Source: Archangium lipolyticum
GTDB lineage: Bacteria > Myxococcota > Myxococcia > Myxococcales > Myxococcaceae
Reading direction: 5' to 3'
DNA: 64,000 nt
NCBI RefSeq assembly: GCF_024623785.1
Contig: NZ_JANKBZ010000042.1
Span: forward strand, 1-64,000
Translations under genes and position numbers: made by a program
Notes under the pieces: model-generated
Database searches by the model: none
Seen by the model: the letters and a program-made list of their open reading frames with translations, nothing else
Told to the model about the DNA's origin: nothing
Shown here: piece by piece, positions 1-64,000 of the stretch
Layout: every line of letters begins with the position of its first letter
Position numbering within the stretch: position 1 is the stretch's first letter

Positions 1-39
1 TGCCGTGATGCAAGCCGGGGCGAGGAACACGCGGGTGAC

Positions 40-75
40 GACCCTCACCCCCCGCCCTCTCCCAGAGGGAGAGGG
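40..75 (+). repeat. Dispersed palindromic repeat, copy 1
   Basis: A short ACCCTCACCCC stretch is followed by an inverted repeat with arms CCCTCTCCC and GGGAGAGGG. The same element recurs at 15830-15862 (opposite orientation), 16401-16434 and 24811-24847. All four copies are intergenic. This one lies downstream of the minus-strand lipoprotein gene, so a role in transcript termination or mRNA 3'-end protection, like REP elements, is possible but unproven. Confidence 0.75.
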
Positions 76-94
76 AGCATGCGCAACACGACTA

Positions 95-159
95 TGTCCA
101 CGAACTTCGTGGACACTCCACTAGCGGAAGCGAGCACGGGACCGTCGTGGCCGTGCTCG
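95..159 (-). terminator. Two hairpins downstream of the lipoprotein gene
   Basis: Two perfect inverted repeats lie just past the stop codon of the minus-strand lipoprotein gene. One is 95-104/106-115 (TGTCCACGAA and its complement around one base). The other is 131-139/151-159 (CGAGCACGG and its complement, 11-nt loop). Neither is followed by a clear T-run, so they are either weak terminators or 3'-end structures. Confidence 0.35.
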
Positions 160-179
160 CCCGAGGGCATTGGGAACGG

Positions 180-1127
180 TCAGGGCATGGTGCGCAGCTC
201 GAGGTTGTCGAACCAGATGTCACTCGAGCCGCCGTCGCTGCCCTTGCCGAAGCGGATGATGACCTGCTTGCCCAGGGGACCCCCGGAGGCCGGGGTGGTG
301 TAGCTCACGCCACTGGTGAGCACCCAGTCCGCGCCCACCGCGATGGGAGCCGTCGCCAGCGGCACGAAGGAGTTGATGTCGTTGTCGATCGCGGCGTAGC
401 CGATCTGATAGGGCAGCACGCCGATGTTGTCACCACCGCCCTGGGCATAGCTGCGGAAGGTGTAGCGCTTGTTGGCCTGGAAGCGCACCGTGCCGAGCAG
501 CTGGCCCACCGTCTCCTGGGTTCCGGCCGAGTAGTAGCCGAAGCGGGTGCCCAGGCTCGCGTTGCCGTTGCGCGGGAACTGGGAGTGCCACGCCCAGGCG
601 CCGCTCGGGCCCCAGCCGTTGATGAGGCCGAACTGGGCGGAGCTCTGCGTCTCCATGCTTCCGTTGTTGAGCAGGATGATCGTGCCCAGGTTCGGGGTGA
701 CGGTGACGGTGGCCGTCTCGGAGATGCCTCCGCACGTGGAGACCACGTAGTAGGTACCCACGGCCGACGGGGTGATGACATCCAGGTTGGAGGGATAGCT
801 CACGTAGCCGTTGGGGCCGGTCACGGTGATGGAGGTACAGCAGGTGGTGAGCTGGCCGCTGCCATTCTGGAACGAGCCCACGACGAAGCTCAGACCCTGG
901 GTGATGGAGATGTTCTGCGCCCAGGGCACCGAGACGTCGGTGTGCACGCGTGATTGGATCGAGTTGTAGGGACACGTGGCCAGGCTGGCGCCATCCTTCC
1001 GGCTCGCGGTGGCCTGCGCCTGCTCCGACAGCTCCGGGCCGCAGCCAGCCAGGCTCAATGCGGCGCCCAACACGGCCAGGCTCATGCCGCGCCACGTCTG
1101 GAAGTGATTCTGTCGATCGATGCTCAT
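180..1127 (-). CDS. Secreted lipoprotein with beta-sandwich-like C-terminal half
   Basis: The 315-residue product starts with a lipoprotein signal peptide whose lipobox LAGC ends at about residue 29, so it should be exported and lipid-anchored. The middle (about 75-150) reads like an Ig-like or PKD-like beta domain. The C-terminal half (about 155-312) is rich in aromatic, Asn and Gly residues and resembles carbohydrate-binding jelly-roll modules, ending in a predicted beta strand DIWFDNLEL typical of that fold. No catalytic motif was found. It diverges from the kinase gene at 1310 across a 182-bp gap. The function is unknown; binding of polysaccharide on the surface or in the matrix is a guess from composition. 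Confidence 0.75.
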   Translation of the reverse strand: MSIDRQNHFQTWRGMSLAVLGAALSLAGCGPELSEQAQATASRKDGASLATCPYNSIQSRVHTDVSVPWAQNISITQGLSFVVGSFQNGSGQLTTCCTSITVTGPNGYVSYPSNLDVITPSAVGTYYVVSTCGGISETATVTVTPNLGTIILLNNGSMETQSSAQFGLINGWGPSGAWAWHSQFPRNGNASLGTRFGYYSAGTQETVGQLLGTVRFQANKRYTFRSYAQGGGDNIGVLPYQIGYAAIDNDINSFVPLATAPIAVGADWVLTSGVSYTTPASGGPLGKQVIIRFGKGSDGGSSDIWFDNLELRTMP

Positions 1128-1248
1128 GTTTGTCTTTCTCGAGAATTGCGAATGGGGAAGAACGAGTCCTCACGCGGGGTGAGTGCCTCGCGGAGGTGAC
1201 AGTCGTCGCCGCCGGATGTCGCAAAGAAAACGCAGGGCCGCTCGCGAT

Positions 1249-1277
1249 CCTACCTTTGCGCTCGTGTCCCTACCTTT
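1249..1277. promoter_or_regulatory. Direct repeat in divergent promoter region
   Basis: The 9-mer CCTACCTTT occurs at 1249-1257 and again at 1269-1277, a 20-bp period, between the divergent lipoprotein and kinase genes. Two turns of helix between identical half-sites suits a dimeric regulator. No canonical sigma-70 promoter stands out nearby. Weak evidence. Confidence 0.25.
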
Positions 1278-1309
1278 ACTTACCGGAGGGATTCATCTAG
1301 AGAATCAGG

Positions 1310-4237
1310 ATGGACGACGGTCCCTCGGATGGAGCAACGGGCCGGTGCCTTGGTGAGAACACCCTGGATGGGCTGAGCCGCGGGCTCCTGTCCTCCGAGG
1401 AGCGCGAGGCCGCCGCACGCCACCTCGACACGTGCGATGACTGCCGGCAGCTCCTGGCCGCGCTGGGGCATGACGTGAGCGTGCCCGAGGTGGGGACTCC
1501 ACGGGACCTCTCCGTCACGGAACCGGGGCAGACGAAGCCTCGGCTCACGGCGGGCGACCGGGTTGGCCGCTACACGGTGCTGCACCTGGTCGGTGCTGGC
1601 GGCATGGGCGTCATCTATGCGGCGTATGATCCCGAGCTCGACCGGCGCGTCGCGCTGAAGCTGGTGCACGATGAGGCGCTTCCCAGCGACTCGCGGGAAG
1701 AGGCGGCCTCACGGCTGCTCCGGGAGGCGCAGGCGCTGGCCCGGCTCTCCCATCCTCACGTGATACCGGTGTTCGATGGCGGCCGCTTCGACGGGCAGGT
1801 CTTCCTGGCCATGGAGTTCCTGGAGGGGGGGACGCTCGGGCAGTGGCTGCGCGCGCAGCCGCGCACGGCGGACGCCATCCTGGCGATGTTCCTCGACGCG
1901 GGCCGTGGGCTCGCGGCCGCTCATCGTGCTGGGCTGGTGCACCGCGACTTCAAGCCGGACAACGTGCTGGTGGGCAGGGATGGCCGGGCGCGGGTGACGG
2001 ACTTCGGTCTGGCGCGGCTCGTCTACCCAGGGGAACAGCGGCTGGCTGAAGGAGATGCATTGCCGCGAGCGCTGCCCGCCGGCGCGGAGACGAGAACCCA
2101 GACAGGGACGCGGCTTGGTACACCGCCGTACATGGCGCCGGAGCTGTGGCGGGGTGCTCCGGCGGACGCGCGCAGCGACCAGTTCGCTTTCTGTGTCGCC
2201 TTCTACGAAGCGCTTCAAGGCGAGCGCCCCTTCACGGTGGCCGAGCTCGCTGACGAGCCGGGCCCGCTCAAGGGACGGCAGTTGCCACGTGGCAATCGCA
2301 TCCCTCCCGCGTGGTGGCCGATCCTCGCTCGCGGTCTGGCCTCCGCGCCGGAGGAGCGGTTCGCGTCCATGACCGAGCTGCTCGATGCGCTCGAGCGCAA
2401 GGCGGCCTCGCAACGCAAGCGGCTCCTCAGGTGGGGCGTGCCCCTCGGAGCGGTGGCACTGCTCGCGGCGGGCCTGGGGTTCCTCTCCTGGCGCGAGCGG
2501 GCCCGGGACGTGTGCGCGGGAGCCCGGGAGCGGCTCGCCGGCATCTGGGACGAGACCCGGAAGGACCAGGTGCGCGCCGCCTTCCTCGCGACCGGATCGC
2601 TCCATGCCCAGGCCGCCTGGTCGGGAACGGAGCTCCTCATGGATCGCTACGCGAACGCCTGGGTGCGGATACGCACCGATGCGTGCGAGGCCACCCACGT
2701 GCGTGGCGAGCAATCCGGAGAGCTGCTGGATCTGCGCATGGCGTGCCTGGCACAGCGTGGCGAGGCGTTGCGCGCACTGTCCCTGGTGCTGAGCGCCGCG
2801 GACGCGAGCGTCGTGGAGAAGGCCGTGCAAGCGGCGGGACAGCTCCCCTCGCTCGAGGAGTGCGCCTCGAAGGAGGCCCTCACGGCGCCGCTGCGCCTGC
2901 CCCAGGACGCGGCCACCCGCGAGCGGATCCAGTCCGTCCGCGCGCAGCTCGTCGAGGTGGGGGCGCTGCTCGCCGCGGGCCGGTACGAGCCGGGCCGGGC
3001 GCTCGCGCGAGAGGTCATCGAGGCGTCGAAGACCTTGTCCTACAAGCCGCTCGAGGCCGAGGCGTACTTGACGCTCGCCCAGAGCCACATCCATTCGAAG
3101 GAGGGAGCCCTGGCGGAGAAGGCACTCCACCGGGCGCTGATGTTCGCCGAGGCGAGCGGGCACAGGTTGAGCGCCGCACAGGCTTCCATCCAGCTCGCCC
3201 AGGTCGAAGGCCTGATGCTGCGCCGGCACGAGCAGGGGCACCTCTGGGCGGAGCTCGGCCAGGCGATGCTGGAGCCTCTCGGACAGGTGCCAGCGCTCGC
3301 GGCGGAGCGGCTGTTCGTCCAGGGGGCCATCTTCCGGGACGAGGGCCGCGCGAGCGAGGCCGCCGCGCTCCTCCAGGAGGCGCTCGCGCTCCAGGAGCGC
3401 GTCCTGGGCGCCGAGCACCCCCAGGTGGCGAGGACGCTCAGCCGGCTCGCCTTCGCGCTGGCGACACAGGACCGCTTCGAGGAGGCCCTCGCGGCCGCGC
3501 GGCGCTCTCTCTCCATCAATGAACGGCTGCTGGGCCCCGAGCACCCCGAGTGCTCCTCCTCGCTTCATTCGATCACGTTCGTCCTGGCGCTCTCGGACAG
3601 GCCCGCCGAGGGGATCCCCTACATGCAGCGCGCCCTGGCCATCGAGGAGCGTGCCTTCGGCCCCAATCACCCCGCCCTGGTGAAATCGCTGATCAACCTC
3701 TCGAATGTCCACAGCGAGCCAGGTGACGCCATTCCGATCCTCGAGCGGGCGCTCGCGATCCAGGAGCAGGTGCCCGGCGAGGCTCACCCCGACATGGCCT
3801 TCATCCTGAAGAACCTGGCCATCAGTCACGGGATGCTTGGCCACTCCAAGGAGCAGCTCGCGTATGCGCAGCGCGCGGTGGTGCTCGAGGAGAAGCTCCT
3901 CGGACCGAACCATCCGGACCTGGCGCAGACGTATCACATGGTGGGGCAGGCCCATCACCGGCTCGGAGCCTCGGCCCAGGCTCTCCCCTTCCTGGAGCGG
4001 GCGCTGGCCGTCGCCGAGTCGCGCCCCATCTCGGAGTCGTACGCCACGGGGCGGAGCGTGCGGGGGATGATCCGGATGACGCTGGCGGACACCCTCTGGG
4101 CCATGGGACACGAGCGGGCGCGGGCGCGCACCGTGATGGAGGGCGCGCTCGAGCTGGCACGCGGGGGCGGCAGCGCGTTGGCCAAGGACGCCGCCGAGGT
4201 GGAGAAGTGGCTGGCCGGACATCCCGCCCCGCATTGA
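1310..4237 (+). CDS. Ser/Thr protein kinase with N-terminal zinc-finger motif and C-terminal TPR region
   Basis: This 975-residue protein opens with an anti-sigma-like zinc motif (H38, C42, C45). A Hanks-type kinase domain follows at about 85-360: glycine loop GAGGMG at 95-100, catalytic Lys117, HRDFKPDN at 211-218 and DFG at 231-233, all intact. A single membrane helix lies at about 374-392, and roughly 570 residues of helical TPR repeats of the kinesin-light-chain type follow. The kinase domain is therefore cytoplasmic. The gene sits 34 bp upstream of a Myxococcales-type sigma factor gene, which suggests the two work together. A paralogous kinase/sigma pair lies at 6340-9937. Substrate unknown. 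The start has only a weak ribosome site. Confidence 0.9.
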   Translation: MDDGPSDGATGRCLGENTLDGLSRGLLSSEEREAAARHLDTCDDCRQLLAALGHDVSVPEVGTPRDLSVTEPGQTKPRLTAGDRVGRYTVLHLVGAGGMGVIYAAYDPELDRRVALKLVHDEALPSDSREEAASRLLREAQALARLSHPHVIPVFDGGRFDGQVFLAMEFLEGGTLGQWLRAQPRTADAILAMFLDAGRGLAAAHRAGLVHRDFKPDNVLVGRDGRARVTDFGLARLVYPGEQRLAEGDALPRALPAGAETRTQTGTRLGTPPYMAPELWRGAPADARSDQFAFCVAFYEALQGERPFTVAELADEPGPLKGRQLPRGNRIPPAWWPILARGLASAPEERFASMTELLDALERKAASQRKRLLRWGVPLGAVALLAAGLGFLSWRERARDVCAGARERLAGIWDETRKDQVRAAFLATGSLHAQAAWSGTELLMDRYANAWVRIRTDACEATHVRGEQSGELLDLRMACLAQRGEALRALSLVLSAADASVVEKAVQAAGQLPSLEECASKEALTAPLRLPQDAATRERIQSVRAQLVEVGALLAAGRYEPGRALAREVIEASKTLSYKPLEAEAYLTLAQSHIHSKEGALAEKALHRALMFAEASGHRLSAAQASIQLAQVEGLMLRRHEQGHLWAELGQAMLEPLGQVPALAAERLFVQGAIFRDEGRASEAAALLQEALALQERVLGAEHPQVARTLSRLAFALATQDRFEEALAAARRSLSINERLLGPEHPECSSSLHSITFVLALSDRPAEGIPYMQRALAIEERAFGPNHPALVKSLINLSNVHSEPGDAIPILERALAIQEQVPGEAHPDMAFILKNLAISHGMLGHSKEQLAYAQRAVVLEEKLLGPNHPDLAQTYHMVGQAHHRLGASAQALPFLERALAVAESRPISESYATGRSVRGMIRMTLADTLWAMGHERARARTVMEGALELARGGGSALAKDAAEVEKWLAGHPAPH

Positions 4238-4271
4238 GGGTGCTATCTTCCTGCTCGGAGAGAGGGGCCCG

Positions 4272-5105
4272 ATGCGCGATGCGATGGAGAAGGAGCTCGA
4301 GCGGCTCTTCCATGAGGGCCGCGAGGCGTGGCCGTCGCTGCCGCTCGGGGCCTTGCCGTTCGCGCGGCACGTCACGCGTCATCTCCCCTCGGGGCGCGAC
4401 CCGGAGCGCGCTCTCCCGGCATTGCATGGCGCGGATCTGTACCTGGCCTGCGCCTGCAAGGAAGGTGTTCCGGGTGCGATCGCCGCGTTCCAGGCCAGCT
4501 ATGGGGCCACGGTGGAGGCCGCGCTGCGCGGGCGGAGCGTGCCACCGGCCGAGCGCGAGGAATTGAAGCAGGCGTTCTGGGAGAAGCTCTTCGTCAGTCA
4601 GCCCGGAGCTCCGCCGAGGATCGCTGAGTATTCAGGGCGGGGGCCGCTCGGGGGCTGGGTGCGCGTGGCGGCGATTCGCGCCGCGCTCAACTTCCTCGAG
4701 CAGCGGAAGAAGGATTTGTTGGCGGTGGGGACACCGGTGGACGAGCTCCGCGAGCCCACCACGTCGGATCCCGAGCTCGACTTTCTCAAGTCTCACTACC
4801 GGGGAGAGGTCCTTCAGGCGCTGAAGGACGCAATCTCGGGACTCGGGGCCGACGAGCGCAATGTGCTGCGGCTCTACTTCCTGGATGGACTGAGCACGGA
4901 GCGGATCGCCACCGTCTACGGCGTCCACCGTGCCACCGTGGCGCGCTGGGTGGCACACGGCCGGGGGGAACTGCTGCGAGGGACACACAAGCTGCTCACG
5001 CAGAGGCTTCGTATCCAGAAGGGAGAGGTCGAGAGCATCCTCGGCATCGTCCGGAGCCAGCTCGGCCTCGCGCTGAGCAGCATCTTCCGGGCCGGGGACC
5101 GGTAG
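4272..5105 (+). CDS. RNA polymerase sigma factor, Myxococcales-type (Sig-70_gmx family)
   Basis: The 277-residue protein has a region-2-like segment (about 115-150, with RIAEYSGRGPLGGWVRVAAIRAAL) and a sigma-4-like HTH at about 200-232 (LRLYFLDGLSTERIATVYGV, then HRATVARW). This matches the small myxobacterial sigma family I recall as TIGR03001, normally found next to TPR-tailed kinases. It follows the kinase gene by 34 bp in the same direction, so the two are probably co-transcribed. The second copy at 9236 shares the same core sentence-like motifs. The promoters it recognises cannot be read from the window. Confidence 0.85.
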   Translation: MRDAMEKELERLFHEGREAWPSLPLGALPFARHVTRHLPSGRDPERALPALHGADLYLACACKEGVPGAIAAFQASYGATVEAALRGRSVPPAEREELKQAFWEKLFVSQPGAPPRIAEYSGRGPLGGWVRVAAIRAALNFLEQRKKDLLAVGTPVDELREPTTSDPELDFLKSHYRGEVLQALKDAISGLGADERNVLRLYFLDGLSTERIATVYGVHRATVARWVAHGRGELLRGTHKLLTQRLRIQKGEVESILGIVRSQLGLALSSIFRAGDR

Positions 5106-5111
5106 CCTGGC

Positions 5112-5130
5112 CGCGGTGTCAAACACCGCG
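5112..5130. terminator. Hairpin between convergent genes
   Basis: CGCGGTGT and ACACCGCG form perfect 8-bp arms around a CAA loop, exactly in the 32-bp gap between the sigma gene and the convergent acetyltransferase gene. It probably acts as a bidirectional terminator, though T-runs are lacking. Confidence 0.5.
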
Positions 5131-5137
5131 TGCGGGC

Positions 5138-5677
5138 TCACCTGGCCCCGGGGAGCCGCTCGAGCATCAGCGTCGTCGCGCCCTTGTACGAGCCGCGTGC
5201 GAACTCGCGGAACCCGCACTTGTGCGCGACCTGGAGGGACGCCGCATTCTCCGGATCGATGATGCACACGACGCGCTCCGGACCGAACCGGCCCTCCGCC
5301 CACCCCAGCGCCGCGCGCACCGCCTCCGTGGCGAAACCCTTCCCGTGGGCCCACGGAGACAGCGCCCAGCCCGCCTCCTTGGCGCCACCCAGTGAGGGCT
5401 CGATCTCCCGTCGGAAGTCCGCGAGGCCCACCTCGCCGACGAACCGGCCCGTGCTCTTCTCGCGCACCACCCAGAACCCGAATCCCATCAGGTCCCAGTG
5501 GCCCACGTAACGCAGCAGGCGGGCCCACATCTCCTCTCGGGTGGATGGCTTGCCGCCGATGTATCGGGTGACGTTCGGGTCTCCCCACATCGAGAGGGCT
5601 TCCTCGAAGTCATCGAGCCGCGGGCAGCGCATGGTGAGACGCTCGGTGTCGATGTCGGGACGGACGATGGTGGACAC
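5138..5677 (-). CDS. GNAT N-acetyltransferase, RimJ/RimL type
   Basis: The 179-residue product has the typical opening of ribosomal-protein-type acetyltransferases (TERLTMRCPRLDDFEEAL), the acetyl-CoA loop region AHGKGFATEAVRAALGWA, and the closing strand VAHKCGFREFA. Substrates in this family range from protein N-termini to small amines; the sequence does not tell which. A GTG start at 5677 is chosen because AGGAG lies 8 nt upstream; the GTG at 5686 would overlap that site. The preceding gene (5710) is on the same strand 32 bp away, so the two may be co-transcribed. Confidence 0.85.
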   Translation of the reverse strand: MSTIVRPDIDTERLTMRCPRLDDFEEALSMWGDPNVTRYIGGKPSTREEMWARLLRYVGHWDLMGFGFWVVREKSTGRFVGEVGLADFRREIEPSLGGAKEAGWALSPWAHGKGFATEAVRAALGWAEGRFGPERVVCIIDPENAASLQVAHKCGFREFARGSYKGATTLMLERLPGAR

Positions 5678-5709
5678 GGGCTCCACTCCTGTGCGCTGGA
5701 AGCGGCTTG

Positions 5710-6120
5710 TCAGGCCGCGCTCAACTGGTGCTGCAATGCCTGGGTGTCCACGTTGCTCCAGTACTCGACGATCCTTCCGTTCTCGAGCCGGTAGCGCAGG
5801 TTGTCCACGACCTCCACCTTACGGCCGGTGGCCGGGATGCCCATGAAGTTGCCGACGTGCGTGGCCTTCATGACCAGGTGGCACGAGAAGGTATCTCCCT
5901 CCTGGGAGAAGGACTCGATGCGGAGGCTGATGTCGGAGAAGGTGTCCAGGAAGGCGCGGGTTATCAGCTCGAAGCCCTGGATGCCGGGGACCTGCCCCGG
6001 AAAGGTGGGATGGGAGATGATGTTCGCGGCGAAGAAGTCTCCCAGTCGCCCCAGGTTGCGCTGGATGTAGAGAGTGTTCAGGCAATCCTCGTAGAACTGA
6101 CGGGCCTTCGCGGCGTCCAT
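5710..6120 (-). CDS. SnoaL-like / ester cyclase family protein
   Basis: The product is 136 residues, the usual size of NTF2-fold SnoaL-like proteins. Characteristic stretches are an opening helix, the strand-rich middle FSCHLVMKATHVGNFMGIPATG and the closing VEVVDNLRYRLENGRIVEYW. Members include polyketide cyclases and stress proteins; no specific substrate can be deduced. The ATG at 6120 is preferred over an upstream in-frame start because AAGGAT precedes it at good spacing. The 219 bp upstream (6121-6339) is relatively AT-rich and probably carries its promoter; I see no other gene there. Confidence 0.75.
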   Translation of the reverse strand: MDAAKARQFYEDCLNTLYIQRNLGRLGDFFAANIISHPTFPGQVPGIQGFELITRAFLDTFSDISLRIESFSQEGDTFSCHLVMKATHVGNFMGIPATGRKVEVVDNLRYRLENGRIVEYWSNVDTQALQHQLSAA

Positions 6121-6339
6121 GGTAGATCCTTTCGGGGTAATCGGGGTGCGGAATGATAACGGGTGCCACGATAAAGACAACGGCTCCCGCCATGTGCGTC
6201 TGCAAAACATGGTTGATTCTTTTCAGGTTGAGATTGTCTTTTGGCGCCATCCACTGGCGGTCCTCGAATAGACCAGCCGAGAAGGTGTCAAACACTCTCG
6301 ACGCGGATGCGCGTCCGCTGAAGTCTCGTTGTTTCCGGG

Positions 6340-9235
<2,896 letters not shown>

Positions 9236-9237
<2 letters not shown>

Positions 9238-9937
9238 GACGATGAGCGACTCGGATCACCAGGAAGAGCGGGCCTTCGCGAGCGCGTGCGCGCGGGGTGA
9301 GGCGGAGGCACTCGCGGAGTTCGAGACGCGCTTCGTCCCCCAGCTCCGCATGGCCCTACAGCAGCGGGGAATGAATGTGGCCACGGTGGACGAGGCCCTC
9401 CAACTCCTGCGCGTGAGGCTCTTCCTCCCCAGTGGAGATCGTCCTCCCCGCATCGCCGACTACTCGGGACAGGGCTCGTTGCTGGCCTGGCTCCGCGTGG
9501 CCGCCCTGCGCACCGCCCTGAACCTGATGCGTGAGCGGAAGCTGTCGTTCGACCTGGACGACGCCCGGCTCGAGGAGGCCGCCGCTCCCCTCGACGAGGC
9601 GGACCGGCGCTACATCAAGGAGCGCTACCGCCAGGACTTCACCGAGGCGTTCCAGGAGGCGCTGACGGCCCTGGAGCCCCGGAGCCGGACCCTGTTGCGG
9701 TTGCACCTGGTGGATGGCGTGGGGACGGCCCAGATTGCTCGCGCCTACCGCGTGGACCGCTCCACGGTGAAGCGCTGGCTCGCTCAGTCCCGGGAGACGC
9801 TGCGCGAGGAGGTCCGCGTGCGCCTCGCGGCCCGCATCGGCGTGGACACGCCCGCGCTCGGCAGCCTCCTGCTCGAGCTCCAGAGCCAGCTCGACCTGAG
9901 CATCCGTACCGCCCTGCGTGACCCGACGTCCCCCTGA
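9236..9937 (+). CDS. RNA polymerase sigma factor, Myxococcales-type, divergent from kinase
   Basis: The 233-residue protein is paralogous to the sigma factor at 4272. It shares the segment RIADYSGQGSLLAWLRVAAL and the C-terminal HTH LRLHLVDGVGTAQIARAYRV followed by DRSTVKRWL. It is about 40 residues shorter at the N-terminus. It is transcribed away from the kinase gene at 6340, whereas the first pair is co-directional, so the two modules differ by an inversion or independent rearrangement. ATG 9242 is an equally possible start. Confidence 0.82.
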
Positions 9938-10202
9938 TTCCAAGGGGTTGGCGCGTGGCCCGGGAATCAATCCGGCCGAAATGCGCCACCCGGGCCCGGC
10001 GTGTGTCCTGGAGTCGAGGCCCCCATGGCCTCGTACACCGAGCGCTCACGTCCTCCGGCTCCTCCCGGACGTGAGTGTATGGCTTTGTATTGCCTTTGAC
10101 CGGGTGGGCCGGGGCGGTTGATTGTCATTGAGAGGAATAAAGCAACCCGAAATTCCGGCCGCCGACAATACGCCTCGAAAACACCTCATCAGGAGTCCGA
10201 CA

Positions 10203-11591
10203 ATGACTGGCCCCCGCGTCGATGGTCGCTCGACCGTCCGTACCCAGAACTCGCACAGCACAAGGCTCCCGCAGGGCCGGGACGCGCAACTCGACCTCCA
10301 GCAGCTCTGGCCCCATATCAACCAGTACGCGAAGAAGTACGGCGCGGATCCGAAGGTGCTCGCCGGCATCATCGCGCAGGAGTCGTCGTTCAAGAACCAC
10401 GGCGTGCACCGCGACGGCACGGGCCACGGGCTCATCGGCCTGGACGACAACGGCCTGCTGCCCTCGTTCGAGAAGTGGTCGGGGATGAAGGTGGGCCGCG
10501 GCGCCAGCGCGAAGACGATTCCACCGGAGAAGCAGGTGGAGTTCCTCGCGAAGACGATTGGCGATCTGACCCGGAAGCACGGCAGCGGCATGGCCGCCGC
10601 GCGCGAGTGGCACCGCGGCGCCGGCAACATGAACGACTCGCTTGGCCGCAAGTACCAGGGGCTCATCGAAGGTCACATCCAGCGGCTGTTCCCCGGAGGC
10701 AAGACGCCGGCGAGCACCGGCTCCGTGCCCGACAGCTCCGCGCCGGGTGGTGACTCCTCCAAGCCGGAGGGCAGCCCCTCCAGCCCTCGCGCCGGGTCCG
10801 ACTACCGCATCAAGAGCGGTGACACCCTCTGGGACATCGCCTCCCAGCTCAAGGGCAAGGGCATGGAGGGCTCCCACTGGGACATCATCAATCAAATCAC
10901 CCGCCTGAACCCGAAGATCACCAACCCGAACCTCATCATCTCCGGGGACACCCTCAAGCTGCCGGCCGCGCTCGGCCCCAACGATGATGGCTTCAAGCCA
11001 TCCAACAAACCGGGTCCGGTGGACATCGACCCGACGGGGCCGGCCACGCCCATCACGGACAAGGGGCCGGTGGACGCGAGCAAGGTGCCGCACATCAGCC
11101 AGTACAGCCCGAAGGGGAAGGACGGCAACTACTCGAACGGCGGGGCGAACTGCGGCCCCACGTCCATGGCGCAGATTGCCCGGGCCTTCGGCTACGGCAA
11201 GAACATGACGGACGCGCAGCTCATCATGCACCTGGGCAAGGCGGGCGGCACCGGCTCCAACGGCACGGACGTGAACGGCATCGCCCGAATGGCCAAGGCG
11301 ATGGACAAGAAGTGCGTCACCAAGGGCCCTGGCCCCAACGTCCAGTGGATGGCCGAGCAGCTCAAGGCCGGCAAGATGGTGGTGGCCAACGGCGACTACC
11401 ACGCCATGCCGCCGCACCAGAACGAGGGCCGCACCTCGGGCCACTACGTCACCGTGGCCGGCATCGACTCCAAGGGCAACTTCATCGTCCGTGACCCGGC
11501 CGACGCGAACGTGAAGACCATCACCCCGAAGCAGATGGAGCATTTCCTCCGCTCGAACCCCAACGGTGGCTACCAGATGGCCATCAGCTGA
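10203..11591 (+). CDS. Lysozyme-like / LysM / C39-like peptidase three-domain protein
   Basis: The 462-residue protein combines a lytic-transglycosylase-like domain (about 30-170, candidate catalytic Glu60 in AQESSF), a LysM peptidoglycan-binding domain (about 200-258) and a papain-like C39-type domain (about 300-460) with a visible triad Cys317 (GANCGPTS), His414 and Asp431. It is a probable cell-wall hydrolase acting on glycan and peptide bonds. No Sec signal peptide is present, which suggests export by a dedicated machine or cell lysis. The ATG at 10203 has AGGAG 7 nt upstream; a longer in-frame start at 10122 lacks one. A small zinc-ribbon gene follows 46 bp downstream. Confidence 0.8.
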   Translation: MTGPRVDGRSTVRTQNSHSTRLPQGRDAQLDLQQLWPHINQYAKKYGADPKVLAGIIAQESSFKNHGVHRDGTGHGLIGLDDNGLLPSFEKWSGMKVGRGASAKTIPPEKQVEFLAKTIGDLTRKHGSGMAAAREWHRGAGNMNDSLGRKYQGLIEGHIQRLFPGGKTPASTGSVPDSSAPGGDSSKPEGSPSSPRAGSDYRIKSGDTLWDIASQLKGKGMEGSHWDIINQITRLNPKITNPNLIISGDTLKLPAALGPNDDGFKPSNKPGPVDIDPTGPATPITDKGPVDASKVPHISQYSPKGKDGNYSNGGANCGPTSMAQIARAFGYGKNMTDAQLIMHLGKAGGTGSNGTDVNGIARMAKAMDKKCVTKGPGPNVQWMAEQLKAGKMVVANGDYHAMPPHQNEGRTSGHYVTVAGIDSKGNFIVRDPADANVKTITPKQMEHFLRSNPNGGYQMAIS

Positions 11592-11637
11592 GCCCCGGCG
11601 CACCCGGTTTCCTTCTCTTTCTCACATGAGGTCAACG

Positions 11638-11847
11638 ATGTCCCCTTCCCAGAAGTTCCAGCAGCGGGTGTGTCTGTCTTGCAAGAAGCCCGAGGGAGGA
11701 GCCGTGAGCGGCTCGTCGTACATCTCCAACGGTGACAACGGGATGATTGTGCGGTTCTGGTTGTGCGACGACTGCGCCATGCTGCTCGGTCCCACGCAGG
11801 GGCCCATCGACATGGATGAACCCGAGGCGCACGAGATGCGAGTATGA
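11638..11847 (+). CDS. Small zinc-ribbon-like protein
   Basis: The 69-residue product contains two CxxC pairs (CLSCKKP near residue 12 and CDDC near residue 43), the layout of a four-cysteine zinc ribbon, and an acidic tail. GAGG lies 5 nt before the ATG at 11638. It follows the wall-hydrolase gene by 46 bp on the same strand, so co-expression, perhaps as an adaptor or immunity partner, is possible but only inferred from position. I do not recognise a named family. Confidence 0.6.
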   Translation: MSPSQKFQQRVCLSCKKPEGGAVSGSSYISNGDNGMIVRFWLCDDCAMLLGPTQGPIDMDEPEAHEMRV

Positions 11848-12044
11848 GAAAACGGGGGCGCGCGGCGAGATGCGATTGCCCTGCCTCTGCCTTTGCGCTC
11901 CCGTCCAATCAGCGTGCCATACCCCACCGTCCCCGCGCCTCTTCCCCGCCTCCTCACATGACACGCGTGTCGTATGGGAGTGGCTCGTGGTGCTTCTCCA
12001 GGAGTGAGCACATCCCGGCACATGAAGTGCAGAGCGCGGCCGTG

Positions 12045-12064
12045 CCCCGGCAATTCCGCCGGGG
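12045..12064. promoter_or_regulatory. Hairpin upstream of lipoprotein gene
   Basis: CCCCGGC and GCCGGGG flank a 6-nt loop 26 bp before the next start codon. The 242-bp gap 11848-12089 also holds the palindrome GACACGCGTGTC at 11960-11971. Either could be a 3'-end structure of the preceding gene or an operator. Confidence 0.3.
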
Positions 12065-12089
12065 GCCTGCTCCGTCGGGAGAATCATCC

Positions 12090-12572
12090 ATGCCGAAGAC
12101 ACCGTTTCGTCCACTGCTTGCCCTGACAGCCCTGTCATGTCTCTCCGCATGCGATGCTGCCTTCATCGCACCGGCGGAGGTGACCCTCTCCGAGCAATTC
12201 CTGGCGGACTGGAGCCAGGGCTTTCCCGTGGAGGTGGGCATCCGCTACGAGTCCAAGGAGATTGAGCTCCCGGGTGAGCACGATGGCTACCAGTTGGGCT
12301 ACCTCTGTGAGCCCTCCTCCGCGCCCGTGAAGTTCCAGACCGCCTTGGACACCCTGGGCTGCGCCCCGGAGGATCTCGAGGTGAAGGTGTGGATCGCGCC
12401 GGCTCCCGCGCTCGCGCAGAGCGTATGCGCGGGGCAGGGGAGCCAGGTGGGCCGGGTTGTGCCTGGCAATGTGCCGCCCCCGGGTACCACGCCCGAGCAG
12501 GGCGTGGTCAAGACGGTCAAGGTGAAGGTCACGGATTGTTCACGCGCGGAGACCGCGACCCTCGACTTCTGA
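12090..12572 (+). CDS. Small lipoprotein of unknown function
   Basis: The 160-residue product has a lipoprotein signal peptide with lipobox LSAC ending at about residue 20. The mature part contains four further cysteines, suggesting two disulphides in the periplasm. No family is recognised. GGGAG precedes the ATG at suitable spacing. It is not obviously in an operon; the P450 gene starts 114 bp downstream. Confidence 0.7.
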   Translation: MPKTPFRPLLALTALSCLSACDAAFIAPAEVTLSEQFLADWSQGFPVEVGIRYESKEIELPGEHDGYQLGYLCEPSSAPVKFQTALDTLGCAPEDLEVKVWIAPAPALAQSVCAGQGSQVGRVVPGNVPPPGTTPEQGVVKTVKVKVTDCSRAETATLDF

Positions 12573-12686
12573 GCGAGCGTTGGATGGCGAGCCTGGCGGC
12601 GACAGGCACGCAATGGGACTGACCTCGGCGTACATGGTGGCTGTTGGACTGATGGTCTAACATCGTTCCTCTCCACGGAGGATGAT

Positions 12687-13871
12687 TTGCAGACATATGA
12701 TCTGTCCGCCCCCACCACGAGGTCCGAGCTCAACGCCCTGTACGCGAAGATGCGGAACGAGCCCGGGCTCTGCCGCGTCGAGCCTTTTGGCGCTTATGCC
12801 GCGTCCCGCTACGAGGACATCCTCGTGGTCCAGAAGGACGCGCAGCGCTTCTCCGCCGAGGCCATCGCGGCGGCCGCCGAGCCGTCCTGGCTTGGCCACA
12901 ACCCGCTGGCCCACTCGATGCTGTCGAGGGATCCTCCCCGCCACACCCAGTTGCGCGCGTTGGTGAGCCGAGCCTTCGGCCCCGCGGGGCTGGCCCGGCT
13001 GGAGTCCGTGGTCCGCCGGGAGGCCGAGGCCCTCGCCGAGTCCGTGGTCCGCCAGCGCGAAGTGGAGCTCGTGGACACCTTCTGCTTCCTCCTGCCCCGC
13101 AACATCATCGGCCACCTGCTCGGCCTGGATCCGAGCACCTTCCCGGAGTTCAAGCGGTGGGTGTCCTCCATCAACCTCATCGCCTCCGCCACTCCCGAGC
13201 AGTACGAGGGCATCCGCTCCGCCGTGAGGGAGATGAAGCACGACATGGGGGCCGTCATCGCCGAGCGTCGACGCAAGCCGGGTGAGGACATGGTGAGCGA
13301 CCTCGTCCGCGCGGAGGTGGAGGGGAGCAGGCTCTCCGACGACGAGCTCATGTCCTTCCTCTTCCTGCTGATCACCGCGGGAATGGAGTCGACGACGCAT
13401 CTCATCGGCAACTCGGTCATCCATCTCGCCCGCCTCCCGGAGCAGTTCGAGCAGGCGCGAGCGGACAAGGCGCACATCCCGCGCTTCATCGAGGAGGTGC
13501 TGCGCTACGAGCCCCCCATCCAGCTCAACTTCCGCATGGCGGCGTCGGACGTGGAGCTGTCCGGCACGAAGGTGCCGGCGGGGAGCCTGGTGCTGGCCCT
13601 CATCGCGGCCGGCAACCTCGACGAGCGGGTGTTCGAGCAGCCGGAGCAGTTCCTCCCCGGCCGCGAGAAGGGCACCCAGCACCTCACCTTCGGGCAGGGC
13701 ATGCACTTCTGCCTGGGCGCGCAGCTGGCCCGGATGGAGGCGCGGTTCGCGCTGGAGGCGCTCGTCTCGAGGATCCGCGAGCTGAAGCTCCGCTCGCCGG
13801 AGATCGAGTGGATCCCCAACTACGGCCTGCACGGGCCCCGGGTGCTGCCGGTGGAGCTCATTCCAGCCTGA
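12687..13871 (+). CDS. Cytochrome P450
   Basis: The 394-residue soluble bacterial P450 shows the I-helix motif A231-G-M-E234-S-T, the K-helix ExxR (E270-R273) and the heme loop FGQGMHFCLG with Cys342 as the iron ligand. It is a monooxygenase, substrate unknown. The start is TTG at 12687, supported by GGAGG 5 nt upstream. A near-identical 182-bp copy of its C-terminal coding region (13602-13783) lies at 14500-14681. The cupin gene follows 92 bp downstream; no ferredoxin or reductase gene is nearby. Confidence 0.93.
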   Translation: MQTYDLSAPTTRSELNALYAKMRNEPGLCRVEPFGAYAASRYEDILVVQKDAQRFSAEAIAAAAEPSWLGHNPLAHSMLSRDPPRHTQLRALVSRAFGPAGLARLESVVRREAEALAESVVRQREVELVDTFCFLLPRNIIGHLLGLDPSTFPEFKRWVSSINLIASATPEQYEGIRSAVREMKHDMGAVIAERRRKPGEDMVSDLVRAEVEGSRLSDDELMSFLFLLITAGMESTTHLIGNSVIHLARLPEQFEQARADKAHIPRFIEEVLRYEPPIQLNFRMAASDVELSGTKVPAGSLVLALIAAGNLDERVFEQPEQFLPGREKGTQHLTFGQGMHFCLGAQLARMEARFALEALVSRIRELKLRSPEIEWIPNYGLHGPRVLPVELIPA

Positions 13872-13963
13872 ACAGGGTATCCGGGCCAACGGTGGCGGCG
13901 GTTGGCTGGTGGCTTCCAACCTACGGTAGGCTCACGGCACGTTGGTCAGATACAGGAGACACC

Positions 13964-14464
13964 ATGACCCGACCGATCCTGAACATCGACGAGGCGACCT
14001 ACAGCGACCTGGAAGACCTGTCGCGTCAACAGGGCTCGAAGATGCCCGCCGAGCGCTATGGAGGACGCACCGCGCCCATCGGTCGTGAGCTCGGCGCGCG
14101 GCAGCTGGGGTACAACGTGACCGTGATCGCTCCCGGCAAGCGCGCCTACCCCTTCCACTGTCACGCGGTGAATGAAGAGATGTTCTTCGTGATCGAGGGC
14201 CGTGGCGAGGTGCGCATCGGCGCCCAGACCCACCCGATCAGCGCGGGCGACGTGGTCGCCTGCCCGGCGGGTGGACCCGAGACGGCGCACCAGATCGTCA
14301 ACACGGGCACGGCCGAGCTGAAGGTGCTGGCCGTCAGCACCGCCCGCGTCCCCGAGGTCTGCCACTATCCGGACTCCGGCAAATTCTGCGCGTTCGACCC
14401 GGAGCAGCGCTTTGTCCACATAGGCCACGCCGGGAAGAGCGTGGACTACTGGGACGGCGAATGA
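13964..14464 (+). CDS. Cupin-domain protein
   Basis: The 166-residue single-domain cupin carries the metal-site motif 1 around PFHCHAVNEEMFFVIEGRG and motif 2 around GDVVACPAGGPETAHQI. Cupins of this type bind a divalent metal and act as isomerases, dioxygenases or sugar/polyketide-binding proteins; which applies cannot be told. AGGAG lies 6 nt before the ATG. It stands between the P450 and its duplicated fragment. Confidence 0.85.
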   Translation: MTRPILNIDEATYSDLEDLSRQQGSKMPAERYGGRTAPIGRELGARQLGYNVTVIAPGKRAYPFHCHAVNEEMFFVIEGRGEVRIGAQTHPISAGDVVACPAGGPETAHQIVNTGTAELKVLAVSTARVPEVCHYPDSGKFCAFDPEQRFVHIGHAGKSVDYWDGE

Positions 14465-14499
14465 GTTGCGGCGCCTCGGCGTTCCTCAGGCTCGCGCCG

Positions 14500-14681
14500 A
14501 TCGCGGCCGGCAACCTCGACGAGCGGGTGTTCGAGCAGCCGGAGCAGTTCCTCCCCGGCCGCGAGACGGGCACCCAGCACCGCACCTTCGGGTAGGGCAT
14601 GCACTTCTGCCTGGGCGCGCAGCTGGCCCGGATGGAGGCGCGGTTCGCGCTGGAGGCGCTCGTCTCGAGGATCCGCGAGCT
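14500..14681 (+). pseudogene. Duplicated C-terminal fragment of the P450 gene
   Basis: These 182 bases match 13602-13783 at every position but three (offset 898 bp). The differences are A to C at 14567, T to G at 14582 and C to T at 14593; the last turns the Gln codon before the heme loop into a TAG stop. The fragment has no start and breaks off just after the ExRFALEALVSRIREL helix. It is a recent partial duplication that cannot encode a P450. The 432-bp interval 14465-14896 holds only this and the remnant at 14697. Confidence 0.92.
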
Positions 14682-14696
14682 CTCCAGAGCCCGCCC

Positions 14697-14780
14697 ATGC
14701 CTCCTCGTCCCTACCGCATCGATGTCCCCGAGAGTGTCCTCGTCGATCTCCACCGTCGCCTCGAGGCGCGTGGAGTGTGA
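14697..14780 (+). pseudogene. Possible remnant of an epoxide-hydrolase-like gene (N-terminus only)
   Basis: A 27-codon frame opens MPPRPYRIDVPESVLVDLHR and then stops. The pattern of Arg-Ile-Asp-Val-Pro followed by a helix LxDLxxRL is that of the N-terminal domain of epoxide hydrolases. It directly follows the P450 fragment, so the region looks like a junction of gene debris. Too short to be sure. Confidence 0.35.
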
Positions 14781-14896
14781 AGCTGGAGGCACCCGGCAAG
14801 CGGGATGCATTCCGAGGCGCCGTCCATGGCCGAGCCACCCGGCTCCGAGGTATGGGAGCACTTCGAGAGCCCGAGGGGCCGGGAGGCACGAGTCGC

Positions 14897-15376
14897 ATGC
14901 ATGCAGGGTGGAGCATCCGCAAGGCAAGCGTGGAGGATGTGGACGAGCTCATCCGCCTGCGTCTGGCGCTGCTGCGCAGCACGCGTGGGGTGGAGAAGCT
15001 GAAGGACGAGGAGTCGCTGGTGGAGGCCACGCGGCGTTACTTCGCGCGGTCCGTGCCCGAGGGGAGCTTCCATGCCTGGGTGGGCGTGGCGGAGGGCCGG
15101 GTGGTGGCGTGCAGTGGCCTGCTGCCCTTCGGAAGGCCGCCCATGCCGGACACCCTGGCGAGCCTGGAGGCGTACATCCTCAACATGTACACCGAGCCGG
15201 AGTGGCGCGGGCGGGGCATCGCGCGGGCGCTGTTCGCGGAGCTGACGCGCTTCGCGCGCGAGCTGGGCGTGGGGCGGCTGTTGCTGCACGCCACGGCGGA
15301 CGGACGGCCCCTCTATGAACAGATGGGCTTCAAACCCAATCCCACGTCGATGGAGTGGACGCCTTCGGGGGAATGA
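14897..15376 (+). CDS. GNAT N-acetyltransferase
   Basis: The 159-residue product has the acetyl-CoA-binding signature EWRGRGIARALFAEL at about 100-115 and the terminal strand motif LYEQMGFKP. This is the typical length of a single-domain GNAT. Substrate unknown. The ATG at 14897 has GGAGG 10 nt upstream; an in-frame longer version beginning at 14777 would run through scar sequence and is unlikely. Confidence 0.85.
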   Translation: MHAGWSIRKASVEDVDELIRLRLALLRSTRGVEKLKDEESLVEATRRYFARSVPEGSFHAWVGVAEGRVVACSGLLPFGRPPMPDTLASLEAYILNMYTEPEWRGRGIARALFAELTRFARELGVGRLLLHATADGRPLYEQMGFKPNPTSMEWTPSGE

Positions 15377-15551
15377 ATCTCCGCTTCGCACGGGCATTCC
15401 CGCGCGGTGGACATGAAGTTCCCGGATGGGAGGAGGGCAGGCGGCGGGGCTTGGGCCGGGCTCTTGTCGGGGGCGGGGATGCTTCGGACCTTTGCCTCAC
15501 ACCGGGACTCGCGCGATAGCGCGTGGGGTCCCTCTGCGATGGGAGAGAGCC

Positions 15552-15788
15552 ATGGCACACAACAAGGGCAACGCGGACAAGGGCACGTTGAACCCCCGGT
15601 TGGACAAGGACGCGAAGGACCTGGAGCGCGAGAGCCGGCACCAGGCCGAGGGCTCGGAGCGTCGGGACGTGACGGACGACGAGGCGGGCGTGGATCGCAT
15701 CCAGGAGAAGGGTGTTGGCGGCTACGGAGCGGATGACTCGAGCGTGAGCGAGCGGCGTGACGCGCCTCCGCTGAGCGACAACAGCTGA
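15552..15788 (+). CDS. Small, highly charged hypothetical protein
   Basis: The 78-residue product is very hydrophilic, rich in Asp, Glu, Arg and Lys, without a signal peptide or hydrophobic core, and probably intrinsically disordered. GGGAGAGAG just upstream of the ATG is a good ribosome site. No family recognised; composition recalls stress-related disordered proteins but that is only an impression. Confidence 0.6.
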   Translation: MAHNKGNADKGTLNPRLDKDAKDLERESRHQAEGSERRDVTDDEAGVDRIQEKGVGGYGADDSSVSERRDAPPLSDNS

Positions 15789-15829
15789 GCCCGTGACAAA
15801 CACCCTCGCGTGGACTCGGGTTTCGAGCA

Positions 15830-15862
15830 CCCTCTCCCTCTGGGAGAGGGCCGGGGTGAGGG
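15830..15862 (-). repeat. Dispersed palindromic repeat, copy 2
   Basis: The inverted arms CCCTCTCCC and GGGAGAGGG are followed by the complement of ACCCTCACCCC, so this copy is in reverse orientation to copy 1. It lies in the 185-bp gap between two co-directional small genes. Confidence 0.75.
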
Positions 15863-15973
15863 TATTCGCTCTCCGGGATTCCCACCTGGCCCGGCTTGCC
15901 AACGAAGGAACGCCCCTTACTTTGACGAGCCTTCCCTCCGTGGAGGGCCTCTGCGTCCGAGGAACGGTGCCCC

Positions 15974-16372
15974 ATGGCTGGAATCCGCGAGGATTACATC
16001 GAGCGCATGATCGAGCGTCTGGTGGCGGCGCTCGCGGCGATCCTGAAGGCGGGCCGGGGCCAGAAGACGGAGGAGGCGCTCGACCTCATCCAGCAGACGA
16101 GCCTGTCGCTGTTCGGCATGGAGTACCGGATGCTCATCACCATCGACGCGGGCTCGGTGGCGGAGCTGCTCGGGCACCCGGAGAAGATCAAGGCGCTGGC
16201 GAAGCTGGTGCGCGCGGAGGCGGACCTCCTCCAGCAGCGCGGGGATATGGAGGGGGTCGCGCACCGGCTCGGCCACGCACTCGCGCTGCTCCTGGAAGCA
16301 CAGCGCAGGAGATCGGGTTCCGACCCAGAGGTGGATGCACTCATCCAGAGTGTGCGCGACAGGCTCGAGTAG
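15974..16372 (+). CDS. Hypothetical helical protein, DUF6483-like
   Basis: The 132-residue all-helical product opens MAGIREDYIERMIERLVAAL, a pattern I associate with the DUF6483 family (first helices with R-D-Y-I-x-R-x-I). The rest is amphipathic helices without cysteines or signal peptide. The family has no known function. It converges on the glycosyltransferase gene, with repeat copy 3 in between. Confidence 0.6.
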   Translation: MAGIREDYIERMIERLVAALAAILKAGRGQKTEEALDLIQQTSLSLFGMEYRMLITIDAGSVAELLGHPEKIKALAKLVRAEADLLQQRGDMEGVAHRLGHALALLLEAQRRRSGSDPEVDALIQSVRDRLE

Positions 16373-16400
16373 CCGGATTGAGCGCGGATGGGTTCTCAAT

Positions 16401-16434
16401 ACCCTCACCCCAGCCCTCTCCCAGAGGGAGAGGG
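16401..16434 (+). repeat. Dispersed palindromic repeat, copy 3
   Basis: This copy has the same orientation and nearly the same sequence as copy 1. It fills the 66-bp gap between two convergent genes, the position expected of a transcription terminator. Confidence 0.8.
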
Positions 16435-16438
16435 AGCA

Positions 16439-17263
16439 TCACACGAGTCGTCCATCCCTCACCAATGCGAACACCTCGCCATACCGGCGCTCGCCAAAGG
16501 CTTGCACCAACTCGGGAAATCGTCCCTGGCGCAGTGCTCGAAGGTGGCGGTATTTCGCGGCGTGGTAGTTGGCCACGGCCCAGGCCAGCCGCACTGCATC
16601 GAGCCCGCCTCGCCAGAGCGCTCCGTGCAGGATGCAGTCGCGTACCAGGTGCGCCGGGCGCTGGAGCGCCGCGGGTTTGAGCCGCTTGCCCTCGGCGTAG
16701 GCGCGCACCGCCCACAACAGCGCATAGCGCTCCTCCTTCTCCGCGCGTCCGGCCAGCGACGTGGCGAAGCGGTGCTCGATGGGCGCGTGCACCCGGATGG
16801 CGCGCATCCGTGGCAGTGCCTCGTGGACGATCATCTCCGGGCGCCACACGGCGACGTCCCGGCGCACCAGCCGCGCACGCCACTCGGTGCGGTAGCGGAA
16901 GCGGTGCCCGTCCAGCTCGGCCCAGTCGCGGCGCGGTAGAAGATAGACGGGCTCCTTCGGCTCGGACTTCCGCCAGGCCTCGAGGGTCTTCAGGGCCTCG
17001 GGCTCCAGGCGCTCGTCCGAGTCGAGATAGAAGACGTAGTCGCACGGGCCCAGCGCTTCCATGGCGGCGGCTCGCGCGGCTCCGTAACCCTGCCAGGGCC
17101 GCGACACCGAGCGCGCTCCCATGCTCCGCGCGAGCTCCACCGAGCCATCCGTGGACATCGAGTCCAGCGCCACCACCTCATCACAGACGGCGAGCAGCCC
17201 CTCCAGGCACGCCCCGAGCGTGTCCCGGTTGTTCCCGTGGATGACATAGCCGCCAAGTCTCAT
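16439..17263 (-). CDS. Family 2 glycosyltransferase
   Basis: The 274-residue product has a GT-A fold signature: an N-terminal strand-loop GGYVIHGNNRDTL, the nucleotide-sugar site VVALDSMSTDGS, and the metal-binding DSD in YLDSDER at about residue 90. Such enzymes add sugars to LPS, lipids or capsule; this one resembles the WaaE/KdtX-like branch (inference). AAGGA precedes the ATG at 17263. It begins 14 bp after the stop of the membrane-protein gene at 17278, so the two form an operon. Confidence 0.85.
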   Translation of the reverse strand: MRLGGYVIHGNNRDTLGACLEGLLAVCDEVVALDSMSTDGSVELARSMGARSVSRPWQGYGAARAAAMEALGPCDYVFYLDSDERLEPEALKTLEAWRKSEPKEPVYLLPRRDWAELDGHRFRYRTEWRARLVRRDVAVWRPEMIVHEALPRMRAIRVHAPIEHRFATSLAGRAEKEERYALLWAVRAYAEGKRLKPAALQRPAHLVRDCILHGALWRGGLDAVRLAWAVANYHAAKYRHLRALRQGRFPELVQAFGERRYGEVFALVRDGRLV

Positions 17264-17277
17264 GGCGTCCTTCCGTA

Positions 17278-18957
17278 TCAGGTTCCCTTCCGGGGCAGGA
17301 ACTCCCGCGCGAGCAGCTCGAGGAAGCCCCGGCGGCGCAGCTCCACCTGGTGCTCTCCGGCGGGCAGTTGGATGTCCAGCGTACCGGCCCTCGTGGTGAC
17401 GAACCGCGCGGGGCCGCTCGCCTCGACCGCGAGGAAGGGGGTCGTGAACTGGTTGAAGTGCACGGTACACCCCCCGGGCGAGGAGACCGAGAGGCTGATG
17501 CGGCCGAAGTGGACGGGCTCGTGGAAGGCCCGGACCGGCTTCACCTTCAGCCCGTCACAGTTCTCGTGGGAGAGGAAGGCGGCCGGTGGCGGCATGCCGG
17601 TCGCGACCATGGACCGGGGGAAGTATTCGAGGGCGGACCACGGACGGTCGAGCATGGCGAGGTGGCCCTCCAGCTCCATCCGGGGAGTGCTCTCATAGCG
17701 TGGGTGCGTCGCCTTCCACCCGAGCCTCACGTCCGTGAAGATCGCCAGCCCCACCACGCCCAGCGCCAGCTTCCGTTTCCAGCCGCCCCGTTGGAAGGCG
17801 TCCTCCACCAGTACGCACAACACGAGCACGAGGAGCGGGGTGAGGTAGCCCACCAGCCGCCAGGGGAACTGGAGCAGCCTGGCGAAGGGCACCACTTGAT
17901 AGAAGGGCAGCGAGAGGGGCACCTGCAGCACCGCGTAGATGGCCGCGGAGAGCAGCAGGAAGGTCAACCCGGTGCCCCGGCTCCGGAGGCCATCACGCGA
18001 GGCGAGCGCCACACCGCCCAACACGGCGAGTCCCGCCAGCAGCGCGCGGCCGATCTCCGGCGTGATGCCCTTCCACTGCCGGCCCCAGTGGAACTCGTTG
18101 TCCCAGAGGTACCGCGAGAGCGGCGCGAACTCCTTCTCGGGCGTGTAGATGCCGAGTGCGTCCGTGTTGAAGAACTTCTCCAGGCGCAGGATCAGCAGGG
18201 CGTAGGGGGCGCACAGCACGAGCACCACCAGCGCCGCCTGTCCCGTGGCGATGAGCGTGGGGCGCCAGCCCTGCTTCGCCAGCATGAGGCCCAGGGCGAC
18301 CGCCAGCGTGAGGAACGCATACAGGAACATCACCGTGTGCGCGTAGAACAGCGCCGCGAGCACGAGCCCCACCACCCATCCACCCCGGCCCTCGGAGTGC
18401 AGGCGCATGCATGCCCACAGCAGCCAGGGGTAGAGCATCATGGCGGAGAGCTCGGCGGTGGCGCTGCGGATGAGCCAGTCGAAGAAGGCGTACTGGGAGA
18501 AGCAGACCAGGAAGGCCGCGAGCACCTGGACGCGCGCGGAGGCCCCGAGCGCGCGGGCGGCGGCGGCCATCCCCGAGGCGCCCACGAAGAGGACGAGCAC
18601 CAGCGCCAGTTGCACGCCCCGGTAGGCCGAGCCCACCAGCCAGGCCAGGCCCCCGGACAGCGTGTTGAAGAGCCGGTGGTAGAAGAAGGGCCAGGGCGAG
18701 CCGTGGCCGTTGTGGCAGAACGGCGTCCACAGCGGGAAGAAGTCACCGGCCGCGTAGGCCCGGCGGAAGCCCTCGGCGCGCTCGAAGATGGACAGGCCCT
18801 CGTGGTTGTTCGGCCAGCCGTCGAAGCCGAAGAAGGGCAGCACGGCCGCGATCGCCATTCCCAGGCAGGCCAGCGAGATCTGGAGCCGCGCGCGGCGCTC
18901 CGAGGTTTCTGGGAGGGGCGCGGGGACGGTCGCGACGGAGGGCGGGGGGGACTGCAT
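17278..18957 (-). CDS. Polytopic membrane protein, PTPS-related / GT-C-like
   Basis: The 559-residue protein has about ten to twelve membrane segments, an early acidic loop with WPNNHEG, and a C-terminal soluble beta domain of about 110 residues (ending in GTLDIQLPAGEHQVELR). This is the layout of the '6-pyruvoyl-tetrahydropterin synthase-related' membrane family and of YfhO-like glycosyltransferases. It may transfer sugars from lipid carriers on the outer face of the inner membrane. It is co-transcribed with the downstream family 2 glycosyltransferase and diverges from 19141 over a palindrome-bearing gap. Confidence 0.75.
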   Translation of the reverse strand: MQSPPPSVATVPAPLPETSERRARLQISLACLGMAIAAVLPFFGFDGWPNNHEGLSIFERAEGFRRAYAAGDFFPLWTPFCHNGHGSPWPFFYHRLFNTLSGGLAWLVGSAYRGVQLALVLVLFVGASGMAAAARALGASARVQVLAAFLVCFSQYAFFDWLIRSATAELSAMMLYPWLLWACMRLHSEGRGGWVVGLVLAALFYAHTVMFLYAFLTLAVALGLMLAKQGWRPTLIATGQAALVVLVLCAPYALLILRLEKFFNTDALGIYTPEKEFAPLSRYLWDNEFHWGRQWKGITPEIGRALLAGLAVLGGVALASRDGLRSRGTGLTFLLLSAAIYAVLQVPLSLPFYQVVPFARLLQFPWRLVGYLTPLLVLVLCVLVEDAFQRGGWKRKLALGVVGLAIFTDVRLGWKATHPRYESTPRMELEGHLAMLDRPWSALEYFPRSMVATGMPPPAAFLSHENCDGLKVKPVRAFHEPVHFGRISLSVSSPGGCTVHFNQFTTPFLAVEASGPARFVTTRAGTLDIQLPAGEHQVELRRRGFLELLAREFLPRKGT

Positions 18958-19032
18958 GGCGCGGCGCAGTGTACCCGCCCGGTGCTTTCCGTCCCCATTT
19001 GTCTGGTTGCCTGGGTGCCCACCAGCGGAGCT

Positions 19033-19056
19033 CGGGTGTACCGGCCGGTACACCCG
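19033..19056. promoter_or_regulatory. Perfect 24-bp palindrome between divergent operons
   Basis: Twelve bases, CGGGTGTACCGG, are followed by their exact reverse complement with no spacer. The site lies midway in the 183-bp gap between the glycosyltransferase operon (minus) and the envelope operon (plus). Length and symmetry suit a dimeric repressor or activator able to control both. Confidence 0.5.
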
Positions 19057-19140
19057 GGTGTCCCGAATGGGGCAGGTGCGGGCACCCGACACTCCCGGCT
19101 CACGAGGAACCGGCACCGGGCACGGAGAATGCTACTCTTC

Positions 19141-19623
19141 ATGCGCATGCGCGGGCTCCTGCTTCTCGCCATCTCGATGTGGGCCATGGGCGCCAGCGCC
19201 GAGGACCCGCCTCGCCGTGAGCCGACCCGCGCCGCCATCCTCGAGGCGCTCGAGGTGCAGGCCTCGCTCCCGGAGCAGCTCCCCCAGTTGCCAGATGCCG
19301 CCTCCCCGGTGGCCGAGTCCGCCCGGGAGACCGCCACGGATGGTGCTCGCCGGAACCCGGCCGCCCGTACCGGCGGTGAGGCCGCCGAGAAGGCCCGCCG
19401 CGAGGCCTCGAAGCACGCCGCGCGCATGTCCGAGCGCACCCCTCCCGGCGCCAGCGTCAAGGCCGCCCGCTCCGCCGCGTTGGGCGCGGCCGGCGTGGGC
19501 TCCGAGGCGCAGGAGGCCGCGGGCCGCTCCCGTGCCGAGAAGGTGCGCAAGGACAAGGACTCCAAACCCGACAGCCCGGGCAACGGGCGGCCGCCGCGGT
19601 CGGAACCCATTCGCGGTCCGTGA
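19141..19623 (+). CDS. Secreted Ala/Arg-rich hypothetical protein
   Basis: The 160-residue product has a signal peptide (MRMRGLLLLAISMWAMGASA, cleavage near residue 20) followed by a low-complexity, highly charged and Ala-rich mature part that is probably disordered. It heads a run of four close genes to 22862. Start alternatives at 19129 and 19147 exist; GGAG at 19124 fits none perfectly. Function unknown. Confidence 0.6.
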   Translation: MRMRGLLLLAISMWAMGASAEDPPRREPTRAAILEALEVQASLPEQLPQLPDAASPVAESARETATDGARRNPAARTGGEAAEKARREASKHAARMSERTPPGASVKAARSAALGAAGVGSEAQEAAGRSRAEKVRKDKDSKPDSPGNGRPPRSEPIRGP

Positions 19624-19636
19624 TAGAAGGCCTCGC

Positions 19637-20269
19637 GTGAAGCACCTCGTGCTGTGCCTCGCCGTGCTCGCGCTCACGGCCGCCGCTCCGCCGGATGCGA
19701 CGCCCCACCTGCTCCAGGGTGCCCGCCACTTCCGCGAGGGCCGCTTCGCCAACGCCCTCGTCGAGTTCAAGGTGGCCCAGCGTCTGGGCACCGGCGGCGA
19801 GGCGGACTGGTACATCGCCGCGTCGCTGGTGAAGCTCGGCCGCGCCGACGAGGCGCTCGAGTCCTTCGCCGCCGCGCGCAGGAGCGCCCCGGACGCGCGC
19901 GACGCGCTGCTCGACTACTACCACGCGCTCGCCTGCTACGAGGCGAAGCTGTACCTGTGCGCCGACACGCTGCTGGACGCGGTGGGAGATGCCTCCGGGC
20001 CTCGCATCGGCGAGCAGGTGCGCAAGCTGCGCTCGGACATCTCCGCGCTCTTCCGCTCGGCGCCCACGCCGGCCTCCATCGACTGGTATCACTCGCGCGC
20101 CGCCGAGGCCCGCACGGCCCGGCGTCCGGTGCTCGCCGCGCGCTACCTGGAGGAGGCGTCGCGGTTGGCCGAGCGGCGCGCGGACCGCCACCGGCTCACC
20201 GAGGCCCGCGCCGGGTTGGGCGCGCTGTCCGAGGTGCCCACGCCCATCGTCGGCTGGAGGAGCCCGTGA
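19637..20269 (+). CDS. Periplasmic TPR protein
   Basis: The 210-residue product starts with a signal peptide (VKHLVLCLAVLALTAAA) and then has TPR-like helical pairs (HFREGRFANALVEFKVAQRL, then LVKLGRADEALESFAAAR). TPR domains mediate protein contacts, here in the periplasm. The start is GTG at 19637 with AGAAGG 6 nt upstream. Its stop overlaps the GTG of the next gene, so it is translationally coupled to the beta-barrel protein and probably its partner. Confidence 0.75.
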   Translation: MKHLVLCLAVLALTAAAPPDATPHLLQGARHFREGRFANALVEFKVAQRLGTGGEADWYIAASLVKLGRADEALESFAAARRSAPDARDALLDYYHALACYEAKLYLCADTLLDAVGDASGPRIGEQVRKLRSDISALFRSAPTPASIDWYHSRAAEARTARRPVLAARYLEEASRLAERRADRHRLTEARAGLGALSEVPTPIVGWRSP

Positions 20270-21603
20270 GCCCGGGCCTGCTCGTGGCCGCGTTGCTCGC
20301 CGAGCCCGGCCTCTGCGGCCCGGTGGTGTCCGAGGCCTCTCCGGACCCGGCCGCCGCCGCGACATATATGGAGGTGGCCGAGGCCGAGCTGGCCGCGGGA
20401 GACAGGGACACGGCGCTCGTCGCCTGGCGCGAGGTGCTGCGCAGGGACCCGAGCAACGCCCGTGCACTGGCGGCCTTCGAGTCCCTCTGCCGCCAGACGT
20501 CCCCGGCTCGGGAGGACGAGGCGGCGGCGTCGCTGCTCTCCGGCCTCTCCCTCTTCGAGCAAGGGGAGGACGGGGCGGCGGCTGCTGCCTTCCAGGAGGC
20601 GCTCACCGCGCCGGAGCTGGTGGACACGGCCTCCTTCTTCCTCGGGGTGCTCGCGCTGCGCGAGGGCCACGCGAGCGAGGCGGGGAGCTTCTTCGATGCG
20701 GCGGCGGCCTCGTCGGACGCGGGGCTCGCGAGGCGGGCCGAGGCGCTGCGCCTGCTGGCCGCGCGCGAGGGGAGGGTGGCGCTCTCGGTGCGGCTGGGGA
20801 GCGAGTACGACTCCAACGTGGACCTCGCGCCGGATGGGACGCGGCGGCAGGGCGGGAGCGCGGACGGAGTGGGCGCGGGGCTCGCGGAGTTGCGCCTGCG
20901 CCCCTGGGGACAGCGGGGCCCGTACGCACGCGTCTCCGGAAGCTACCGGGGCCACCTGCGGCTGCGCGGCTTCGACCTGGGAGGCGCGGGAGGCTCGCTG
21001 GGCTGGGCGCACCTGGGCTCCGCGCTGCAACTGACCGCGGAGTATGGCTTCGACTTCCTGGCGCTCGGGGGCACGCCCTATCTGCTCACACACCGGCTGC
21101 AGGTGGCCGCGCGCGCGCCGGTGGGGCCGGTGGTGCTGGACGGCTCGTGGGCCGTGCGCCGTGAGGACTTCCAGGACGCCGTGTACGCCGACTATGCCGG
21201 GTGGCGGAGCACGGCGCGGCTGGACGCGGAGTGGAGCCCCGTCGAGCCACTCACCCTCTCGGCGGGCTGGTATGGCGCCTGGCTGCGCACCTATGAGCTG
21301 GCGCTCGGTTTCCTCGAGCACGGCCCGCGCGTGGAGCTGCGCCTGCGCCCGCGTCCCGGGCTGCGCTTCCTGGCCGAGGTGGGCTACACCCTGCGCGGCT
21401 ACCAGAACTTCGACAACCCGCTAGGCATCCGCCGCGAGGACGGCTACTTCGACGCGGGGGCGCTGGTGGAGTGGGACGTGGCGGCGCACTGGAGCCTCCA
21501 GGCCTCGGTGGGCTGGCGCGGAGCGTCCTCCAACGTGGCCGAGCTCTCCTATGGCCGGCTCGTCGGCGGGCTGGGGCTGGTGTGGTCCCGGGGGCTGTAC
21601 TGA
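20266..21603 (+). CDS. TPR plus outer-membrane beta-barrel protein
   Basis: The 445-residue protein has a signal peptide, about 130 residues of TPR helices, and from about residue 165 a run of amphipathic strands ending in an aromatic-rich C-terminus (LVGGLGLVWSRGLY), as in outer-membrane barrels. The first strand, RLGSEYDSNVDLAPDG, resembles those of Slam-type and secretion-associated TPR-barrels. It may translocate or scaffold surface proteins or polysaccharide (inference). GTG start inside the previous stop codon, with GGAGGAG upstream. Coupled to the histidine kinase by a TGATG overlap. Confidence 0.75.
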   Translation: MSPGLLVAALLAEPGLCGPVVSEASPDPAAAATYMEVAEAELAAGDRDTALVAWREVLRRDPSNARALAAFESLCRQTSPAREDEAAASLLSGLSLFEQGEDGAAAAAFQEALTAPELVDTASFFLGVLALREGHASEAGSFFDAAAASSDAGLARRAEALRLLAAREGRVALSVRLGSEYDSNVDLAPDGTRRQGGSADGVGAGLAELRLRPWGQRGPYARVSGSYRGHLRLRGFDLGGAGGSLGWAHLGSALQLTAEYGFDFLALGGTPYLLTHRLQVAARAPVGPVVLDGSWAVRREDFQDAVYADYAGWRSTARLDAEWSPVEPLTLSAGWYGAWLRTYELALGFLEHGPRVELRLRPRPGLRFLAEVGYTLRGYQNFDNPLGIRREDGYFDAGALVEWDVAAHWSLQASVGWRGASSNVAELSYGRLVGGLGLVWSRGLY

Positions 21604-22862
21604 TGCCGGGGCTCGGCTCGCGTGCGCTGGGGCCGCTGGGGCTCGCGACGCTCGGGCTGGTGGGGGCGCTCGCGGCGACCCTGGCGCTCCACCGCGCGGG
21701 CAGCACGGCGCTGGAGCAGTCGCTGGACGCGCGGCTGCGGGGCGCGGGTGAGTCCGCGGCGCTGCTGCTGGGAGACGCGCCGCCCACGTCCGAGCGGTTG
21801 GAGGCGCTGATGCACGCCAACGCGCTGGATGGCGTGTACGTGGTGGACCGGAAGCTGGCGGTGCCCGCGGACGCGACGGGGCCGGCGCGGCGGCGGGTGG
21901 ACCTGCTGCGCACGGACCCGGAGGGCGTGGAGACGGCGCTCGCGGGACAGACGCGGGTGGGGCCGGGCTACGCGCTGGGAGACCTCCAGGTGACGGTGGG
22001 CTACTTCCCGGTGCGCGGGGCCGGAGGGCAGGTGGAGTCGGTGCTGGTGCTGGAGGCGGGGCGGGCCTTCTCGAGCGCACGCGAGACGCTGCGGCATGCG
22101 CTGTGGGGCGGCGTGGCGCTCTCGGCGGTGGGCGCGCTGGCGCTGGCGCTGGTGGCGGCGAGGTGGCTGCGGGACGAGCGGGCGCGGCACGAGGCGGCGG
22201 CGAAGGCGGTGCGCGGCGAGGTGCTGGCGAAGATGGCGGCGATGGCGGCGCATGAAATCCGCAACCCGCTGGGCGTCATCCGCGGCACGGTGGAGCTGAT
22301 GCGCGAGCGCAGCGGGGCGAAGCTGTCGGAGCGGGACAAGGAGGCGCTGGAGGACGTGCTGGGCGAGGTGGAGCGGCTGCGCCGGCTGACGGAGGACCTG
22401 CTGGACCTGAGCGCGGACCGGCCGCTGGCGGCGCAGCGGGTGGTGTTGTCGGAGGTCTTGGAGGAGGCGGCGAGGGCCACGGAGGCGGCGTTCCCGGCCG
22501 TGAAGGTGCGCCGGAGCTTCGCGGAGCTGCCGCCGGTGGAGGGGGATGCGGGGAGGCTGAGACAGGTGTTCGCCAACCTGCTGCAGAACGCGGCGCAGGC
22601 GCAGGTGGAGGGCGAGGTGCGGCTGGCGGCGGAGGCGGACGGGAGCGCGGTGCGGGTGCGCGTGGAGGATGACGGGCCGGGAGTGCCGCCGGAGGTGCGC
22701 GAGCGGCTCTTCGACCTCTTCGTCACGGGGAAGGCGAACGGGACGGGGCTGGGTCTGGCGCTGTGCCGCCGGCTGGTGGAGCGGCACGGAGGCTCGGTGG
22801 CACTGGTCCCCGAGCAGCGTCAGGGCAGCACCTTCGAGGTGCGACTGCCAGCGGTGCGGTAG
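21603..22862 (+). CDS. Membrane sensor histidine kinase
   Basis: The 419-residue kinase has two membrane helices (about 10-28 and 165-185) bracketing a periplasmic sensor of about 135 residues. A DHp domain follows with phospho-accepting His217 in AAHEIRNPLG, then an ATPase domain with the N box (NLLQNAAQAQ), DDGPGVP and GTGLGLALC motifs. Complete by these motifs. No response regulator is adjacent; the nearest in the window is the NtrC-type protein at 38584. Co-translation with the envelope proteins upstream suggests it senses or controls that system. Confidence 0.93.
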   Translation: MPGLGSRALGPLGLATLGLVGALAATLALHRAGSTALEQSLDARLRGAGESAALLLGDAPPTSERLEALMHANALDGVYVVDRKLAVPADATGPARRRVDLLRTDPEGVETALAGQTRVGPGYALGDLQVTVGYFPVRGAGGQVESVLVLEAGRAFSSARETLRHALWGGVALSAVGALALALVAARWLRDERARHEAAAKAVRGEVLAKMAAMAAHEIRNPLGVIRGTVELMRERSGAKLSERDKEALEDVLGEVERLRRLTEDLLDLSADRPLAAQRVVLSEVLEEAARATEAAFPAVKVRRSFAELPPVEGDAGRLRQVFANLLQNAAQAQVEGEVRLAAEADGSAVRVRVEDDGPGVPPEVRERLFDLFVTGKANGTGLGLALCRRLVERHGGSVALVPEQRQGSTFEVRLPAVR

Positions 22863-22983
22863 CCGGGCGGGACGCACCCGCGGTGTAGTGCCTGGGCGAG
22901 GGCCGGTGGGGGGAGGTGACTCCCCGCGCGTGGCCGGAACAGGATGGCGCCCTTTCCCCGCGGCTCGCGGGAGGGGGCTCCAG

Positions 22984-24408
22984 TTGAAGACACGGAAGAT
23001 GGATTGGCGGTGGCTCGCCGTAGGCCTCGCCCTGCCGCTCACCGGCTGCGTGCTGGGCAGTGTGCGGCAGGTGAAGGTGGACGCGCTCGGCGGCTACGAG
23101 GAGGCGCGTGGCGTGGCCGTCGAGGTGACGGGTGAGGTGCCCGAGGCCACGAGGCAGCAGCTGCACGAGTCCTTCCAGCGCGCGCTGGAGGCCCGGGCGG
23201 GCCGGCCCGCGGACGCGACGGGCGAGCCCTTGAAGCTGGAGCTGCGCGTCGTGGAGGCCGTCTCGCCCGAGACCGCTGCCTCCTCGACGTCCGAGCGCGT
23301 CGCCGTGCAGGCGCGGACGGCGTTCGGGCTCACCGGGCTGGCGAAGTCGAGCGGGCGTCTGGCTCTCGAGGGCACGCTGCTGTCGCCCGAGGGGACGCGG
23401 CGGCTGGGCCTGGTGCGGTGGGAGTCGGCGGGTGAGCCGTCCTCGCTGGCGCCTCGCGCGGGCCGCGAGGCGGGCGAGGCGCTCGGCCGGGAGATGGACT
23501 TCCGGCGCGAGGACTTCGTCACCCGCCGCGCGGCGGACGAGCGGATGCTCCTCACGCCCACGGCGCTCACGCTGGAGCCCGGCGAGGTGGTGGTGAGCAA
23601 CGACCAGCTCCTGCTCTTCCGCGCGGGCGTGGGGCTGGGGCGGCGCGTGCAGTTCGACGTGTGGGGCGGCGGTCTGCCCATCCCGTTGGCCACGGGCGTG
23701 CCCCTCTACCTCATCCACGCGGTGGGCGGCGCGGGCGCGGCGGGCGTCGGAGTGCTCGGCGCCTTCGACCTGGGCCTCAAGGTGAAGCTGCTCGACGAGT
23801 CGCGCTACCTGCCGGGCGTGGCCGCCTCCTATGACTTCCTCAACGTCTTCGCGGGAGCGGTGGGGGGCGCGGGCATCGTGCTCCTGGGCAATGGCGTGGC
23901 CGGGGCCGGGGCAGCGGGGGCCGCTGGAGCCAACCTCCAGTTCAACCTCTTCAGCGTCGTGGCGGCGAAGCACTTCGGCGATTTCCAGCTCACCGCGGGC
24001 GCCTACGTGCTCGACAACCACCACCTCATCCCGCAGAAGGCCGCCATCACGGTGGGCGTCGCGGGCGCGGGGGGCGAGGACTCCGGGGCAAACGGCGGCG
24101 GTTCGGTTGCCACGCTTCCCCGCATTCCCACCCAGGTGCAGGCCTTCGTGGGAGCGCAGTACGTGCTCGGGCCCCACAGCGAGCTCGCGGCGGAGTTCTT
24201 CCCGCGCAAGCCTTTCAGCGACTCGTTCGGCACCACGGGTGTGCGCTGGCTGCTGGGCGCCGACTCGCCTCGCGGGCCGTTGGCCCTGGACCGGCTGCGC
24301 GTGCGCCTCGACGTCGCGGCGCTCTGGGTGTACCTGCCGCCGACCCAGAAGCACGGGGGCACGCCCCTGCCGCTGCCCTGGGTGGGACTCGGCCTCTACA
24401 AGCTCTGA
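22984..24408 (+). CDS. Lipoprotein with probable outer-membrane C-terminal region
   Basis: The 474-residue product has a lipoprotein signal peptide with lipobox LTGC at about residue 22-25. Residues about 30-170 look like a LpoB/GNA1162-type alpha/beta domain. The long Gly/Ala-rich part after 190 with alternating hydrophobic strands may pack in the outer membrane. TTG at 22984 is taken as start because GGAGGGGG ends 6 nt upstream; the ATG at 22999 is an alternative. It follows the kinase gene by 121 bp and converges on DUF779 with a 3-bp gap. Confidence 0.65.
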   Translation: MKTRKMDWRWLAVGLALPLTGCVLGSVRQVKVDALGGYEEARGVAVEVTGEVPEATRQQLHESFQRALEARAGRPADATGEPLKLELRVVEAVSPETAASSTSERVAVQARTAFGLTGLAKSSGRLALEGTLLSPEGTRRLGLVRWESAGEPSSLAPRAGREAGEALGREMDFRREDFVTRRAADERMLLTPTALTLEPGEVVVSNDQLLLFRAGVGLGRRVQFDVWGGGLPIPLATGVPLYLIHAVGGAGAAGVGVLGAFDLGLKVKLLDESRYLPGVAASYDFLNVFAGAVGGAGIVLLGNGVAGAGAAGAAGANLQFNLFSVVAAKHFGDFQLTAGAYVLDNHHLIPQKAAITVGVAGAGGEDSGANGGGSVATLPRIPTQVQAFVGAQYVLGPHSELAAEFFPRKPFSDSFGTTGVRWLLGADSPRGPLALDRLRVRLDVAALWVYLPPTQKHGGTPLPLPWVGLGLYKL

Positions 24409-24411
24409 GGC

Positions 24412-24804
24412 TCAGCCGTGTTGGGGCCCGCGAGGAGGCGGGCCCGCCTTCTGGAGCGTGTAGTGCTCGTCATCGGTGAAGACGCGCGAGCGGATGAGGA
24501 AGCGCACGCCCTCGGGCGCCTCCACCGAGAAGCCGCTCCCGCGCCCCTTCACCACGTCGATCGTCAGGTGCGTGTGCTGCCAGTATTCGAACTGCGGACC
24601 GCTGATGTAGAAGGGCGTGTCCACGATGGTGCCGAGGAACACGTCCTCCTGGCCCACCCGGAACTCGCCCCTCGGGAAGCACATCGGCGCGCTGCCGTCG
24701 CAGCACCCTCCCGACTGGTGGAAGAGCAGCGGGCCGTGAATGCCCTGCATCTTGCGCAGCAGGGCCTCGGCGGCGGGTGTGACGGAGACGCGATCCACGG
24801 TCAT
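24412..24804 (-). CDS. DUF779 family protein
   Basis: The 130-residue product carries the family's hallmarks: FHQSGGCCDGSAPMCFP near residues 28-45, then YWQHTHLTIDVVKGRG. DUF779 genes commonly sit beside aldehyde dehydrogenase genes, as here (gene 24875, same strand, 70 bp upstream). The adjacent cysteines and His suggest a metal site, but biochemical role is unknown. Its ribosome site GAGGG is supplied by repeat copy 4. Confidence 0.88.
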   Translation of the reverse strand: MTVDRVSVTPAAEALLRKMQGIHGPLLFHQSGGCCDGSAPMCFPRGEFRVGQEDVFLGTIVDTPFYISGPQFEYWQHTHLTIDVVKGRGSGFSVEAPEGVRFLIRSRVFTDDEHYTLQKAGPPPRGPQHG

Positions 24805-24810
24805 CGGTAA

Positions 24811-24847
24811 GACCCTCACCCCACCCCTCTCCCAGGGGGAGAGGGGG
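24811..24847 (+). repeat. Dispersed palindromic repeat, copy 4
   Basis: Arms CCCTCTCCC and GGGGGAGAGGG follow a CCCTCACCCC stretch. This copy is inside the aldehyde dehydrogenase/DUF779 operon, 6 bp before the DUF779 start codon; its complementary strand provides the GAGGG used as ribosome site. Confidence 0.75.
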
Positions 24848-24874
24848 CTTGCCACGGGTTCATCCTGAGATGGT

Positions 24875-26404
<1,530 letters not shown>

Positions 26405-26643
26405 TCGGACCTCGGCGGTGGTGGGTGTTCTGGCAACGACAGGGGAGAGGGCACCGAGGATAGGCAGGTGCCGCTCCGCGTCATGTTGGAGAACGCGCGC
26501 GCGAACGTTCGAAATCCGTCAGCGCACCCCCCGGGAACACCTGGAGTCCCATTCCCATGCCCGGGCCGGGACGCCGCGTGGGCTCCGTTCTCCCGGGGCG
26601 CATGCGTGCGTGCGCCACCGCAGGGCCCTCTCGCCCGCGCATG

Positions 26644-26679
26644 TTGACAGTGGATACATACGGTGTTTACATTGGAAAC
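26644..26679 (+). promoter_or_regulatory. Sigma-70-like promoter with overlapping inverted repeat
   Basis: TTGACA at 26644-26649 and TACATT at 26668-26673 are 18 bp apart, an AT-rich island in the otherwise GC-rich 304-bp intergenic region 26405-26708. GTTTACATTGGAAAC (26665-26679) is an imperfect palindrome over the -10 box, well placed for a repressor. Elsewhere in this gap the only structure seen is the palindrome CGAACGTTCG at 26502-26511. Confidence 0.5.
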
Positions 26680-26708
26680 ATGAAGGCGGACGAACCGCTG
26701 GAGGAGCC

Positions 26709-27185
26709 ATGGACGGCGAGCTGATACTGAAGATCCTGAACGTGCCGGTGCTGCTGGGCTGGCTGGCGATGGCGGTGGCGCCCCGGGCGCTCGTGACGCG
26801 GTGGGTGCTGGAGAGCGACGCCATCCCGCTGGTGATCGGCGCCGTCTACCTGGCGCTGGTGGCGCCGCACCTGCCGGGCCTGCTCGGTCAGTTCGACACG
26901 CTGGAGCACATCGGGGCCGCGCTCCAGCGTCCCGGCATGCTGCTCGCGGGGTGGATCCACTACCTGGCGTTCGACTTCCTGGTGGGCCGGGTGGTGCTGG
27001 CCGATTCCCAACGCCGCGGCATCCCCCACCTGCTCGTCGTGCCCTGCCTCTTCCTGACGTTCATGCTCGGCCCCACGGGCTACCTCGCCTACGCGGCCGT
27101 CCGCCTCGTCACCCGGCGCTTCATGCCGGCTGTCGCCCCGCTTCCCGTGTCCTCCGCTTCCGTCGCCACCGAAGGAGTCCGCTGA
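26709..27185 (+). CDS. ABA4-like (DUF4281) membrane protein
   Basis: The 158-residue product has about four membrane helices and the family signature GWIHYLAFDFLVGR in the middle. DUF4281 includes plant ABA4, needed for neoxanthin formation; the bacterial members are uncharacterised. GGAGGAG precedes the ATG closely. Its stop overlaps the next start (TGATG), so both membrane proteins are made together. Confidence 0.8.
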   Translation: MDGELILKILNVPVLLGWLAMAVAPRALVTRWVLESDAIPLVIGAVYLALVAPHLPGLLGQFDTLEHIGAALQRPGMLLAGWIHYLAFDFLVGRVVLADSQRRGIPHLLVVPCLFLTFMLGPTGYLAYAAVRLVTRRFMPAVAPLPVSSASVATEGVR

Positions 27186-28153
27186 TGTCCGCCACCACTT
27201 CCGCCCTGTCCGCGCGCTCGCTCTGGAACCGGGCCTGGTCGCTCTCTCCGGCCCTCGCCCTCGCCACCGTGGTCATGGCACTCGGGGCCGTGTTCACCAC
27301 GCTGGGCCTCGTCCTCGACCCGAGGCTCCTGGTGGGCGAGCCCGTGTGGCTCAAGCCGACGAAATTCTACCTGTCGCTCGCCGCGTACAACGTCACGGTG
27401 CTGTATTTCCTGTCCTTCCTCTCCGAGCGGAAGCGGCTCGTCCGGATTTCGGGCGGCATCCTCGCGGCGGCCGGCGTCCTCGAGATGGTCGGCATCTCCC
27501 TCCAGGCGGCGCGCGGGGTGCGCAGCCACTTCAACATCGCCACGCCCTTCGATGCCTTCATCTTCAGCGCCATGGGCGTCACCATCACGGTGCTCTGGGT
27601 GACGATGATCGTCCTCGCGATCGCCCTGCTGCGTGCGCGGCTGGCGGATCGTCCGCTCGCGTCGGCGCTGCGCATCGGGTTCATCGCGGCGGTGATTGGC
27701 TGCGGGCTCGGGTTCTTCATGACGAACCCGAAGGCGGCGCAGCTCGAGGCCATGCGGAGCGGGCAGGGGGTGGCCGAGTCGGGTTCGCACACGTTCGGCG
27801 CGGCGGACGGCGGCCCGGGACTGCCCCTGGTCGGCTGGAGCACGGAGGCGGGTGACATGCGGCCGGCGCACTTCCTCGGGCTGCACGGCATGCAGGTCCT
27901 CCCGGTGCTCGTGGTGCTGCTCGCGCGCCGGCGGAACCTCTCCGAGACGCAGCGGCTGGCCGCCGTCCGCGCCGCGGGGGTCGCCTACATCGGAGTGACC
28001 CTGGTGCTCGCGATCCATGCGCTCCGGGGCCTGCCCCTCATCCGCTGGGACGCGGTGGGGTTCGCGAGCCTCGCGCTGGTGGTCACGGCCGCGCTCGCCA
28101 CGGCCGCCGCCACGCTGCTGCGGCGTCAGCCGGTCGCCGCCACCGTGGCCTGA
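27185..28153 (+). CDS. Multi-pass membrane protein of unknown function
   Basis: The 322-residue product has about eight membrane helices and few charged loops; a conserved-looking motif WLKPTKFYLS follows the first hairpin and RPAHFLGLHGMQ precedes the last helices. It is translationally coupled to the ABA4-like gene. I do not recognise a transporter or enzyme signature. The two His in the HFLGLH segment could bind a metal or heme (speculative). Confidence 0.75.
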   Translation: MSATTSALSARSLWNRAWSLSPALALATVVMALGAVFTTLGLVLDPRLLVGEPVWLKPTKFYLSLAAYNVTVLYFLSFLSERKRLVRISGGILAAAGVLEMVGISLQAARGVRSHFNIATPFDAFIFSAMGVTITVLWVTMIVLAIALLRARLADRPLASALRIGFIAAVIGCGLGFFMTNPKAAQLEAMRSGQGVAESGSHTFGAADGGPGLPLVGWSTEAGDMRPAHFLGLHGMQVLPVLVVLLARRRNLSETQRLAAVRAAGVAYIGVTLVLAIHALRGLPLIRWDAVGFASLALVVTAALATAAATLLRRQPVAATVA

Positions 28154-28257
28154 GAGCCAGGAGACGAGCCCTCGGCGGGCGGCCCGTTTCCAGCCATCAC
28201 ATTCATGGACTCCCTACTCTTTACCTGGGGGCTTTCCGTCGATGGAGGTTGGAGGCC

Positions 28258-29178
28258 ATGGAGCGCGTCACGGCCGTCGTAGGTGCCACGGGGCTGCTGG
28301 GAGGAGCGATCTGCGAGCGCCTGCGGGCATCGGACCTGGCGGTGAGGGCCCTGGTCCGGCCGACCTCGGCGCCGGACCGGGTCGAGCGCCTCGGAGCGGC
28401 GGGAGTGGAGTTGCGGCGGGGGGACTTGAAGGACCGGTCCTCGCTCGATGAGTTCTGTCAGGGGGCCCGGGCGGTCATCTCGACGGCTACCTCCACGGCC
28501 TCGAGACAGGCGGGAGACTCGATTCAATCGGTGGATCTGGACGGACAGCTGGCCCTCGTGGAAGCCGCGAGGCGCGCGGGAGTGGAGCATTTCGTCTTCG
28601 TCTCTTTCGCGCCCATGGAGGTGGACTTCCCCCTCCAGCGGGCCAAGCGCGCGGTGGAGCAGGCGCTGATGCGGAGCGGGATTCCTCGCTACACCCTCCT
28701 CCAGCCCACCTATTTCACCGAGGTCTGGTTGAGCCCTGGCCTGGGTTTCGATTTCCTGAATGCCCATGCGCGCCTCCTCGGGAGGGGGCTCGGCAGGCTG
28801 AACTGGATCTCCTTCGAGGATGTGGCGCGTTTCGCCGCCGCCGCGCTGGAGAATCCGCGAGCCTGGAACGCGGTCCTCCAACTCGGGGGGGAGGAGGCAC
28901 TCGGCCAGCTCGACGTGGTCCGTCTCTTCCAGGAGCGGAGTGGACGCCACTGGACGCTGGAGTCTGTCCCCGAGCAGGTGCTTCGCGAGCGGTTCGAGGG
29001 GGCCACCGACCCGCTCCAGCGCTCCCTGGCGGCGCTGATGCTCCACGTCGCGCTCGGCGGCCCGATCAACCCGGGACCCGCCATGGAGGCCCTGGCACTA
29101 CGCCCCAGCCGGGTCCACGACTACGTGGAGCGCGTGCTGGCCGGACAGCGGGGGTCCCTCGTCGAGGAGAGGCCCTGA
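28258..29178 (+). CDS. NmrA-like NAD(P)-binding SDR protein
   Basis: The 306-residue atypical short-chain dehydrogenase has the Rossmann motif VGATGLLGGAI at residues about 8-18. It lacks the YxxxK catalytic pair in classical position, as in NmrA-like regulators and quinone or redox sensors. ATG 28258 is used: GGAGG at 28244 is 9 nt upstream. Neighbours give no pathway. Confidence 0.85.
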   Translation: MERVTAVVGATGLLGGAICERLRASDLAVRALVRPTSAPDRVERLGAAGVELRRGDLKDRSSLDEFCQGARAVISTATSTASRQAGDSIQSVDLDGQLALVEAARRAGVEHFVFVSFAPMEVDFPLQRAKRAVEQALMRSGIPRYTLLQPTYFTEVWLSPGLGFDFLNAHARLLGRGLGRLNWISFEDVARFAAAALENPRAWNAVLQLGGEEALGQLDVVRLFQERSGRHWTLESVPEQVLRERFEGATDPLQRSLAALMLHVALGGPINPGPAMEALALRPSRVHDYVERVLAGQRGSLVEERP

Positions 29179-29295
29179 GCGGCTGCTGCGCCAGGCCCAC
29201 CCTGTCGGTTCTCCGACACGTCCATCACCCCGCCAGCTGTTCTCGTGTGCGCCGCCTCCGCCCGGCCTGCCCTGGAGCCTGCCATGCCTCTCGGG

Positions 29296-29333
29296 CTCCC
29301 TTGTCACACCAGGGTCCGACGCCCACTCATTCA
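29296..29333 (+). promoter_or_regulatory. Upstream motif shared with the gene at 32118
   Basis: CTCCCTTGTCACA (29296-29308) and CTCATTCA (29326-29333) lie just ahead of the YcaO gene. The same two blocks, identical and in order, precede the kinase-ATPase gene at 32084-32096 and 32111-32118, with spacing shorter by 3 bp. Co-regulation is likely. The proteins on either side are unrelated, so the match is not due to coding similarity. The 175-bp gap 29179-29353 holds nothing else I can name. Confidence 0.45.
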
Positions 29334-29353
29334 CCACGGATTCCGGGGGTGCG

Positions 29354-30625
29354 ATGGTGTGGACCTCGACAGTCGTCGAGCCGGCGGGTGCCATGCGGTC
29401 GCCAGCTCACAAGTCCCATCTCATGGGGACGCACCGGCTGATTCCTCCCGAGGAGACGCTCCGGAGGGTGTGTCCCCTCATGCGGGACATGGGCATCACG
29501 CGCATCGCCAATCTCACCGGCCTGGATTGGATAGGTCTTCCGGTCGTGGCGGTGTACCGGCCCAACGCGCGCTCGCTGTCGGCGTCGCAGGGCAAGGGGA
29601 TGGACCTGGCCGCGGCGCGAGCCTCCGGATTGATGGAGGCGGTGGAGTCCCATCACGCCGAGCACGTCGACCTGCCGCTGCGGCGCGCCAGCTACGACGA
29701 GCTGCGGGCGAGCCATCCGGTGGTGGAGGTGGACGCGCTTCCGCGCCTGTCGGTCAACGCCTTCCACCCGGCGATGCGGCTGTTATGGGTCGAGGGGCGT
29801 GACCTTCGGGACGGCTCGCCCCTGTGGTTGCCTTTCGAGTTGGTCCACACGGACTTCACCCTCCCGCTGCCCGAGGGCAGTGGCGCGTTCCTCATGAGCT
29901 CGAATGGACTGGCCTCCGGAAACCATCCGCTGGAGGCCATCAGCCACGGCCTCTGTGAGGTGGTGGAGCGGGATGCCACCACGCTGTGGCACCTGCGGAG
30001 CGAGGAGTCGCAACACCCGACGCGATTGGACCCGGGCACGGTGGATGACCCGGTCTGCCTCCAGGTGCTGGAGCGCTTCGAGCGGGCCGGGATGGAGGTG
30101 GCCGTCTGGGAGACGACCACCGACGTGGGGCTGGCTTCCTTCTTCTGTCTGCTCGCCGAGCGCTCGCCGGAGCCGCTCCGGTTCCGTGCACCCACGACGG
30201 GGGCGGGCTGTCATCCGGCTCGGGAGATCGCCCTGCTGCGCGCGCTCACCGAGGCGGCCCAGGTGCGGCTCACGCTCATTTCCGGTGCTCGCGACGACAT
30301 GGGGGTCACCCGCTGTTACGACGCCTTCCGGGACCCGGCCGTCTGGCGCCATCAGGTGGAGCGGATGCGCCGGGAGCCGCCGGTCCGGTCCTTCCAGGAC
30401 GTCCCCACCTTCGCGGGGCGCTCCTTCGAGGAGGACGTGGCGTGGGAGTTGGAGCGGCTGGCGGCGGTGGGGCTGCACCAGGTGGTGGTGGTGGACCTGT
30501 CCCGGCCCGAGTTCCGCATCCCCGTGGTGCGGGTGGTGGTGCCCGGTCTGGAGGCGCTCCACGACGCGCCCGGCTACGTCCCGGGTCGCCGGGGCCGCGA
30601 GGTGCTGAAGGAGCGCTGCCAATGA
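29354..30625 (+). CDS. YcaO-domain protein (TfuA-associated)
   Basis: The 423-residue protein has the YcaO ATP-binding motifs: GLMEAVESHHAE near residue 95, AISHGLCEVVERDA near 195 and RALTEAAQVRLTLISGARDD near 295. YcaO enzymes phosphorylate backbone amides to form azolines or, with TfuA, thioamides. It overlaps the TfuA gene by ATGA, confirming the pair. No C-terminal PxPxP is seen, as expected for TfuA-dependent members. Starts at 29393 and 29423 are alternatives. No precursor peptide gene is apparent nearby, so the substrate may be a protein, as in methanogen McrA thioamidation, or be encoded elsewhere. Confidence 0.9.
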   Translation: MVWTSTVVEPAGAMRSPAHKSHLMGTHRLIPPEETLRRVCPLMRDMGITRIANLTGLDWIGLPVVAVYRPNARSLSASQGKGMDLAAARASGLMEAVESHHAEHVDLPLRRASYDELRASHPVVEVDALPRLSVNAFHPAMRLLWVEGRDLRDGSPLWLPFELVHTDFTLPLPEGSGAFLMSSNGLASGNHPLEAISHGLCEVVERDATTLWHLRSEESQHPTRLDPGTVDDPVCLQVLERFERAGMEVAVWETTTDVGLASFFCLLAERSPEPLRFRAPTTGAGCHPAREIALLRALTEAAQVRLTLISGARDDMGVTRCYDAFRDPAVWRHQVERMRREPPVRSFQDVPTFAGRSFEEDVAWELERLAAVGLHQVVVVDLSRPEFRIPVVRVVVPGLEALHDAPGYVPGRRGREVLKERCQ

Positions 30626-31986
30626 TCTACGTCTTCGTGGGGCCCACGCTGCCCGAGCGGGAGGGGAGGCGCGAGCTGGAGGCCGTGTTCCTTCCGCCCG
30701 CGGCCCAGGGGGATGTCTACCGGGCCGCGCTCGAGAGGCCAGCGGCCATCGGTCTCATCGACGGCTATTTCGATGGTGTCCCCTCCGTCTGGCACAAGGA
30801 GATCCTCTGGGCCATGGCCGAGGGCATCCCGGTCTTCGGAAGCGCGAGCATGGGGGCGCTGCGAGCAGCGGAGCTGGCCTCGTTCGGCATGGAGGGCGTG
30901 GGGGCCATCTTCGAGGCCTTCCAGAGCGGTGCGCTGACGGATGACGACGAGGTGGCCATCGCGCATGCGCCCGCCGAGGATGGCTTCCGCCCGCTGTCGG
31001 AGGCCCTGGTCAACATCCGGGCCACCCTGGCGCGCGCCGAGCGCGAAGGCGTGGTGGACGCGCCGGTGCGCGGAGCCCTGGAGCAGCTCGCCAAGGAGCT
31101 CTACTACCCGGAGCGGGGCTGGCCGGCCCTGCTCGGGCGGGCCGAGGACGAGGGCTTGCCACCCGAGCCCCTGCGGCGGCTGCGGGAGTGGCTGCCACGG
31201 GGCGGGGTCGACCAGAAGCGCGCGGACGCACTGGCCATGCTCCGCCGGATGCGCGAGTACCTGGCGGCCCGACCCGGACCCAAGCGGGTTTCGTACACGC
31301 TCGCCCAGACCGATGCGTGGGCGGAAGCCCGCAGGTGTGCCGGGCGGCTCGAGACGGGTCGCCGGGAGGAGAGCGAGCCGCTCCCACGGGAGGCGTTGCT
31401 CGAGGAGCTGCGGGTCGGCGGCCTTCTTCCCCGGGTGCGGGCCGGAGCCCTGGCGCGTGCCCTGGCCCTGGAGGAGGCCCGGCAGCGGGGCGGTGAGATC
31501 GAGCTGTCGGCGGTGCGGCGGGTCTGTGAGGCATTCCGTCGCGAGAAGGGACTGGGGGAGCTGCGTCGATTCGAGCAGTGGCTGGTGGCGCAGCGCATCT
31601 CCGAACCGTTGAGATTCTTCCGGGATGAGGCGTGGGTACGCCAGACGGAGATGCTGCACGCCACGGAGGTGGAGCGGTGCCTGCCGGATCACCTGCGCTC
31701 GCTCGGCATCTACGGGCCGCTGCTGGACCGTGCCTGCCACAAGGCGCGGATGCTCTCCCGCTCCGGTCTGGAGCACCCCGGGCTCGAGGAGGCCGGGCTC
31801 GACGAGGCGGCACTGTGGCGCTGGTACTTCGTCGAGCGGCTGGGACGGCCCGTCCCCTCCCAGCTCTCGCTGTACGCACGCGGCGCGGGTTTTGGTGGCG
31901 AGGACGAGCTCCGGCGCGCGGTGCTGCGGGAGCATTGCTTCCTGCGCCTGGAGCAGGAACTCGCCGAGCGGGTGGGCGAGGAGTGA
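30622..31986 (+). CDS. TfuA-like protein with long C-terminal extension
   Basis: Residues 1-200 carry the TfuA signature: IYVFVGPTL at the start, IGLIDGYFDGVPSVWHKEIL, then GSASMGALRAAEL and the acidic ALTDDDEVA. In this family TfuA assists YcaO, probably delivering sulfur for thioamide formation. The protein is 454 residues, about twice the usual TfuA length. The extra helical C-terminus (about 220-454) has no motif I know and may bind the substrate. AAGGAG precedes the ATG, which overlaps the YcaO stop. Confidence 0.88.
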   Translation: MIYVFVGPTLPEREGRRELEAVFLPPAAQGDVYRAALERPAAIGLIDGYFDGVPSVWHKEILWAMAEGIPVFGSASMGALRAAELASFGMEGVGAIFEAFQSGALTDDDEVAIAHAPAEDGFRPLSEALVNIRATLARAEREGVVDAPVRGALEQLAKELYYPERGWPALLGRAEDEGLPPEPLRRLREWLPRGGVDQKRADALAMLRRMREYLAARPGPKRVSYTLAQTDAWAEARRCAGRLETGRREESEPLPREALLEELRVGGLLPRVRAGALARALALEEARQRGGEIELSAVRRVCEAFRREKGLGELRRFEQWLVAQRISEPLRFFRDEAWVRQTEMLHATEVERCLPDHLRSLGIYGPLLDRACHKARMLSRSGLEHPGLEEAGLDEAALWRWYFVERLGRPVPSQLSLYARGAGFGGEDELRRAVLREHCFLRLEQELAERVGEE

Positions 31987-32083
31987 GCGAGGACCAGGTC
32001 TACCGGTCAGCGGGCTGACGGAGGGGCCACAGGGGAACGGATGAAGGCACCCCTTCGCTCCGGCGCCTGCCGTATCCCACGGT

Positions 32084-32118
32084 CTCCCTTGTCACATCCA
32101 GTGCCCGCTCCTCATTCA
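32084..32118 (+). promoter_or_regulatory. Second copy of the shared upstream motif
   Basis: CTCCCTTGTCACA (32084-32096) and CTCATTCA (32111-32118) repeat the blocks upstream of the YcaO gene. The second block overlaps the annotated ATG at 32118, so if it is a -10 region, translation would begin further down, for instance at GTG 32187, which has GGAG upstream. Confidence 0.45.
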
Positions 32119-35100
32119 TGAGAGACGACCAGCGTGGTGCCTTCGCGCGACTGGACGGGCGCGCGGGCGCTAGCGGGAGCGGAGCCGTGGACCACGAAGA
32201 ATCCTTGCTGAAGAGCGAGCCCTTCGAGCCCCGGTCCCTGGGTCCCTACCAGCTACAGGGGGTTCTCGGGCGCGGGGGAATGGGCGTCGTCTATCTGGGA
32301 CACCATCGGGACCGGAATGAGCTCGTCGCACTGAAGACGGTCCGGGGGGCGCTCGAATCCCCGTTGACCCGTCTCCAGTGGGAGGTCCGGATGCTCGGCC
32401 GCATCCAGCACCCCGGGGTGGTCCGGATCCTCGACAATGGCATCTCCGGTGGGTTGCCCTGGTATGCGATGGAGCTGGTGAAGGGCCGCACGCTCCAGCA
32501 CCTCATCGAGCGCTCCTGGCGTGCCGAGGAGCCTCCGCTCGATGCCGCTTCCCCGGAGCTGCCCGTGCTTCCACTGCTGAAGCTCGTGCGGAGCTTGTGC
32601 GCGCCGCTGGCCTACCTGCATGGCTGTGGTCTGGTCCACCGTGATCTCAAGCCCGGGAACGTCTTCGTCCGCGAGGATGGGTCGGTGGTGCTCGGAGACC
32701 TCGGCGTGGCGGCGGCCTTCAGTGGTGCCCACGGGCGCGAGCTGCTCCAGGTGGACGAGGCCAGGCTGGGCACCCTCCTCTACATGGCGCCCGAGCAGAT
32801 CCTCGGTGATCTGGTGGACGCCCGTGCCGACCTCTACTCGCTCGGGTGCATCCTGTATGAGTGCGTGACCGGTTTCCCTCCCTTCGTGGGGGTCACGAGC
32901 AGGGCCGTCCGCAAGCAGCATCTCCGGCAGCCGCCCACTCCTCCCTCCGCGCTCCTCGAAGAGCCACTTCCGGAGCGGCTGGAATGGCTCATCCTCAAGC
33001 TGCTCGAGAAGCGTCCCCAGGACCGGCTGGGCTACGCCCAGGATGTCGACCGGGTGCTCGGGGAGTTGGGGGTGGAGGCGGTGAGGCCGGCGCACCTGCC
33101 CAGGCCCCGGCCCTACCTCTACCGGTCCCTCTTCACGGGGCGGGAGGATGCGGTGCGGAGCCTCCGTGCCAGGCTCGACGCCCTGAGCCAGGGCCGGGGT
33201 GACCGCGTCTTCATCGGTGGCGGCAGTGGCGTGGGCAAGACGCGGTTGGCCATGGAGATGGCCCGCGAGGCCGTCTTCAGCGAGCTGACGGTGGTGACCG
33301 GCGAGTGCATTCCGCTCGGGCTCTCGGGCACCCGGGTGGTCGCCACGACGCGGGCCTCTCCGCTGCACCCCTTCCGCCCGCTGCTGACCCTGGTGGTGGA
33401 CCGGTGCCGCGCCTGGGGTGAGGCGGAGACGGAGCGGATCCTCGGGCCGTGGGGCAAGGTGCTCGTCCCCTTCGAGCCCGCCCTGGATTCGCTTCCCTGT
33501 CTGCGTGAGCGGCCTCCTCCTCCTCCCCTGGCCAACAACGAGGCCGAGCGCGCGCGCATCTTCACTTCCCTCCAGGAAGTCCTCTTCGCCTTCGGCGAGG
33601 AGGAGTCGCTGCTGTTCATCCTCGATGACCTGCAGTGGGCGGACGAGCTGACGTTGAGCTTCCTGAAACAGCTTCGATATGAGGATCTGGCCGAGCGGGG
33701 CGTGTTGCTGCTGGGCACGTACCGCATGGAGGAGCTGCGCGAGCCCCTGCGCGAAGTGGTGTCCGCGAGGGCCCTGCACCTGGAGCTGGGGCGGCTCGAC
33801 GAGTCGAGCATCCGGTCCATGGTCCGCGGCATGCTGGCCCTGGACTCACTGCCTCCGGACTTCGACGGGCTGGTGCTCCAATCCGAGGGCAATCCCTTCT
33901 TCGTCGCCGAGTACCTGCGAGCCGCCATCGCGGAGGGGCTGCTGTACCGCGACGCCTCCGGGCGTTGGCGGTTGGACGAGCGGGCCCCTGGCTCGCTCGA
34001 GGCGCTCGCGCTCCCCGAGTCCATCGCGGAGATCATCAACCGGCGCCTGGGCGGTCTGGATGCCCGGGCCCGTGTCATGGTGGAGCTGGCCGCCGTGCTC
34101 GGGCGCGAGCTCGACGCCGAGTTGTTGCTGAGCACCGTTCCGCTGAGTGAGCCGGCGGGCCTGGAGGCCCTGGAGACGCTGCGGGTGCGGCAGGTTCTCG
34201 AGCACGTGGGGGGAGGCCGGCTTCGCTTCATCCACGACAAGCTGCGCGAGCTCACCTACGCGAGCCTGCCCCCCGAGCGGCGCCGCCAGCTCCACCATCG
34301 GTCCGCCGAGGCTCTCGAGCAGCGCCACGCCCGGGAACAGGACTTCGCGCTGTTGTTCCCCAGCCTGGCCCACCACTGGGCGAAGGCCGAGGTGCACGAG
34401 CGGGCGAGCCGCTACTTCCGTCTGGCCGGCGATCGCGCCCGGGCCACCTATGCCAATGGCCAGGCGATCTCCTTCTACCAATCGGCCTTGTCCGAGGCGG
34501 AGCTGCTCCAGGGCCCGGACGAGGACTTCCGCTACCTCCACGAGAGTCTGGGAGACATGCTGGCCCTCAGTGGACGGCAGGAGGAAGCGCGCGCCGCGTA
34601 TGGCGAGGCCCTGGCCCGGCTCTCCCCGGACCAGAAGCGCGAGCGCGCTGGCCTCTACCGCAAGGTGGGCAAGACCTGGGAGACGCACCACCAGCACGAG
34701 GCCGCGCTGCGCGCCTGCGACGAGGCCGAGGCCGCGCTGGGCCTGCCCCCTTCGGAGCCCGGTGAGGCTGGAGCGGAGGAGGCCGCGTCCGGCTGGTGGC
34801 ACGAGTGGGTGCAGATCCAAGTGGAGCGCATCTGGGTCTACTACTGGATGGGAGGGGTCGAGGAGATGGGTGCGCTCATCGACAAGGTCCGCCTTCCCGT
34901 GGAAGCACGAGGCACGTCCGCGCAACGCGCGCGCTTCTTCCAGGCCATCCTCCTGTGGGCCTTCCGGCGTGAGAACTACGTCCTTTCCGCCGGGACGGTG
35001 CACACCGCCCGGCAGGCGGTGGAGGCCAGCGAACAAGCCGGGGACCTTTCCGAGCGGGCGACGTGCCGCTTCTTCCTCGCCTTCGCCCTGTTGTTCCACG

Positions 35101-35657
35101 GGGACCTGGAGGAGTCGGAGCGGCAGGGCCTGGAGGGGTTGCGGCTGGCGGAGCGGGTGGGGGACCTGACGTTGCAGTCACGCCTGCTGACGTACCTGCT
35201 GCAGGTGTACCGGCGGCGGGGTCTGGTGTCCGAGGCGCGCGTCTGGCTCGAGCGGAGCCTGCGGGTCGCGACCGAGGCGCGCATGGACGACTACGTGGGC
35301 GCGGCCCTGGCCACCCGGGCCTGGGTGGCTTGGAGGGAGCAGCGCCTGGAGGATGCCGAGCGGGACGCGCGGGACGCGGTGGAGCGCTGGCGGAAGCTCG
35401 CGGCGCGTTACTCGCACTTTGGCGGGCAATGGCAGGCGTTGCTGCTGCTGCTGGCGCTGGAGTCGCGGCGCGGTGAGGTGGAGGAGGCGGTGGAGCGCGC
35501 GCGCATGATGCTGGACCCGACGCAGATTCCCCTGCCCGAGCCACTGGCCGGTGCACTGAGGGCAGCGCTCGAGGCGTGGGGTCAGGGCCAGCGGCAGGCG
35601 GCGCTCGAGCACCTGCGGCGTGCGGTCGGGATCGCCGGGGAGTTGCGGTTCCTATGA
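32118..35657 (+). CDS. Ser/Thr kinase fused to AAA ATPase and TPR region
   Basis: The 1179-residue regulator has a kinase domain (about 42-320) with GRGGMG at 51-56, Lys73 and HRDLKPGN at 174-181; the DFG triad reads DLG (194-196), tolerated in bacterial kinases. An AAA_16-type ATPase follows with Walker A GGSGVGKT at 368-375 and Walker B LLFILDDLQWAD near 500. TPR-rich helices fill the rest. No membrane helix. This STAND-like layout integrates a signal through ATP-driven assembly and phosphorylation. The next gene is 24 bp downstream, so the two form an operon. GTG 32187 is an alternative start. Confidence 0.88.
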   Translation: MRDDQRGAFARLDGRAGASGSGAVDHEESLLKSEPFEPRSLGPYQLQGVLGRGGMGVVYLGHHRDRNELVALKTVRGALESPLTRLQWEVRMLGRIQHPGVVRILDNGISGGLPWYAMELVKGRTLQHLIERSWRAEEPPLDAASPELPVLPLLKLVRSLCAPLAYLHGCGLVHRDLKPGNVFVREDGSVVLGDLGVAAAFSGAHGRELLQVDEARLGTLLYMAPEQILGDLVDARADLYSLGCILYECVTGFPPFVGVTSRAVRKQHLRQPPTPPSALLEEPLPERLEWLILKLLEKRPQDRLGYAQDVDRVLGELGVEAVRPAHLPRPRPYLYRSLFTGREDAVRSLRARLDALSQGRGDRVFIGGGSGVGKTRLAMEMAREAVFSELTVVTGECIPLGLSGTRVVATTRASPLHPFRPLLTLVVDRCRAWGEAETERILGPWGKVLVPFEPALDSLPCLRERPPPPPLANNEAERARIFTSLQEVLFAFGEEESLLFILDDLQWADELTLSFLKQLRYEDLAERGVLLLGTYRMEELREPLREVVSARALHLELGRLDESSIRSMVRGMLALDSLPPDFDGLVLQSEGNPFFVAEYLRAAIAEGLLYRDASGRWRLDERAPGSLEALALPESIAEIINRRLGGLDARARVMVELAAVLGRELDAELLLSTVPLSEPAGLEALETLRVRQVLEHVGGGRLRFIHDKLRELTYASLPPERRRQLHHRSAEALEQRHAREQDFALLFPSLAHHWAKAEVHERASRYFRLAGDRARATYANGQAISFYQSALSEAELLQGPDEDFRYLHESLGDMLALSGRQEEARAAYGEALARLSPDQKRERAGLYRKVGKTWETHHQHEAALRACDEAEAALGLPPSEPGEAGAEEAASGWWHEWVQIQVERIWVYYWMGGVEEMGALIDKVRLPVEARGTSAQRARFFQAILLWAFRRENYVLSAGTVHTARQAVEASEQAGDLSERATCRFFLAFALLFHGDLEESERQGLEGLRLAERVGDLTLQSRLLTYLLQVYRRRGLVSEARVWLERSLRVATEARMDDYVGAALATRAWVAWREQRLEDAERDARDAVERWRKLAARYSHFGGQWQALLLLLALESRRGEVEEAVERARMMLDPTQIPLPEPLAGALRAALEAWGQGQRQAALEHLRRAVGIAGELRFL

Positions 35658-35681
35658 ACACCGGAGGGAGGTATCTCGGAT

Positions 35682-36809
35682 ATGTCGAATGGCGTTCCCA
35701 GTGAGTTGCAGGTCTCACGCTTCCTCATCCTGCGCACCTTCAGAACGGTCAAGCCGGAGAAGATGGCGGTCTTCATGAACGCCATCACCTGGCAGGCGGC
35801 ATGGCTTCGGCACCACTTCAAATGGGTCCGGGTGTTGGTGGGCTATGCCTTGACGGATATTCCCGAGCGCGTCCTGGAAATCTATGGCATCCCGACGAAC
35901 GATCTCGAACGCGCGCAGAGGATCCTGGAGAAGCTGCGCGCGCAAGACGAGTATCAGGAACTGAAGGCGTGTTGCGATGAGGGGCGAGAGGGGGACGAGG
36001 TGGACGGGGTGTTGCTCCCCGCGATGCAATACAAGACCTTCCTGAAAGACTTCATGGAGGAGCACATGAAGCAGCTCGGCCTCGAGAACAGTCGAAGGCA
36101 GCTCCAGAGGGAGCGTGAGGCGAACAGGATGCAGCTCGCCCGGTTCGACAAGCTTCAAGCCGATCTCGACAACACCCGGAAGAGGCTGGCCGGGGCTCGA
36201 GATAGACTCTCGGGTCCTCAAGGGACGAGTGCCGTCGCTGATGCGGACGCGAGCAGCGCGGCACGCCAGGAGGTCTCGCGTCTCGAGAAGGAGGTCCGTT
36301 CTTTCGAGGAGCTCATCGCCAGCCTGCCCACCCGCTCCATCCTGAACGACAGGGAGAAGACCTTCCTAAGGAGGTTGAGCGACGTGGAAAAGGATTTGAA
36401 AAAGTCCAAGGAGGATCTCAATCGCCAGTTGGATGCCATTCGCGTCCCGGACTACTTCCTGAACGTCACCATCAAGTTGAGCCACGACGCGCTGCCGGCG
36501 TACATCCAGGAAATGACGATGCTGCTCGAGGAGTTCGCCTGGGACTTCATGGCAGCCGGCGAAAAGCTCCCGCTACCCGCGGACGTGGTGGCTCGGGTCC
36601 CCACCGGACACGAGATCATGCACATCTGGAGGTTCGGGGATGCCAATGACCTCTACAGGCAGATGGTGGGGCTGCGGGAGAGCAGGCGCTACTCCGCCGT
36701 CAGGCGGCTCCTCACCGACACCGAGAGACAGATGCTGATGTGTGATTGGGAGGCGATTTCGAAGCCAAAGGCGAAGAAGAAGAAGAAGAACCCCGTTCCT
36801 TCACGGTGA
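35682..36809 (+). CDS. Coiled-coil protein with lysine-rich tail, unknown family
   Basis: The 375-residue cytoplasmic protein has an N-terminal globular part (1-120), a long coiled coil (about 130-250, heptads rich in Leu, Arg, Glu), a second globular part (about 255-355) and a basic tail with five consecutive lysines that could bind nucleic acid or membrane. GGAGGGAGG precedes the ATG. It lies between the kinase-ATPase and the duplicated-domain protein and is presumably co-transcribed. Codons end in A or T more often than in neighbours, hinting at more recent acquisition. Not recognised. Confidence 0.65.
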   Translation: MSNGVPSELQVSRFLILRTFRTVKPEKMAVFMNAITWQAAWLRHHFKWVRVLVGYALTDIPERVLEIYGIPTNDLERAQRILEKLRAQDEYQELKACCDEGREGDEVDGVLLPAMQYKTFLKDFMEEHMKQLGLENSRRQLQREREANRMQLARFDKLQADLDNTRKRLAGARDRLSGPQGTSAVADADASSAARQEVSRLEKEVRSFEELIASLPTRSILNDREKTFLRRLSDVEKDLKKSKEDLNRQLDAIRVPDYFLNVTIKLSHDALPAYIQEMTMLLEEFAWDFMAAGEKLPLPADVVARVPTGHEIMHIWRFGDANDLYRQMVGLRESRRYSAVRRLLTDTERQMLMCDWEAISKPKAKKKKKNPVPSR

Positions 36810-36824
36810 AGGCAAGGAGGCGTG

Positions 36825-37484
36825 ATGGAAAACCAGCCCGATGTGACAGGAAACCCGCAGCTACCCGAAGAAGACGACGAGGAGCTCCTGCGCCCCCGCC
36901 CGCCAGGCATGGATGACCTGGTGATCCTCGGCAGGGATGACAGGTTCTATTGGCTCCAGAAAAGTGAATATCAGAACAAGAGCCATGAGATCGACACCTC
37001 CATGATTGGCCAGGCCATGCACCTGGTGGAGCAGGGAGTGATCCTGGCGGATGTTCCCGTGGGCAGCATTCCAGGGGTTGGGGCCCAGTGCTTCCTGGTG
37101 AACCTGGGGGGCATCCGGCGTCCACCGCCGAGGCCCGGAAAGCCCATCCAGCACAAGCCAGCGGAGGGCCCGCAGCCCATCGATCCCAATGATGACTGCC
37201 TCAAGGTCCCCGCGCCTGGGATCGATGATCTGGTGATCCGCGATCGGGACGGGGCTCTCTTCTATTGGGTCAAGAAGTGCGAGTACCAGAACGAGGGGCA
37301 CGAGCTCGAACGGTTCGATCCCATCCTGGAGGAACAGGTCAGGCTCCTGACGAACCAGGGCGTGGTGCTCGCGGATGTCCCCGCGCACAGCTTCCCTGGC
37401 GTCGATGACATGGGCTGCCTGGTGAACCTGAAAGGCATCCATCGGCCCGAGCTCAAGCTGGAAGAGGAGGAGGAGGAGGGTTGA
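36825..37484 (+). CDS. Tandem-duplicated-domain protein, unknown family
   Basis: The 219-residue protein consists of two copies of an approximately 78-residue module, at about 24-100 and 127-208. Both contain PGxDDLVI, FYW, a SEYQN/CEYQN block, GVxLADVP, FPGV-like and LVNLxGIxRP. Acidic tails flank the pair. No signal peptide. AAGGAGG lies 4 nt before the ATG. Its position after the kinase-ATPase and coiled-coil genes suggests a complex. I do not recognise the module; the repeated W/Y-rich core suggests a small beta fold. Confidence 0.65.
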   Translation: MENQPDVTGNPQLPEEDDEELLRPRPPGMDDLVILGRDDRFYWLQKSEYQNKSHEIDTSMIGQAMHLVEQGVILADVPVGSIPGVGAQCFLVNLGGIRRPPPRPGKPIQHKPAEGPQPIDPNDDCLKVPAPGIDDLVIRDRDGALFYWVKKCEYQNEGHELERFDPILEEQVRLLTNQGVVLADVPAHSFPGVDDMGCLVNLKGIHRPELKLEEEEEEG

Positions 37485-37485
37485 C

Positions 37486-37575
37486 TCACCAGGCAGGGCG
37501 GACGCGCACCCGCATGAAGCCATCCCACCAATAGGTGGAGAGCACCTCGATGACCGTGCCCGCAGGGAGTGACTC
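37486..37575 (-). pseudogene. C-terminal remnant of a lost gene
   Basis: A 29-codon stretch closed by stops on both sides ends SLPAGTVIEVLSTYWWDGFM and then an Arg/Val-rich strand and stop. It reads like the end of an SH3-like beta domain but has no start codon, so it is probably a relic. The remainder of the 318-bp gap 37485-37802 holds only the palindrome CTGACAATCCTGTCAG (37704-37719). Confidence 0.35.
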
Positions 37576-37802
37576 TCATGTGCGGATGCTCCTCACGAGG
37601 CCCCGCGGGGCTCATCCCCACGCTTCTCGTCGCGAGAAGCTGGAGAGCCCCCCTGGCGCCGCCAAGAACGCGGGCTCGGGGTGGGGCCGCGATGGCGAAA
37701 AGTCTGACAATCCTGTCAGGGTCTCGTGCTCACCGAGGCATCAGAGGCGTGAGCTCTCAGGGGGTTCGAGGGCTGGCCTGGCGTTTGCTTCGCCCGGGCG
37801 CC

Positions 37803-38453
37803 ATGCGACACCTCATCATGGGCATCTTGGCGGCGGTCATCTTCTCGGGCTGTGGAGAGTCCAAGGACGCCGTGCAGGATCGGATGGAGTCCTTCGCGGA
37901 CGAGCAGGAGGGCAGGGAGCGCGTCATCGAGCTGCGTGAAACGGATCCGGCCCGAGGGCTCGTCATCCACTGCCCCCTCCATGTGGTCTGTGACGAGAAC
38001 GACAGCTACCGCCTGTACAAGCACGACGCGAGCGGCATCCACCTGTCGCTCAGCTTCGATCCCATCGTCGTGAAGGACATGACGCTGGATTCCTTGCGCG
38101 AGCACCTCGAACACGTGAGCTACGAGCTGAGGGCGGTGGAGGGTCTCGAGGCCGCCGGCTGGCGGATCGGCACGCGCAGCGTGGTGCACCGGGCGGGGCA
38201 GCCGGACTTCCAGGTGCAGCTCACGGGCCTCCAGGATGGACGGCTGCGGGGGGAGATCCGCACGGCCATCGTGAATCTCGTCGGCCGTCAGACGGCGGAC
38301 GAGGCTTGTGAGCATCCTCCGCAGGATGCCCCGCTTCCGGATCATTGTTACGCCAGCGCCAGGACGAACATCCCGCTGCGCATCGTGTTCGACCTCCCCA
38401 TCCAGGAGGGAGTGCTCGACTGCCGCGGCGGCCAGACGCCGGGGTGCGGCTGA
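37803..38453 (+). CDS. Lipoprotein of unknown function
   Basis: The 216-residue product has a signal peptide with lipobox FSGC ending at about residue 17. The mature domain has six further cysteines and a mixed alpha/beta pattern. The start at 37803 is chosen for the signal peptide; no clear ribosome site. A palindrome lies 84 bp upstream. No family recognised. Confidence 0.7.
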   Translation: MRHLIMGILAAVIFSGCGESKDAVQDRMESFADEQEGRERVIELRETDPARGLVIHCPLHVVCDENDSYRLYKHDASGIHLSLSFDPIVVKDMTLDSLREHLEHVSYELRAVEGLEAAGWRIGTRSVVHRAGQPDFQVQLTGLQDGRLRGEIRTAIVNLVGRQTADEACEHPPQDAPLPDHCYASARTNIPLRIVFDLPIQEGVLDCRGGQTPGCG

Positions 38454-38583
38454 CGGGGGCGCACCTGTCCGGAGCGAGCCGGTCGTCCGCTCCGTGGCCA
38501 GGGATGGGTGGGGGGTCCCCTCGGAATGGCGGAAGGTGTCCGGGTCCGAGGCATGATGGGCCCGGACGCGCGGGAGGTGACGC

Positions 38584-39939
<1,356 letters not shown>

Positions 39940-39940
39940 G

Positions 39941-40585
39941 TTGTTCTTCACTTCGCTCATGGCCTTCGCGTTCGGGTTCATCGGCTCCATTCCGCTGACC
40001 GGTCCGATCGCGGTGTTGGTGTTCTCCCTGGGGGTGCGCAAGCGCTACGGCGTGGCCGTGCGCGTGGGCCTGGGGGCGGCGCTGGCGGAGGCCCTCTATG
40101 CCACCGTGGCCTTCTGGGGCTTCACGACCTTCCTCGCGGACAGGCCCGTCATCCTCCCCATCTCGCACGGGGTGAGCGCCGCCGTGCTGGCGCTGCTCGG
40201 GGTGTACTTCTTCCGGTGGAAGCCCGAGGCGGAGGAAGAGGTGGCGCCCTCCAGCCGGTGGCACGTCACGGGCTTCCTGCTCGGCTTCACCCTCTCCGCG
40301 CTCAACCCCACCCTGCTGGCCACGTGGAGCGCGGCCGTCGCCTTCCTCTACTCGCGGCAGCTCTTCACCTTCTCCGAGGTGCTCGCGCTCCCCTTCGGCG
40401 CCGCGGCGGGCGCGGGCGTGGCCTGCTGGGAGCTGCTGTTCGTCTGGCTGCTCCGCCGCTATGAGGACCAACTACCGCGCTCCGCGTTGTCCTGGGTGGT
40501 GCGGGCCATGGGGCTGCTGCTCCTGGCGGCGGCTTTTCTCGCCGGGCGAGACCTCGTCCGGGAACTGGCGGGAGCCGCTCGCTGA
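39941..40585 (+). CDS. LysE-family exporter-like membrane protein
   Basis: The 214-residue protein has about six membrane helices and the N-terminal signature FGFIGSIPLTGPIAVLVFSL with the small residues typical of LysE/RhtB exporters. Such proteins extrude amino acids or similar compounds; the substrate is unknown. TTG at 39941 is used: GGAAGGAG lies 7 nt upstream, inside the end of the response-regulator gene, so the two are coupled. Confidence 0.8.
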   Translation: MFFTSLMAFAFGFIGSIPLTGPIAVLVFSLGVRKRYGVAVRVGLGAALAEALYATVAFWGFTTFLADRPVILPISHGVSAAVLALLGVYFFRWKPEAEEEVAPSSRWHVTGFLLGFTLSALNPTLLATWSAAVAFLYSRQLFTFSEVLALPFGAAAGAGVACWELLFVWLLRRYEDQLPRSALSWVVRAMGLLLLAAAFLAGRDLVRELAGAAR

Positions 40586-40601
40586 TGAGCGGTCCGGCCC
40601 C

Positions 40602-40645
40602 TTGATTACCCAATCAATATTAGTTAGTTGATGCTAGCTAACTAA
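40602..40645. promoter_or_regulatory. Paired inverted repeats, TetR-like operator candidate
   Basis: TTGATT-ACCC-AATCAA (40602-40617) is followed by TTAGTTAG (40620-40627), a 10-nt spacer and CTAACTAA (40638-40645). This AT-rich, doubly symmetric stretch sits 15 bp before the PAP2 start and looks like operators of TetR-type repressors. No TetR gene is in the window. Confidence 0.5.
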
Positions 40646-40660
40646 CGGGTGGGCGGCGCG

Positions 40661-41614
40661 ATGAGACATCTCCGACGGGTTCTGCACGAGAAGACTCTCG
40701 CGGGTGCGTTGAGAGGGGAGGTGCACCTGCGAGGCGTGGATGTCGTCATCCTGGTGTCCTGCTCGCTGGCGGCCCTGGCGCTCGCGGGGCCGGCGCGGTG
40801 GGCGCCCGGGGCCACGGAGTCCTCGGTGTATTTCCTGGCGCTCGCGCTCGGGCCGCTGGTGCTGCGGACCCTGGAGTCCACCTTCCCCCAGCACCGGATG
40901 CTGGCCTTCGTGGCCTCCTTCTGGCTGCTGCCGGTGTTGAGCGTGAGCCACGGGCTGCTCAACCCCCTGGTGGATGCCATCACCCCGGTGCTGCGCGATG
41001 CCCAGCTCGCCGCCATGGACCAGCTGCTGCTCGGCGCGCAGGCCTCGGTGCTGCTCGGGCACATGGTGCCTCCGTGGCTCACGGAGATCCTGATGGTCTG
41101 CTACTACGGCCACTTCATCTGGCCGGTGGCGCTGGCGGGGGTGCTGTACTTCACCGGGCAGCGGAGCTCCTTCGACGAGTACCTGCTGGCGCTCAGCCTC
41201 TTCTTCTCCTTCAACTACTTCAGCTACGCGCTGGTGCCGGCCATCGGCCCGCGCTACTTCCTCTCCCACGCCTTCTCCGAGCCCCTGGTGGGACTGTGGC
41301 TGACGCCCTTCCTGGACTCGGTGATGCGCACGCCGCCCTTCGCGCGGGACTGCTTTCCCTCGGGGCACACGGGCGTCACGCTGCTGGTGCTGCTGTATGC
41401 CTTCCGCTTCGAGCGGCGCGTCTTCCGCGTGATGCTGCTGCCGGGCCTGGGTCTCATCGCGGCCACCCTGGTGGGACGTTTCCACTACCTGACGGACCTG
41501 CTGTGCGCGGTGCCGTTGGTGTTGGTGGTGGTGGGACTCGCGCTGGTGTGGAGCCGGGCGGGCTCGACGTCACAGTCCTCTCCCGAGCCTCGCGCGGGTG
41601 TCCGGACGGCGTAG
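40661..41614 (+). CDS. PAP2-family phosphatase, membrane
   Basis: The 317-residue protein has about six membrane helices and the PAP2 motifs PSGHTG (about residue 230) and GRFHYLTD (about 275), whose His residues act in phosphate transfer. Substrates in the family are lipid phosphates or inositol-phosphoryl groups. ATG 40661 is preferred to GTG 40649. Preceded by the TetR-like operator. Confidence 0.85.
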   Translation: MRHLRRVLHEKTLAGALRGEVHLRGVDVVILVSCSLAALALAGPARWAPGATESSVYFLALALGPLVLRTLESTFPQHRMLAFVASFWLLPVLSVSHGLLNPLVDAITPVLRDAQLAAMDQLLLGAQASVLLGHMVPPWLTEILMVCYYGHFIWPVALAGVLYFTGQRSSFDEYLLALSLFFSFNYFSYALVPAIGPRYFLSHAFSEPLVGLWLTPFLDSVMRTPPFARDCFPSGHTGVTLLVLLYAFRFERRVFRVMLLPGLGLIAATLVGRFHYLTDLLCAVPLVLVVVGLALVWSRAGSTSQSSPEPRAGVRTA

Positions 41615-41624
41615 AGTCGGGGCC

Positions 41625-42281
41625 ATGAACCGGCCCCCCCTTCGCTTCTTCTTCGACTACGTCTCGCCGTACGCGTATCTCGCGTGGACACAGCTGCCGG
41701 CGCTGGCCGCGCGTCACGGCCGCACCGTGGAGCTGGTGCCGGTGCTGTTCGCGGGGATGCTCAACGCGCTCGGCACGACGGGACCCGCCGAGGTGCCCGC
41801 GAAGCGCTTCTACATCTACAAGCACACCCGGCGGATCGCCCACGAGCTCGGCGTGCCCTTCGTCATGCCCGCGAGCCATCCCTTCAATCCATTGCTCGCG
41901 CTCCGGGTGACGGCCGCCGTGGGGGACGCGGAGGCCCGGCACCAGCTCGTCTCCGCGCTCTACGCGGCGGTGTGGGCCGGGGGCGGAGGTCTGGTGGAGC
42001 CGGAGCGGGTGCGCGCGGTCGTGGCCTCGGTGGGGCTGGATGTGCGGGAGCTGCTCGAGGCGGCACAGTCGCCGGCCGTGAAGGACCAGGTGCGCCGCAA
42101 CACGGAGGAACTGCTCGCGCTGGGGGGCTTCGGCGTCCCCACCGTCGTGGCCGATGGGGAGCTCTTCTTCGGTGTCGACTCGCTGGGCCACCTGGAGCGG
42201 TTCCTGCGCGGAGAGGACCCCATCACCCCCGAGGAGATGGAGCGCCTGCGGAACCTGCCCGTCGCCGCGTCACGCATCTGA
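41625..42281 (+). CDS. DsbA-like oxidoreductase / 2-hydroxychromene-2-carboxylate isomerase family
   Basis: The 218-residue thioredoxin-fold protein starts PPLRFFFDYVSPYAYLAW, where Ser replaces the CxxC cysteine, as in HCCA isomerases and kappa-class GSTs that use glutathione. The cis-Pro loop GVPTVV is at about 178. It may isomerise an aromatic-degradation intermediate; no such pathway is nearby. Eleven bases from the PAP2 stop, so probably co-transcribed. Confidence 0.88.
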   Translation: MNRPPLRFFFDYVSPYAYLAWTQLPALAARHGRTVELVPVLFAGMLNALGTTGPAEVPAKRFYIYKHTRRIAHELGVPFVMPASHPFNPLLALRVTAAVGDAEARHQLVSALYAAVWAGGGGLVEPERVRAVVASVGLDVRELLEAAQSPAVKDQVRRNTEELLALGGFGVPTVVADGELFFGVDSLGHLERFLRGEDPITPEEMERLRNLPVAASRI

Positions 42282-42446
42282 GTCCGGGTCGCGCGCCTGC
42301 TCGCCCGCTGGGGGGGGCGGAGGGGATGATAACCAGGGCCTATCAGCCAGATGGAAACGTTGTCTTGGCGTTATGAGGCCCTGGCGCACATCCTGATTGC
42401 ACAGAGGCCGACGTGTGTGGGCCGCTGGTGCATCAGGAGGAAGGCC

Positions 42447-43058
42447 ATGGTCGCGGCACTTGCTGGATTGGGATCGGGAGCGCTTCACGCCATCTCGGGA
42501 CCGGATCACCTGCTGAGCCTGGCCCCTCTCTCCCTGGGCATCCGCCGGAAGGCCTGGCGCGTGGGGCTGGTGTGGGGGCTGGGGCATGCGCTGGGTACGC
42601 TTCTGTGTGTGGCAGCGGTGGCGGTGGTGGCCGCGGCGCTGCGGCTCGACATCCTGGCGACGTGGGGCGAGCGCCTGGCCGGGGCCGCGCTGGTGGTGAC
42701 GGGGGGAGTGGGCCTGCGCCGTTGGCTGATCCGCCGCACACCGGGCAACGGAGCGGGCGCTTCGGACAAGGGCGCGGCGAGCACCTGGAGCGTGCTCTCC
42801 ATCGGTCTCATCCACGGCCTGACGGGCGCGGCGGCGGTGCTGCTGCTGCTCCCGGCGGCGGTGTCCGCCTCGCGGATGTGGCAGGCGCTGTACCTCGGTG
42901 GCTTCGTGTTCGGCAGCACGCTGGCCATGGCGGCGCTGACGGCGGCCCTGGCGGCCGGCTCGAGCGCCATGCCGAAGCCCGATGCGCTGCTGCGGCATGT
43001 GCCGGGAGTGGCCTCGTTCGGTTCGGTGGTGCTCGGGAGCTGGTGGATGCTGGCGTGA
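42447..43058 (+). CDS. Nickel/cobalt-type or UreH-like membrane transporter
   Basis: The 203-residue product has five to six membrane helices. The first carries GALHAISGPDHLLSLAP, the His/Asp motif of the UreH/NiCoT-like metal transporter group; a second SIGLIHGLTGAAAVLLLLP mirrors it, as expected of an internal repeat. AGGAGGAAGG precedes the ATG. The 165-bp leader (42282-42446) shows no riboswitch I recognise. Metal specificity unknown. Confidence 0.78.
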   Translation: MVAALAGLGSGALHAISGPDHLLSLAPLSLGIRRKAWRVGLVWGLGHALGTLLCVAAVAVVAAALRLDILATWGERLAGAALVVTGGVGLRRWLIRRTPGNGAGASDKGAASTWSVLSIGLIHGLTGAAAVLLLLPAAVSASRMWQALYLGGFVFGSTLAMAALTAALAAGSSAMPKPDALLRHVPGVASFGSVVLGSWWMLA

Positions 43059-43068
43059 GGCGGTCACA

Positions 43069-43113
43069 TCACCCCGAGGAAGGCCGGAGTGGACCGGGTC
43101 TCCCTCGGGGTGA
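43069..43113. terminator. Hairpin between convergent genes
   Basis: TCACCCCGAGG (43069-43079) and its exact complement (43103-43113) enclose 23 bases between the metal transporter gene and the convergent small lipoprotein gene. Probable terminator serving both. Confidence 0.55.
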
Positions 43114-43155
43114 CGTCTGGCCTTCAGTGTTCGGCCCTCTTCCACGACGAACGGC

Positions 43156-43620
43156 CTAGTTGTTGACGGTGACGTACAGAGCGTTGCCAGAATTCAGCGG
43201 GGCATTGTTGTGGACGTTGATGGGGGTGCTCTCGCAGGGCCCGTTCAGGACCACGGTCTGCCCCGGCGGGACCGTCACCACCCTGTCCCACGCGTACCTC
43301 GGGCACCAGACGTGGGCCTGCACATCGACTCCGCTGACGTTGTTGATGAAGATCGGGGTCTGCCAGAACCAGTTGCTGGCGAAGGTCTTCGTCTCCTGCG
43401 GGTAGACGAAGTCGGAGGTGGCGAGGGCGTGGACGTCCGGCGCCTCGTCCTGCCCCTGGGCCTCGTCCGGCACCTGGGGCTCGCCCTGCTGCTCCTGCGG
43501 AGCCGGCTGCTCGGTCGGCTCGGGCATGCCCTCGCCGCAGGCGCCCAGCAGGGAGGCGAAGGTCAGGAAGGTGAGTGCACGGAAGCAGGACCGCGGCGAG
43601 ACAATGTCATTCTTCTTCAT
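43156..43620 (-). CDS. Small lipoprotein of the ECF-CHAT regulon
   Basis: The 154-residue product has a lipoprotein signal peptide (lipobox LGAC near residue 28), a Pro/Glu/Gln-rich spacer of about 35 residues, and a beta-rich C-terminal domain (about 70-154) with two cysteines (WCPRYAWD and GPCEST) that may form a disulphide. AGGAACG precedes the ATG at 43620. Promoter A lies 80 bp upstream, so it belongs to the regulon of the ECF sigma at 48959. Surface display is likely; function unknown. Confidence 0.75.
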   Translation of the reverse strand: MKKNDIVSPRSCFRALTFLTFASLLGACGEGMPEPTEQPAPQEQQGEPQVPDEAQGQDEAPDVHALATSDFVYPQETKTFASNWFWQTPIFINNVSGVDVQAHVWCPRYAWDRVVTVPPGQTVVLNGPCESTPINVHNNAPLNSGNALYVTVNN

Positions 43621-43699
43621 GAGTCGTTCCTGGGTTGGTGTTGTTGTGATTGCGAGCGCCGAGGACCGCTGTGCGACCTCATCCGGCAATCACATGAAG

Positions 43700-43726
43700 A
43701 AGACGTGGGGCTTCAGGATTGTTACC
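43700..43726 (-). promoter_or_regulatory. ECF promoter A (small lipoprotein)
   Basis: On the minus strand, GGTAACAA (43726-43719), 13 nt, CGTCTT (43705-43700). It shares sequence and exact spacing with promoters B-E. It lies between the CHAT-STAND stop and the lipoprotein start. Confidence 0.8.
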
Positions 43727-43765
43727 CACTTTTGTTTTCCGGGAGTGGCTTCCCGCGCCTCGCGC

Positions 43766-46700
43766 CTACTTCACCTGTTCCAGTCTGCTGTAGCTGGCGG
43801 TCAGGTCCCGCTTCAGCGTGGCATTCGTCGGGTCCGCTTCGGACAGCTCCCGGTTCAGCGCGAGCGACTTCTCGTAATGCCCGCGCGCCTCTTCGAGCCG
43901 GCCCTGCGCCCGAGCCACCTCTCCCAGTCTGTTGTAGTTGATGACCAGGCCCCGCTTCAGCGTGGCATTCGTCGGGTCCGCTTCGGACAGCTCCCGGCTC
44001 AGCTCGAGGTCCTTCGCGTAGTGCCTGCGCGCATCCTCGAGGTGGCCCTGCTCGTGAGCCACCTTCCCCAACCTGCCGTAGTTGATGGCCAGGCCCCGTT
44101 TCAGTCTGGCATTCGTCGGATCCGCTTCGGACAGCTCCCGGCTCAGCGCGAGCGCCTTGCCGTACTGCTCGCGCGCCTCCGCGAGCTGGTCCTGGGCCTG
44201 TGCCACCTTTCCCAGCTTGCTGTAGCTGACGCTCAGGCCCCACTTCAGCGTGGCATTCGTCGGTTCCGCTTCGGACAGCTCCCGGCTCAGCGCGAGCGCC
44301 TTCTCGTAATGCTCGCGCGCCTCCGTGAGCTGATTCCGCGCCTGGGCCACTTCTCCCAGCTTGTCGTGGTTGACGGCCAGGGACCGCTTCAACGTGGCAT
44401 TCGCCGGTTCCGCTTCGGACAGCTCCCGGCTCAGCGCGAGCGCCTTCTCGTAATGCCCGCGTGCCTCCGCGAGCTGGTCCTGCGCCTGCGCTACCTTTCC
44501 CAGCCTGTTGTAGCCGATGGTCAGGCCCTGCTTCAGCGTGGCGCTCGTCGGTTCCGCTTCGGACAGCTCCTGGCTCAGCGCGAGCGCCTTCTCGTAATGC
44601 CCGCGCGCCTCCGCGAGCTGGCCCTGGGTTTGAGCGACATCCCCCAGATTCGAGTGGATGACGGCGAGCTCCTGTTTGTAGATGGGCTCATCTGGATCGG
44701 ACGCGAGCAGACGCTCGATGATCGCGAGTGCCCGGCCGTATTCCTCGCTCGCGCTCACCGTGTTCTCGTGGCTCATGGCCACATCACCTCGTTGCAGGTG
44801 ATTGCGGATGCTCTCGAGCTGGATGTCGGGTTCGTCGGTCGCTTCCAGGCTCTTCAAGAGCCCCTCCACTCCCTGCAACAATTCCTTGCGCACGGCCGCC
44901 GTGCCAGCGATGGGCCCCAGCTTCTTGCTCGTGACGAAGTGGATCTGCCTGGCCAGGCTGACCGCCTCTTCCAGGCGGTGCACCGCCATGGCCCGCTGGC
45001 GCGAGGCATAGAGGGCCAGCCCCGCGAACACCACCATCCCCACCGCCAGCGCCGCGCCCACGCACCACTGCCGTCTCACCCTCCGCCGCTCCCGCGCCTC
45101 GCTGGCTTCCAGGAACTCCCTCACCGAGGCCGTCAGCTGTCCCAGGTGCTCGCTCCGGATGCTGCGCGCGTACCCCAGCCGCGCCCCCGTCGCCAGGTAC
45201 GACTCGCCCCGGTCCGCATCCTTCCGGTGCCCCTGCCAGGCCTCGGCCATGGCTTGCAGCTCGCGCCACTGGAGCAGCCGTTTCCGGTTCTCCTGGAGCC
45301 ACTTTCGCAACCGCTCCCACCGGCGGATGAGTGCCTCGTGCGCAACCTCCACCCAGGCCCGGCCGCCGCCCTCCGTCTCGCTGCCCCGCGTCACCAGACG
45401 CTCGGCCACCACCTTCTCCAACACCCGATCGAGGGCGGCCCGCGCTTCCTTCTCCTCGGGCCACACCTCCTCCAGCCACGCCCTCCGCCGGCTGTCGGGT
45501 CTCGTCTCGTCTCCCAGCGACACCAGCTCCGCCAGCAGCCGCCTCACCTCCTGGCGCTCCTCCTCCCTCAGCGCCTCGTAGAGCCGCTCCGCCGTCTGGG
45601 TCAGGCTCCCCGCCACGCCATCCATCTCCTCGTAGGCCCGGTGCGTCAGCCTCCTGCCTTCCCGCCTCCGCCACAGCAGGTCCAGCGCATGCTCCAGCAG
45701 CGGCAGCGCTCCCGGCTCCTGCCCCACGTCCCCGCACAGCCGCTCCACCAGCCCCGCCTCCAGCTCCAACCCCACCGCGTGTGCCGGCTTCTCTATCGCC
45801 TCGGTCAGCTCCTCCGGGCTCATCTGGGCCACGAACAGCCGGTGCTCCTCGGCGTACACCACGGTGTCCAGTCGCGTCTGCTCATCCAGCACCACCTCTC
45901 CGCAACGCTCGAAGTGGTCCACCCGCAGCGTCACCACCACCACGCACCCCAACTCCGGCTCCCTGGCCAGCGCCCACACCGCCCTCATCAACGCCTGGCG
46001 CTCCTCGCTTCCCAGTTGTGTGAACACCTCCTCCAGCTGGTCCACCACCAGCAACAGCTTGCGCTCCGGACGCGCCTGCCTCAGCCGCCGCACCTCCTCC
46101 ACGACCTCCAGCAGGTTGGCGCTCTCGCCCGTCGGCGGCGTCTCGTGGTCCCACAGCCGGTGCAGCCGGTGTTGCAGCTCCAGCAGTGCGACGGAGCGTC
46201 CCTCCACCGCCGCCGGCCTGGTGCGCACCAGCTCGCCGGGCCTCACCACCACGGAGTCCCACTCCTCCCGTGGCAGTTGCGGCACCAGCCCGGCCATCAC
46301 CACCGAGGACTTACCGGCCCCCGAGGCCCCAGCCACCACCTGGAAGCGTGGCCGCTGGCCTCGAGCCGCTTGAGTCACCCGCCCCAGCAGCTTCGCCTCC
46401 AGCCGGCCCCGCCCGAAGAAGAAGCGCCTGTCCTTCGGCCCGAAGGCCAGCAGGCCGCGGTAGGGCCGCAGCACCACCGGCCTCAAGTCCGCCTCTCCCT
46501 CCCGGCGCGCGTACAGCTGCAGTGAGGCCCAGTCGAAGCCCTTCGTCTCCACCCTCAGCCGGCGCCGTACCGCCCCCAGCGCCTCCTCCAACGAGCTGGA
46601 GTCCACCAGCAGCTTCTCGTACAGCGTCTCGGCCAGCAGCACCGAGCCCTCCATCGACAACGGCAGCCGCGAGGCCACCACCATGTCGATGCCGGCCCTG

Positions 46701-47656
46701 TGCAGCTCCTGCGCCACGCTGCCCAGATAGCTGGCCAGCCTGCCGCCATCTCCGCCATGGCAGGCGCACAGCACCACCATGCGCAGCGTGTCCGCGTAGG
46801 GCGTCAGCACCGCCCCCAGCGCTACTCCGTCCACCAGCTCCCGGGTACCGCCCCTGGCCTCGGGCGCGTTCCACGCCAGCCCATGGTGGCCCGGGCCCGA
46901 CGTCTCCAGGGGTGCTCCGTGGCAGAGCACGTGCAGCACGGACACCGGCTCCTGCGCTTCCCGGGCCTCCCTCAACTTCTTGTCCAGGCTCTCCAGCGAC
47001 ACCCTCGGGAGCACGTCTCTCCGCGAGTCGAAGGCGAAGCCTCCCTCCCGGCTGGCCTTCTCCAGCGCCCGCAGGTGCTTGTCCTCCGGCACGCCTCCCC
47101 CCGCCTCCGACCAGGCCAGGAGCACCCGTCCCTCGTGCGCCGCCTCCCCGCGAGCCCCTTCCTCCCGCTCGCCGGGCCACTCGTAGCGCAGCGTGCACCC
47201 CGGCACGTCCGCCAGGTGTCGCCCGCTACCCTCGAGTGTCACCAGCTCCCAGGGCAGCGAGTACAGCTCCGCCGCCGACGAGCGCATCACCAGCCGCAGC
47301 TGCCTTCCCTTCCAGCGCCCCTGCTCCAGCCGCTCCTCTTGTCCCCCCCAGTCCAGCACGTCCAGGAAGCGCCTCATCCGCTCCCCCAACCGTCTGGCGA
47401 TCTCCCCGTCGGGTCTTCCCCCGGTCAGCGCCGCCAGGTCTCCCATCAGCTCCCCCCAAGGGAGGCTGGCGCGCTTCACTCCCCCCTCTCCTTCCCTCAC
47501 CAGGTAGTCCCGTTGCCCCTGGTGGAAGTCATGGGCATCCTCGGGACTGTCCGCGCGTGACAGCTCCAGCACCAGCTCGTAAGGGCCGGCCTCCGGCTCC
47601 CCGCGGTGGTCGGACTCGGGCCGTGGGCTCTCCGCCTCCAGGTGTGCTGCCCTCAT
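43766..47656 (-). CDS. CHAT protease - nSTAND ATPase - TPR protein
   Basis: The 1296-residue protein has a CHAT domain (about 120-390) with His246 (LHVLCHGAP) and Cys299 (LCACHGG) as the caspase-like dyad. The linker RPYRGLLAFGPKDRRFFFGR introduces an nSTAND1 NTPase with Walker A GASGAGKS (443-450) and Walker B LLLVVDQLEEV (about 545). A membrane-type helix lies near 905-925, and then six near-identical 48-residue TPR units. STAND proteins oligomerise on a trigger; a CHAT domain would then be switched on as protease, a design used in bacterial cell-suicide and defence. Promoter B is 32 bp upstream of the ATG. Trigger and substrate unknown. Confidence 0.9.
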   Translation of the reverse strand: MRAAHLEAESPRPESDHRGEPEAGPYELVLELSRADSPEDAHDFHQGQRDYLVREGEGGVKRASLPWGELMGDLAALTGGRPDGEIARRLGERMRRFLDVLDWGGQEERLEQGRWKGRQLRLVMRSSAAELYSLPWELVTLEGSGRHLADVPGCTLRYEWPGEREEGARGEAAHEGRVLLAWSEAGGGVPEDKHLRALEKASREGGFAFDSRRDVLPRVSLESLDKKLREAREAQEPVSVLHVLCHGAPLETSGPGHHGLAWNAPEARGGTRELVDGVALGAVLTPYADTLRMVVLCACHGGDGGRLASYLGSVAQELHRAGIDMVVASRLPLSMEGSVLLAETLYEKLLVDSSSLEEALGAVRRRLRVETKGFDWASLQLYARREGEADLRPVVLRPYRGLLAFGPKDRRFFFGRGRLEAKLLGRVTQAARGQRPRFQVVAGASGAGKSSVVMAGLVPQLPREEWDSVVVRPGELVRTRPAAVEGRSVALLELQHRLHRLWDHETPPTGESANLLEVVEEVRRLRQARPERKLLLVVDQLEEVFTQLGSEERQALMRAVWALAREPELGCVVVVTLRVDHFERCGEVVLDEQTRLDTVVYAEEHRLFVAQMSPEELTEAIEKPAHAVGLELEAGLVERLCGDVGQEPGALPLLEHALDLLWRRREGRRLTHRAYEEMDGVAGSLTQTAERLYEALREEERQEVRRLLAELVSLGDETRPDSRRRAWLEEVWPEEKEARAALDRVLEKVVAERLVTRGSETEGGGRAWVEVAHEALIRRWERLRKWLQENRKRLLQWRELQAMAEAWQGHRKDADRGESYLATGARLGYARSIRSEHLGQLTASVREFLEASEARERRRVRRQWCVGAALAVGMVVFAGLALYASRQRAMAVHRLEEAVSLARQIHFVTSKKLGPIAGTAAVRKELLQGVEGLLKSLEATDEPDIQLESIRNHLQRGDVAMSHENTVSASEEYGRALAIIERLLASDPDEPIYKQELAVIHSNLGDVAQTQGQLAEARGHYEKALALSQELSEAEPTSATLKQGLTIGYNRLGKVAQAQDQLAEARGHYEKALALSRELSEAEPANATLKRSLAVNHDKLGEVAQARNQLTEAREHYEKALALSRELSEAEPTNATLKWGLSVSYSKLGKVAQAQDQLAEAREQYGKALALSRELSEADPTNARLKRGLAINYGRLGKVAHEQGHLEDARRHYAKDLELSRELSEADPTNATLKRGLVINYNRLGEVARAQGRLEEARGHYEKSLALNRELSEADPTNATLKRDLTASYSRLEQVK
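43770..44650 (-). repeat. 144-bp coding minisatellite in the TPR region
   Basis: Six phased 144-bp units can be aligned, for instance on the block after CGGxTCCGCT at 43829, 43973, 44117, 44261, 44405 and 44549, each exactly 144 bp apart. Each encodes a 48-residue TPR-like unit (core LAEARGHYEKALALSRELSE). The strong DNA-level identity points to recent expansion or gene conversion, so copy number probably varies between strains. Confidence 0.9.
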
Positions 47657-47687
47657 GTGCAATCCCCCTCGCTTGCGTTCCTCGAAG

Positions 47688-47714
47688 AGGACGCACGGCG
47701 GCGGGATTGTTACC
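47688..47714 (-). promoter_or_regulatory. ECF promoter B (CHAT-STAND gene)
   Basis: On the minus strand, GGTAACAA (47714-47707), 13 nt, CGTCCT (47693-47688), 32 bp before the start codon. One base differs from the consensus -10. Confidence 0.8.
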
Positions 47715-47770
47715 TGCACCCATTTCCCGTGGGTTTTCCGCCAGGCGGGCGGCCCACGTTGTTTCCAGCA

Positions 47771-47822
47771 CCGCTCCTGGCCCTCTCCCCCCCCCACGCT
47801 CATGTGAGAGGGCCAGGAGCGG
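47771..47822 (-). terminator. Long hairpin downstream of the lectin gene
   Basis: Seventeen-base perfect arms (47771-47787 and 47806-47822) enclose an 18-nt loop, starting 6 bp after the lectin stop codon on the minus strand. This is the strongest hairpin in the window. No T-run follows, so it may terminate factor-dependently or stabilise the mRNA, and it insulates the lectin unit from promoter B. Confidence 0.6.
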
Positions 47823-47827
47823 TTTAC

Positions 47828-48697
47828 TCAGTAATTGAAGGCCACCGTGCCTCCGCAGCTGGTGTAGCCGTAGCAGCCGGCCTGCAGGGTGTACGTGCCC
47901 GACACCGGGACGACGATGGAGATGTTGGACAGCAGGCCGCACGGCCCGCCGGCATTATCGTTGCTGGCGATCTCCTTCCCGGTCGGGTTGTTGAGGCGCA
48001 GGTAGGTGTCGCCAGAGCCGGAAGAGCCCGGCACGCCGCAGGTGCCGGCCGTGAAGACCTGCCCGGCAAACAGGTGGAGCGAGTGGTTGAAAGTGTTGAC
48101 CTTGGCGTTATCGGTGTTCGAGGCGCTGTAGGAGAAGCTGCCCCGGTTGACCGTGGGCACCGGATTCCGCTCGCAGATGAAGGAGAACGCATGGTTGCAC
48201 GACCAGTCGTTCCAGGTATCGGAGTAGTAGTTGTAGGCTGGATCGCCGAGGCGATCGGCAGCGCAGTCCTCCGCGTTCTGCCAGTTGTCGGGCTGGCCAG
48301 GGTCCCAGTTCGTGTACGAGGACGAGCCGTTGGCCCAGACCCAAGCCCCCTCGATGCCCTTGTCGTTGAAGCCAATCCACCAGTTGTACGACCCCCGGGC
48401 GGCCTCCTGGGTCTGGAGGAAGGACTCCTCGGAGGCATCGTTGATGGTCACCAGTGAGTAGCCACCGGCGAGCTGGCAGTAGGTCTGCGCTTCGTCCCAG
48501 GTCTTGGGCGTGCTGACGAACAGGTAGTCGTGCCCGCCGTAGGAGATGGCGCTCTCGGTGACACCCACGTCCTCCATCGCGGCCCGCCTGGCCTCGGACT
48601 CCGCTTCCACCGGCTCCACACCGCAGCCGATGACCGGCACCGCCACGAGAACGAGCATGCCCAGCTTGGAGAACATCCCAGACAGATTCCGCTTCAT
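47828..48697 (-). CDS. C-type-lectin-like lipoprotein of the ECF-CHAT regulon
   Basis: The 289-residue product has a lipoprotein signal (lipobox VIGC near residue 25). A C-type lectin domain (about 52-176) opens with GHDYLFVSTPKTWDEAQTYC, continues with the calcium/sugar motif QPDN (galactose-type QPD) and WND, and closes with FSFICE. A second beta domain (about 180-289) resembles pre-peptidase C-terminal domains. It probably binds sugar outside the cell and may act as sensor or adhesin. Divergent from the sigma gene; promoter C lies 70 bp upstream. C-type lectin folds are uncommon in bacteria and sugar binding is inferred from motif only. Confidence 0.88.
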   Translation of the reverse strand: MKRNLSGMFSKLGMLVLVAVPVIGCGVEPVEAESEARRAAMEDVGVTESAISYGGHDYLFVSTPKTWDEAQTYCQLAGGYSLVTINDASEESFLQTQEAARGSYNWWIGFNDKGIEGAWVWANGSSSYTNWDPGQPDNWQNAEDCAADRLGDPAYNYYSDTWNDWSCNHAFSFICERNPVPTVNRGSFSYSASNTDNAKVNTFNHSLHLFAGQVFTAGTCGVPGSSGSGDTYLRLNNPTGKEIASNDNAGGPCGLLSNISIVVPVSGTYTLQAGCYGYTSCGGTVAFNY

Positions 48698-48766
48698 GTT
48701 ACCCCCCAGATGTCAGTGATGGGTTCGCCGGGGCCGTTCGTTTGGAATCACCGCCCCCGCGAGGAA

Positions 48767-48793
48767 AAGACGCGAGGGGGCTGGTTTGTTACC
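48767..48793 (-). promoter_or_regulatory. ECF promoter C (lectin lipoprotein gene)
   Basis: On the minus strand, GGTAACAA (48793-48786), 13 nt, CGTCTT (48772-48767). It lies back to back with promoter D, with 25 bp between the two -35 boxes. Confidence 0.85.
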
Positions 48794-48818
48794 CGTGGCG
48801 TCCACCGTCGGCGGCGCG

Positions 48819-48845
48819 GGTAACAAATCCCTCCCTTCGCGTCTT
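48819..48845 (+). promoter_or_regulatory. ECF promoter D (sigma factor gene itself)
   Basis: GGTAACAA (48819-48826), 13 nt, CGTCTT (48840-48845). The site precedes the ECF sigma gene, so the circuit is probably autoregulated, as usual for ECF sigma factors. Confidence 0.88.
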
Positions 48846-48853
48846 GCCGGAGC

Positions 48854-48876
48854 GGGGAGGACACGCGGTCCTCCCC
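48854..48876 (+). promoter_or_regulatory. Leader hairpin of the sigma mRNA
   Basis: GGGGAGGAC, a 5-nt loop ACGCG, and the exact complement GTCCTCCCC begin about where promoter D transcripts should start. A very stable 5' hairpin can protect the mRNA or limit translation. Confidence 0.5.
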
Positions 48877-48958
48877 CTGGCTCCTTCGAACGAGACGATT
48901 GATGCGGCTCCTGGCTCCTCCACGGTCATGTGATCCCGAGGCCCACGAAGCACCCTCG

Positions 48959-49666
48959 ATGAACGCGGCGCGCACTCTCGGTGAGGCCCGGCAACCGGAC
49001 GTCCCCCCGTCGTGGGGCCAGACCGAGCCGGACGGACCCTCCCCAACAGGTGGGGCCCGTGTCATAAAGCTGCCTGTTCGTCCCCGTGAGCAGGACCCGG
49101 GGCGACGAAGGGGGCCACCACAGCCAATGGACAAGGCGAAGAGCGAGCAACGAGCCGGGGAGTTCGCCACGCGGTATCGAGCCTGGCTGCTTGCCCAGGC
49201 CCACAACCTCTGCCGCAATGCCACCGACGCGGAGGACCTCGTGCAGGACGCCCTGCTGCGATTCATCCAGACCTTCGGCCAGTTGGAGGCGCTCCCCAAC
49301 GAGCGCAGCTGCGAGGCCTGGCTGGTCACCACCCTGACCCATCTCTTCTACGACCAGTGCCGCAGGCGGCGGGTGCAGGCCCAGGGCGCGAAGGATCCCC
49401 ACCTGAGCAACGAGGTGGTGGTGGCGCATGAGCCCGACTCCCGGCCCGTCTATGACTCGCTCACGGACGCGCAGTTCTCCGAGGCCCTCCAGACGTTGAG
49501 CCCGAAGATTCGCGCCACGTTCGAGTTGCACGCGGCCGGGAAGAAATACCAGGACATCGCTCGTTCCCTCGGCATTCCGGTGGGCACGGTCTCCAAGCGG
49601 CTGCACGATGCCCGCGCCAGATTGCGCGAGTTCCTCCTGCGGCACATCCAATCCGGAGTGAACTGA
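48959..49666 (+). CDS. ECF RNA polymerase sigma factor controlling the CHAT regulon
   Basis: The 235-residue form has sigma region 2 (about 70-140, with NATDAEDLVQDALLRFIQ) and region 4 (about 175-230, with GKKYQDIARSLGIPVGTVSKR). Region 3 is missing, as in all ECF factors. The N-terminal 56 residues are Pro/Arg-rich with less biased third codon positions, so the true start may be ATG 49127; ATG 48902 is a longer alternative and none has a strong ribosome site. TGATG couples it to the anti-sigma/CHAT gene. Promoter D upstream makes it self-regulated, and promoters A-C and E are its likely targets. Confidence 0.9.
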   Translation: MNAARTLGEARQPDVPPSWGQTEPDGPSPTGGARVIKLPVRPREQDPGRRRGPPQPMDKAKSEQRAGEFATRYRAWLLAQAHNLCRNATDAEDLVQDALLRFIQTFGQLEALPNERSCEAWLVTTLTHLFYDQCRRRRVQAQGAKDPHLSNEVVVAHEPDSRPVYDSLTDAQFSEALQTLSPKIRATFELHAAGKKYQDIARSLGIPVGTVSKRLHDARARLREFLLRHIQSGVN

Positions 49667-52605
49667 TGGACAGCCTCTGTGACAACGTCGAGCTGTTCGT
49701 GGACGGGGAGCTGGCTCCCGAACACGCCGAGGCGTTCCGCCAGCACCTTCCCGACTGCGCCCGGTGCCAGCGCGAGGTGACGGAGCTGCTGCAGCTCAAG
49801 CTCCTGGCACACCGCCACGCCGAGAACGCAGCCGAGAGCGCGCCGGCTCCATTATCGCGCGTCATGCCCGTGGCCTTCTGGCGGCGGCCCGTCGTGCTGG
49901 TGCCAGCCGCTCTCGCCGCGGCCCTGCTGGTGCTGGTGGCGGTGCGCTTCCTGCTGCCCTCCAGGCCCCGTCAGGACGTGTGGCTGGCGCAGCGCACCGA
50001 GCGCCTGCTGGAGGCGCGTCTCGGCCACCCCGGCGCCGACGTCTACCGTCCCCCGGCTCCGAAGATGATGGGCGGAGCGGGCAACCCGGAGGAGCTGCCG
50101 CTCGAGGCCATGGCCTGGCTCGAGCGGGAGGATCCCCACGGCCTCGCGGCGGCCTACCTGGTTCGCGACGACAAGGGGCTGGCGGATCAGGCGCTCCGGA
50201 AGCTGGAGAAGCTGGCGCACTCGCCGGAGCTGGACAACGACCGCGCGGTGGCGCTGCTGCTCAAGGGCCAGCCCAAGGAGGCCCTCCGTCTGGTGGACGA
50301 CGTGCTGGAGCAGCACCCTCGTCATCCGCAGGCGCTGTGGAACCGGGGCCTGGCGCTGCGCGAGCTGGGGTTGCCGTTGCTGGCGGCAAAGGCCTTCACC
50401 GAGGTCGCCGCCTTGAAGGAGCCCGGCTGGTCCGATGAGGCGGCACGGAAGGCCGAGGCCCTCCAGCGCGCCGTGTTCGAGCGCCGCACCCGGTGGATGG
50501 CCACCCGGGAGGCGGGCCGGGCCCTTCGCGAGGCCACTCCGGGCGTGACGCCCCAGGGCTTCGGCGAGGTGCCCATCTCGCGGCTCTTCTTCTATGACGC
50601 CGTCCGCGCGGCCCCGGACCGGGAGCGGGTGCTGGCGCTGCTGCCCGTGGCCCGGGAGCTGGATGCGCGGGCGGGCGGTGACGTGCTCGAGCGCTACGTG
50701 CACCGGATCGCGGAGGCGGACTTCTCGCGCCGCGCCCCGTTCGCCCGCCAGTATTCGGAGTTGATCGACAAGCGCCTCTCTTCGGAGGAGCGGGAGCGCT
50801 TCCTCGCGGCGCTCCTCCAGTCGCGGGAGGATGACATCCTCCTGGGCGCGCTCATCCAGATGGGCGCCACCGCCCGCCACCTGGAGCTCTACGAGGCGAA
50901 GGCCGCCGCCACGGGGGACGTCTGGTTCCAGCTCCTCGCGGCGCAGGAGCGTGCAAGGGTCGAGAGCGCCGCCGGGCGCTGGACCCAGGCCACCCGGACC
51001 CTCCTCGCCGCGCGCGGCCTCTGCACGGCGCGCGGCGTCGAGTACCGCTGCCTCTGCATCGATCGCGAGCTGTCCAACCTCTACATCCAGCGCCGCATGG
51101 TCGACGCCGCGCGCACCCACACCGAGCGGAGCTGGAAGTCGGCTCGCGAGAACAACGAGTGGGAGCTGGAGAATGATCTGCTGTGGAACCTCTCGCGGAT
51201 CGCCCGGGTGGTGAACGACGCGGCGCTGACGCGCGCCTACCTGGGGGAGTACCTCGAGCGGGGCCGGGAGGATCCGGACATGCGGCGCCGTGCCCACCAG
51301 GATCTCGCGAGCATCGCGTTCCGGGAGCTCCGGGTGGACGAGGCCCGGCGGGAGATCGATTCCGCGTTGGCCACGGGTCTTCCGCTCCTGTACGGCGGCG
51401 CCTTCTCCCTGGCGGACATCTCGCGGCTGAAGAGCGAGCCCGGGGACGAGGCCCACCTGAACCGGGCGCTGGATGCGGCCAGGCCCACGTTGGGCGCGGG
51501 CGAGCGCGCGGTCGCCACGCACATGCAGGGACGCTTCTACATCGAGCGTGACGCGGCGCGGGGGCGTGCCCTGCTCCAGCGCGCCATCGAGGAGGCATCG
51601 GCTCCGGGCCTCGAGGATGACCCGGGGGCGCGGCGGGCGCGCGCCTACAGCTACACCTCCCTTTTGCATGACGCGGGCCGGCGCGGCGCCTTCCCGGAAG
51701 CGCTGGAGCTGTTCGCGCGCGAGCGGGGCATGGAGCTGCCAGGGAAGTGTCTGCTGGCGGTCACCGCGGACTCGGAGCGGACGCTGCTCCTGGCGCGGGG
51801 CGCCTCCGGGGAGCTGCTCGGTCACTTCGACGAGTCCCGGCGCCAGCCGCTGCCCCAGCGGCTCGACGGGTTCGTGCCGGAGAAGCTCCTGGCGGCCCTG
51901 CGCACGTGCCCGCGGGTGGAGGTGCTGGCCCGGCCTCCGCTCCATGGCAGGGCGGGGCTGCTCCCGCCGGAGATGGCCTGGAGCTACCTGACGCGCACCT
52001 CTGCTCCCCGCGCCTCGCGTGTGGGGCCCGCGGTCCACCTCGTCGTCTTCGACGTGGACGCGGAGCTGCCACCCGAGAGCTCTCTCGAGCGGCTCAATGC
52101 CTGGACCCCCGTCTTCGGCCCCGACGAGCAGCGCGTCACGCTCTCGGGGACCGAGGCGACTCCTTCCCGGGTCCTCTCCGCCATGAGGGACGCCACGGAG
52201 ATCGACCTGGTGGCCCACGGCATCGTCGATGGCTACTCCAACACCTCCTACCTATTGCTGGCGCCCGAGCAGGACGGCCCGGAGCTGAGCGTGCCGCGGG
52301 TGCGCTCCGCCTCCCTGCGGGGTGCTCCCTTCGTGGTGCTCGTGGCCTGCCACGCCGCCCACACGGCCTACTCGTTCGACACGCCTTTCAGCCTCCCGGC
52401 CTCCTTCATCGAGGCGGGGGCTCGCGGCGTGCTCGCGGCGACAGTGGAGATTCCGGACCTGGAGGCGGGAGCCTTCTTCAACGCCGTCCGCGAGCGCATC
52501 CGTTCGGGGACGGCGCCGGCCCTCGCGCTGCGTGACGAGCGCGTGCAGTGGCTGCGCGCCGGCCGGGGAACGGCGTGGCTCGACAGCGTGCTCCTCTTCG
52601 AGTGA
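49666..52605 (+). CDS. Anti-sigma zinc finger - membrane - helical repeat - CHAT protease fusion
   Basis: The 979-residue protein begins with an anti-sigma zinc-binding motif (H27-x3-C31-x2-C34), has one membrane helix at about 75-96, a helical TPR-like region to about 700, and a C-terminal CHAT domain with the dyad His851 (LVAHGIVDG) and Cys895 (LVACHAAHT). The cytoplasmic N-terminus should hold the sigma factor. If topology is N-in, everything after the helix is periplasmic, so the protease would act outside the inner membrane or on the protein's own stalk. Coupled to the sigma gene by a 1-nt overlap. I know of CHAT or TPR proteins near ECF genes, but not this single-chain arrangement as an established system. 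Confidence 0.9.
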   Translation: MDSLCDNVELFVDGELAPEHAEAFRQHLPDCARCQREVTELLQLKLLAHRHAENAAESAPAPLSRVMPVAFWRRPVVLVPAALAAALLVLVAVRFLLPSRPRQDVWLAQRTERLLEARLGHPGADVYRPPAPKMMGGAGNPEELPLEAMAWLEREDPHGLAAAYLVRDDKGLADQALRKLEKLAHSPELDNDRAVALLLKGQPKEALRLVDDVLEQHPRHPQALWNRGLALRELGLPLLAAKAFTEVAALKEPGWSDEAARKAEALQRAVFERRTRWMATREAGRALREATPGVTPQGFGEVPISRLFFYDAVRAAPDRERVLALLPVARELDARAGGDVLERYVHRIAEADFSRRAPFARQYSELIDKRLSSEERERFLAALLQSREDDILLGALIQMGATARHLELYEAKAAATGDVWFQLLAAQERARVESAAGRWTQATRTLLAARGLCTARGVEYRCLCIDRELSNLYIQRRMVDAARTHTERSWKSARENNEWELENDLLWNLSRIARVVNDAALTRAYLGEYLERGREDPDMRRRAHQDLASIAFRELRVDEARREIDSALATGLPLLYGGAFSLADISRLKSEPGDEAHLNRALDAARPTLGAGERAVATHMQGRFYIERDAARGRALLQRAIEEASAPGLEDDPGARRARAYSYTSLLHDAGRRGAFPEALELFARERGMELPGKCLLAVTADSERTLLLARGASGELLGHFDESRRQPLPQRLDGFVPEKLLAALRTCPRVEVLARPPLHGRAGLLPPEMAWSYLTRTSAPRASRVGPAVHLVVFDVDAELPPESSLERLNAWTPVFGPDEQRVTLSGTEATPSRVLSAMRDATEIDLVAHGIVDGYSNTSYLLLAPEQDGPELSVPRVRSASLRGAPFVVLVACHAAHTAYSFDTPFSLPASFIEAGARGVLAATVEIPDLEAGAFFNAVRERIRSGTAPALALRDERVQWLRAGRGTAWLDSVLLFE

Positions 52606-52624
52606 GAGGAAAAAAAGAGGGTGA

Positions 52625-52651
52625 GGTAACAAACCGGGCCGGGGCCGTTCT
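52625..52651 (+). promoter_or_regulatory. ECF promoter E (tandem-domain / caspase-like operon)
   Basis: GGTAACAA (52625-52632), 13 nt, CGTTCT (52646-52651), 47 bp before the start at 52699. The -10 box departs from CGTCTT at two positions, so it may be weaker. It gives the operon a boost independent of read-through from promoter D. Confidence 0.72.
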
Positions 52652-52698
52652 TGTGCACGGGTGGAGCGAATCCACCCTTCCCAGCACAGGAGCCAGTC

Positions 52699-53466
52699 AT
52701 GAGCCATCAGGAGCCGGTCCTCTACAACCTCAAGTTCTCCGTGGATTACCCCTACTGGCGCGGGGTCGAGGACCGCTCGCGGCGCGTCTTCCTCATGCCG
52801 TTGCCCAACCCCGCCGAGTTCGTGGCCTTCGGCGTGCTCGGCCCGTCCAACACGGTGCTCTTCGTGGCCAGGGGCCGGGTGGGCGAGCGCCTCGGGGACT
52901 TCCTGGAGCGGATGAAGCGGTCCGGGGCCGGCGTGGAGCTCTACGAGCGGGTGCCGCTGCCGTGGCCCCTCGTGAAGCGGTACACCTCCGACGACCCCTT
53001 CGATGGTGAGGAGACGGATCCGCCCAAGGGCTCGACCGACGCGGGGAGGATCTCCTACGCGGGGGGCTCGGGTCACTTGCTGTGGGAGGAGGTGCTGTCC
53101 GTGCCCATCTCCGACGAGCCCATCTGGCCCGCGCAGTACATCTCCTTGCGGAAGGTCTTCATCATGCCGCTGCCCGGCCATGAGGAATTCCTGGCCCTGG
53201 GCGTGTGCACCAGCGCCCCGGAACCGGGCGTGAACCTGTTCGTCTTCGTGGCCAGGGGCAATGTGGGCGAGCACCTCTATGGCTTCGTCGCCCGGTTGAG
53301 GGATGCCGGTATCTACGTGGGGCTCTGCGACTGGCCGCCGCTGGACTACCTGCAGCAGTACGTCAGGACGGCGCACCCCCAGGCCTTCGATGCGCGCTCG
53401 CTTCCGCCCGCCACCGGCGAGAGCACCCTCCGCACGAGCACACAGGAGGTCACTGCGCAGCACTGA
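52699..53466 (+). CDS. Tandem-domain protein of the ECF-CHAT locus, unknown family
   Basis: The 255-residue cytoplasmic protein is two copies of a roughly 100-residue module. The halves share RRVFLMPLP / RKVFIMPLP (residues 28 and 151), then EFVAFGV / EFLALGV, LFVARGRVGERL / FVARGNVGEHL and a closing aromatic helix (LVKRYTSDDPF / LQQYVRTAHPQAF). AGGAG lies 6 nt before the ATG. It sits between promoter E and the caspase-like protease gene (49 bp apart), so it may be the protease's partner, inhibitor or substrate. No family recognised. Confidence 0.7.
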   Translation: MSHQEPVLYNLKFSVDYPYWRGVEDRSRRVFLMPLPNPAEFVAFGVLGPSNTVLFVARGRVGERLGDFLERMKRSGAGVELYERVPLPWPLVKRYTSDDPFDGEETDPPKGSTDAGRISYAGGSGHLLWEEVLSVPISDEPIWPAQYISLRKVFIMPLPGHEEFLALGVCTSAPEPGVNLFVFVARGNVGEHLYGFVARLRDAGIYVGLCDWPPLDYLQQYVRTAHPQAFDARSLPPATGESTLRTSTQEVTAQH

Positions 53467-53515
53467 CCCGTGAGCCGCGACGGGATGGATTCACCGTGGA
53501 ACGGAGGGGGAACCC

Positions 53516-55018
53516 ATGACACTCGAGCTGCTGCTCGCTCATGACGATGAACGCCCGGCCGCGCCTGGCCAGGGATTGAAGGCGGAGACGCTCCAGCGCG
53601 CTCCACGGCCCCAGGCTGTCGAGCTGCCGGAAGACCTGTGGGACGCGACGAAGGATCCCAACGACCTGCCCGCCCAGCGCTGGGGACTGGTGGTCCCGGA
53701 GGGAAGCGATGGTGACAAGCTCCTGGCGCTCGTCGAGCCGCTGCGGCGGCTGCGCCAGGCGTCCCAGGGAGGTGCGCCGGTGGAGATCTACCGCGTCCCG
53801 TCCGTGATGGACGGCGCGTTCGCCGCGGAATGGAAGAGGGAGATCTTCCGCGACGAGAAGATGTCCGAGAAGAACCGCCCGCGCTACCTGCTGCTCCTGG
53901 GGGATCTGCACCAGGTGCCGCTGGAGCTGCAGCAGGCGCTGACCACCGATGCCTTCGTGGGGCGGCTGGCCTTCTCGTCGGACGCGGGCTACGAGGCCTA
54001 TGTCGAGAAGGTGCTGCGGTGGGAGGACGCGGCCGCGCGAGAGGCGAGCGCGCGCATGCTCTTCTACACCTCGCGGGACCGCACCAGCGCGACGGAGATG
54101 GGGTACGAGATGCTGATCGCCCCGAGCGTCGAGGCCTGCCGGGAGCGCCAGCAGTTGGACGACTTCCCCGCGGCGGACATCCTCGAGCTGGGAGGGGAGG
54201 GGGCCGCGTCCATCGAGGAGCTCCTGTCCCACGCGGAGCGGCCCGGGCCGGGTGTGCTGTTCACGTTGAGCCACGGCAGGGGCCGGCCCTCGGGCGGCTG
54301 GGACAAGCCCGAGAAGCGGCTCGCGCACCAGGGAGAGCTGAAGCTGCCGGACGGGCGGTTCCTGTCGGCGGAGGCGCTCGCGTCTCGGCCCTTCCTGCCG
54401 GGTGGTGTCTGGTTCAGCTTCGCGTGCTTCAGCGCGGGGACGCCCTCGCGGAGCAGCTACACGCACTGGCTGCGCCAGCTCCCCCCGACCGACCCGAATG
54501 CGCGCAGGGGCTTCGAAGCGCTGCCCCAGCAGGGGGAGCAGCCCTTCATCGCCGCGCTGCCCAAGGCCGCGCTGGCCAACCCCAACGGGCCGTTGGCGGT
54601 GATGGGGCACGTGGACCTGGCCTGGTCCTACAGCTTCAACGACAAGGGCCGCCGTACGCCCTCGCGCTTCATCGAACTGCTGAGGGCGCTCGCCCAGGGG
54701 AGCCGCGCCGGTGTCGCCCTGAGCACCCTGCTGCAGTTCCTCAACGAGGCGAGCAGCGAGCTGGCGATGCTCTACAACCAGGAGCAGATGGATCTCATGG
54801 ATGGGCGTCCATCCTCCGTGGATCCGGCGGACAAGGCCCGGCTGTGGATGCAGCGCCAGGATCTCGCCAACTACATCCTGCTGGGGGACCCCGCCATCCG
54901 GCTGCCACTGGCCTCCCGCCGGGTGGAGGTGGAGCCCGCCGTGCCGACGTCGGCCTGGGACGAGCAGGAAGCGCTGAAGCGGCTGCTGGGTCCCCAATTC
55001 AGGAGCACCCCCAGGTGA
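53516..55018 (+). CDS. Caspase-like (clan CD, CHAT/C25-type) protease
   Basis: The 500-residue protein lacks a signal peptide. It has His253 in LFTLSHGRG and Cys304 in WFSFACFSAG, each after a hydrophobic strand and 51 residues apart, the arrangement of clan CD proteases. The closing motif NYILLGDPAIRLP is typical of C25/CHAT-like enzymes. This is the second stand-alone CHAT-like enzyme besides the STAND fusion, so it is a candidate effector. GGAGGGGG precedes the ATG. It lies 3' in the operon of promoter E and converges on the PLD-like gene. Confidence 0.85.
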   Translation: MTLELLLAHDDERPAAPGQGLKAETLQRAPRPQAVELPEDLWDATKDPNDLPAQRWGLVVPEGSDGDKLLALVEPLRRLRQASQGGAPVEIYRVPSVMDGAFAAEWKREIFRDEKMSEKNRPRYLLLLGDLHQVPLELQQALTTDAFVGRLAFSSDAGYEAYVEKVLRWEDAAAREASARMLFYTSRDRTSATEMGYEMLIAPSVEACRERQQLDDFPAADILELGGEGAASIEELLSHAERPGPGVLFTLSHGRGRPSGGWDKPEKRLAHQGELKLPDGRFLSAEALASRPFLPGGVWFSFACFSAGTPSRSSYTHWLRQLPPTDPNARRGFEALPQQGEQPFIAALPKAALANPNGPLAVMGHVDLAWSYSFNDKGRRTPSRFIELLRALAQGSRAGVALSTLLQFLNEASSELAMLYNQEQMDLMDGRPSSVDPADKARLWMQRQDLANYILLGDPAIRLPLASRRVEVEPAVPTSAWDEQEALKRLLGPQFRSTPR

Positions 55019-55097
55019 AGAGCCCCTCCCTGTTCCGGTGATGAACCCCGCCGCTGGCGCGCCCCCTTGGAGCGAGCCAGCGGCTTTCTTCCGTGGC

Positions 55098-56348
55098 TCA
55101 GGGCGAGCCGCTGATGTTCGGCGCCGTGTAGGTGGCCTTCGGGTCCACCTCGGCCGCGTAGGGGCTCGACCAGGTGTCCGAGAAGAAGCGCTCGAGCTGG
55201 CTCGCGAACGGCGCGCCCTCCACGATGACGCCCACGTTGCGGCTCTGCGTGAAGTAGTCACGCTCCCAGTTGCTCGTGCCGAGCCACGCATTCTCGCCAT
55301 CCACCACCATGTACTTGGCGTGCACCACGCGCGCGAACGGGATGAACCCGCCCGACCACTGGGGAATGGTGACGAGCTTCACCGTCAGCCCCGGCGGCGC
55401 GTGCAGCGCCTGGAGTCCCTCGATGGTGCCCTTGCGCTTGCCCCAGTCGGCCACCAGCAGCTCCACCTTCACCCCGCGCGCCGAGGCCCGCTTCAGCGCC
55501 TCCTCCAACTCGGGGAAGGTGCTCCCGTCACGCCCGCGCGCCCGGTATGTGAGCAGCTGCACCCGCACCGAGCGCTTCGCCCCGTCGATGAGCTTCACCA
55601 TCCTGGGCAGGTCCCACGTGCCCGGGTCCGGCAGCCAGCCCTGGGGGCTCAGCGCGGGCGTCACGCGCACCGGGCCTCCCGAGACGTTCGCGGGGAACGG
55701 ACCGCCCACCGCCGTCACCGTGGCCGGCGCGGTGCCTCCCGCCGCGAGCCCCCAATCCAGCTCGAAGACATCGGCCAGCGAGCGCACCACCTCGGGGACG
55801 CGGATGCGCAGCCCGAGCTCCTGGATGTGCTCCAGCGAGCGCCAGTCCATGTTCTGGCTGCCGAGGTACGCCTCGCGCCCGTCCACCACGAAGTACTTCG
55901 CGTGCTGTACGCCGCCCATGGACTTCGCGGTGTCCAGCCTGCGCATCTCGATGCCCGGCCGCTTCGCCAGCCGCTCCAGCGTCTCCGGGTACGTCTTGTA
56001 GAACTTCTCCTCCGCGAGCAGCCGCACCTTCACGCCCCGGTCCGCCGCCGCCTCGATGGCCTGGATGACGGTCTCCAGCCGGCTGTTGGGCTCGTTGCTC
56101 ACGTAGAACTGCGAGATGTCGAGCGTCCGCGTGGCGCCGTTCACCATCTCCGGCCACACGTCCCTGGCATCGGGGATGTCCGCGTGGTCCAGCGTCGTCT
56201 CCACGGGGACGCTCTCCACCAGCACCAGGTCAGGAGACCCGGCACGAGTGGACTCGGGAGCGGAGGCGCGCACGGCCGGAGCCGGCGCGGCGCACGCGAG
56301 GGACAGCAAGAGGGAAAGAAGGAAGACGCTCGACCGGGGCAGGGACAT
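55098..56348 (-). CDS. Phospholipase-D-like lipoprotein
   Basis: The 416-residue product has a lipoprotein signal (lipobox LSLAC, Cys19) and two HKD motifs, H149-x-K151-x4-D156 and H343-x-K345-x4-D350, both followed by Asn (SQN, TSN) as in active PLD enzymes. The two halves make one active site cleaving phosphodiester bonds of lipids or nucleic acid outside the cytoplasm. An upstream GTG at 56357 is an alternative start. Converges with the caspase-like gene; no shared promoter motif is visible. Confidence 0.92.
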   Translation of the reverse strand: MSLPRSSVFLLSLLLSLACAAPAPAVRASAPESTRAGSPDLVLVESVPVETTLDHADIPDARDVWPEMVNGATRTLDISQFYVSNEPNSRLETVIQAIEAAADRGVKVRLLAEEKFYKTYPETLERLAKRPGIEMRRLDTAKSMGGVQHAKYFVVDGREAYLGSQNMDWRSLEHIQELGLRIRVPEVVRSLADVFELDWGLAAGGTAPATVTAVGGPFPANVSGGPVRVTPALSPQGWLPDPGTWDLPRMVKLIDGAKRSVRVQLLTYRARGRDGSTFPELEEALKRASARGVKVELLVADWGKRKGTIEGLQALHAPPGLTVKLVTIPQWSGGFIPFARVVHAKYMVVDGENAWLGTSNWERDYFTQSRNVGVIVEGAPFASQLERFFSDTWSSPYAAEVDPKATYTAPNISGSP

Positions 56349-56374
56349 GGGAGGCACCGTATACGAAAACCAGA

Positions 56375-56402
56375 GGCCCCCCGCGATTGCTCGCGGAGGG
56401 CC
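56375..56402 (-). terminator. Terminator of the TonB-receptor operon
   Basis: GGCCCCCCGCG and CGCGGAGGGCC (one mismatch) flank a 6-nt loop, 29 bp past the receptor stop on the minus strand, followed on that strand by TCTGGTTTT. It has the form of an intrinsic terminator. Confidence 0.7.
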
Positions 56403-56431
56403 CCGGATTCACAACGTGTCTGACTTTGACG

Positions 56432-59233
56432 CTAGTTGCGGAAGCGCAGCAGCAGCTCCGCCTGCAGCGGGCGGCTGCGGCCGGACACCAGGCCGTAGTC
56501 GCTGTTGGAGGGCGCCCAACGGTCGTAATAGAACGTCGGGTCGGTGTTGTTCAGCACGTTCACCACCATGAACGTCAGCTCCAGCTTGTTCGACATCTGG
56601 AACAGCCGGCCGATGTCGTAGCGCGCCTGGGCATCGAGGACGAACTGGTCCGGGTTGCGCAGCTCGGAGATGGTGGACGGGTCGTTGAAGTTCGGCGTGC
56701 CACGGTTGGTGGAGAAGCCGGTGCCGCGCGGCGAGCGGTACAGGGTGGTCCTGTCGGGGTACGACACCGACTGGTTCATCCACAGCGGCGTGCCCGTCAG
56801 GTAGCGGGCGCGGAAGCCGAAGTCGAGGCCGAAGCTGGTGCTGTAGTTGACCGAGCCCTTGAAGGTGTGGCGGATGTCGTCGGGCGTCGCGCCCTCGAAC
56901 AGGTACTTCATGCGCGGGTTGGCGCCGTAGCCGTCGAAGTAGGTGTCCACGGTGCCGTTGTTGAAGCCCAGGGTGTAGCTGGCCAGCAGGTCCCACCCGC
57001 CGGTCCGGCCCTGCACCCACAGGTCCATGCCCTTGTAGTCACGCCAGGCGTCGTCCGGGTTGTGCACCAGCACCTGCGTGCCGGTCTTGGTGGGGTCCAC
57101 GTAGCCCACCACGCGCGTACCGGAGGCGTCCCAGATCTGGTTCACCTCCTCGTCGACCCACAGGTTGTTGTAGCGGCGGTAGGTGACGTCCAGGCCCAGC
57201 ACGGTGCCCTCGGTGATTTCGCGGTGCAGGCCCAGGCTCAGCTCGTCCACGCTGGGGGGCGTGTGCGTCTTGTCGAAGGTGCGGCGGGCGAGACCACCGG
57301 AGCGGGTGCAGTTGGTGTTGCTGGGGTCCAGCACCGTGTCCGGGGTGCACTCCACGAAGGCGCCGTTGACGACCTTGGCCGCCATCTGGATGGGCTCGGG
57401 GTTGGCGTGCTGCGCGACATACACATCACCCACCTCGTTGGAGCGGCCGTAGTGCGCCTTGAGCAGCGTCTTGCGGTCATTGGTGATGTCGTACGTCGCC
57501 GACAGGCGGGGACCGATGCCCACCAGGTTGGTGACGAACTGGTTGTTGTCCGCGTACATCCGGCCCACGTCCGCGCGCAGACCGGCCACCAGCGTCAGCT
57601 GGCGGTTGACGGTCCAGCGGTCCTGGAAGAAGGCGCCGAGCTGCGCCACCGAGGCGCTCGTGGTGAGCGGGCCCGGCTGGCCGTCCAGGTTGTAGTAGGT
57701 GGTGCGCGACTCGCAGCCGCCAGCGGCCACGTCGTCCGGGTTGCACACGCCGTTCCTGTCGAAGTAGCGCACGTTGCCGGTGTTGCCCACCTGCATGCGG
57801 CCCGTCAGGTAGCCGAGCTGCAGGCCGCCCTTCATCTGGTGCGCGCCCGCCTTGAAGAGGACGGTGGGGTCGAACTGGAAGCGCCACTTGTTCTCGTTGG
57901 AGTAGTTGCCCCAGGAGCCCGTGAGGAAGGAGTTGTTGCCCAGGTCGACGTGCGCGGGGACGTTCAGGTCGGCGTTCTGCGGCCCGATGAACGCGCGCTT
58001 GTTGGTGGCGCCCGTCTGGAGCTGGAAGAGGACGTCCTGGCTGATGTTGCGGTCGTAGTTGGCGATGATGAAGGTGCCGCCGCGGTCGATGCGCGACTCC
58101 GCCTCGAGAGAGGTCGTCGCCCTGGAGGAGTTGTTGCCGATGACGTTGTCATCCATGCTGAAGGCCACGGACAGACGGTCCTTGTCCGTGGGCTGCCAGG
58201 TGAGCTTGAGCCGGCCCATGCGGGTGTTGGTGTCCTTGGGGCGGTTCTCCTGGACGCCATTGACGGTGAGCGGCGTCTCCTGGTTGCTGATGTTCCACTG
58301 ACCGCTGACGTAGAACCACAGCCGGTCCTTGATGATGGGACCGCCGAAGGCCAGCATCGGCGAGTAGAAGTCGGTCTCCGACTGCGGGGTGCTGCTCTGC
58401 AGGAAGCCGCCCGTCGACGGGGTCTGGTTGGTGGCGGAGCTCGCCTTGGCGTTGCTCCAGGCCGGCGACAGGATGATGGTGGCGTCGTAGGTGAACTTGT
58501 TGGAGCCGCTCTTGGTGACGACGTTCTCCACCATGCCCAGCGCGTTGTACTGCGCATCCAGGCCGCCGGTGATGACCTCGAAGTTCTCCACCGCGTAGAA
58601 GTTCATCGGCGAGGTGATGGAGCCGTCGGACACGTCCGTGGTGTCCATGCCGTCCACGTAGAACTTGCCGTAGCGCGACAGACCACCGCGGCTGCTCGGG
58701 GCGTTGCCCGGGCCCACGCCGGCCACCAGCTGCGGAATGGCCTGCACCTGGGTGAAGACGGGGATGGACGCCACCTTCTCCGAGGTGACGACGGCGCCCG
58801 TCTGCGCCGAGTCGGGGTTGATGATGGGGTTGACCTTCTCGACGATCTCATAGGTGGCCACCGCCTGCGTCTCGGTGAGCACCTCCAGCTTCACGTCCAC
58901 GGGGGTCGTCTGACCCAGGCGGATGATGATGCCGGTCTTCTTGATGGGGGTGAAACCCTCCACCTTCACCTCGAGGGCATAGCCCTCGCCCGGGGGAAGC
59001 TGGGTGAACTCGAAGCGGCCGTCCTCGCCGCTGGTGCGGGAGATGGGCTGCTGGAGCGCGGGGCCGCTGATGGTGAGGGGCACCTCGGACAGCGGGGTGC
59101 CGGTGGGGTCGTACACGTAGCCGGAGACGCGGCCGTAGTTCTCGCCCGCGGCGAGCGCGGACAGTGGCAGGACGGTGAGCGCCAGCAGCGCCAGCAGCAG
59201 GCCCCGGCCACGGAGCAGGGTGGTAGTGGTCAT
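56432..59233 (-). CDS. TonB-dependent receptor with carboxypeptidase-regulatory-like N-terminus
   Basis: The 933-residue outer-membrane protein has a signal peptide (cleavage near residue 30), an Ig-like regulatory domain (about 33-110: GRVSGYVYDPTGTPLSEVPL), a plug domain (about 150-260, with the plug strand FYVDGMDTTDVSDGS) and a barrel to the C-terminus, ending in FRN-type aromatic. Such receptors of the oar/SusC-like type import large substrates with TonB energy; in myxobacteria the homologue Oar affects development. Co-transcribed after the lipoprotein at 59263 (29-bp gap). Substrate unknown. Confidence 0.92.
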   Translation of the reverse strand: MTTTTLLRGRGLLLALLALTVLPLSALAAGENYGRVSGYVYDPTGTPLSEVPLTISGPALQQPISRTSGEDGRFEFTQLPPGEGYALEVKVEGFTPIKKTGIIIRLGQTTPVDVKLEVLTETQAVATYEIVEKVNPIINPDSAQTGAVVTSEKVASIPVFTQVQAIPQLVAGVGPGNAPSSRGGLSRYGKFYVDGMDTTDVSDGSITSPMNFYAVENFEVITGGLDAQYNALGMVENVVTKSGSNKFTYDATIILSPAWSNAKASSATNQTPSTGGFLQSSTPQSETDFYSPMLAFGGPIIKDRLWFYVSGQWNISNQETPLTVNGVQENRPKDTNTRMGRLKLTWQPTDKDRLSVAFSMDDNVIGNNSSRATTSLEAESRIDRGGTFIIANYDRNISQDVLFQLQTGATNKRAFIGPQNADLNVPAHVDLGNNSFLTGSWGNYSNENKWRFQFDPTVLFKAGAHQMKGGLQLGYLTGRMQVGNTGNVRYFDRNGVCNPDDVAAGGCESRTTYYNLDGQPGPLTTSASVAQLGAFFQDRWTVNRQLTLVAGLRADVGRMYADNNQFVTNLVGIGPRLSATYDITNDRKTLLKAHYGRSNEVGDVYVAQHANPEPIQMAAKVVNGAFVECTPDTVLDPSNTNCTRSGGLARRTFDKTHTPPSVDELSLGLHREITEGTVLGLDVTYRRYNNLWVDEEVNQIWDASGTRVVGYVDPTKTGTQVLVHNPDDAWRDYKGMDLWVQGRTGGWDLLASYTLGFNNGTVDTYFDGYGANPRMKYLFEGATPDDIRHTFKGSVNYSTSFGLDFGFRARYLTGTPLWMNQSVSYPDRTTLYRSPRGTGFSTNRGTPNFNDPSTISELRNPDQFVLDAQARYDIGRLFQMSNKLELTFMVVNVLNNTDPTFYYDRWAPSNSDYGLVSGRSRPLQAELLLRFRN

Positions 59234-59262
59234 GAATGAAGTCTCGGGGGAAGAGGAGGGGC

Positions 59263-60213
59263 TCACTGCGGGCTGCTCGCCAGGAACATCACGCCGGAGA
59301 GGGTCTTGACCGTCGTCATGTCGATCGCGTCCGCGGCGCACGGCGGGTCGTAGCAGAGGCTGGTGTAGTTGGTGCCCGCGGGCGGGACGAGCTCATACAC
59401 GCGCACCACCGGAGACCACTTCTCCCCGCCGGGCCGGGCCTGGAACACGAACCTGGAGTTGTACACCGGGGCCTTGTCGGCGGCGGCGGCCTTCAGCCAC
59501 ACGGCGTCCATCGTCTTGAAGTTGCCGGCCTCGTCCACCGTCACCGCGCCACTGTCGAAGTAGGCGAGCTGCAGGCCGCGGTACCACCCGGACTTCAGCT
59601 CGGCCGGGGGCGGGTAGGGGGCATACGTCGTGTCGATGATGGCGCGGAAGGCGAAGGACTCGCCCTCGGCCTCCTTGCCACCGAAGTCACCCTCCTTGAG
59701 GGAGGTGAGGTCCTTGATGGCGTTGCAGGGCTGCTGCGGCATCTCCGACCAGGACTTCACCTTCACCAGCGGCACCACCAGCGCGCTCGTGTTGGTGAAG
59801 GGCAGTCCGTCGAACACGGAGTACTGCGTGTCCTCGCGGTACGCGTCCGTGCGGACGTCGTACTCCTTGCCCGTCTTGCACCCTTCCGCGAAGTCATACG
59901 CGGTGATCTTCACCGCGCTGGCCGGCACCGCCGGGCGCTGCTGGGCGTCCTTGGAGAGGTTCTTGTCATCCTTGGCGATGAAGCCCAGGTAGAAGTAGGA
60001 GAACTCCGTTCCGCCGCTGTAGGCCTTCTGCACCGCGAAGGGGCACTTGTCCCGCTTGTTGGAGCCGCAGGTGGCGTGGGGCTGGAACTTCGAGTCGAGT
60101 CCGCTGGCGTCGATGGTGCCCCGATACGGATCACCCGGCTGAGCCGAGCCGCCACAGGACACGGCACCCAACGCCATCATCAGCGTCAGTGCCCATTTCT
60201 GCTTCGTTTGCAC
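59263..60213 (-). CDS. Receptor-associated lipoprotein
   Basis: The 316-residue product has a lipoprotein signal with lipobox VSC at about residue 20 and no recognised domain afterwards. Six or more cysteines suggest disulphides. GTG 60213 is favoured because AGAGG lies 7 nt upstream and the signal peptide begins at once; ATG 60261 would add a Pro-rich stretch. It precedes the TonB-dependent receptor in one operon, the position of a substrate-binding surface lipoprotein, and diverges from tonB. Confidence 0.72.
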   Translation of the reverse strand: MQTKQKWALTLMMALGAVSCGGSAQPGDPYRGTIDASGLDSKFQPHATCGSNKRDKCPFAVQKAYSGGTEFSYFYLGFIAKDDKNLSKDAQQRPAVPASAVKITAYDFAEGCKTGKEYDVRTDAYREDTQYSVFDGLPFTNTSALVVPLVKVKSWSEMPQQPCNAIKDLTSLKEGDFGGKEAEGESFAFRAIIDTTYAPYPPPAELKSGWYRGLQLAYFDSGAVTVDEAGNFKTMDAVWLKAAAADKAPVYNSRFVFQARPGGEKWSPVVRVYELVPPAGTNYTSLCYDPPCAADAIDMTTVKTLSGVMFLASSPQ

Positions 60214-60434
60214 GAGGAGCCTCTCTGGGGAGAGTGGGGGAGATGGTGGGGGCCTCGACATGGGCGTTCTGGAGTGAACGCGCGCCGCTGCCGGGACGGC
60301 CATGTATCAACACTTGAGGTTTTTTTCCAACCGGGCACCCATTTTCACTTGGATTTCACATCCTGACCGGGGGGGTAGGGGAGACAGGGCGCCGGAGTGT
60401 GGTATGAGAGGGGGACCCTCAGCCCCCATACCCC

Positions 60435-61199
60435 ATGTTCGCGCAGCAGACCGCTTCTCAGTCTTCCCACCTGTTCGGTCCTACCCTGTTTTCCGTGGTA
60501 GTCCACGTTGGCGTGATCGGGGTGCTTTTTCTCATCACGAGGCCCCAGGAGAAGCCCGTGGAGGAGAAGGAGGTGGCCGTGTCGCTGATGCGATCACTGC
60601 CGCCCCCGCCGCCGCCTCCGCCGCCCGCGGGTGTGCGCTCCGTGGTGCAGCGCAAGCCCACCCCTCGCAAGGAGGTGGTGATTCGCCAGCCGGAGAAGAT
60701 CCAGCCGATCATCGAGGAGAAGCCCAAGGAGCCCGAGCCCGAGCCCACTCCCGAGCCGGAGCCCGAGGCCGAGCCGGCCGCGGAGGAGAGTCCGGCCGGA
60801 GTCGAGGGCGGCGTGCAGGGAGGAGTCGAGGGCGGCGTGGTGGGGGGAGTGATTGGAGGCGTGGTGGGAGGGCAGCTCGGCGGTCAGCTCGGGGGCACGG
60901 GTGAGGAGCCGGTGAAGCCGAAGAACGTGCCGCCCTTCGTCATCCAGCGTGACGTGGTGCGCCAGACGCCTCCGCGCCTGTCCGAGGTCTTCAAGCAGTC
61001 GCGCCGTGGCCAGGGCACGCTCAACGGCATGTACCGCATCTGCGTGTCCACGGACGGCAACGTCTACGAAGTGACGGCGGTGAAGTCCGTGCCCGGCGCG
61101 GACGAGGACATCATCGCGGGCATCAAGGAGGGCTGGCAGTACAAGCCCCAGAAGGTGCCCGTGTGCTTCCTCTACAACATCCCCATCACCATCCAGTGA
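60435..61199 (+). CDS. TonB-type energy transducer
   Basis: The 254-residue protein has an N-terminal membrane helix (about 15-35), a Pro-rich stretch with nine consecutive prolines near 55, a Glu-Pro rod (about 90-120), a Gly/Val repeat (about 125-160, period GGV) and a TonB C-terminal domain (about 180-254, with GQGTLNGMYRICVSTDGNV). It transmits the proton-motive force to outer-membrane receptors. The Gly/Val segment is unusual for TonB linkers. Divergent from the lipoprotein/receptor operon, which is its likely client. The 221-bp gap 60214-60434 contains an AT-rich stretch with TTGAGG and a run of T, probably promoter DNA. Confidence 0.9.
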   Translation: MFAQQTASQSSHLFGPTLFSVVVHVGVIGVLFLITRPQEKPVEEKEVAVSLMRSLPPPPPPPPPAGVRSVVQRKPTPRKEVVIRQPEKIQPIIEEKPKEPEPEPTPEPEPEAEPAAEESPAGVEGGVQGGVEGGVVGGVIGGVVGGQLGGQLGGTGEEPVKPKNVPPFVIQRDVVRQTPPRLSEVFKQSRRGQGTLNGMYRICVSTDGNVYEVTAVKSVPGADEDIIAGIKEGWQYKPQKVPVCFLYNIPITIQ

Positions 61200-61212
61200 G
61201 GGGGGCGCGCGT

Positions 61213-61908
61213 CTAGCGGCCCTTGAGGTAGCGGCCCGACTGCTTGTCGATGAGCTCCAGGCCCGCCCGGGCCTCGCGGCACTCGGGCAGGAGCTGGAGG
61301 GCGCGCTCGAAGCTCTCGCGCGCGCGATCGAAGAAGCGGGTGCTGAGGTACTGGTGGCCCCGGCTCACCAGCTCCATGGCCTGGTTGCGAGGTGTGGGGG
61401 ACGCCTTGGCGGCCTTGGAGAACAGGTCGAGCGCCTTGGCGTAGTCCGCGGACTCCAGCGCGAGCATGCCCAGCTTGTAGAGCTGGAGCGCCATGGCGGC
61501 GGGCAGGGGGCCTCCGCGCGGAGTGGGCATGGCCGGGGTCTTCACCTCGGCCGGAGTCGCGGGACGCGGGGCGACGGGCACGCCGTGCACGGGCGTGAAG
61601 GCGGGGCCAGGACGGGGTGACGACACCGGCACGGGTGCCGGGGGAGCCGCTTTCGCGCGGGCCAGCTTCTCGCTCCACTCGCGGCGCTTGTCGGGGTGGG
61701 ACAGCACCTCGAAGGCCTTCTTCGCGCTCAGGAAGGTCTCCAGCGCCTGGGCCTTCTCCGCCTCCGACTTCATCCGGAGCCGGTCCGGGTGGGACTTCGC
61801 GGCGATGGCCAGGAAGGCCTTGCGGATGGCGGGCAGGTCCTCCGTGCCCTGGAGCCCGAGCACCTCGAAGGGATTCTTGTCGTGGAGGGACGAGGGGTCC
61901 TGGGACAT
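61213..61908 (-). CDS. J-domain protein with TPR tail
   Basis: The 231-residue product has an N-terminal J domain (about 12-80) with the HPD triad at 40-42, an Ala/Pro linker (about 85-130) and TPR-like helices (about 135-231). J domains stimulate Hsp70 ATPase; the neighbour 12 bp upstream encodes an Hsp70, so it is the co-chaperone. It is not a canonical DnaJ: no Gly-rich region or zinc fingers. Converges with tonB at 13 bp. Confidence 0.92.
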   Translation of the reverse strand: MSQDPSSLHDKNPFEVLGLQGTEDLPAIRKAFLAIAAKSHPDRLRMKSEAEKAQALETFLSAKKAFEVLSHPDKRREWSEKLARAKAAPPAPVPVSSPRPGPAFTPVHGVPVAPRPATPAEVKTPAMPTPRGGPLPAAMALQLYKLGMLALESADYAKALDLFSKAAKASPTPRNQAMELVSRGHQYLSTRFFDRARESFERALQLLPECREARAGLELIDKQSGRYLKGR

Positions 61909-61920
61909 GGGGAAACCCTC

Positions 61921-63453
61921 TCAGGGCGAGCTGGCGGTGGGAGGGCGCAGCGTCGCCTCGGCCTTGCGGCCGGTGGCGGGCTCGCGCGCGGTGACCTGGA
62001 GGAGGCCATCCGCGTCGATGGTGAAGTCCACCGCCACCCGCACGGTGCCGGCTGGCGCGGCGGGCAGCCCCGCCAGTTGCAGCTCCCCGAGGTAGCGGTT
62101 GCCTTCCACGGTGGGCGCCTCGCCCTGGTACACCTCGATGTCCACGTGGGTCTGGTGGTCGGAGGTGGTGGCGAACACCTTCGTCTCGCGCGTGGGGATG
62201 GTGGTGTTGCGGGGGATGAGGACGCTGAAGCGGCCGCCCTCGGTGCGGATGCCCAGGCTGCGCGAGAGCACGTCCAGCAGCAGCACCTTGGGCTCCTCGG
62301 GCGAGGTGCCGGCGACGATGTCCGCCTCCAGGGCGGCGCCGATGGCCACGGCCTCGTCGGGGTTGACGGAGCGCTCGCCGGGACGGCCCAGGTACTTCTC
62401 CGCGCGCGCGCGCACCGCGGGCATGCGCGTCATGCCGCCCACCAGGATGGCGCGGTGGATGTCCTCCACCTTCAGGCCCGCGTCCTGGAGGGCCTGTTCG
62501 CAGGGCGCGCGCAGCCTGTCCAGCTCCCGGGCCACCAGGTTCTCCAGGAGGGTGCGCGAGAAGGAGGGGATGGACAGGTGCAGGGGCCCCTCGGGGAGGG
62601 CGGCGAGGAAGGCCAGCTCGATGGACGTCTGATCCATCTCGGAGAGGGTGCGCTTGGTGGCCTCGGCGGCCTCCTTCAAGCGCCAGAGGGCCTCGGGGTT
62701 GCCCGTCAGGTCCATTCCGGTCTGCTTGAGGAAGATGCGGCGCAGGGCGTCCACCACCAGCTCGTCGACGTTGTCTCCGCCCAGGAAGTTGTCGCCGCAG
62801 GTGGCGAGCACCTGCACCACCTCGCCCTCCACGTGCAGCAGGGAGATGTCGAAGGTGCCGCCGCCCAGGTCGAACACGGCGATGTTCTCCGGCTGGGACT
62901 CGTCGAAGCGGCAGGCGAGCATGGCCGCGGTGGGCTCGTTGAGCAGCCGGTGCACGGTGAGCCCGGCGCGCTGGCCGGCGTTCTTCGTCTCCTGGCGCTG
63001 CACCTCGTCGAAGTAGGCGGGCACGGTGATGACGGCGCCGTCCACGCTCTGGCCGAGCTGCGCCTCGGCGCTCTCCTTGAGGTAGCGCAGCACGTGGCTG
63101 GACACCTCGGCCGGCGTCATCACCTGGCCGTGCACGCGCACCGCGGCGTTGCCGGAGGGGTCCGCCACCACCTCGTAGGGCAGCAGCTTCATGATCTTCT
63201 GCACCGCTGGATCCGAGAAGCGCCGGCCGATGAGCCGCTTCACGCTGAAGACGGTGTCCCGGGGGTGGAGCACGGCCTGGCGGCGGGCCGCGCTGCCCAC
63301 CGTCACCTTGCCCGAGGCATCGAAGCCGACGACAGAGGGGGTAGTGCGCTCCCCCTCGCGGTTGGTCAGGACGCGGGCCTGCCCCGTGGCCGGATCGACC
63401 ATGGCCATGCAGCTGTTCGTCGTGCCCAGGTCGATTCCGAGAACGATTCCCAT
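61921..63453 (-). CDS. Hsp70 (DnaK-type) chaperone without lid
   Basis: The 510-residue protein has an intact nucleotide-binding domain (GIDLGTTNSCMAMV at the start, FDLGGGTFD near 190, and VGGMTRMPAV near 330) and a beta-sandwich substrate domain to about 500. It stops at the end of that domain, lacking the helical lid and tail that bring DnaK to about 630. It may hold clients loosely. In an operon with the J-protein downstream and a DUF4388-like gene upstream. Myxobacteria use extra Hsp70s in motility and development (SglK), an analogy only. Confidence 0.93.
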   Translation of the reverse strand: MGIVLGIDLGTTNSCMAMVDPATGQARVLTNREGERTTPSVVGFDASGKVTVGSAARRQAVLHPRDTVFSVKRLIGRRFSDPAVQKIMKLLPYEVVADPSGNAAVRVHGQVMTPAEVSSHVLRYLKESAEAQLGQSVDGAVITVPAYFDEVQRQETKNAGQRAGLTVHRLLNEPTAAMLACRFDESQPENIAVFDLGGGTFDISLLHVEGEVVQVLATCGDNFLGGDNVDELVVDALRRIFLKQTGMDLTGNPEALWRLKEAAEATKRTLSEMDQTSIELAFLAALPEGPLHLSIPSFSRTLLENLVARELDRLRAPCEQALQDAGLKVEDIHRAILVGGMTRMPAVRARAEKYLGRPGERSVNPDEAVAIGAALEADIVAGTSPEEPKVLLLDVLSRSLGIRTEGGRFSVLIPRNTTIPTRETKVFATTSDHQTHVDIEVYQGEAPTVEGNRYLGELQLAGLPAAPAGTVRVAVDFTIDADGLLQVTAREPATGRKAEATLRPPTASSP

Positions 63454-63478
63454 ACGCCCCGTCCCTCCTGGCCCTCCT

Positions 63479-64000
63479 CTAGGCCGCCGCCAGGAGCCCT
63501 ACCTCGGTGAAGAGCAGCGCCACGCGGCGCAGGGCTACTTCATCCTCCGGACGCTTGAGTTCCGCAAGCGCGGAGGTCAGGGTATTTCCGGGCTTGTTGA
63601 GCAGTGATGCCGCGCGCAGCTCGGAGGCCGAGAGCGCCAGGTCGCTGGCGGCCACCGGCGCGTCCAGGTTGCGGAAGAGGGGCTTGTGGCGCAGGGGCTC
63701 CTGCTCGCGCACCAGCCGCTCCAGCGGGTAGTGCGCGCGCAGGCCCTCGTTGAGCAGCGCGAGTCCGCCCAGCCGCTCCTCGGAGCCGTCGGTGATGGGG
63801 GCCTCGTGCTCGAAGAAGGCGTAGCGGCCCCGTGTCCAGCCCAGCAGGCCGAGCGCCACGGTGCGCCGGTGCTCGCGCGACCACTCGGCCAGCTCCGCCG
63901 GGGAGAGGACCCGCGAGGCGAGCAGTGCGTCCATCAGCCGGCCGGAGAAGGGGCGCGTGCTCTCCACCGCCCGATGCCACTGCTCCGCCGTCAGCTTTCC
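63479..64000 (-). CDS. DUF4388/PATAN-like protein, N-terminus outside the window
   Basis: Partial gene, 173 codons, running off the right edge; the reading frame is open to base 64000. The visible part contains LTAEQWHRAV, GRLMDALLASRVLSPAELAEW and GLLGWTRGRYAFF, the pattern of the helical C-terminal region of myxobacterial DUF4388 proteins, which are signalling or motility-linked. The Hsp70 start lies 25 bp after its stop, so it heads the chaperone operon or is internal to a larger one. Confidence 0.7.
   Translation of the reverse strand, partial: GKLTAEQWHRAVESTRPFSGRLMDALLASRVLSPAELAEWSREHRRTVALGLLGWTRGRYAFFEHEAPITDGSEERLGGLALLNEGLRAHYPLERLVREQEPLRHKPLFRNLDAPVAASDLALSASELRAASLLNKPGNTLTSALAELKRPEDEVALRRVALLFTEVGLLAAA

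What the first reader, a model, noticed from the sequence alone, without database searches (positions are those of the whole stretch)
43700..52651. Five matching ECF promoters define a CHAT/STAND/lectin regulon
Five sites show GGTAACAA, exactly 13 nt, then CGTCTT (A, C, D), CGTCCT (B) or CGTTCT (E): 43700-43726, 47688-47714, 48767-48793, 48819-48845 and 52625-52651. Each lies 30-115 bp ahead of a different gene and in its direction, and one precedes the locus' own ECF sigma gene. I found the pattern nowhere else in the window. Identical spacing and an -35 with the AAC core are the established hallmarks of an ECF promoter. The inference is one stress-induced regulon of protease, STAND, lectin and lipoprotein genes.
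Basis: partly seen in the sequence, partly recalled or inferred. Interest (0 to 1): 0.95.

Follow-up and report, generated by a model that had tools for sequence, protein, structure and literature searches.

The report
DdvS-type sigma regulon of caspase-like proteases
Five matching switches in this myxobacterial DNA look like start signals read by one regulatory protein, and they seem to put a cluster of caspase-like protease and sensor genes, probably a self-defence programme, under a single control.

Summary
GGTAACAA-N13-CGTYYT occurs five times in the window (0 in 100 shuffles) and six times in the 12.6-Mb genome, with no one-mismatch site and none for the reversed pattern. Each window site lies 31-79 bp ahead of a gene in its direction, so each apparent transcription unit of a 12-kb island has one. 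The sixth site precedes a distant secreted-protein gene; in a relative that gene adjoins the island and keeps the site. Sites recur at the same two positions in most homologous loci.

The sigma factor's partner is a full-length homologue of DdvA, the solved zinc-finger/TPR-CHAT transmembrane anti-sigma factor of Myxococcus xanthus, and the ddvS gene has the same layout ahead of it (CGTAACAT-N13-CGTTTT). A review passage says DdvS controls a CBASS/CRISPR antiphage island. Here a separate paralogue appears to control a CHAT-STAND protein, a C25 caspase-fold protein, an unknown protein, a lectin and lipoproteins. 'One ECF regulon' is well supported at sequence level. 'Stress-induced' is untested; an invader-triggered defence island is my preferred reading, by kinship only. 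New variant of a known kind.

The parts
43700..43726 (-). site A, promoter of lipoprotein gene
   Evidence: exact match; 79 bp ahead of ATG 43620; a site with a like spacer lies in the G047 region (L087:14847) ahead of an unrelated 224-aa frame
43156..43620 (-). small lipoprotein gene (lipobox LLGAC read by eye), no Pfam family at its cut-off
   Evidence: no homologue in the loci
47688..47714 (-). site B, promoter of CHAT-STAND gene
   Evidence: exact match; exact sites precede two CHAT-STAND genes in G047 and two in G072
43766..47656 (-). CHAT + nSTAND1 NTPase + hydrophobic segment + TPR protein, start ATG 47656
   Evidence: Pfam nSTAND1 6.8e-101, CHAT 3.6e-14, TPR; PADLOC SAVED_CHAT 8.4e-37 over residues 26-398 only
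48767..48793 (-). site C, promoter of lectin gene; its -35 is back to back with that of site D, 25 bp between
   Evidence: the same 25-bp gap in G047 and G072 (coordinates, sequences)
47828..48697 (-). C-type lectin lipoprotein
   Evidence: Pfam Lectin_C 1e-18; lipobox VIGC read by eye; only L103 has a hit, to the C-terminal part
48819..48845 (+). site D, promoter of the ECF sigma gene
   Evidence: D-position hit in 15 of 17 window-type loci by weight matrix, exact in 7 of 17
48902..49666 (+). ECF sigma factor (DdvS-like), start at ATG 48902 likely
   Evidence: Pfam Sigma70_r2 and r4_2, TIGR02937; an ARVIKLPVR-like block ahead of region 2 is shared by six relatives
49666..52605 (+). zinc-finger anti-sigma domain + hydrophobic helix + TPR + CHAT, DdvA-like anti-sigma factor
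   Evidence: Pfam zf-HC2, CHAT; full-length match to PDB 8rot/8rw5; Zn ligands and CHAT His/Cys invariant in 24 of 24 rows counted
52625..52651 (+). site E, internal promoter after the anti-sigma gene
   Evidence: E-position hit in 15 of 17 window-type loci by weight matrix, exact in 5 of 17
52699..53466 (+). 255-aa protein, two similar halves by eye, no known family
   Evidence: no Pfam, NCBIfam or PADLOC hit; homologue in 16 of 17 window-type loci, the window counted
53516..55018 (+). Peptidase C25-like (gingipain-type caspase fold) protein
   Evidence: Pfam Peptidase_C25 1.1e-8 over a 46-residue stretch; homologue in 16 of 17 window-type loci; H253 and C304 invariant in those 16 rows

Best explanation
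The five sites, plus one on another contig, are -35/-10 elements of promoters read by RNA polymerase carrying the ECF sigma factor encoded at 48902-49666. The sigma factor is held at the membrane by the DdvA-like zinc-finger/TPR-CHAT anti-sigma factor encoded just downstream. An unknown signal, perhaps through the TPR-CHAT domain and proteolysis of the anti-sigma factor, frees sigma. Sigma then raises its own operon (D, E) and switches on the rest of the island (A, B, C) and one distant secreted-protein gene. The output is a set of caspase-fold proteins (CHAT-STAND, C25) plus surface lectin and lipoproteins, in my view most likely a defence or conflict response. Shown by sequence: sites, layout, conservation, homology. 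Inferred: recognition by this sigma, release mechanism, signal, defence function. The confidence given is for the promoter and regulon part; for defence as the function I would give about 0.55.
For: Rarity and clean gap. Position and spacing kept at D and E in most homologous loci. Co-occurrence: exact sites in 9 of 15 genomes whose best homologue of the anti-sigma protein scores 999 bits or more, against 5 of 130 others (Fisher p=1.3e-7; 8.4e-7 without the own genome; 5.3e-6 without G047 too). The unlinked target keeps the site in G047 and, right after the C25 gene, in G072. DdvA kinship by sequence and fold. Same layout ahead of the ECF gene in the DdvA locus and six relatives of it. Promoter letters largely follow clades of the anti-sigma tree.
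Against: No transcription start, binding or expression data. The weight matrix was trained partly on sites it then scored; exact D or E sites exist in 8 of 17 loci. L093 and L096 lack a D hit, L092 and L097 an E hit; some hits are weak (L103 D 15.7 bits without the CGT core, L090 E 16.0, L093 E 16.4; threshold 13.5). The lectin and lipoprotein targets have no full homologue in the loci, so their membership rests on the own genome. Eleven of 39 exact sites in the order lie outside window-type loci, three of them (L041, L050, L051) with no likely target. No CRISPR or CBASS gene was recognised in the island. Genome relatedness was not corrected for.
Confidence: 0.8

Rival explanations
1. The sites are binding sites of a DNA-binding regulator, not promoters; the back-to-back C/D pair would be one inverted repeat.
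For: C and D -35 letters form an inverted repeat with a constant 25-bp gap in three genomes.
Against: A, B, E and the sixth site are single and oriented, with the CGT half toward the gene; the layout recurs ahead of ECF genes of several paralogues (8 of 19 loci, four of them read by eye, no control) and ahead of ddvS, whose promoter is reported to need DdvS (PMC4374960, passages).
Confidence: 0.06
2. The sites are ECF promoters but are read mainly or also by another paralogous ECF factor, so the regulon is shared between several DdvS-like pairs.
For: The own genome has a second DdvA-like pair (C48, 42-43% identity), and paralogues use near-identical -35 letters.
Against: No such site was recognised ahead of the C48 ECF gene; five of the six own-genome sites are at the window pair; the four same-genus genomes G043-G046, whose homologues score 906 bits or less, have no exact site.
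Confidence: 0.14
3. It is an ECF regulon, but for envelope stress, surface life or predation rather than defence.
For: Targets of sites A, C and the sixth site are secreted or lipoproteins; in G077, G080 and G082 exact sites precede kelch-repeat proteins with lipoprotein-like starts, a subtilase and small secreted proteins.
Against: A second CHAT protein and a C25 protein are the most constant partners (16 of 17 window-type loci each); the closest characterised pair is reported to control antiphage genes (PMC12288465, passage).
Confidence: 0.35

Closest known systems
DdvS/DdvA sigma/anti-sigma pair of Myxococcus xanthus (PDB 8rlz, 8rot, 8rw5)
   Same: ECF gene followed by a zinc-finger + TPR-CHAT anti-sigma gene; full-length sequence and fold match (39-40% identity); GTAAC-N15-CGT layout ahead of the ECF gene
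   Different: Distinct clade; G076 carries both types; promoter letters differ (GGTAACAA/CGTYYT against [AC]GTAAY(A/T)T/CGTWTY in seven DdvA-type loci); recognised targets are CHAT-STAND, C25, lectin and lipoproteins, not CBASS/CRISPR
Type III-E Craspase: Csx29 (TPR-CHAT) cleaving Csx30 to free CASP-sigma
   Same: TPR-CHAT architecture tied to an ECF sigma factor
   Different: There the protease and the sigma inhibitor are separate proteins and the protease is RNA-guided (PMC10028731, abstract start and passages); here CHAT is fused to the anti-sigma domain
ECF54 group (CHAT, subtilase or carboxypeptidase in gene context)
   Same: CHAT protein beside an ECF gene
   Different: [quoted passage not shown] here an anti-sigma domain is present
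TRADD-N/EACC2 caspase conflict systems with ECF sigma genes
   Same: caspase-fold proteins near an ECF gene in multicellular bacteria (PMC8195603, passages)
   Different: Resemblance of theme only; I did not test for TRADD-N or EACC2 domains specifically, and no such name came up in the Pfam scan

Membership tests
DdvS/DdvA-type ECF/anti-sigma pair | N-terminal zinc-binding anti-sigma domain | tested here: met
   zf-HC2 2.1e-5; C5, H27, C31, C34 invariant in 24 of 24 rows counted; N-terminus matches 8rlz 'Antisigma factor DdvA', E 6e-10
DdvS/DdvA-type ECF/anti-sigma pair | TPR-CHAT C-terminal part with the DdvA fold | tested here: met
   8rot_B E 1.1e-182 over residues 3-979; VIA Z 35.4, rmsd 3.7, 701 aligned with 8rw5, first row that is not DdvA Z 17.4; the CHAT part of my model has low pLDDT, so CHAT rests on sequence
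DdvS/DdvA-type ECF/anti-sigma pair | single transmembrane helix between the two parts | tested here: inconclusive
   hydrophobic stretch about 75-97 seen in the alignment and helix 79-94 in the model; no topology program run
DdvS/DdvA-type ECF/anti-sigma pair | ECF gene directly upstream with a site of the same layout ahead of it | tested here: met
   stop/start overlap at 49664-49668; site D; same layout in the DdvA locus. Sequence level only
DdvS/DdvA-type ECF/anti-sigma pair | controls a CBASS/CRISPR defence island (a feature of the M. xanthus regulon) | tested here: not met
   no such gene recognised among the island's products
DdvS/DdvA-type ECF/anti-sigma pair | sigma bound and released by the anti-sigma factor | not testable with these tools
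   needs binding and expression assays
ECF promoter | AAC-core -35, CGT-core -10 at fixed spacing, ahead of the sigma gene itself, conserved | tested here: met
   with the limits told in the Against line
ECF promoter | start site just after the -10, sigma-dependent | not testable with these tools
   needs 5'-end mapping
ECF54 | no anti-sigma factor | tested here: not met
   anti-sigma domain present; the ECF54 models themselves were not available
Craspase / CASP-sigma | separate sigma inhibitor and an RNA-guided partner | tested here: not met
   anti-sigma domain and CHAT are one chain; no Cas family named for the island proteins

The most novel reading that the evidence does not exclude
A second branch of DdvS/DdvA control in myxobacteria runs an immune or programmed-death island built from three caspase-fold proteins: the CHAT anti-sigma factor as trigger, the CHAT-STAND protein as NTP-driven sensor and the C25 protein as executor, with lectin and lipoproteins at the surface. 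The TPR-CHAT anti-sigma family would then be a general switch that many paralogues use, each with its own promoter letters, to turn on different defence arsenals.
Probability: 0.4. Interest if true: 0.8.

Novelty: new variant of a known kind. Interest (0 to 1): 0.66.

Why it matters
If true, the DdvS/DdvA switch is a family of parallel circuits, several per genome, with readable promoter letters. The letters let one list the targets of each circuit by sequence and point to possible defence genes that no homology library knows, such as the protein at 52699 and the secreted protein at the sixth site. It also offers a bacterial case where an ECF sigma factor is tied to several caspase-fold proteins, testable in laboratory myxobacteria.

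Tried and rejected
Chance: rejected. Over 145 genomes of the order there are 39 exact matches in 14 genomes, and 6 matches of the reversed control.

A larger regulon in the own genome from looser patterns: the 44 sites with 2 mismatches are at control level and I added none; other spacings likewise. GTAAC-N15-CGTYYTC in 15 genomes is also close to background (41 matches, control 28 by my addition of the columns).

The + strand ORFs at 55038-60366, which I first took as downstream genes: rejected as antisense of - strand genes by codon-position GC and Pfam.

Fold of the 52699 protein alone: pLDDT 40.6, not used. A solved-structure search with the C25 protein gave nothing below E 0.2. An alignment of 52699 homologues failed on a coordinate error and I did not repeat it with that tool; they had been aligned in a script.

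Homologue counts are lower bounds: five candidates were scored per genome and the list is cut.

Literature: ten searches. In the rows listed (searches list 20 of 80, 92, 69, 34 and 31) I saw no paper on this motif or regulon. Passages only were seen of PMC8195603, PMC10028731, PMC8999054, PMC7406223, PMC8103513, PMC4374960 and PMC12288465. The two primary DdvS/DdvA papers (Bernal-Bernal 2018, 2024; named in the reference list of PMC12288465) are not held. What I recall of the 2024 abstract (DdvA dimers, a CHAT active site called incomplete, release by intramembrane proteolysis) comes from no call; it coloured my idea of the release step, which is marked as inferred.

Rows dropped: three of 27 rows (L119-L121) were left out of the invariance count because the frame read lacks the zinc-finger part; they were also left out, where no row fell to the length filter (42 rows). 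Promoter labels were read by me from earlier scans. In one search, G121, whose homologue is split over contigs, was counted as having none. The site search used a pattern I fitted to the DdvA loci, without a control.

Full report
Observation. GGTAACAA-N13-CGTYYT is present exactly five times in the window, at the stated coordinates; the largest number in 100 shuffles is 0. The whole genome (12,594,933 bases, 75 contigs) has one more, on contig C3, and the reversed pattern has none. Allowing two mismatches gives 50 matches against 48 in the control: 6 exact, 0 with one mismatch, 44 with two. The exact sites are a separate class, not the tip of a noise distribution.

Anatomy. Frames and start codons as I read them give five apparent transcription units, each with one site: A (lipoprotein, 79 bp), B (CHAT-STAND-TPR protein, 31 bp), C (C-type lectin lipoprotein, 69 bp), D (ECF sigma, then the anti-sigma gene, 56 bp) and E (an unknown 255-aa protein, then a C25 caspase-fold protein, 47 bp). 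The island spans about 43156-55018. The flanks are other families: DsbA, PAP2 and LysE on the left, a PLD-like protein and a TonB-type outer-membrane receptor on the right. Sites C and D stand back to back with 25 bp between their -35 elements, and G047 and G072 keep that gap (coordinates, sequences).

Conservation. Of 145 genomes of the order, 14 have exact sites, 39 in all; the reversed control has 6. By place, 26 of the 39 lie in or beside loci of the window type (own 5, G047 6, G072 6, G074 3, G121 2, and one each in G076, G104, G114, G120), 2 ahead of the sixth-site gene, and 11 in five other genomes. I fetched 19 loci around homologues of the anti-sigma gene (a twentieth stretch is a continuation). 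With the window, 17 are of the window type by clade. A weight matrix finds a D-position site in 15 of 17 (not L093, L096) and an E-position site in 15 of 17 (not L092, L097), against 2 hits in the reversed sequences of 20 loci. That matrix was trained partly on these sites, and some hits are weak. The count with the window's own pattern alone is 7 of 17 at D, 5 of 17 at E, 8 of 17 at either. In G068 (L103) the two strong sites, E and one ahead of a CHAT gene, both have 14-nt spacing, as does a weak D-position hit that lacks the CGT core. Genomes whose best homologue scores 999 bits or more (53% identity or more): 9 of 15 have exact sites, against 5 of 130 others (Fisher p=1.3e-7; 8.4e-7 without the own genome; 5.3e-6 without G047 too). 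Relatedness was not corrected for.

Gene content across loci. In one search (tblastn at 1e-8) the 52699-type protein and the C25 protein are each found in 16 of 17 window-type loci, the window counted; L095 lacks both, although a 171-aa frame after its E site looks similar. A second CHAT protein is found in 16 of 17: in 8 the match runs through the STAND part, in 8 it covers the CHAT part only. The lectin and the lipoprotein are not found elsewhere, apart from a hit to the lectin's C-terminal part in L103. The core of the regulon is therefore the proteases, and the surface proteins vary.

Unlinked target. The sixth site precedes a secreted protein of 313 aa without a Pfam family. G047 keeps the site at a distant locus, while in G072 the related gene lies right after the C25 gene with an exact site 81 bp ahead. 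The promoter goes with the gene, not with the neighbourhood.

What the pair is. The protein at 49666-52605 has a zinc-finger anti-sigma domain, a hydrophobic helix, TPRs and a CHAT domain. The solved-structure search gave a full-length match to 8rot/8rw5 (E 1.1e-182) and a match to 8rlz 'Antisigma factor DdvA'. The fold searches name 8rot and 8rw5 as the transmembrane anti-sigma factor DdvA (Foldseek E 3.7e-43; VIA Z 35.4, rmsd 3.7, 701 aligned, first other row Z 17.4). C5, H27, C31, C34 and the CHAT letters H851 and C895 are invariant in 24 of 24 rows counted. The window protein is not DdvA itself: it falls in a 20-row clade (17 window-type loci plus L075, L078, L079) apart from the 7-row DdvA clade, both with 100/100 support, and G076 carries one of each.

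Link to the characterised promoter. In G117, whose gene is 100% identical to the 300 DdvA residues used, CGTAACAT-N13-CGTTTT lies 29 bp ahead of the ECF start, and six related loci have [AC]GTAAY(A/T)T-N13-CGTWTY there. Passages of PMC4374960 say that the ddvS promoter needs DdvS, that DdvS becomes active when DdvA is inactivated and that the signal is unknown. [quoted passage not shown] In the DdvA-type loci, sites found with a pattern that I fitted to them, without a control, precede a CBASS oligonucleotide cyclase (L138, PADLOC 1e-80; similar frames by eye in L139 and L141-L143), a SAVED-nuclease effector (L140, 5e-230) and a weakly Cmr1-like frame (L137, PADLOC 6e-4, no Pfam hit); one further hit in L143 has no assigned target. 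An exact window-type site also lies 73 bp ahead of a Cmr1-like gene in G095 (L038). These support a defence role by kinship, not for the window itself.

Paralogues. Of 19 other loci examined, 8 show the same layout ahead of the ECF gene with other letters: L075, L078, L079 and L086 by pattern, L080, L084, L104 and L105 by my reading of printed sequence, without a control. None was recognised for the own C48 paralogue, L074, L081-L083, L085, L115-L118 or L123.

Mechanism. The best-supported chain is: sigma held by the DdvA-like protein; signal; release; autoregulation through D and E; activation of A, B, C and the distant gene. I infer, but did not show, that caspase-like cleavage helps release sigma and that the output is a defence or death response. 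An envelope, social or predatory role remains possible, since several targets are secreted.

Verdict. 'Stress-induced' is untested and probably too general. The finding belongs with DdvS/DdvA-type circuits as a variant with a different arsenal. I saw no paper on it in the rows listed by ten searches, but the two primary DdvS/DdvA papers could not be read.

Noticed in passing
L106 (own genome C48:22473-25427): A second DdvA-like anti-sigma gene with an ECF gene, 42-43% identical; no GGTAAC-type site was recognised ahead of it.
   Followed up: partly
L038 (G095:C60:21346-21372): An exact window-type site lies 73 bp ahead of a Cmr1-like (type III-B CRISPR) gene.
   Followed up: partly
L035, L036, L037, L047, L048, L049, L056 (G077, G080, G082): Exact sites precede kelch-repeat proteins with lipoprotein-like starts, a subtilase and small secreted proteins, suggesting another arsenal under a like promoter in that genus.
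   Followed up: partly
L041 and L051 (G116): Two exact sites with identical spacers ahead of near-identical 70-aa frames, probably a repeated sequence rather than a promoter.
   Followed up: no
L087:9463-9689 (G047): Where the lectin gene is missing, two sites stand in tandem ahead of CHAT-STAND, as if the lectin promoter had been left behind.
   Followed up: no
L119, L120, L121: DdvA-like TPR-CHAT proteins whose frame, as read, lacks the zinc-finger part.
   Followed up: no
L089:10744-10770 (G072): A near-site (GGTAACAG-N13-CGTCTT) 83 bp ahead of a lipoprotein-like metalloprotease with FG-GAP repeats.
   Followed up: no
window:55098-56357 (-): PLD-like protein, also matching DISARM DrmC and cardiolipin synthase models below NCBIfam cut-offs, next to the island but without a site.
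   Followed up: no
L080 and L084 upstream of the ECF gene: By eye, divergent partner sites have 14-nt spacing (GGTAA(C/G)AA-N14-CGTTG) facing away from a 13-nt site.
   Followed up: no
6-30 bp upstream of the -35 of the 39 exact sites: Slightly A/T-rich: mean AT 0.39 against 0.35 in the island's intergenic DNA and 0.31 in the window, perhaps UP-like or CarD-type contacts; not tested further.
   Followed up: partly
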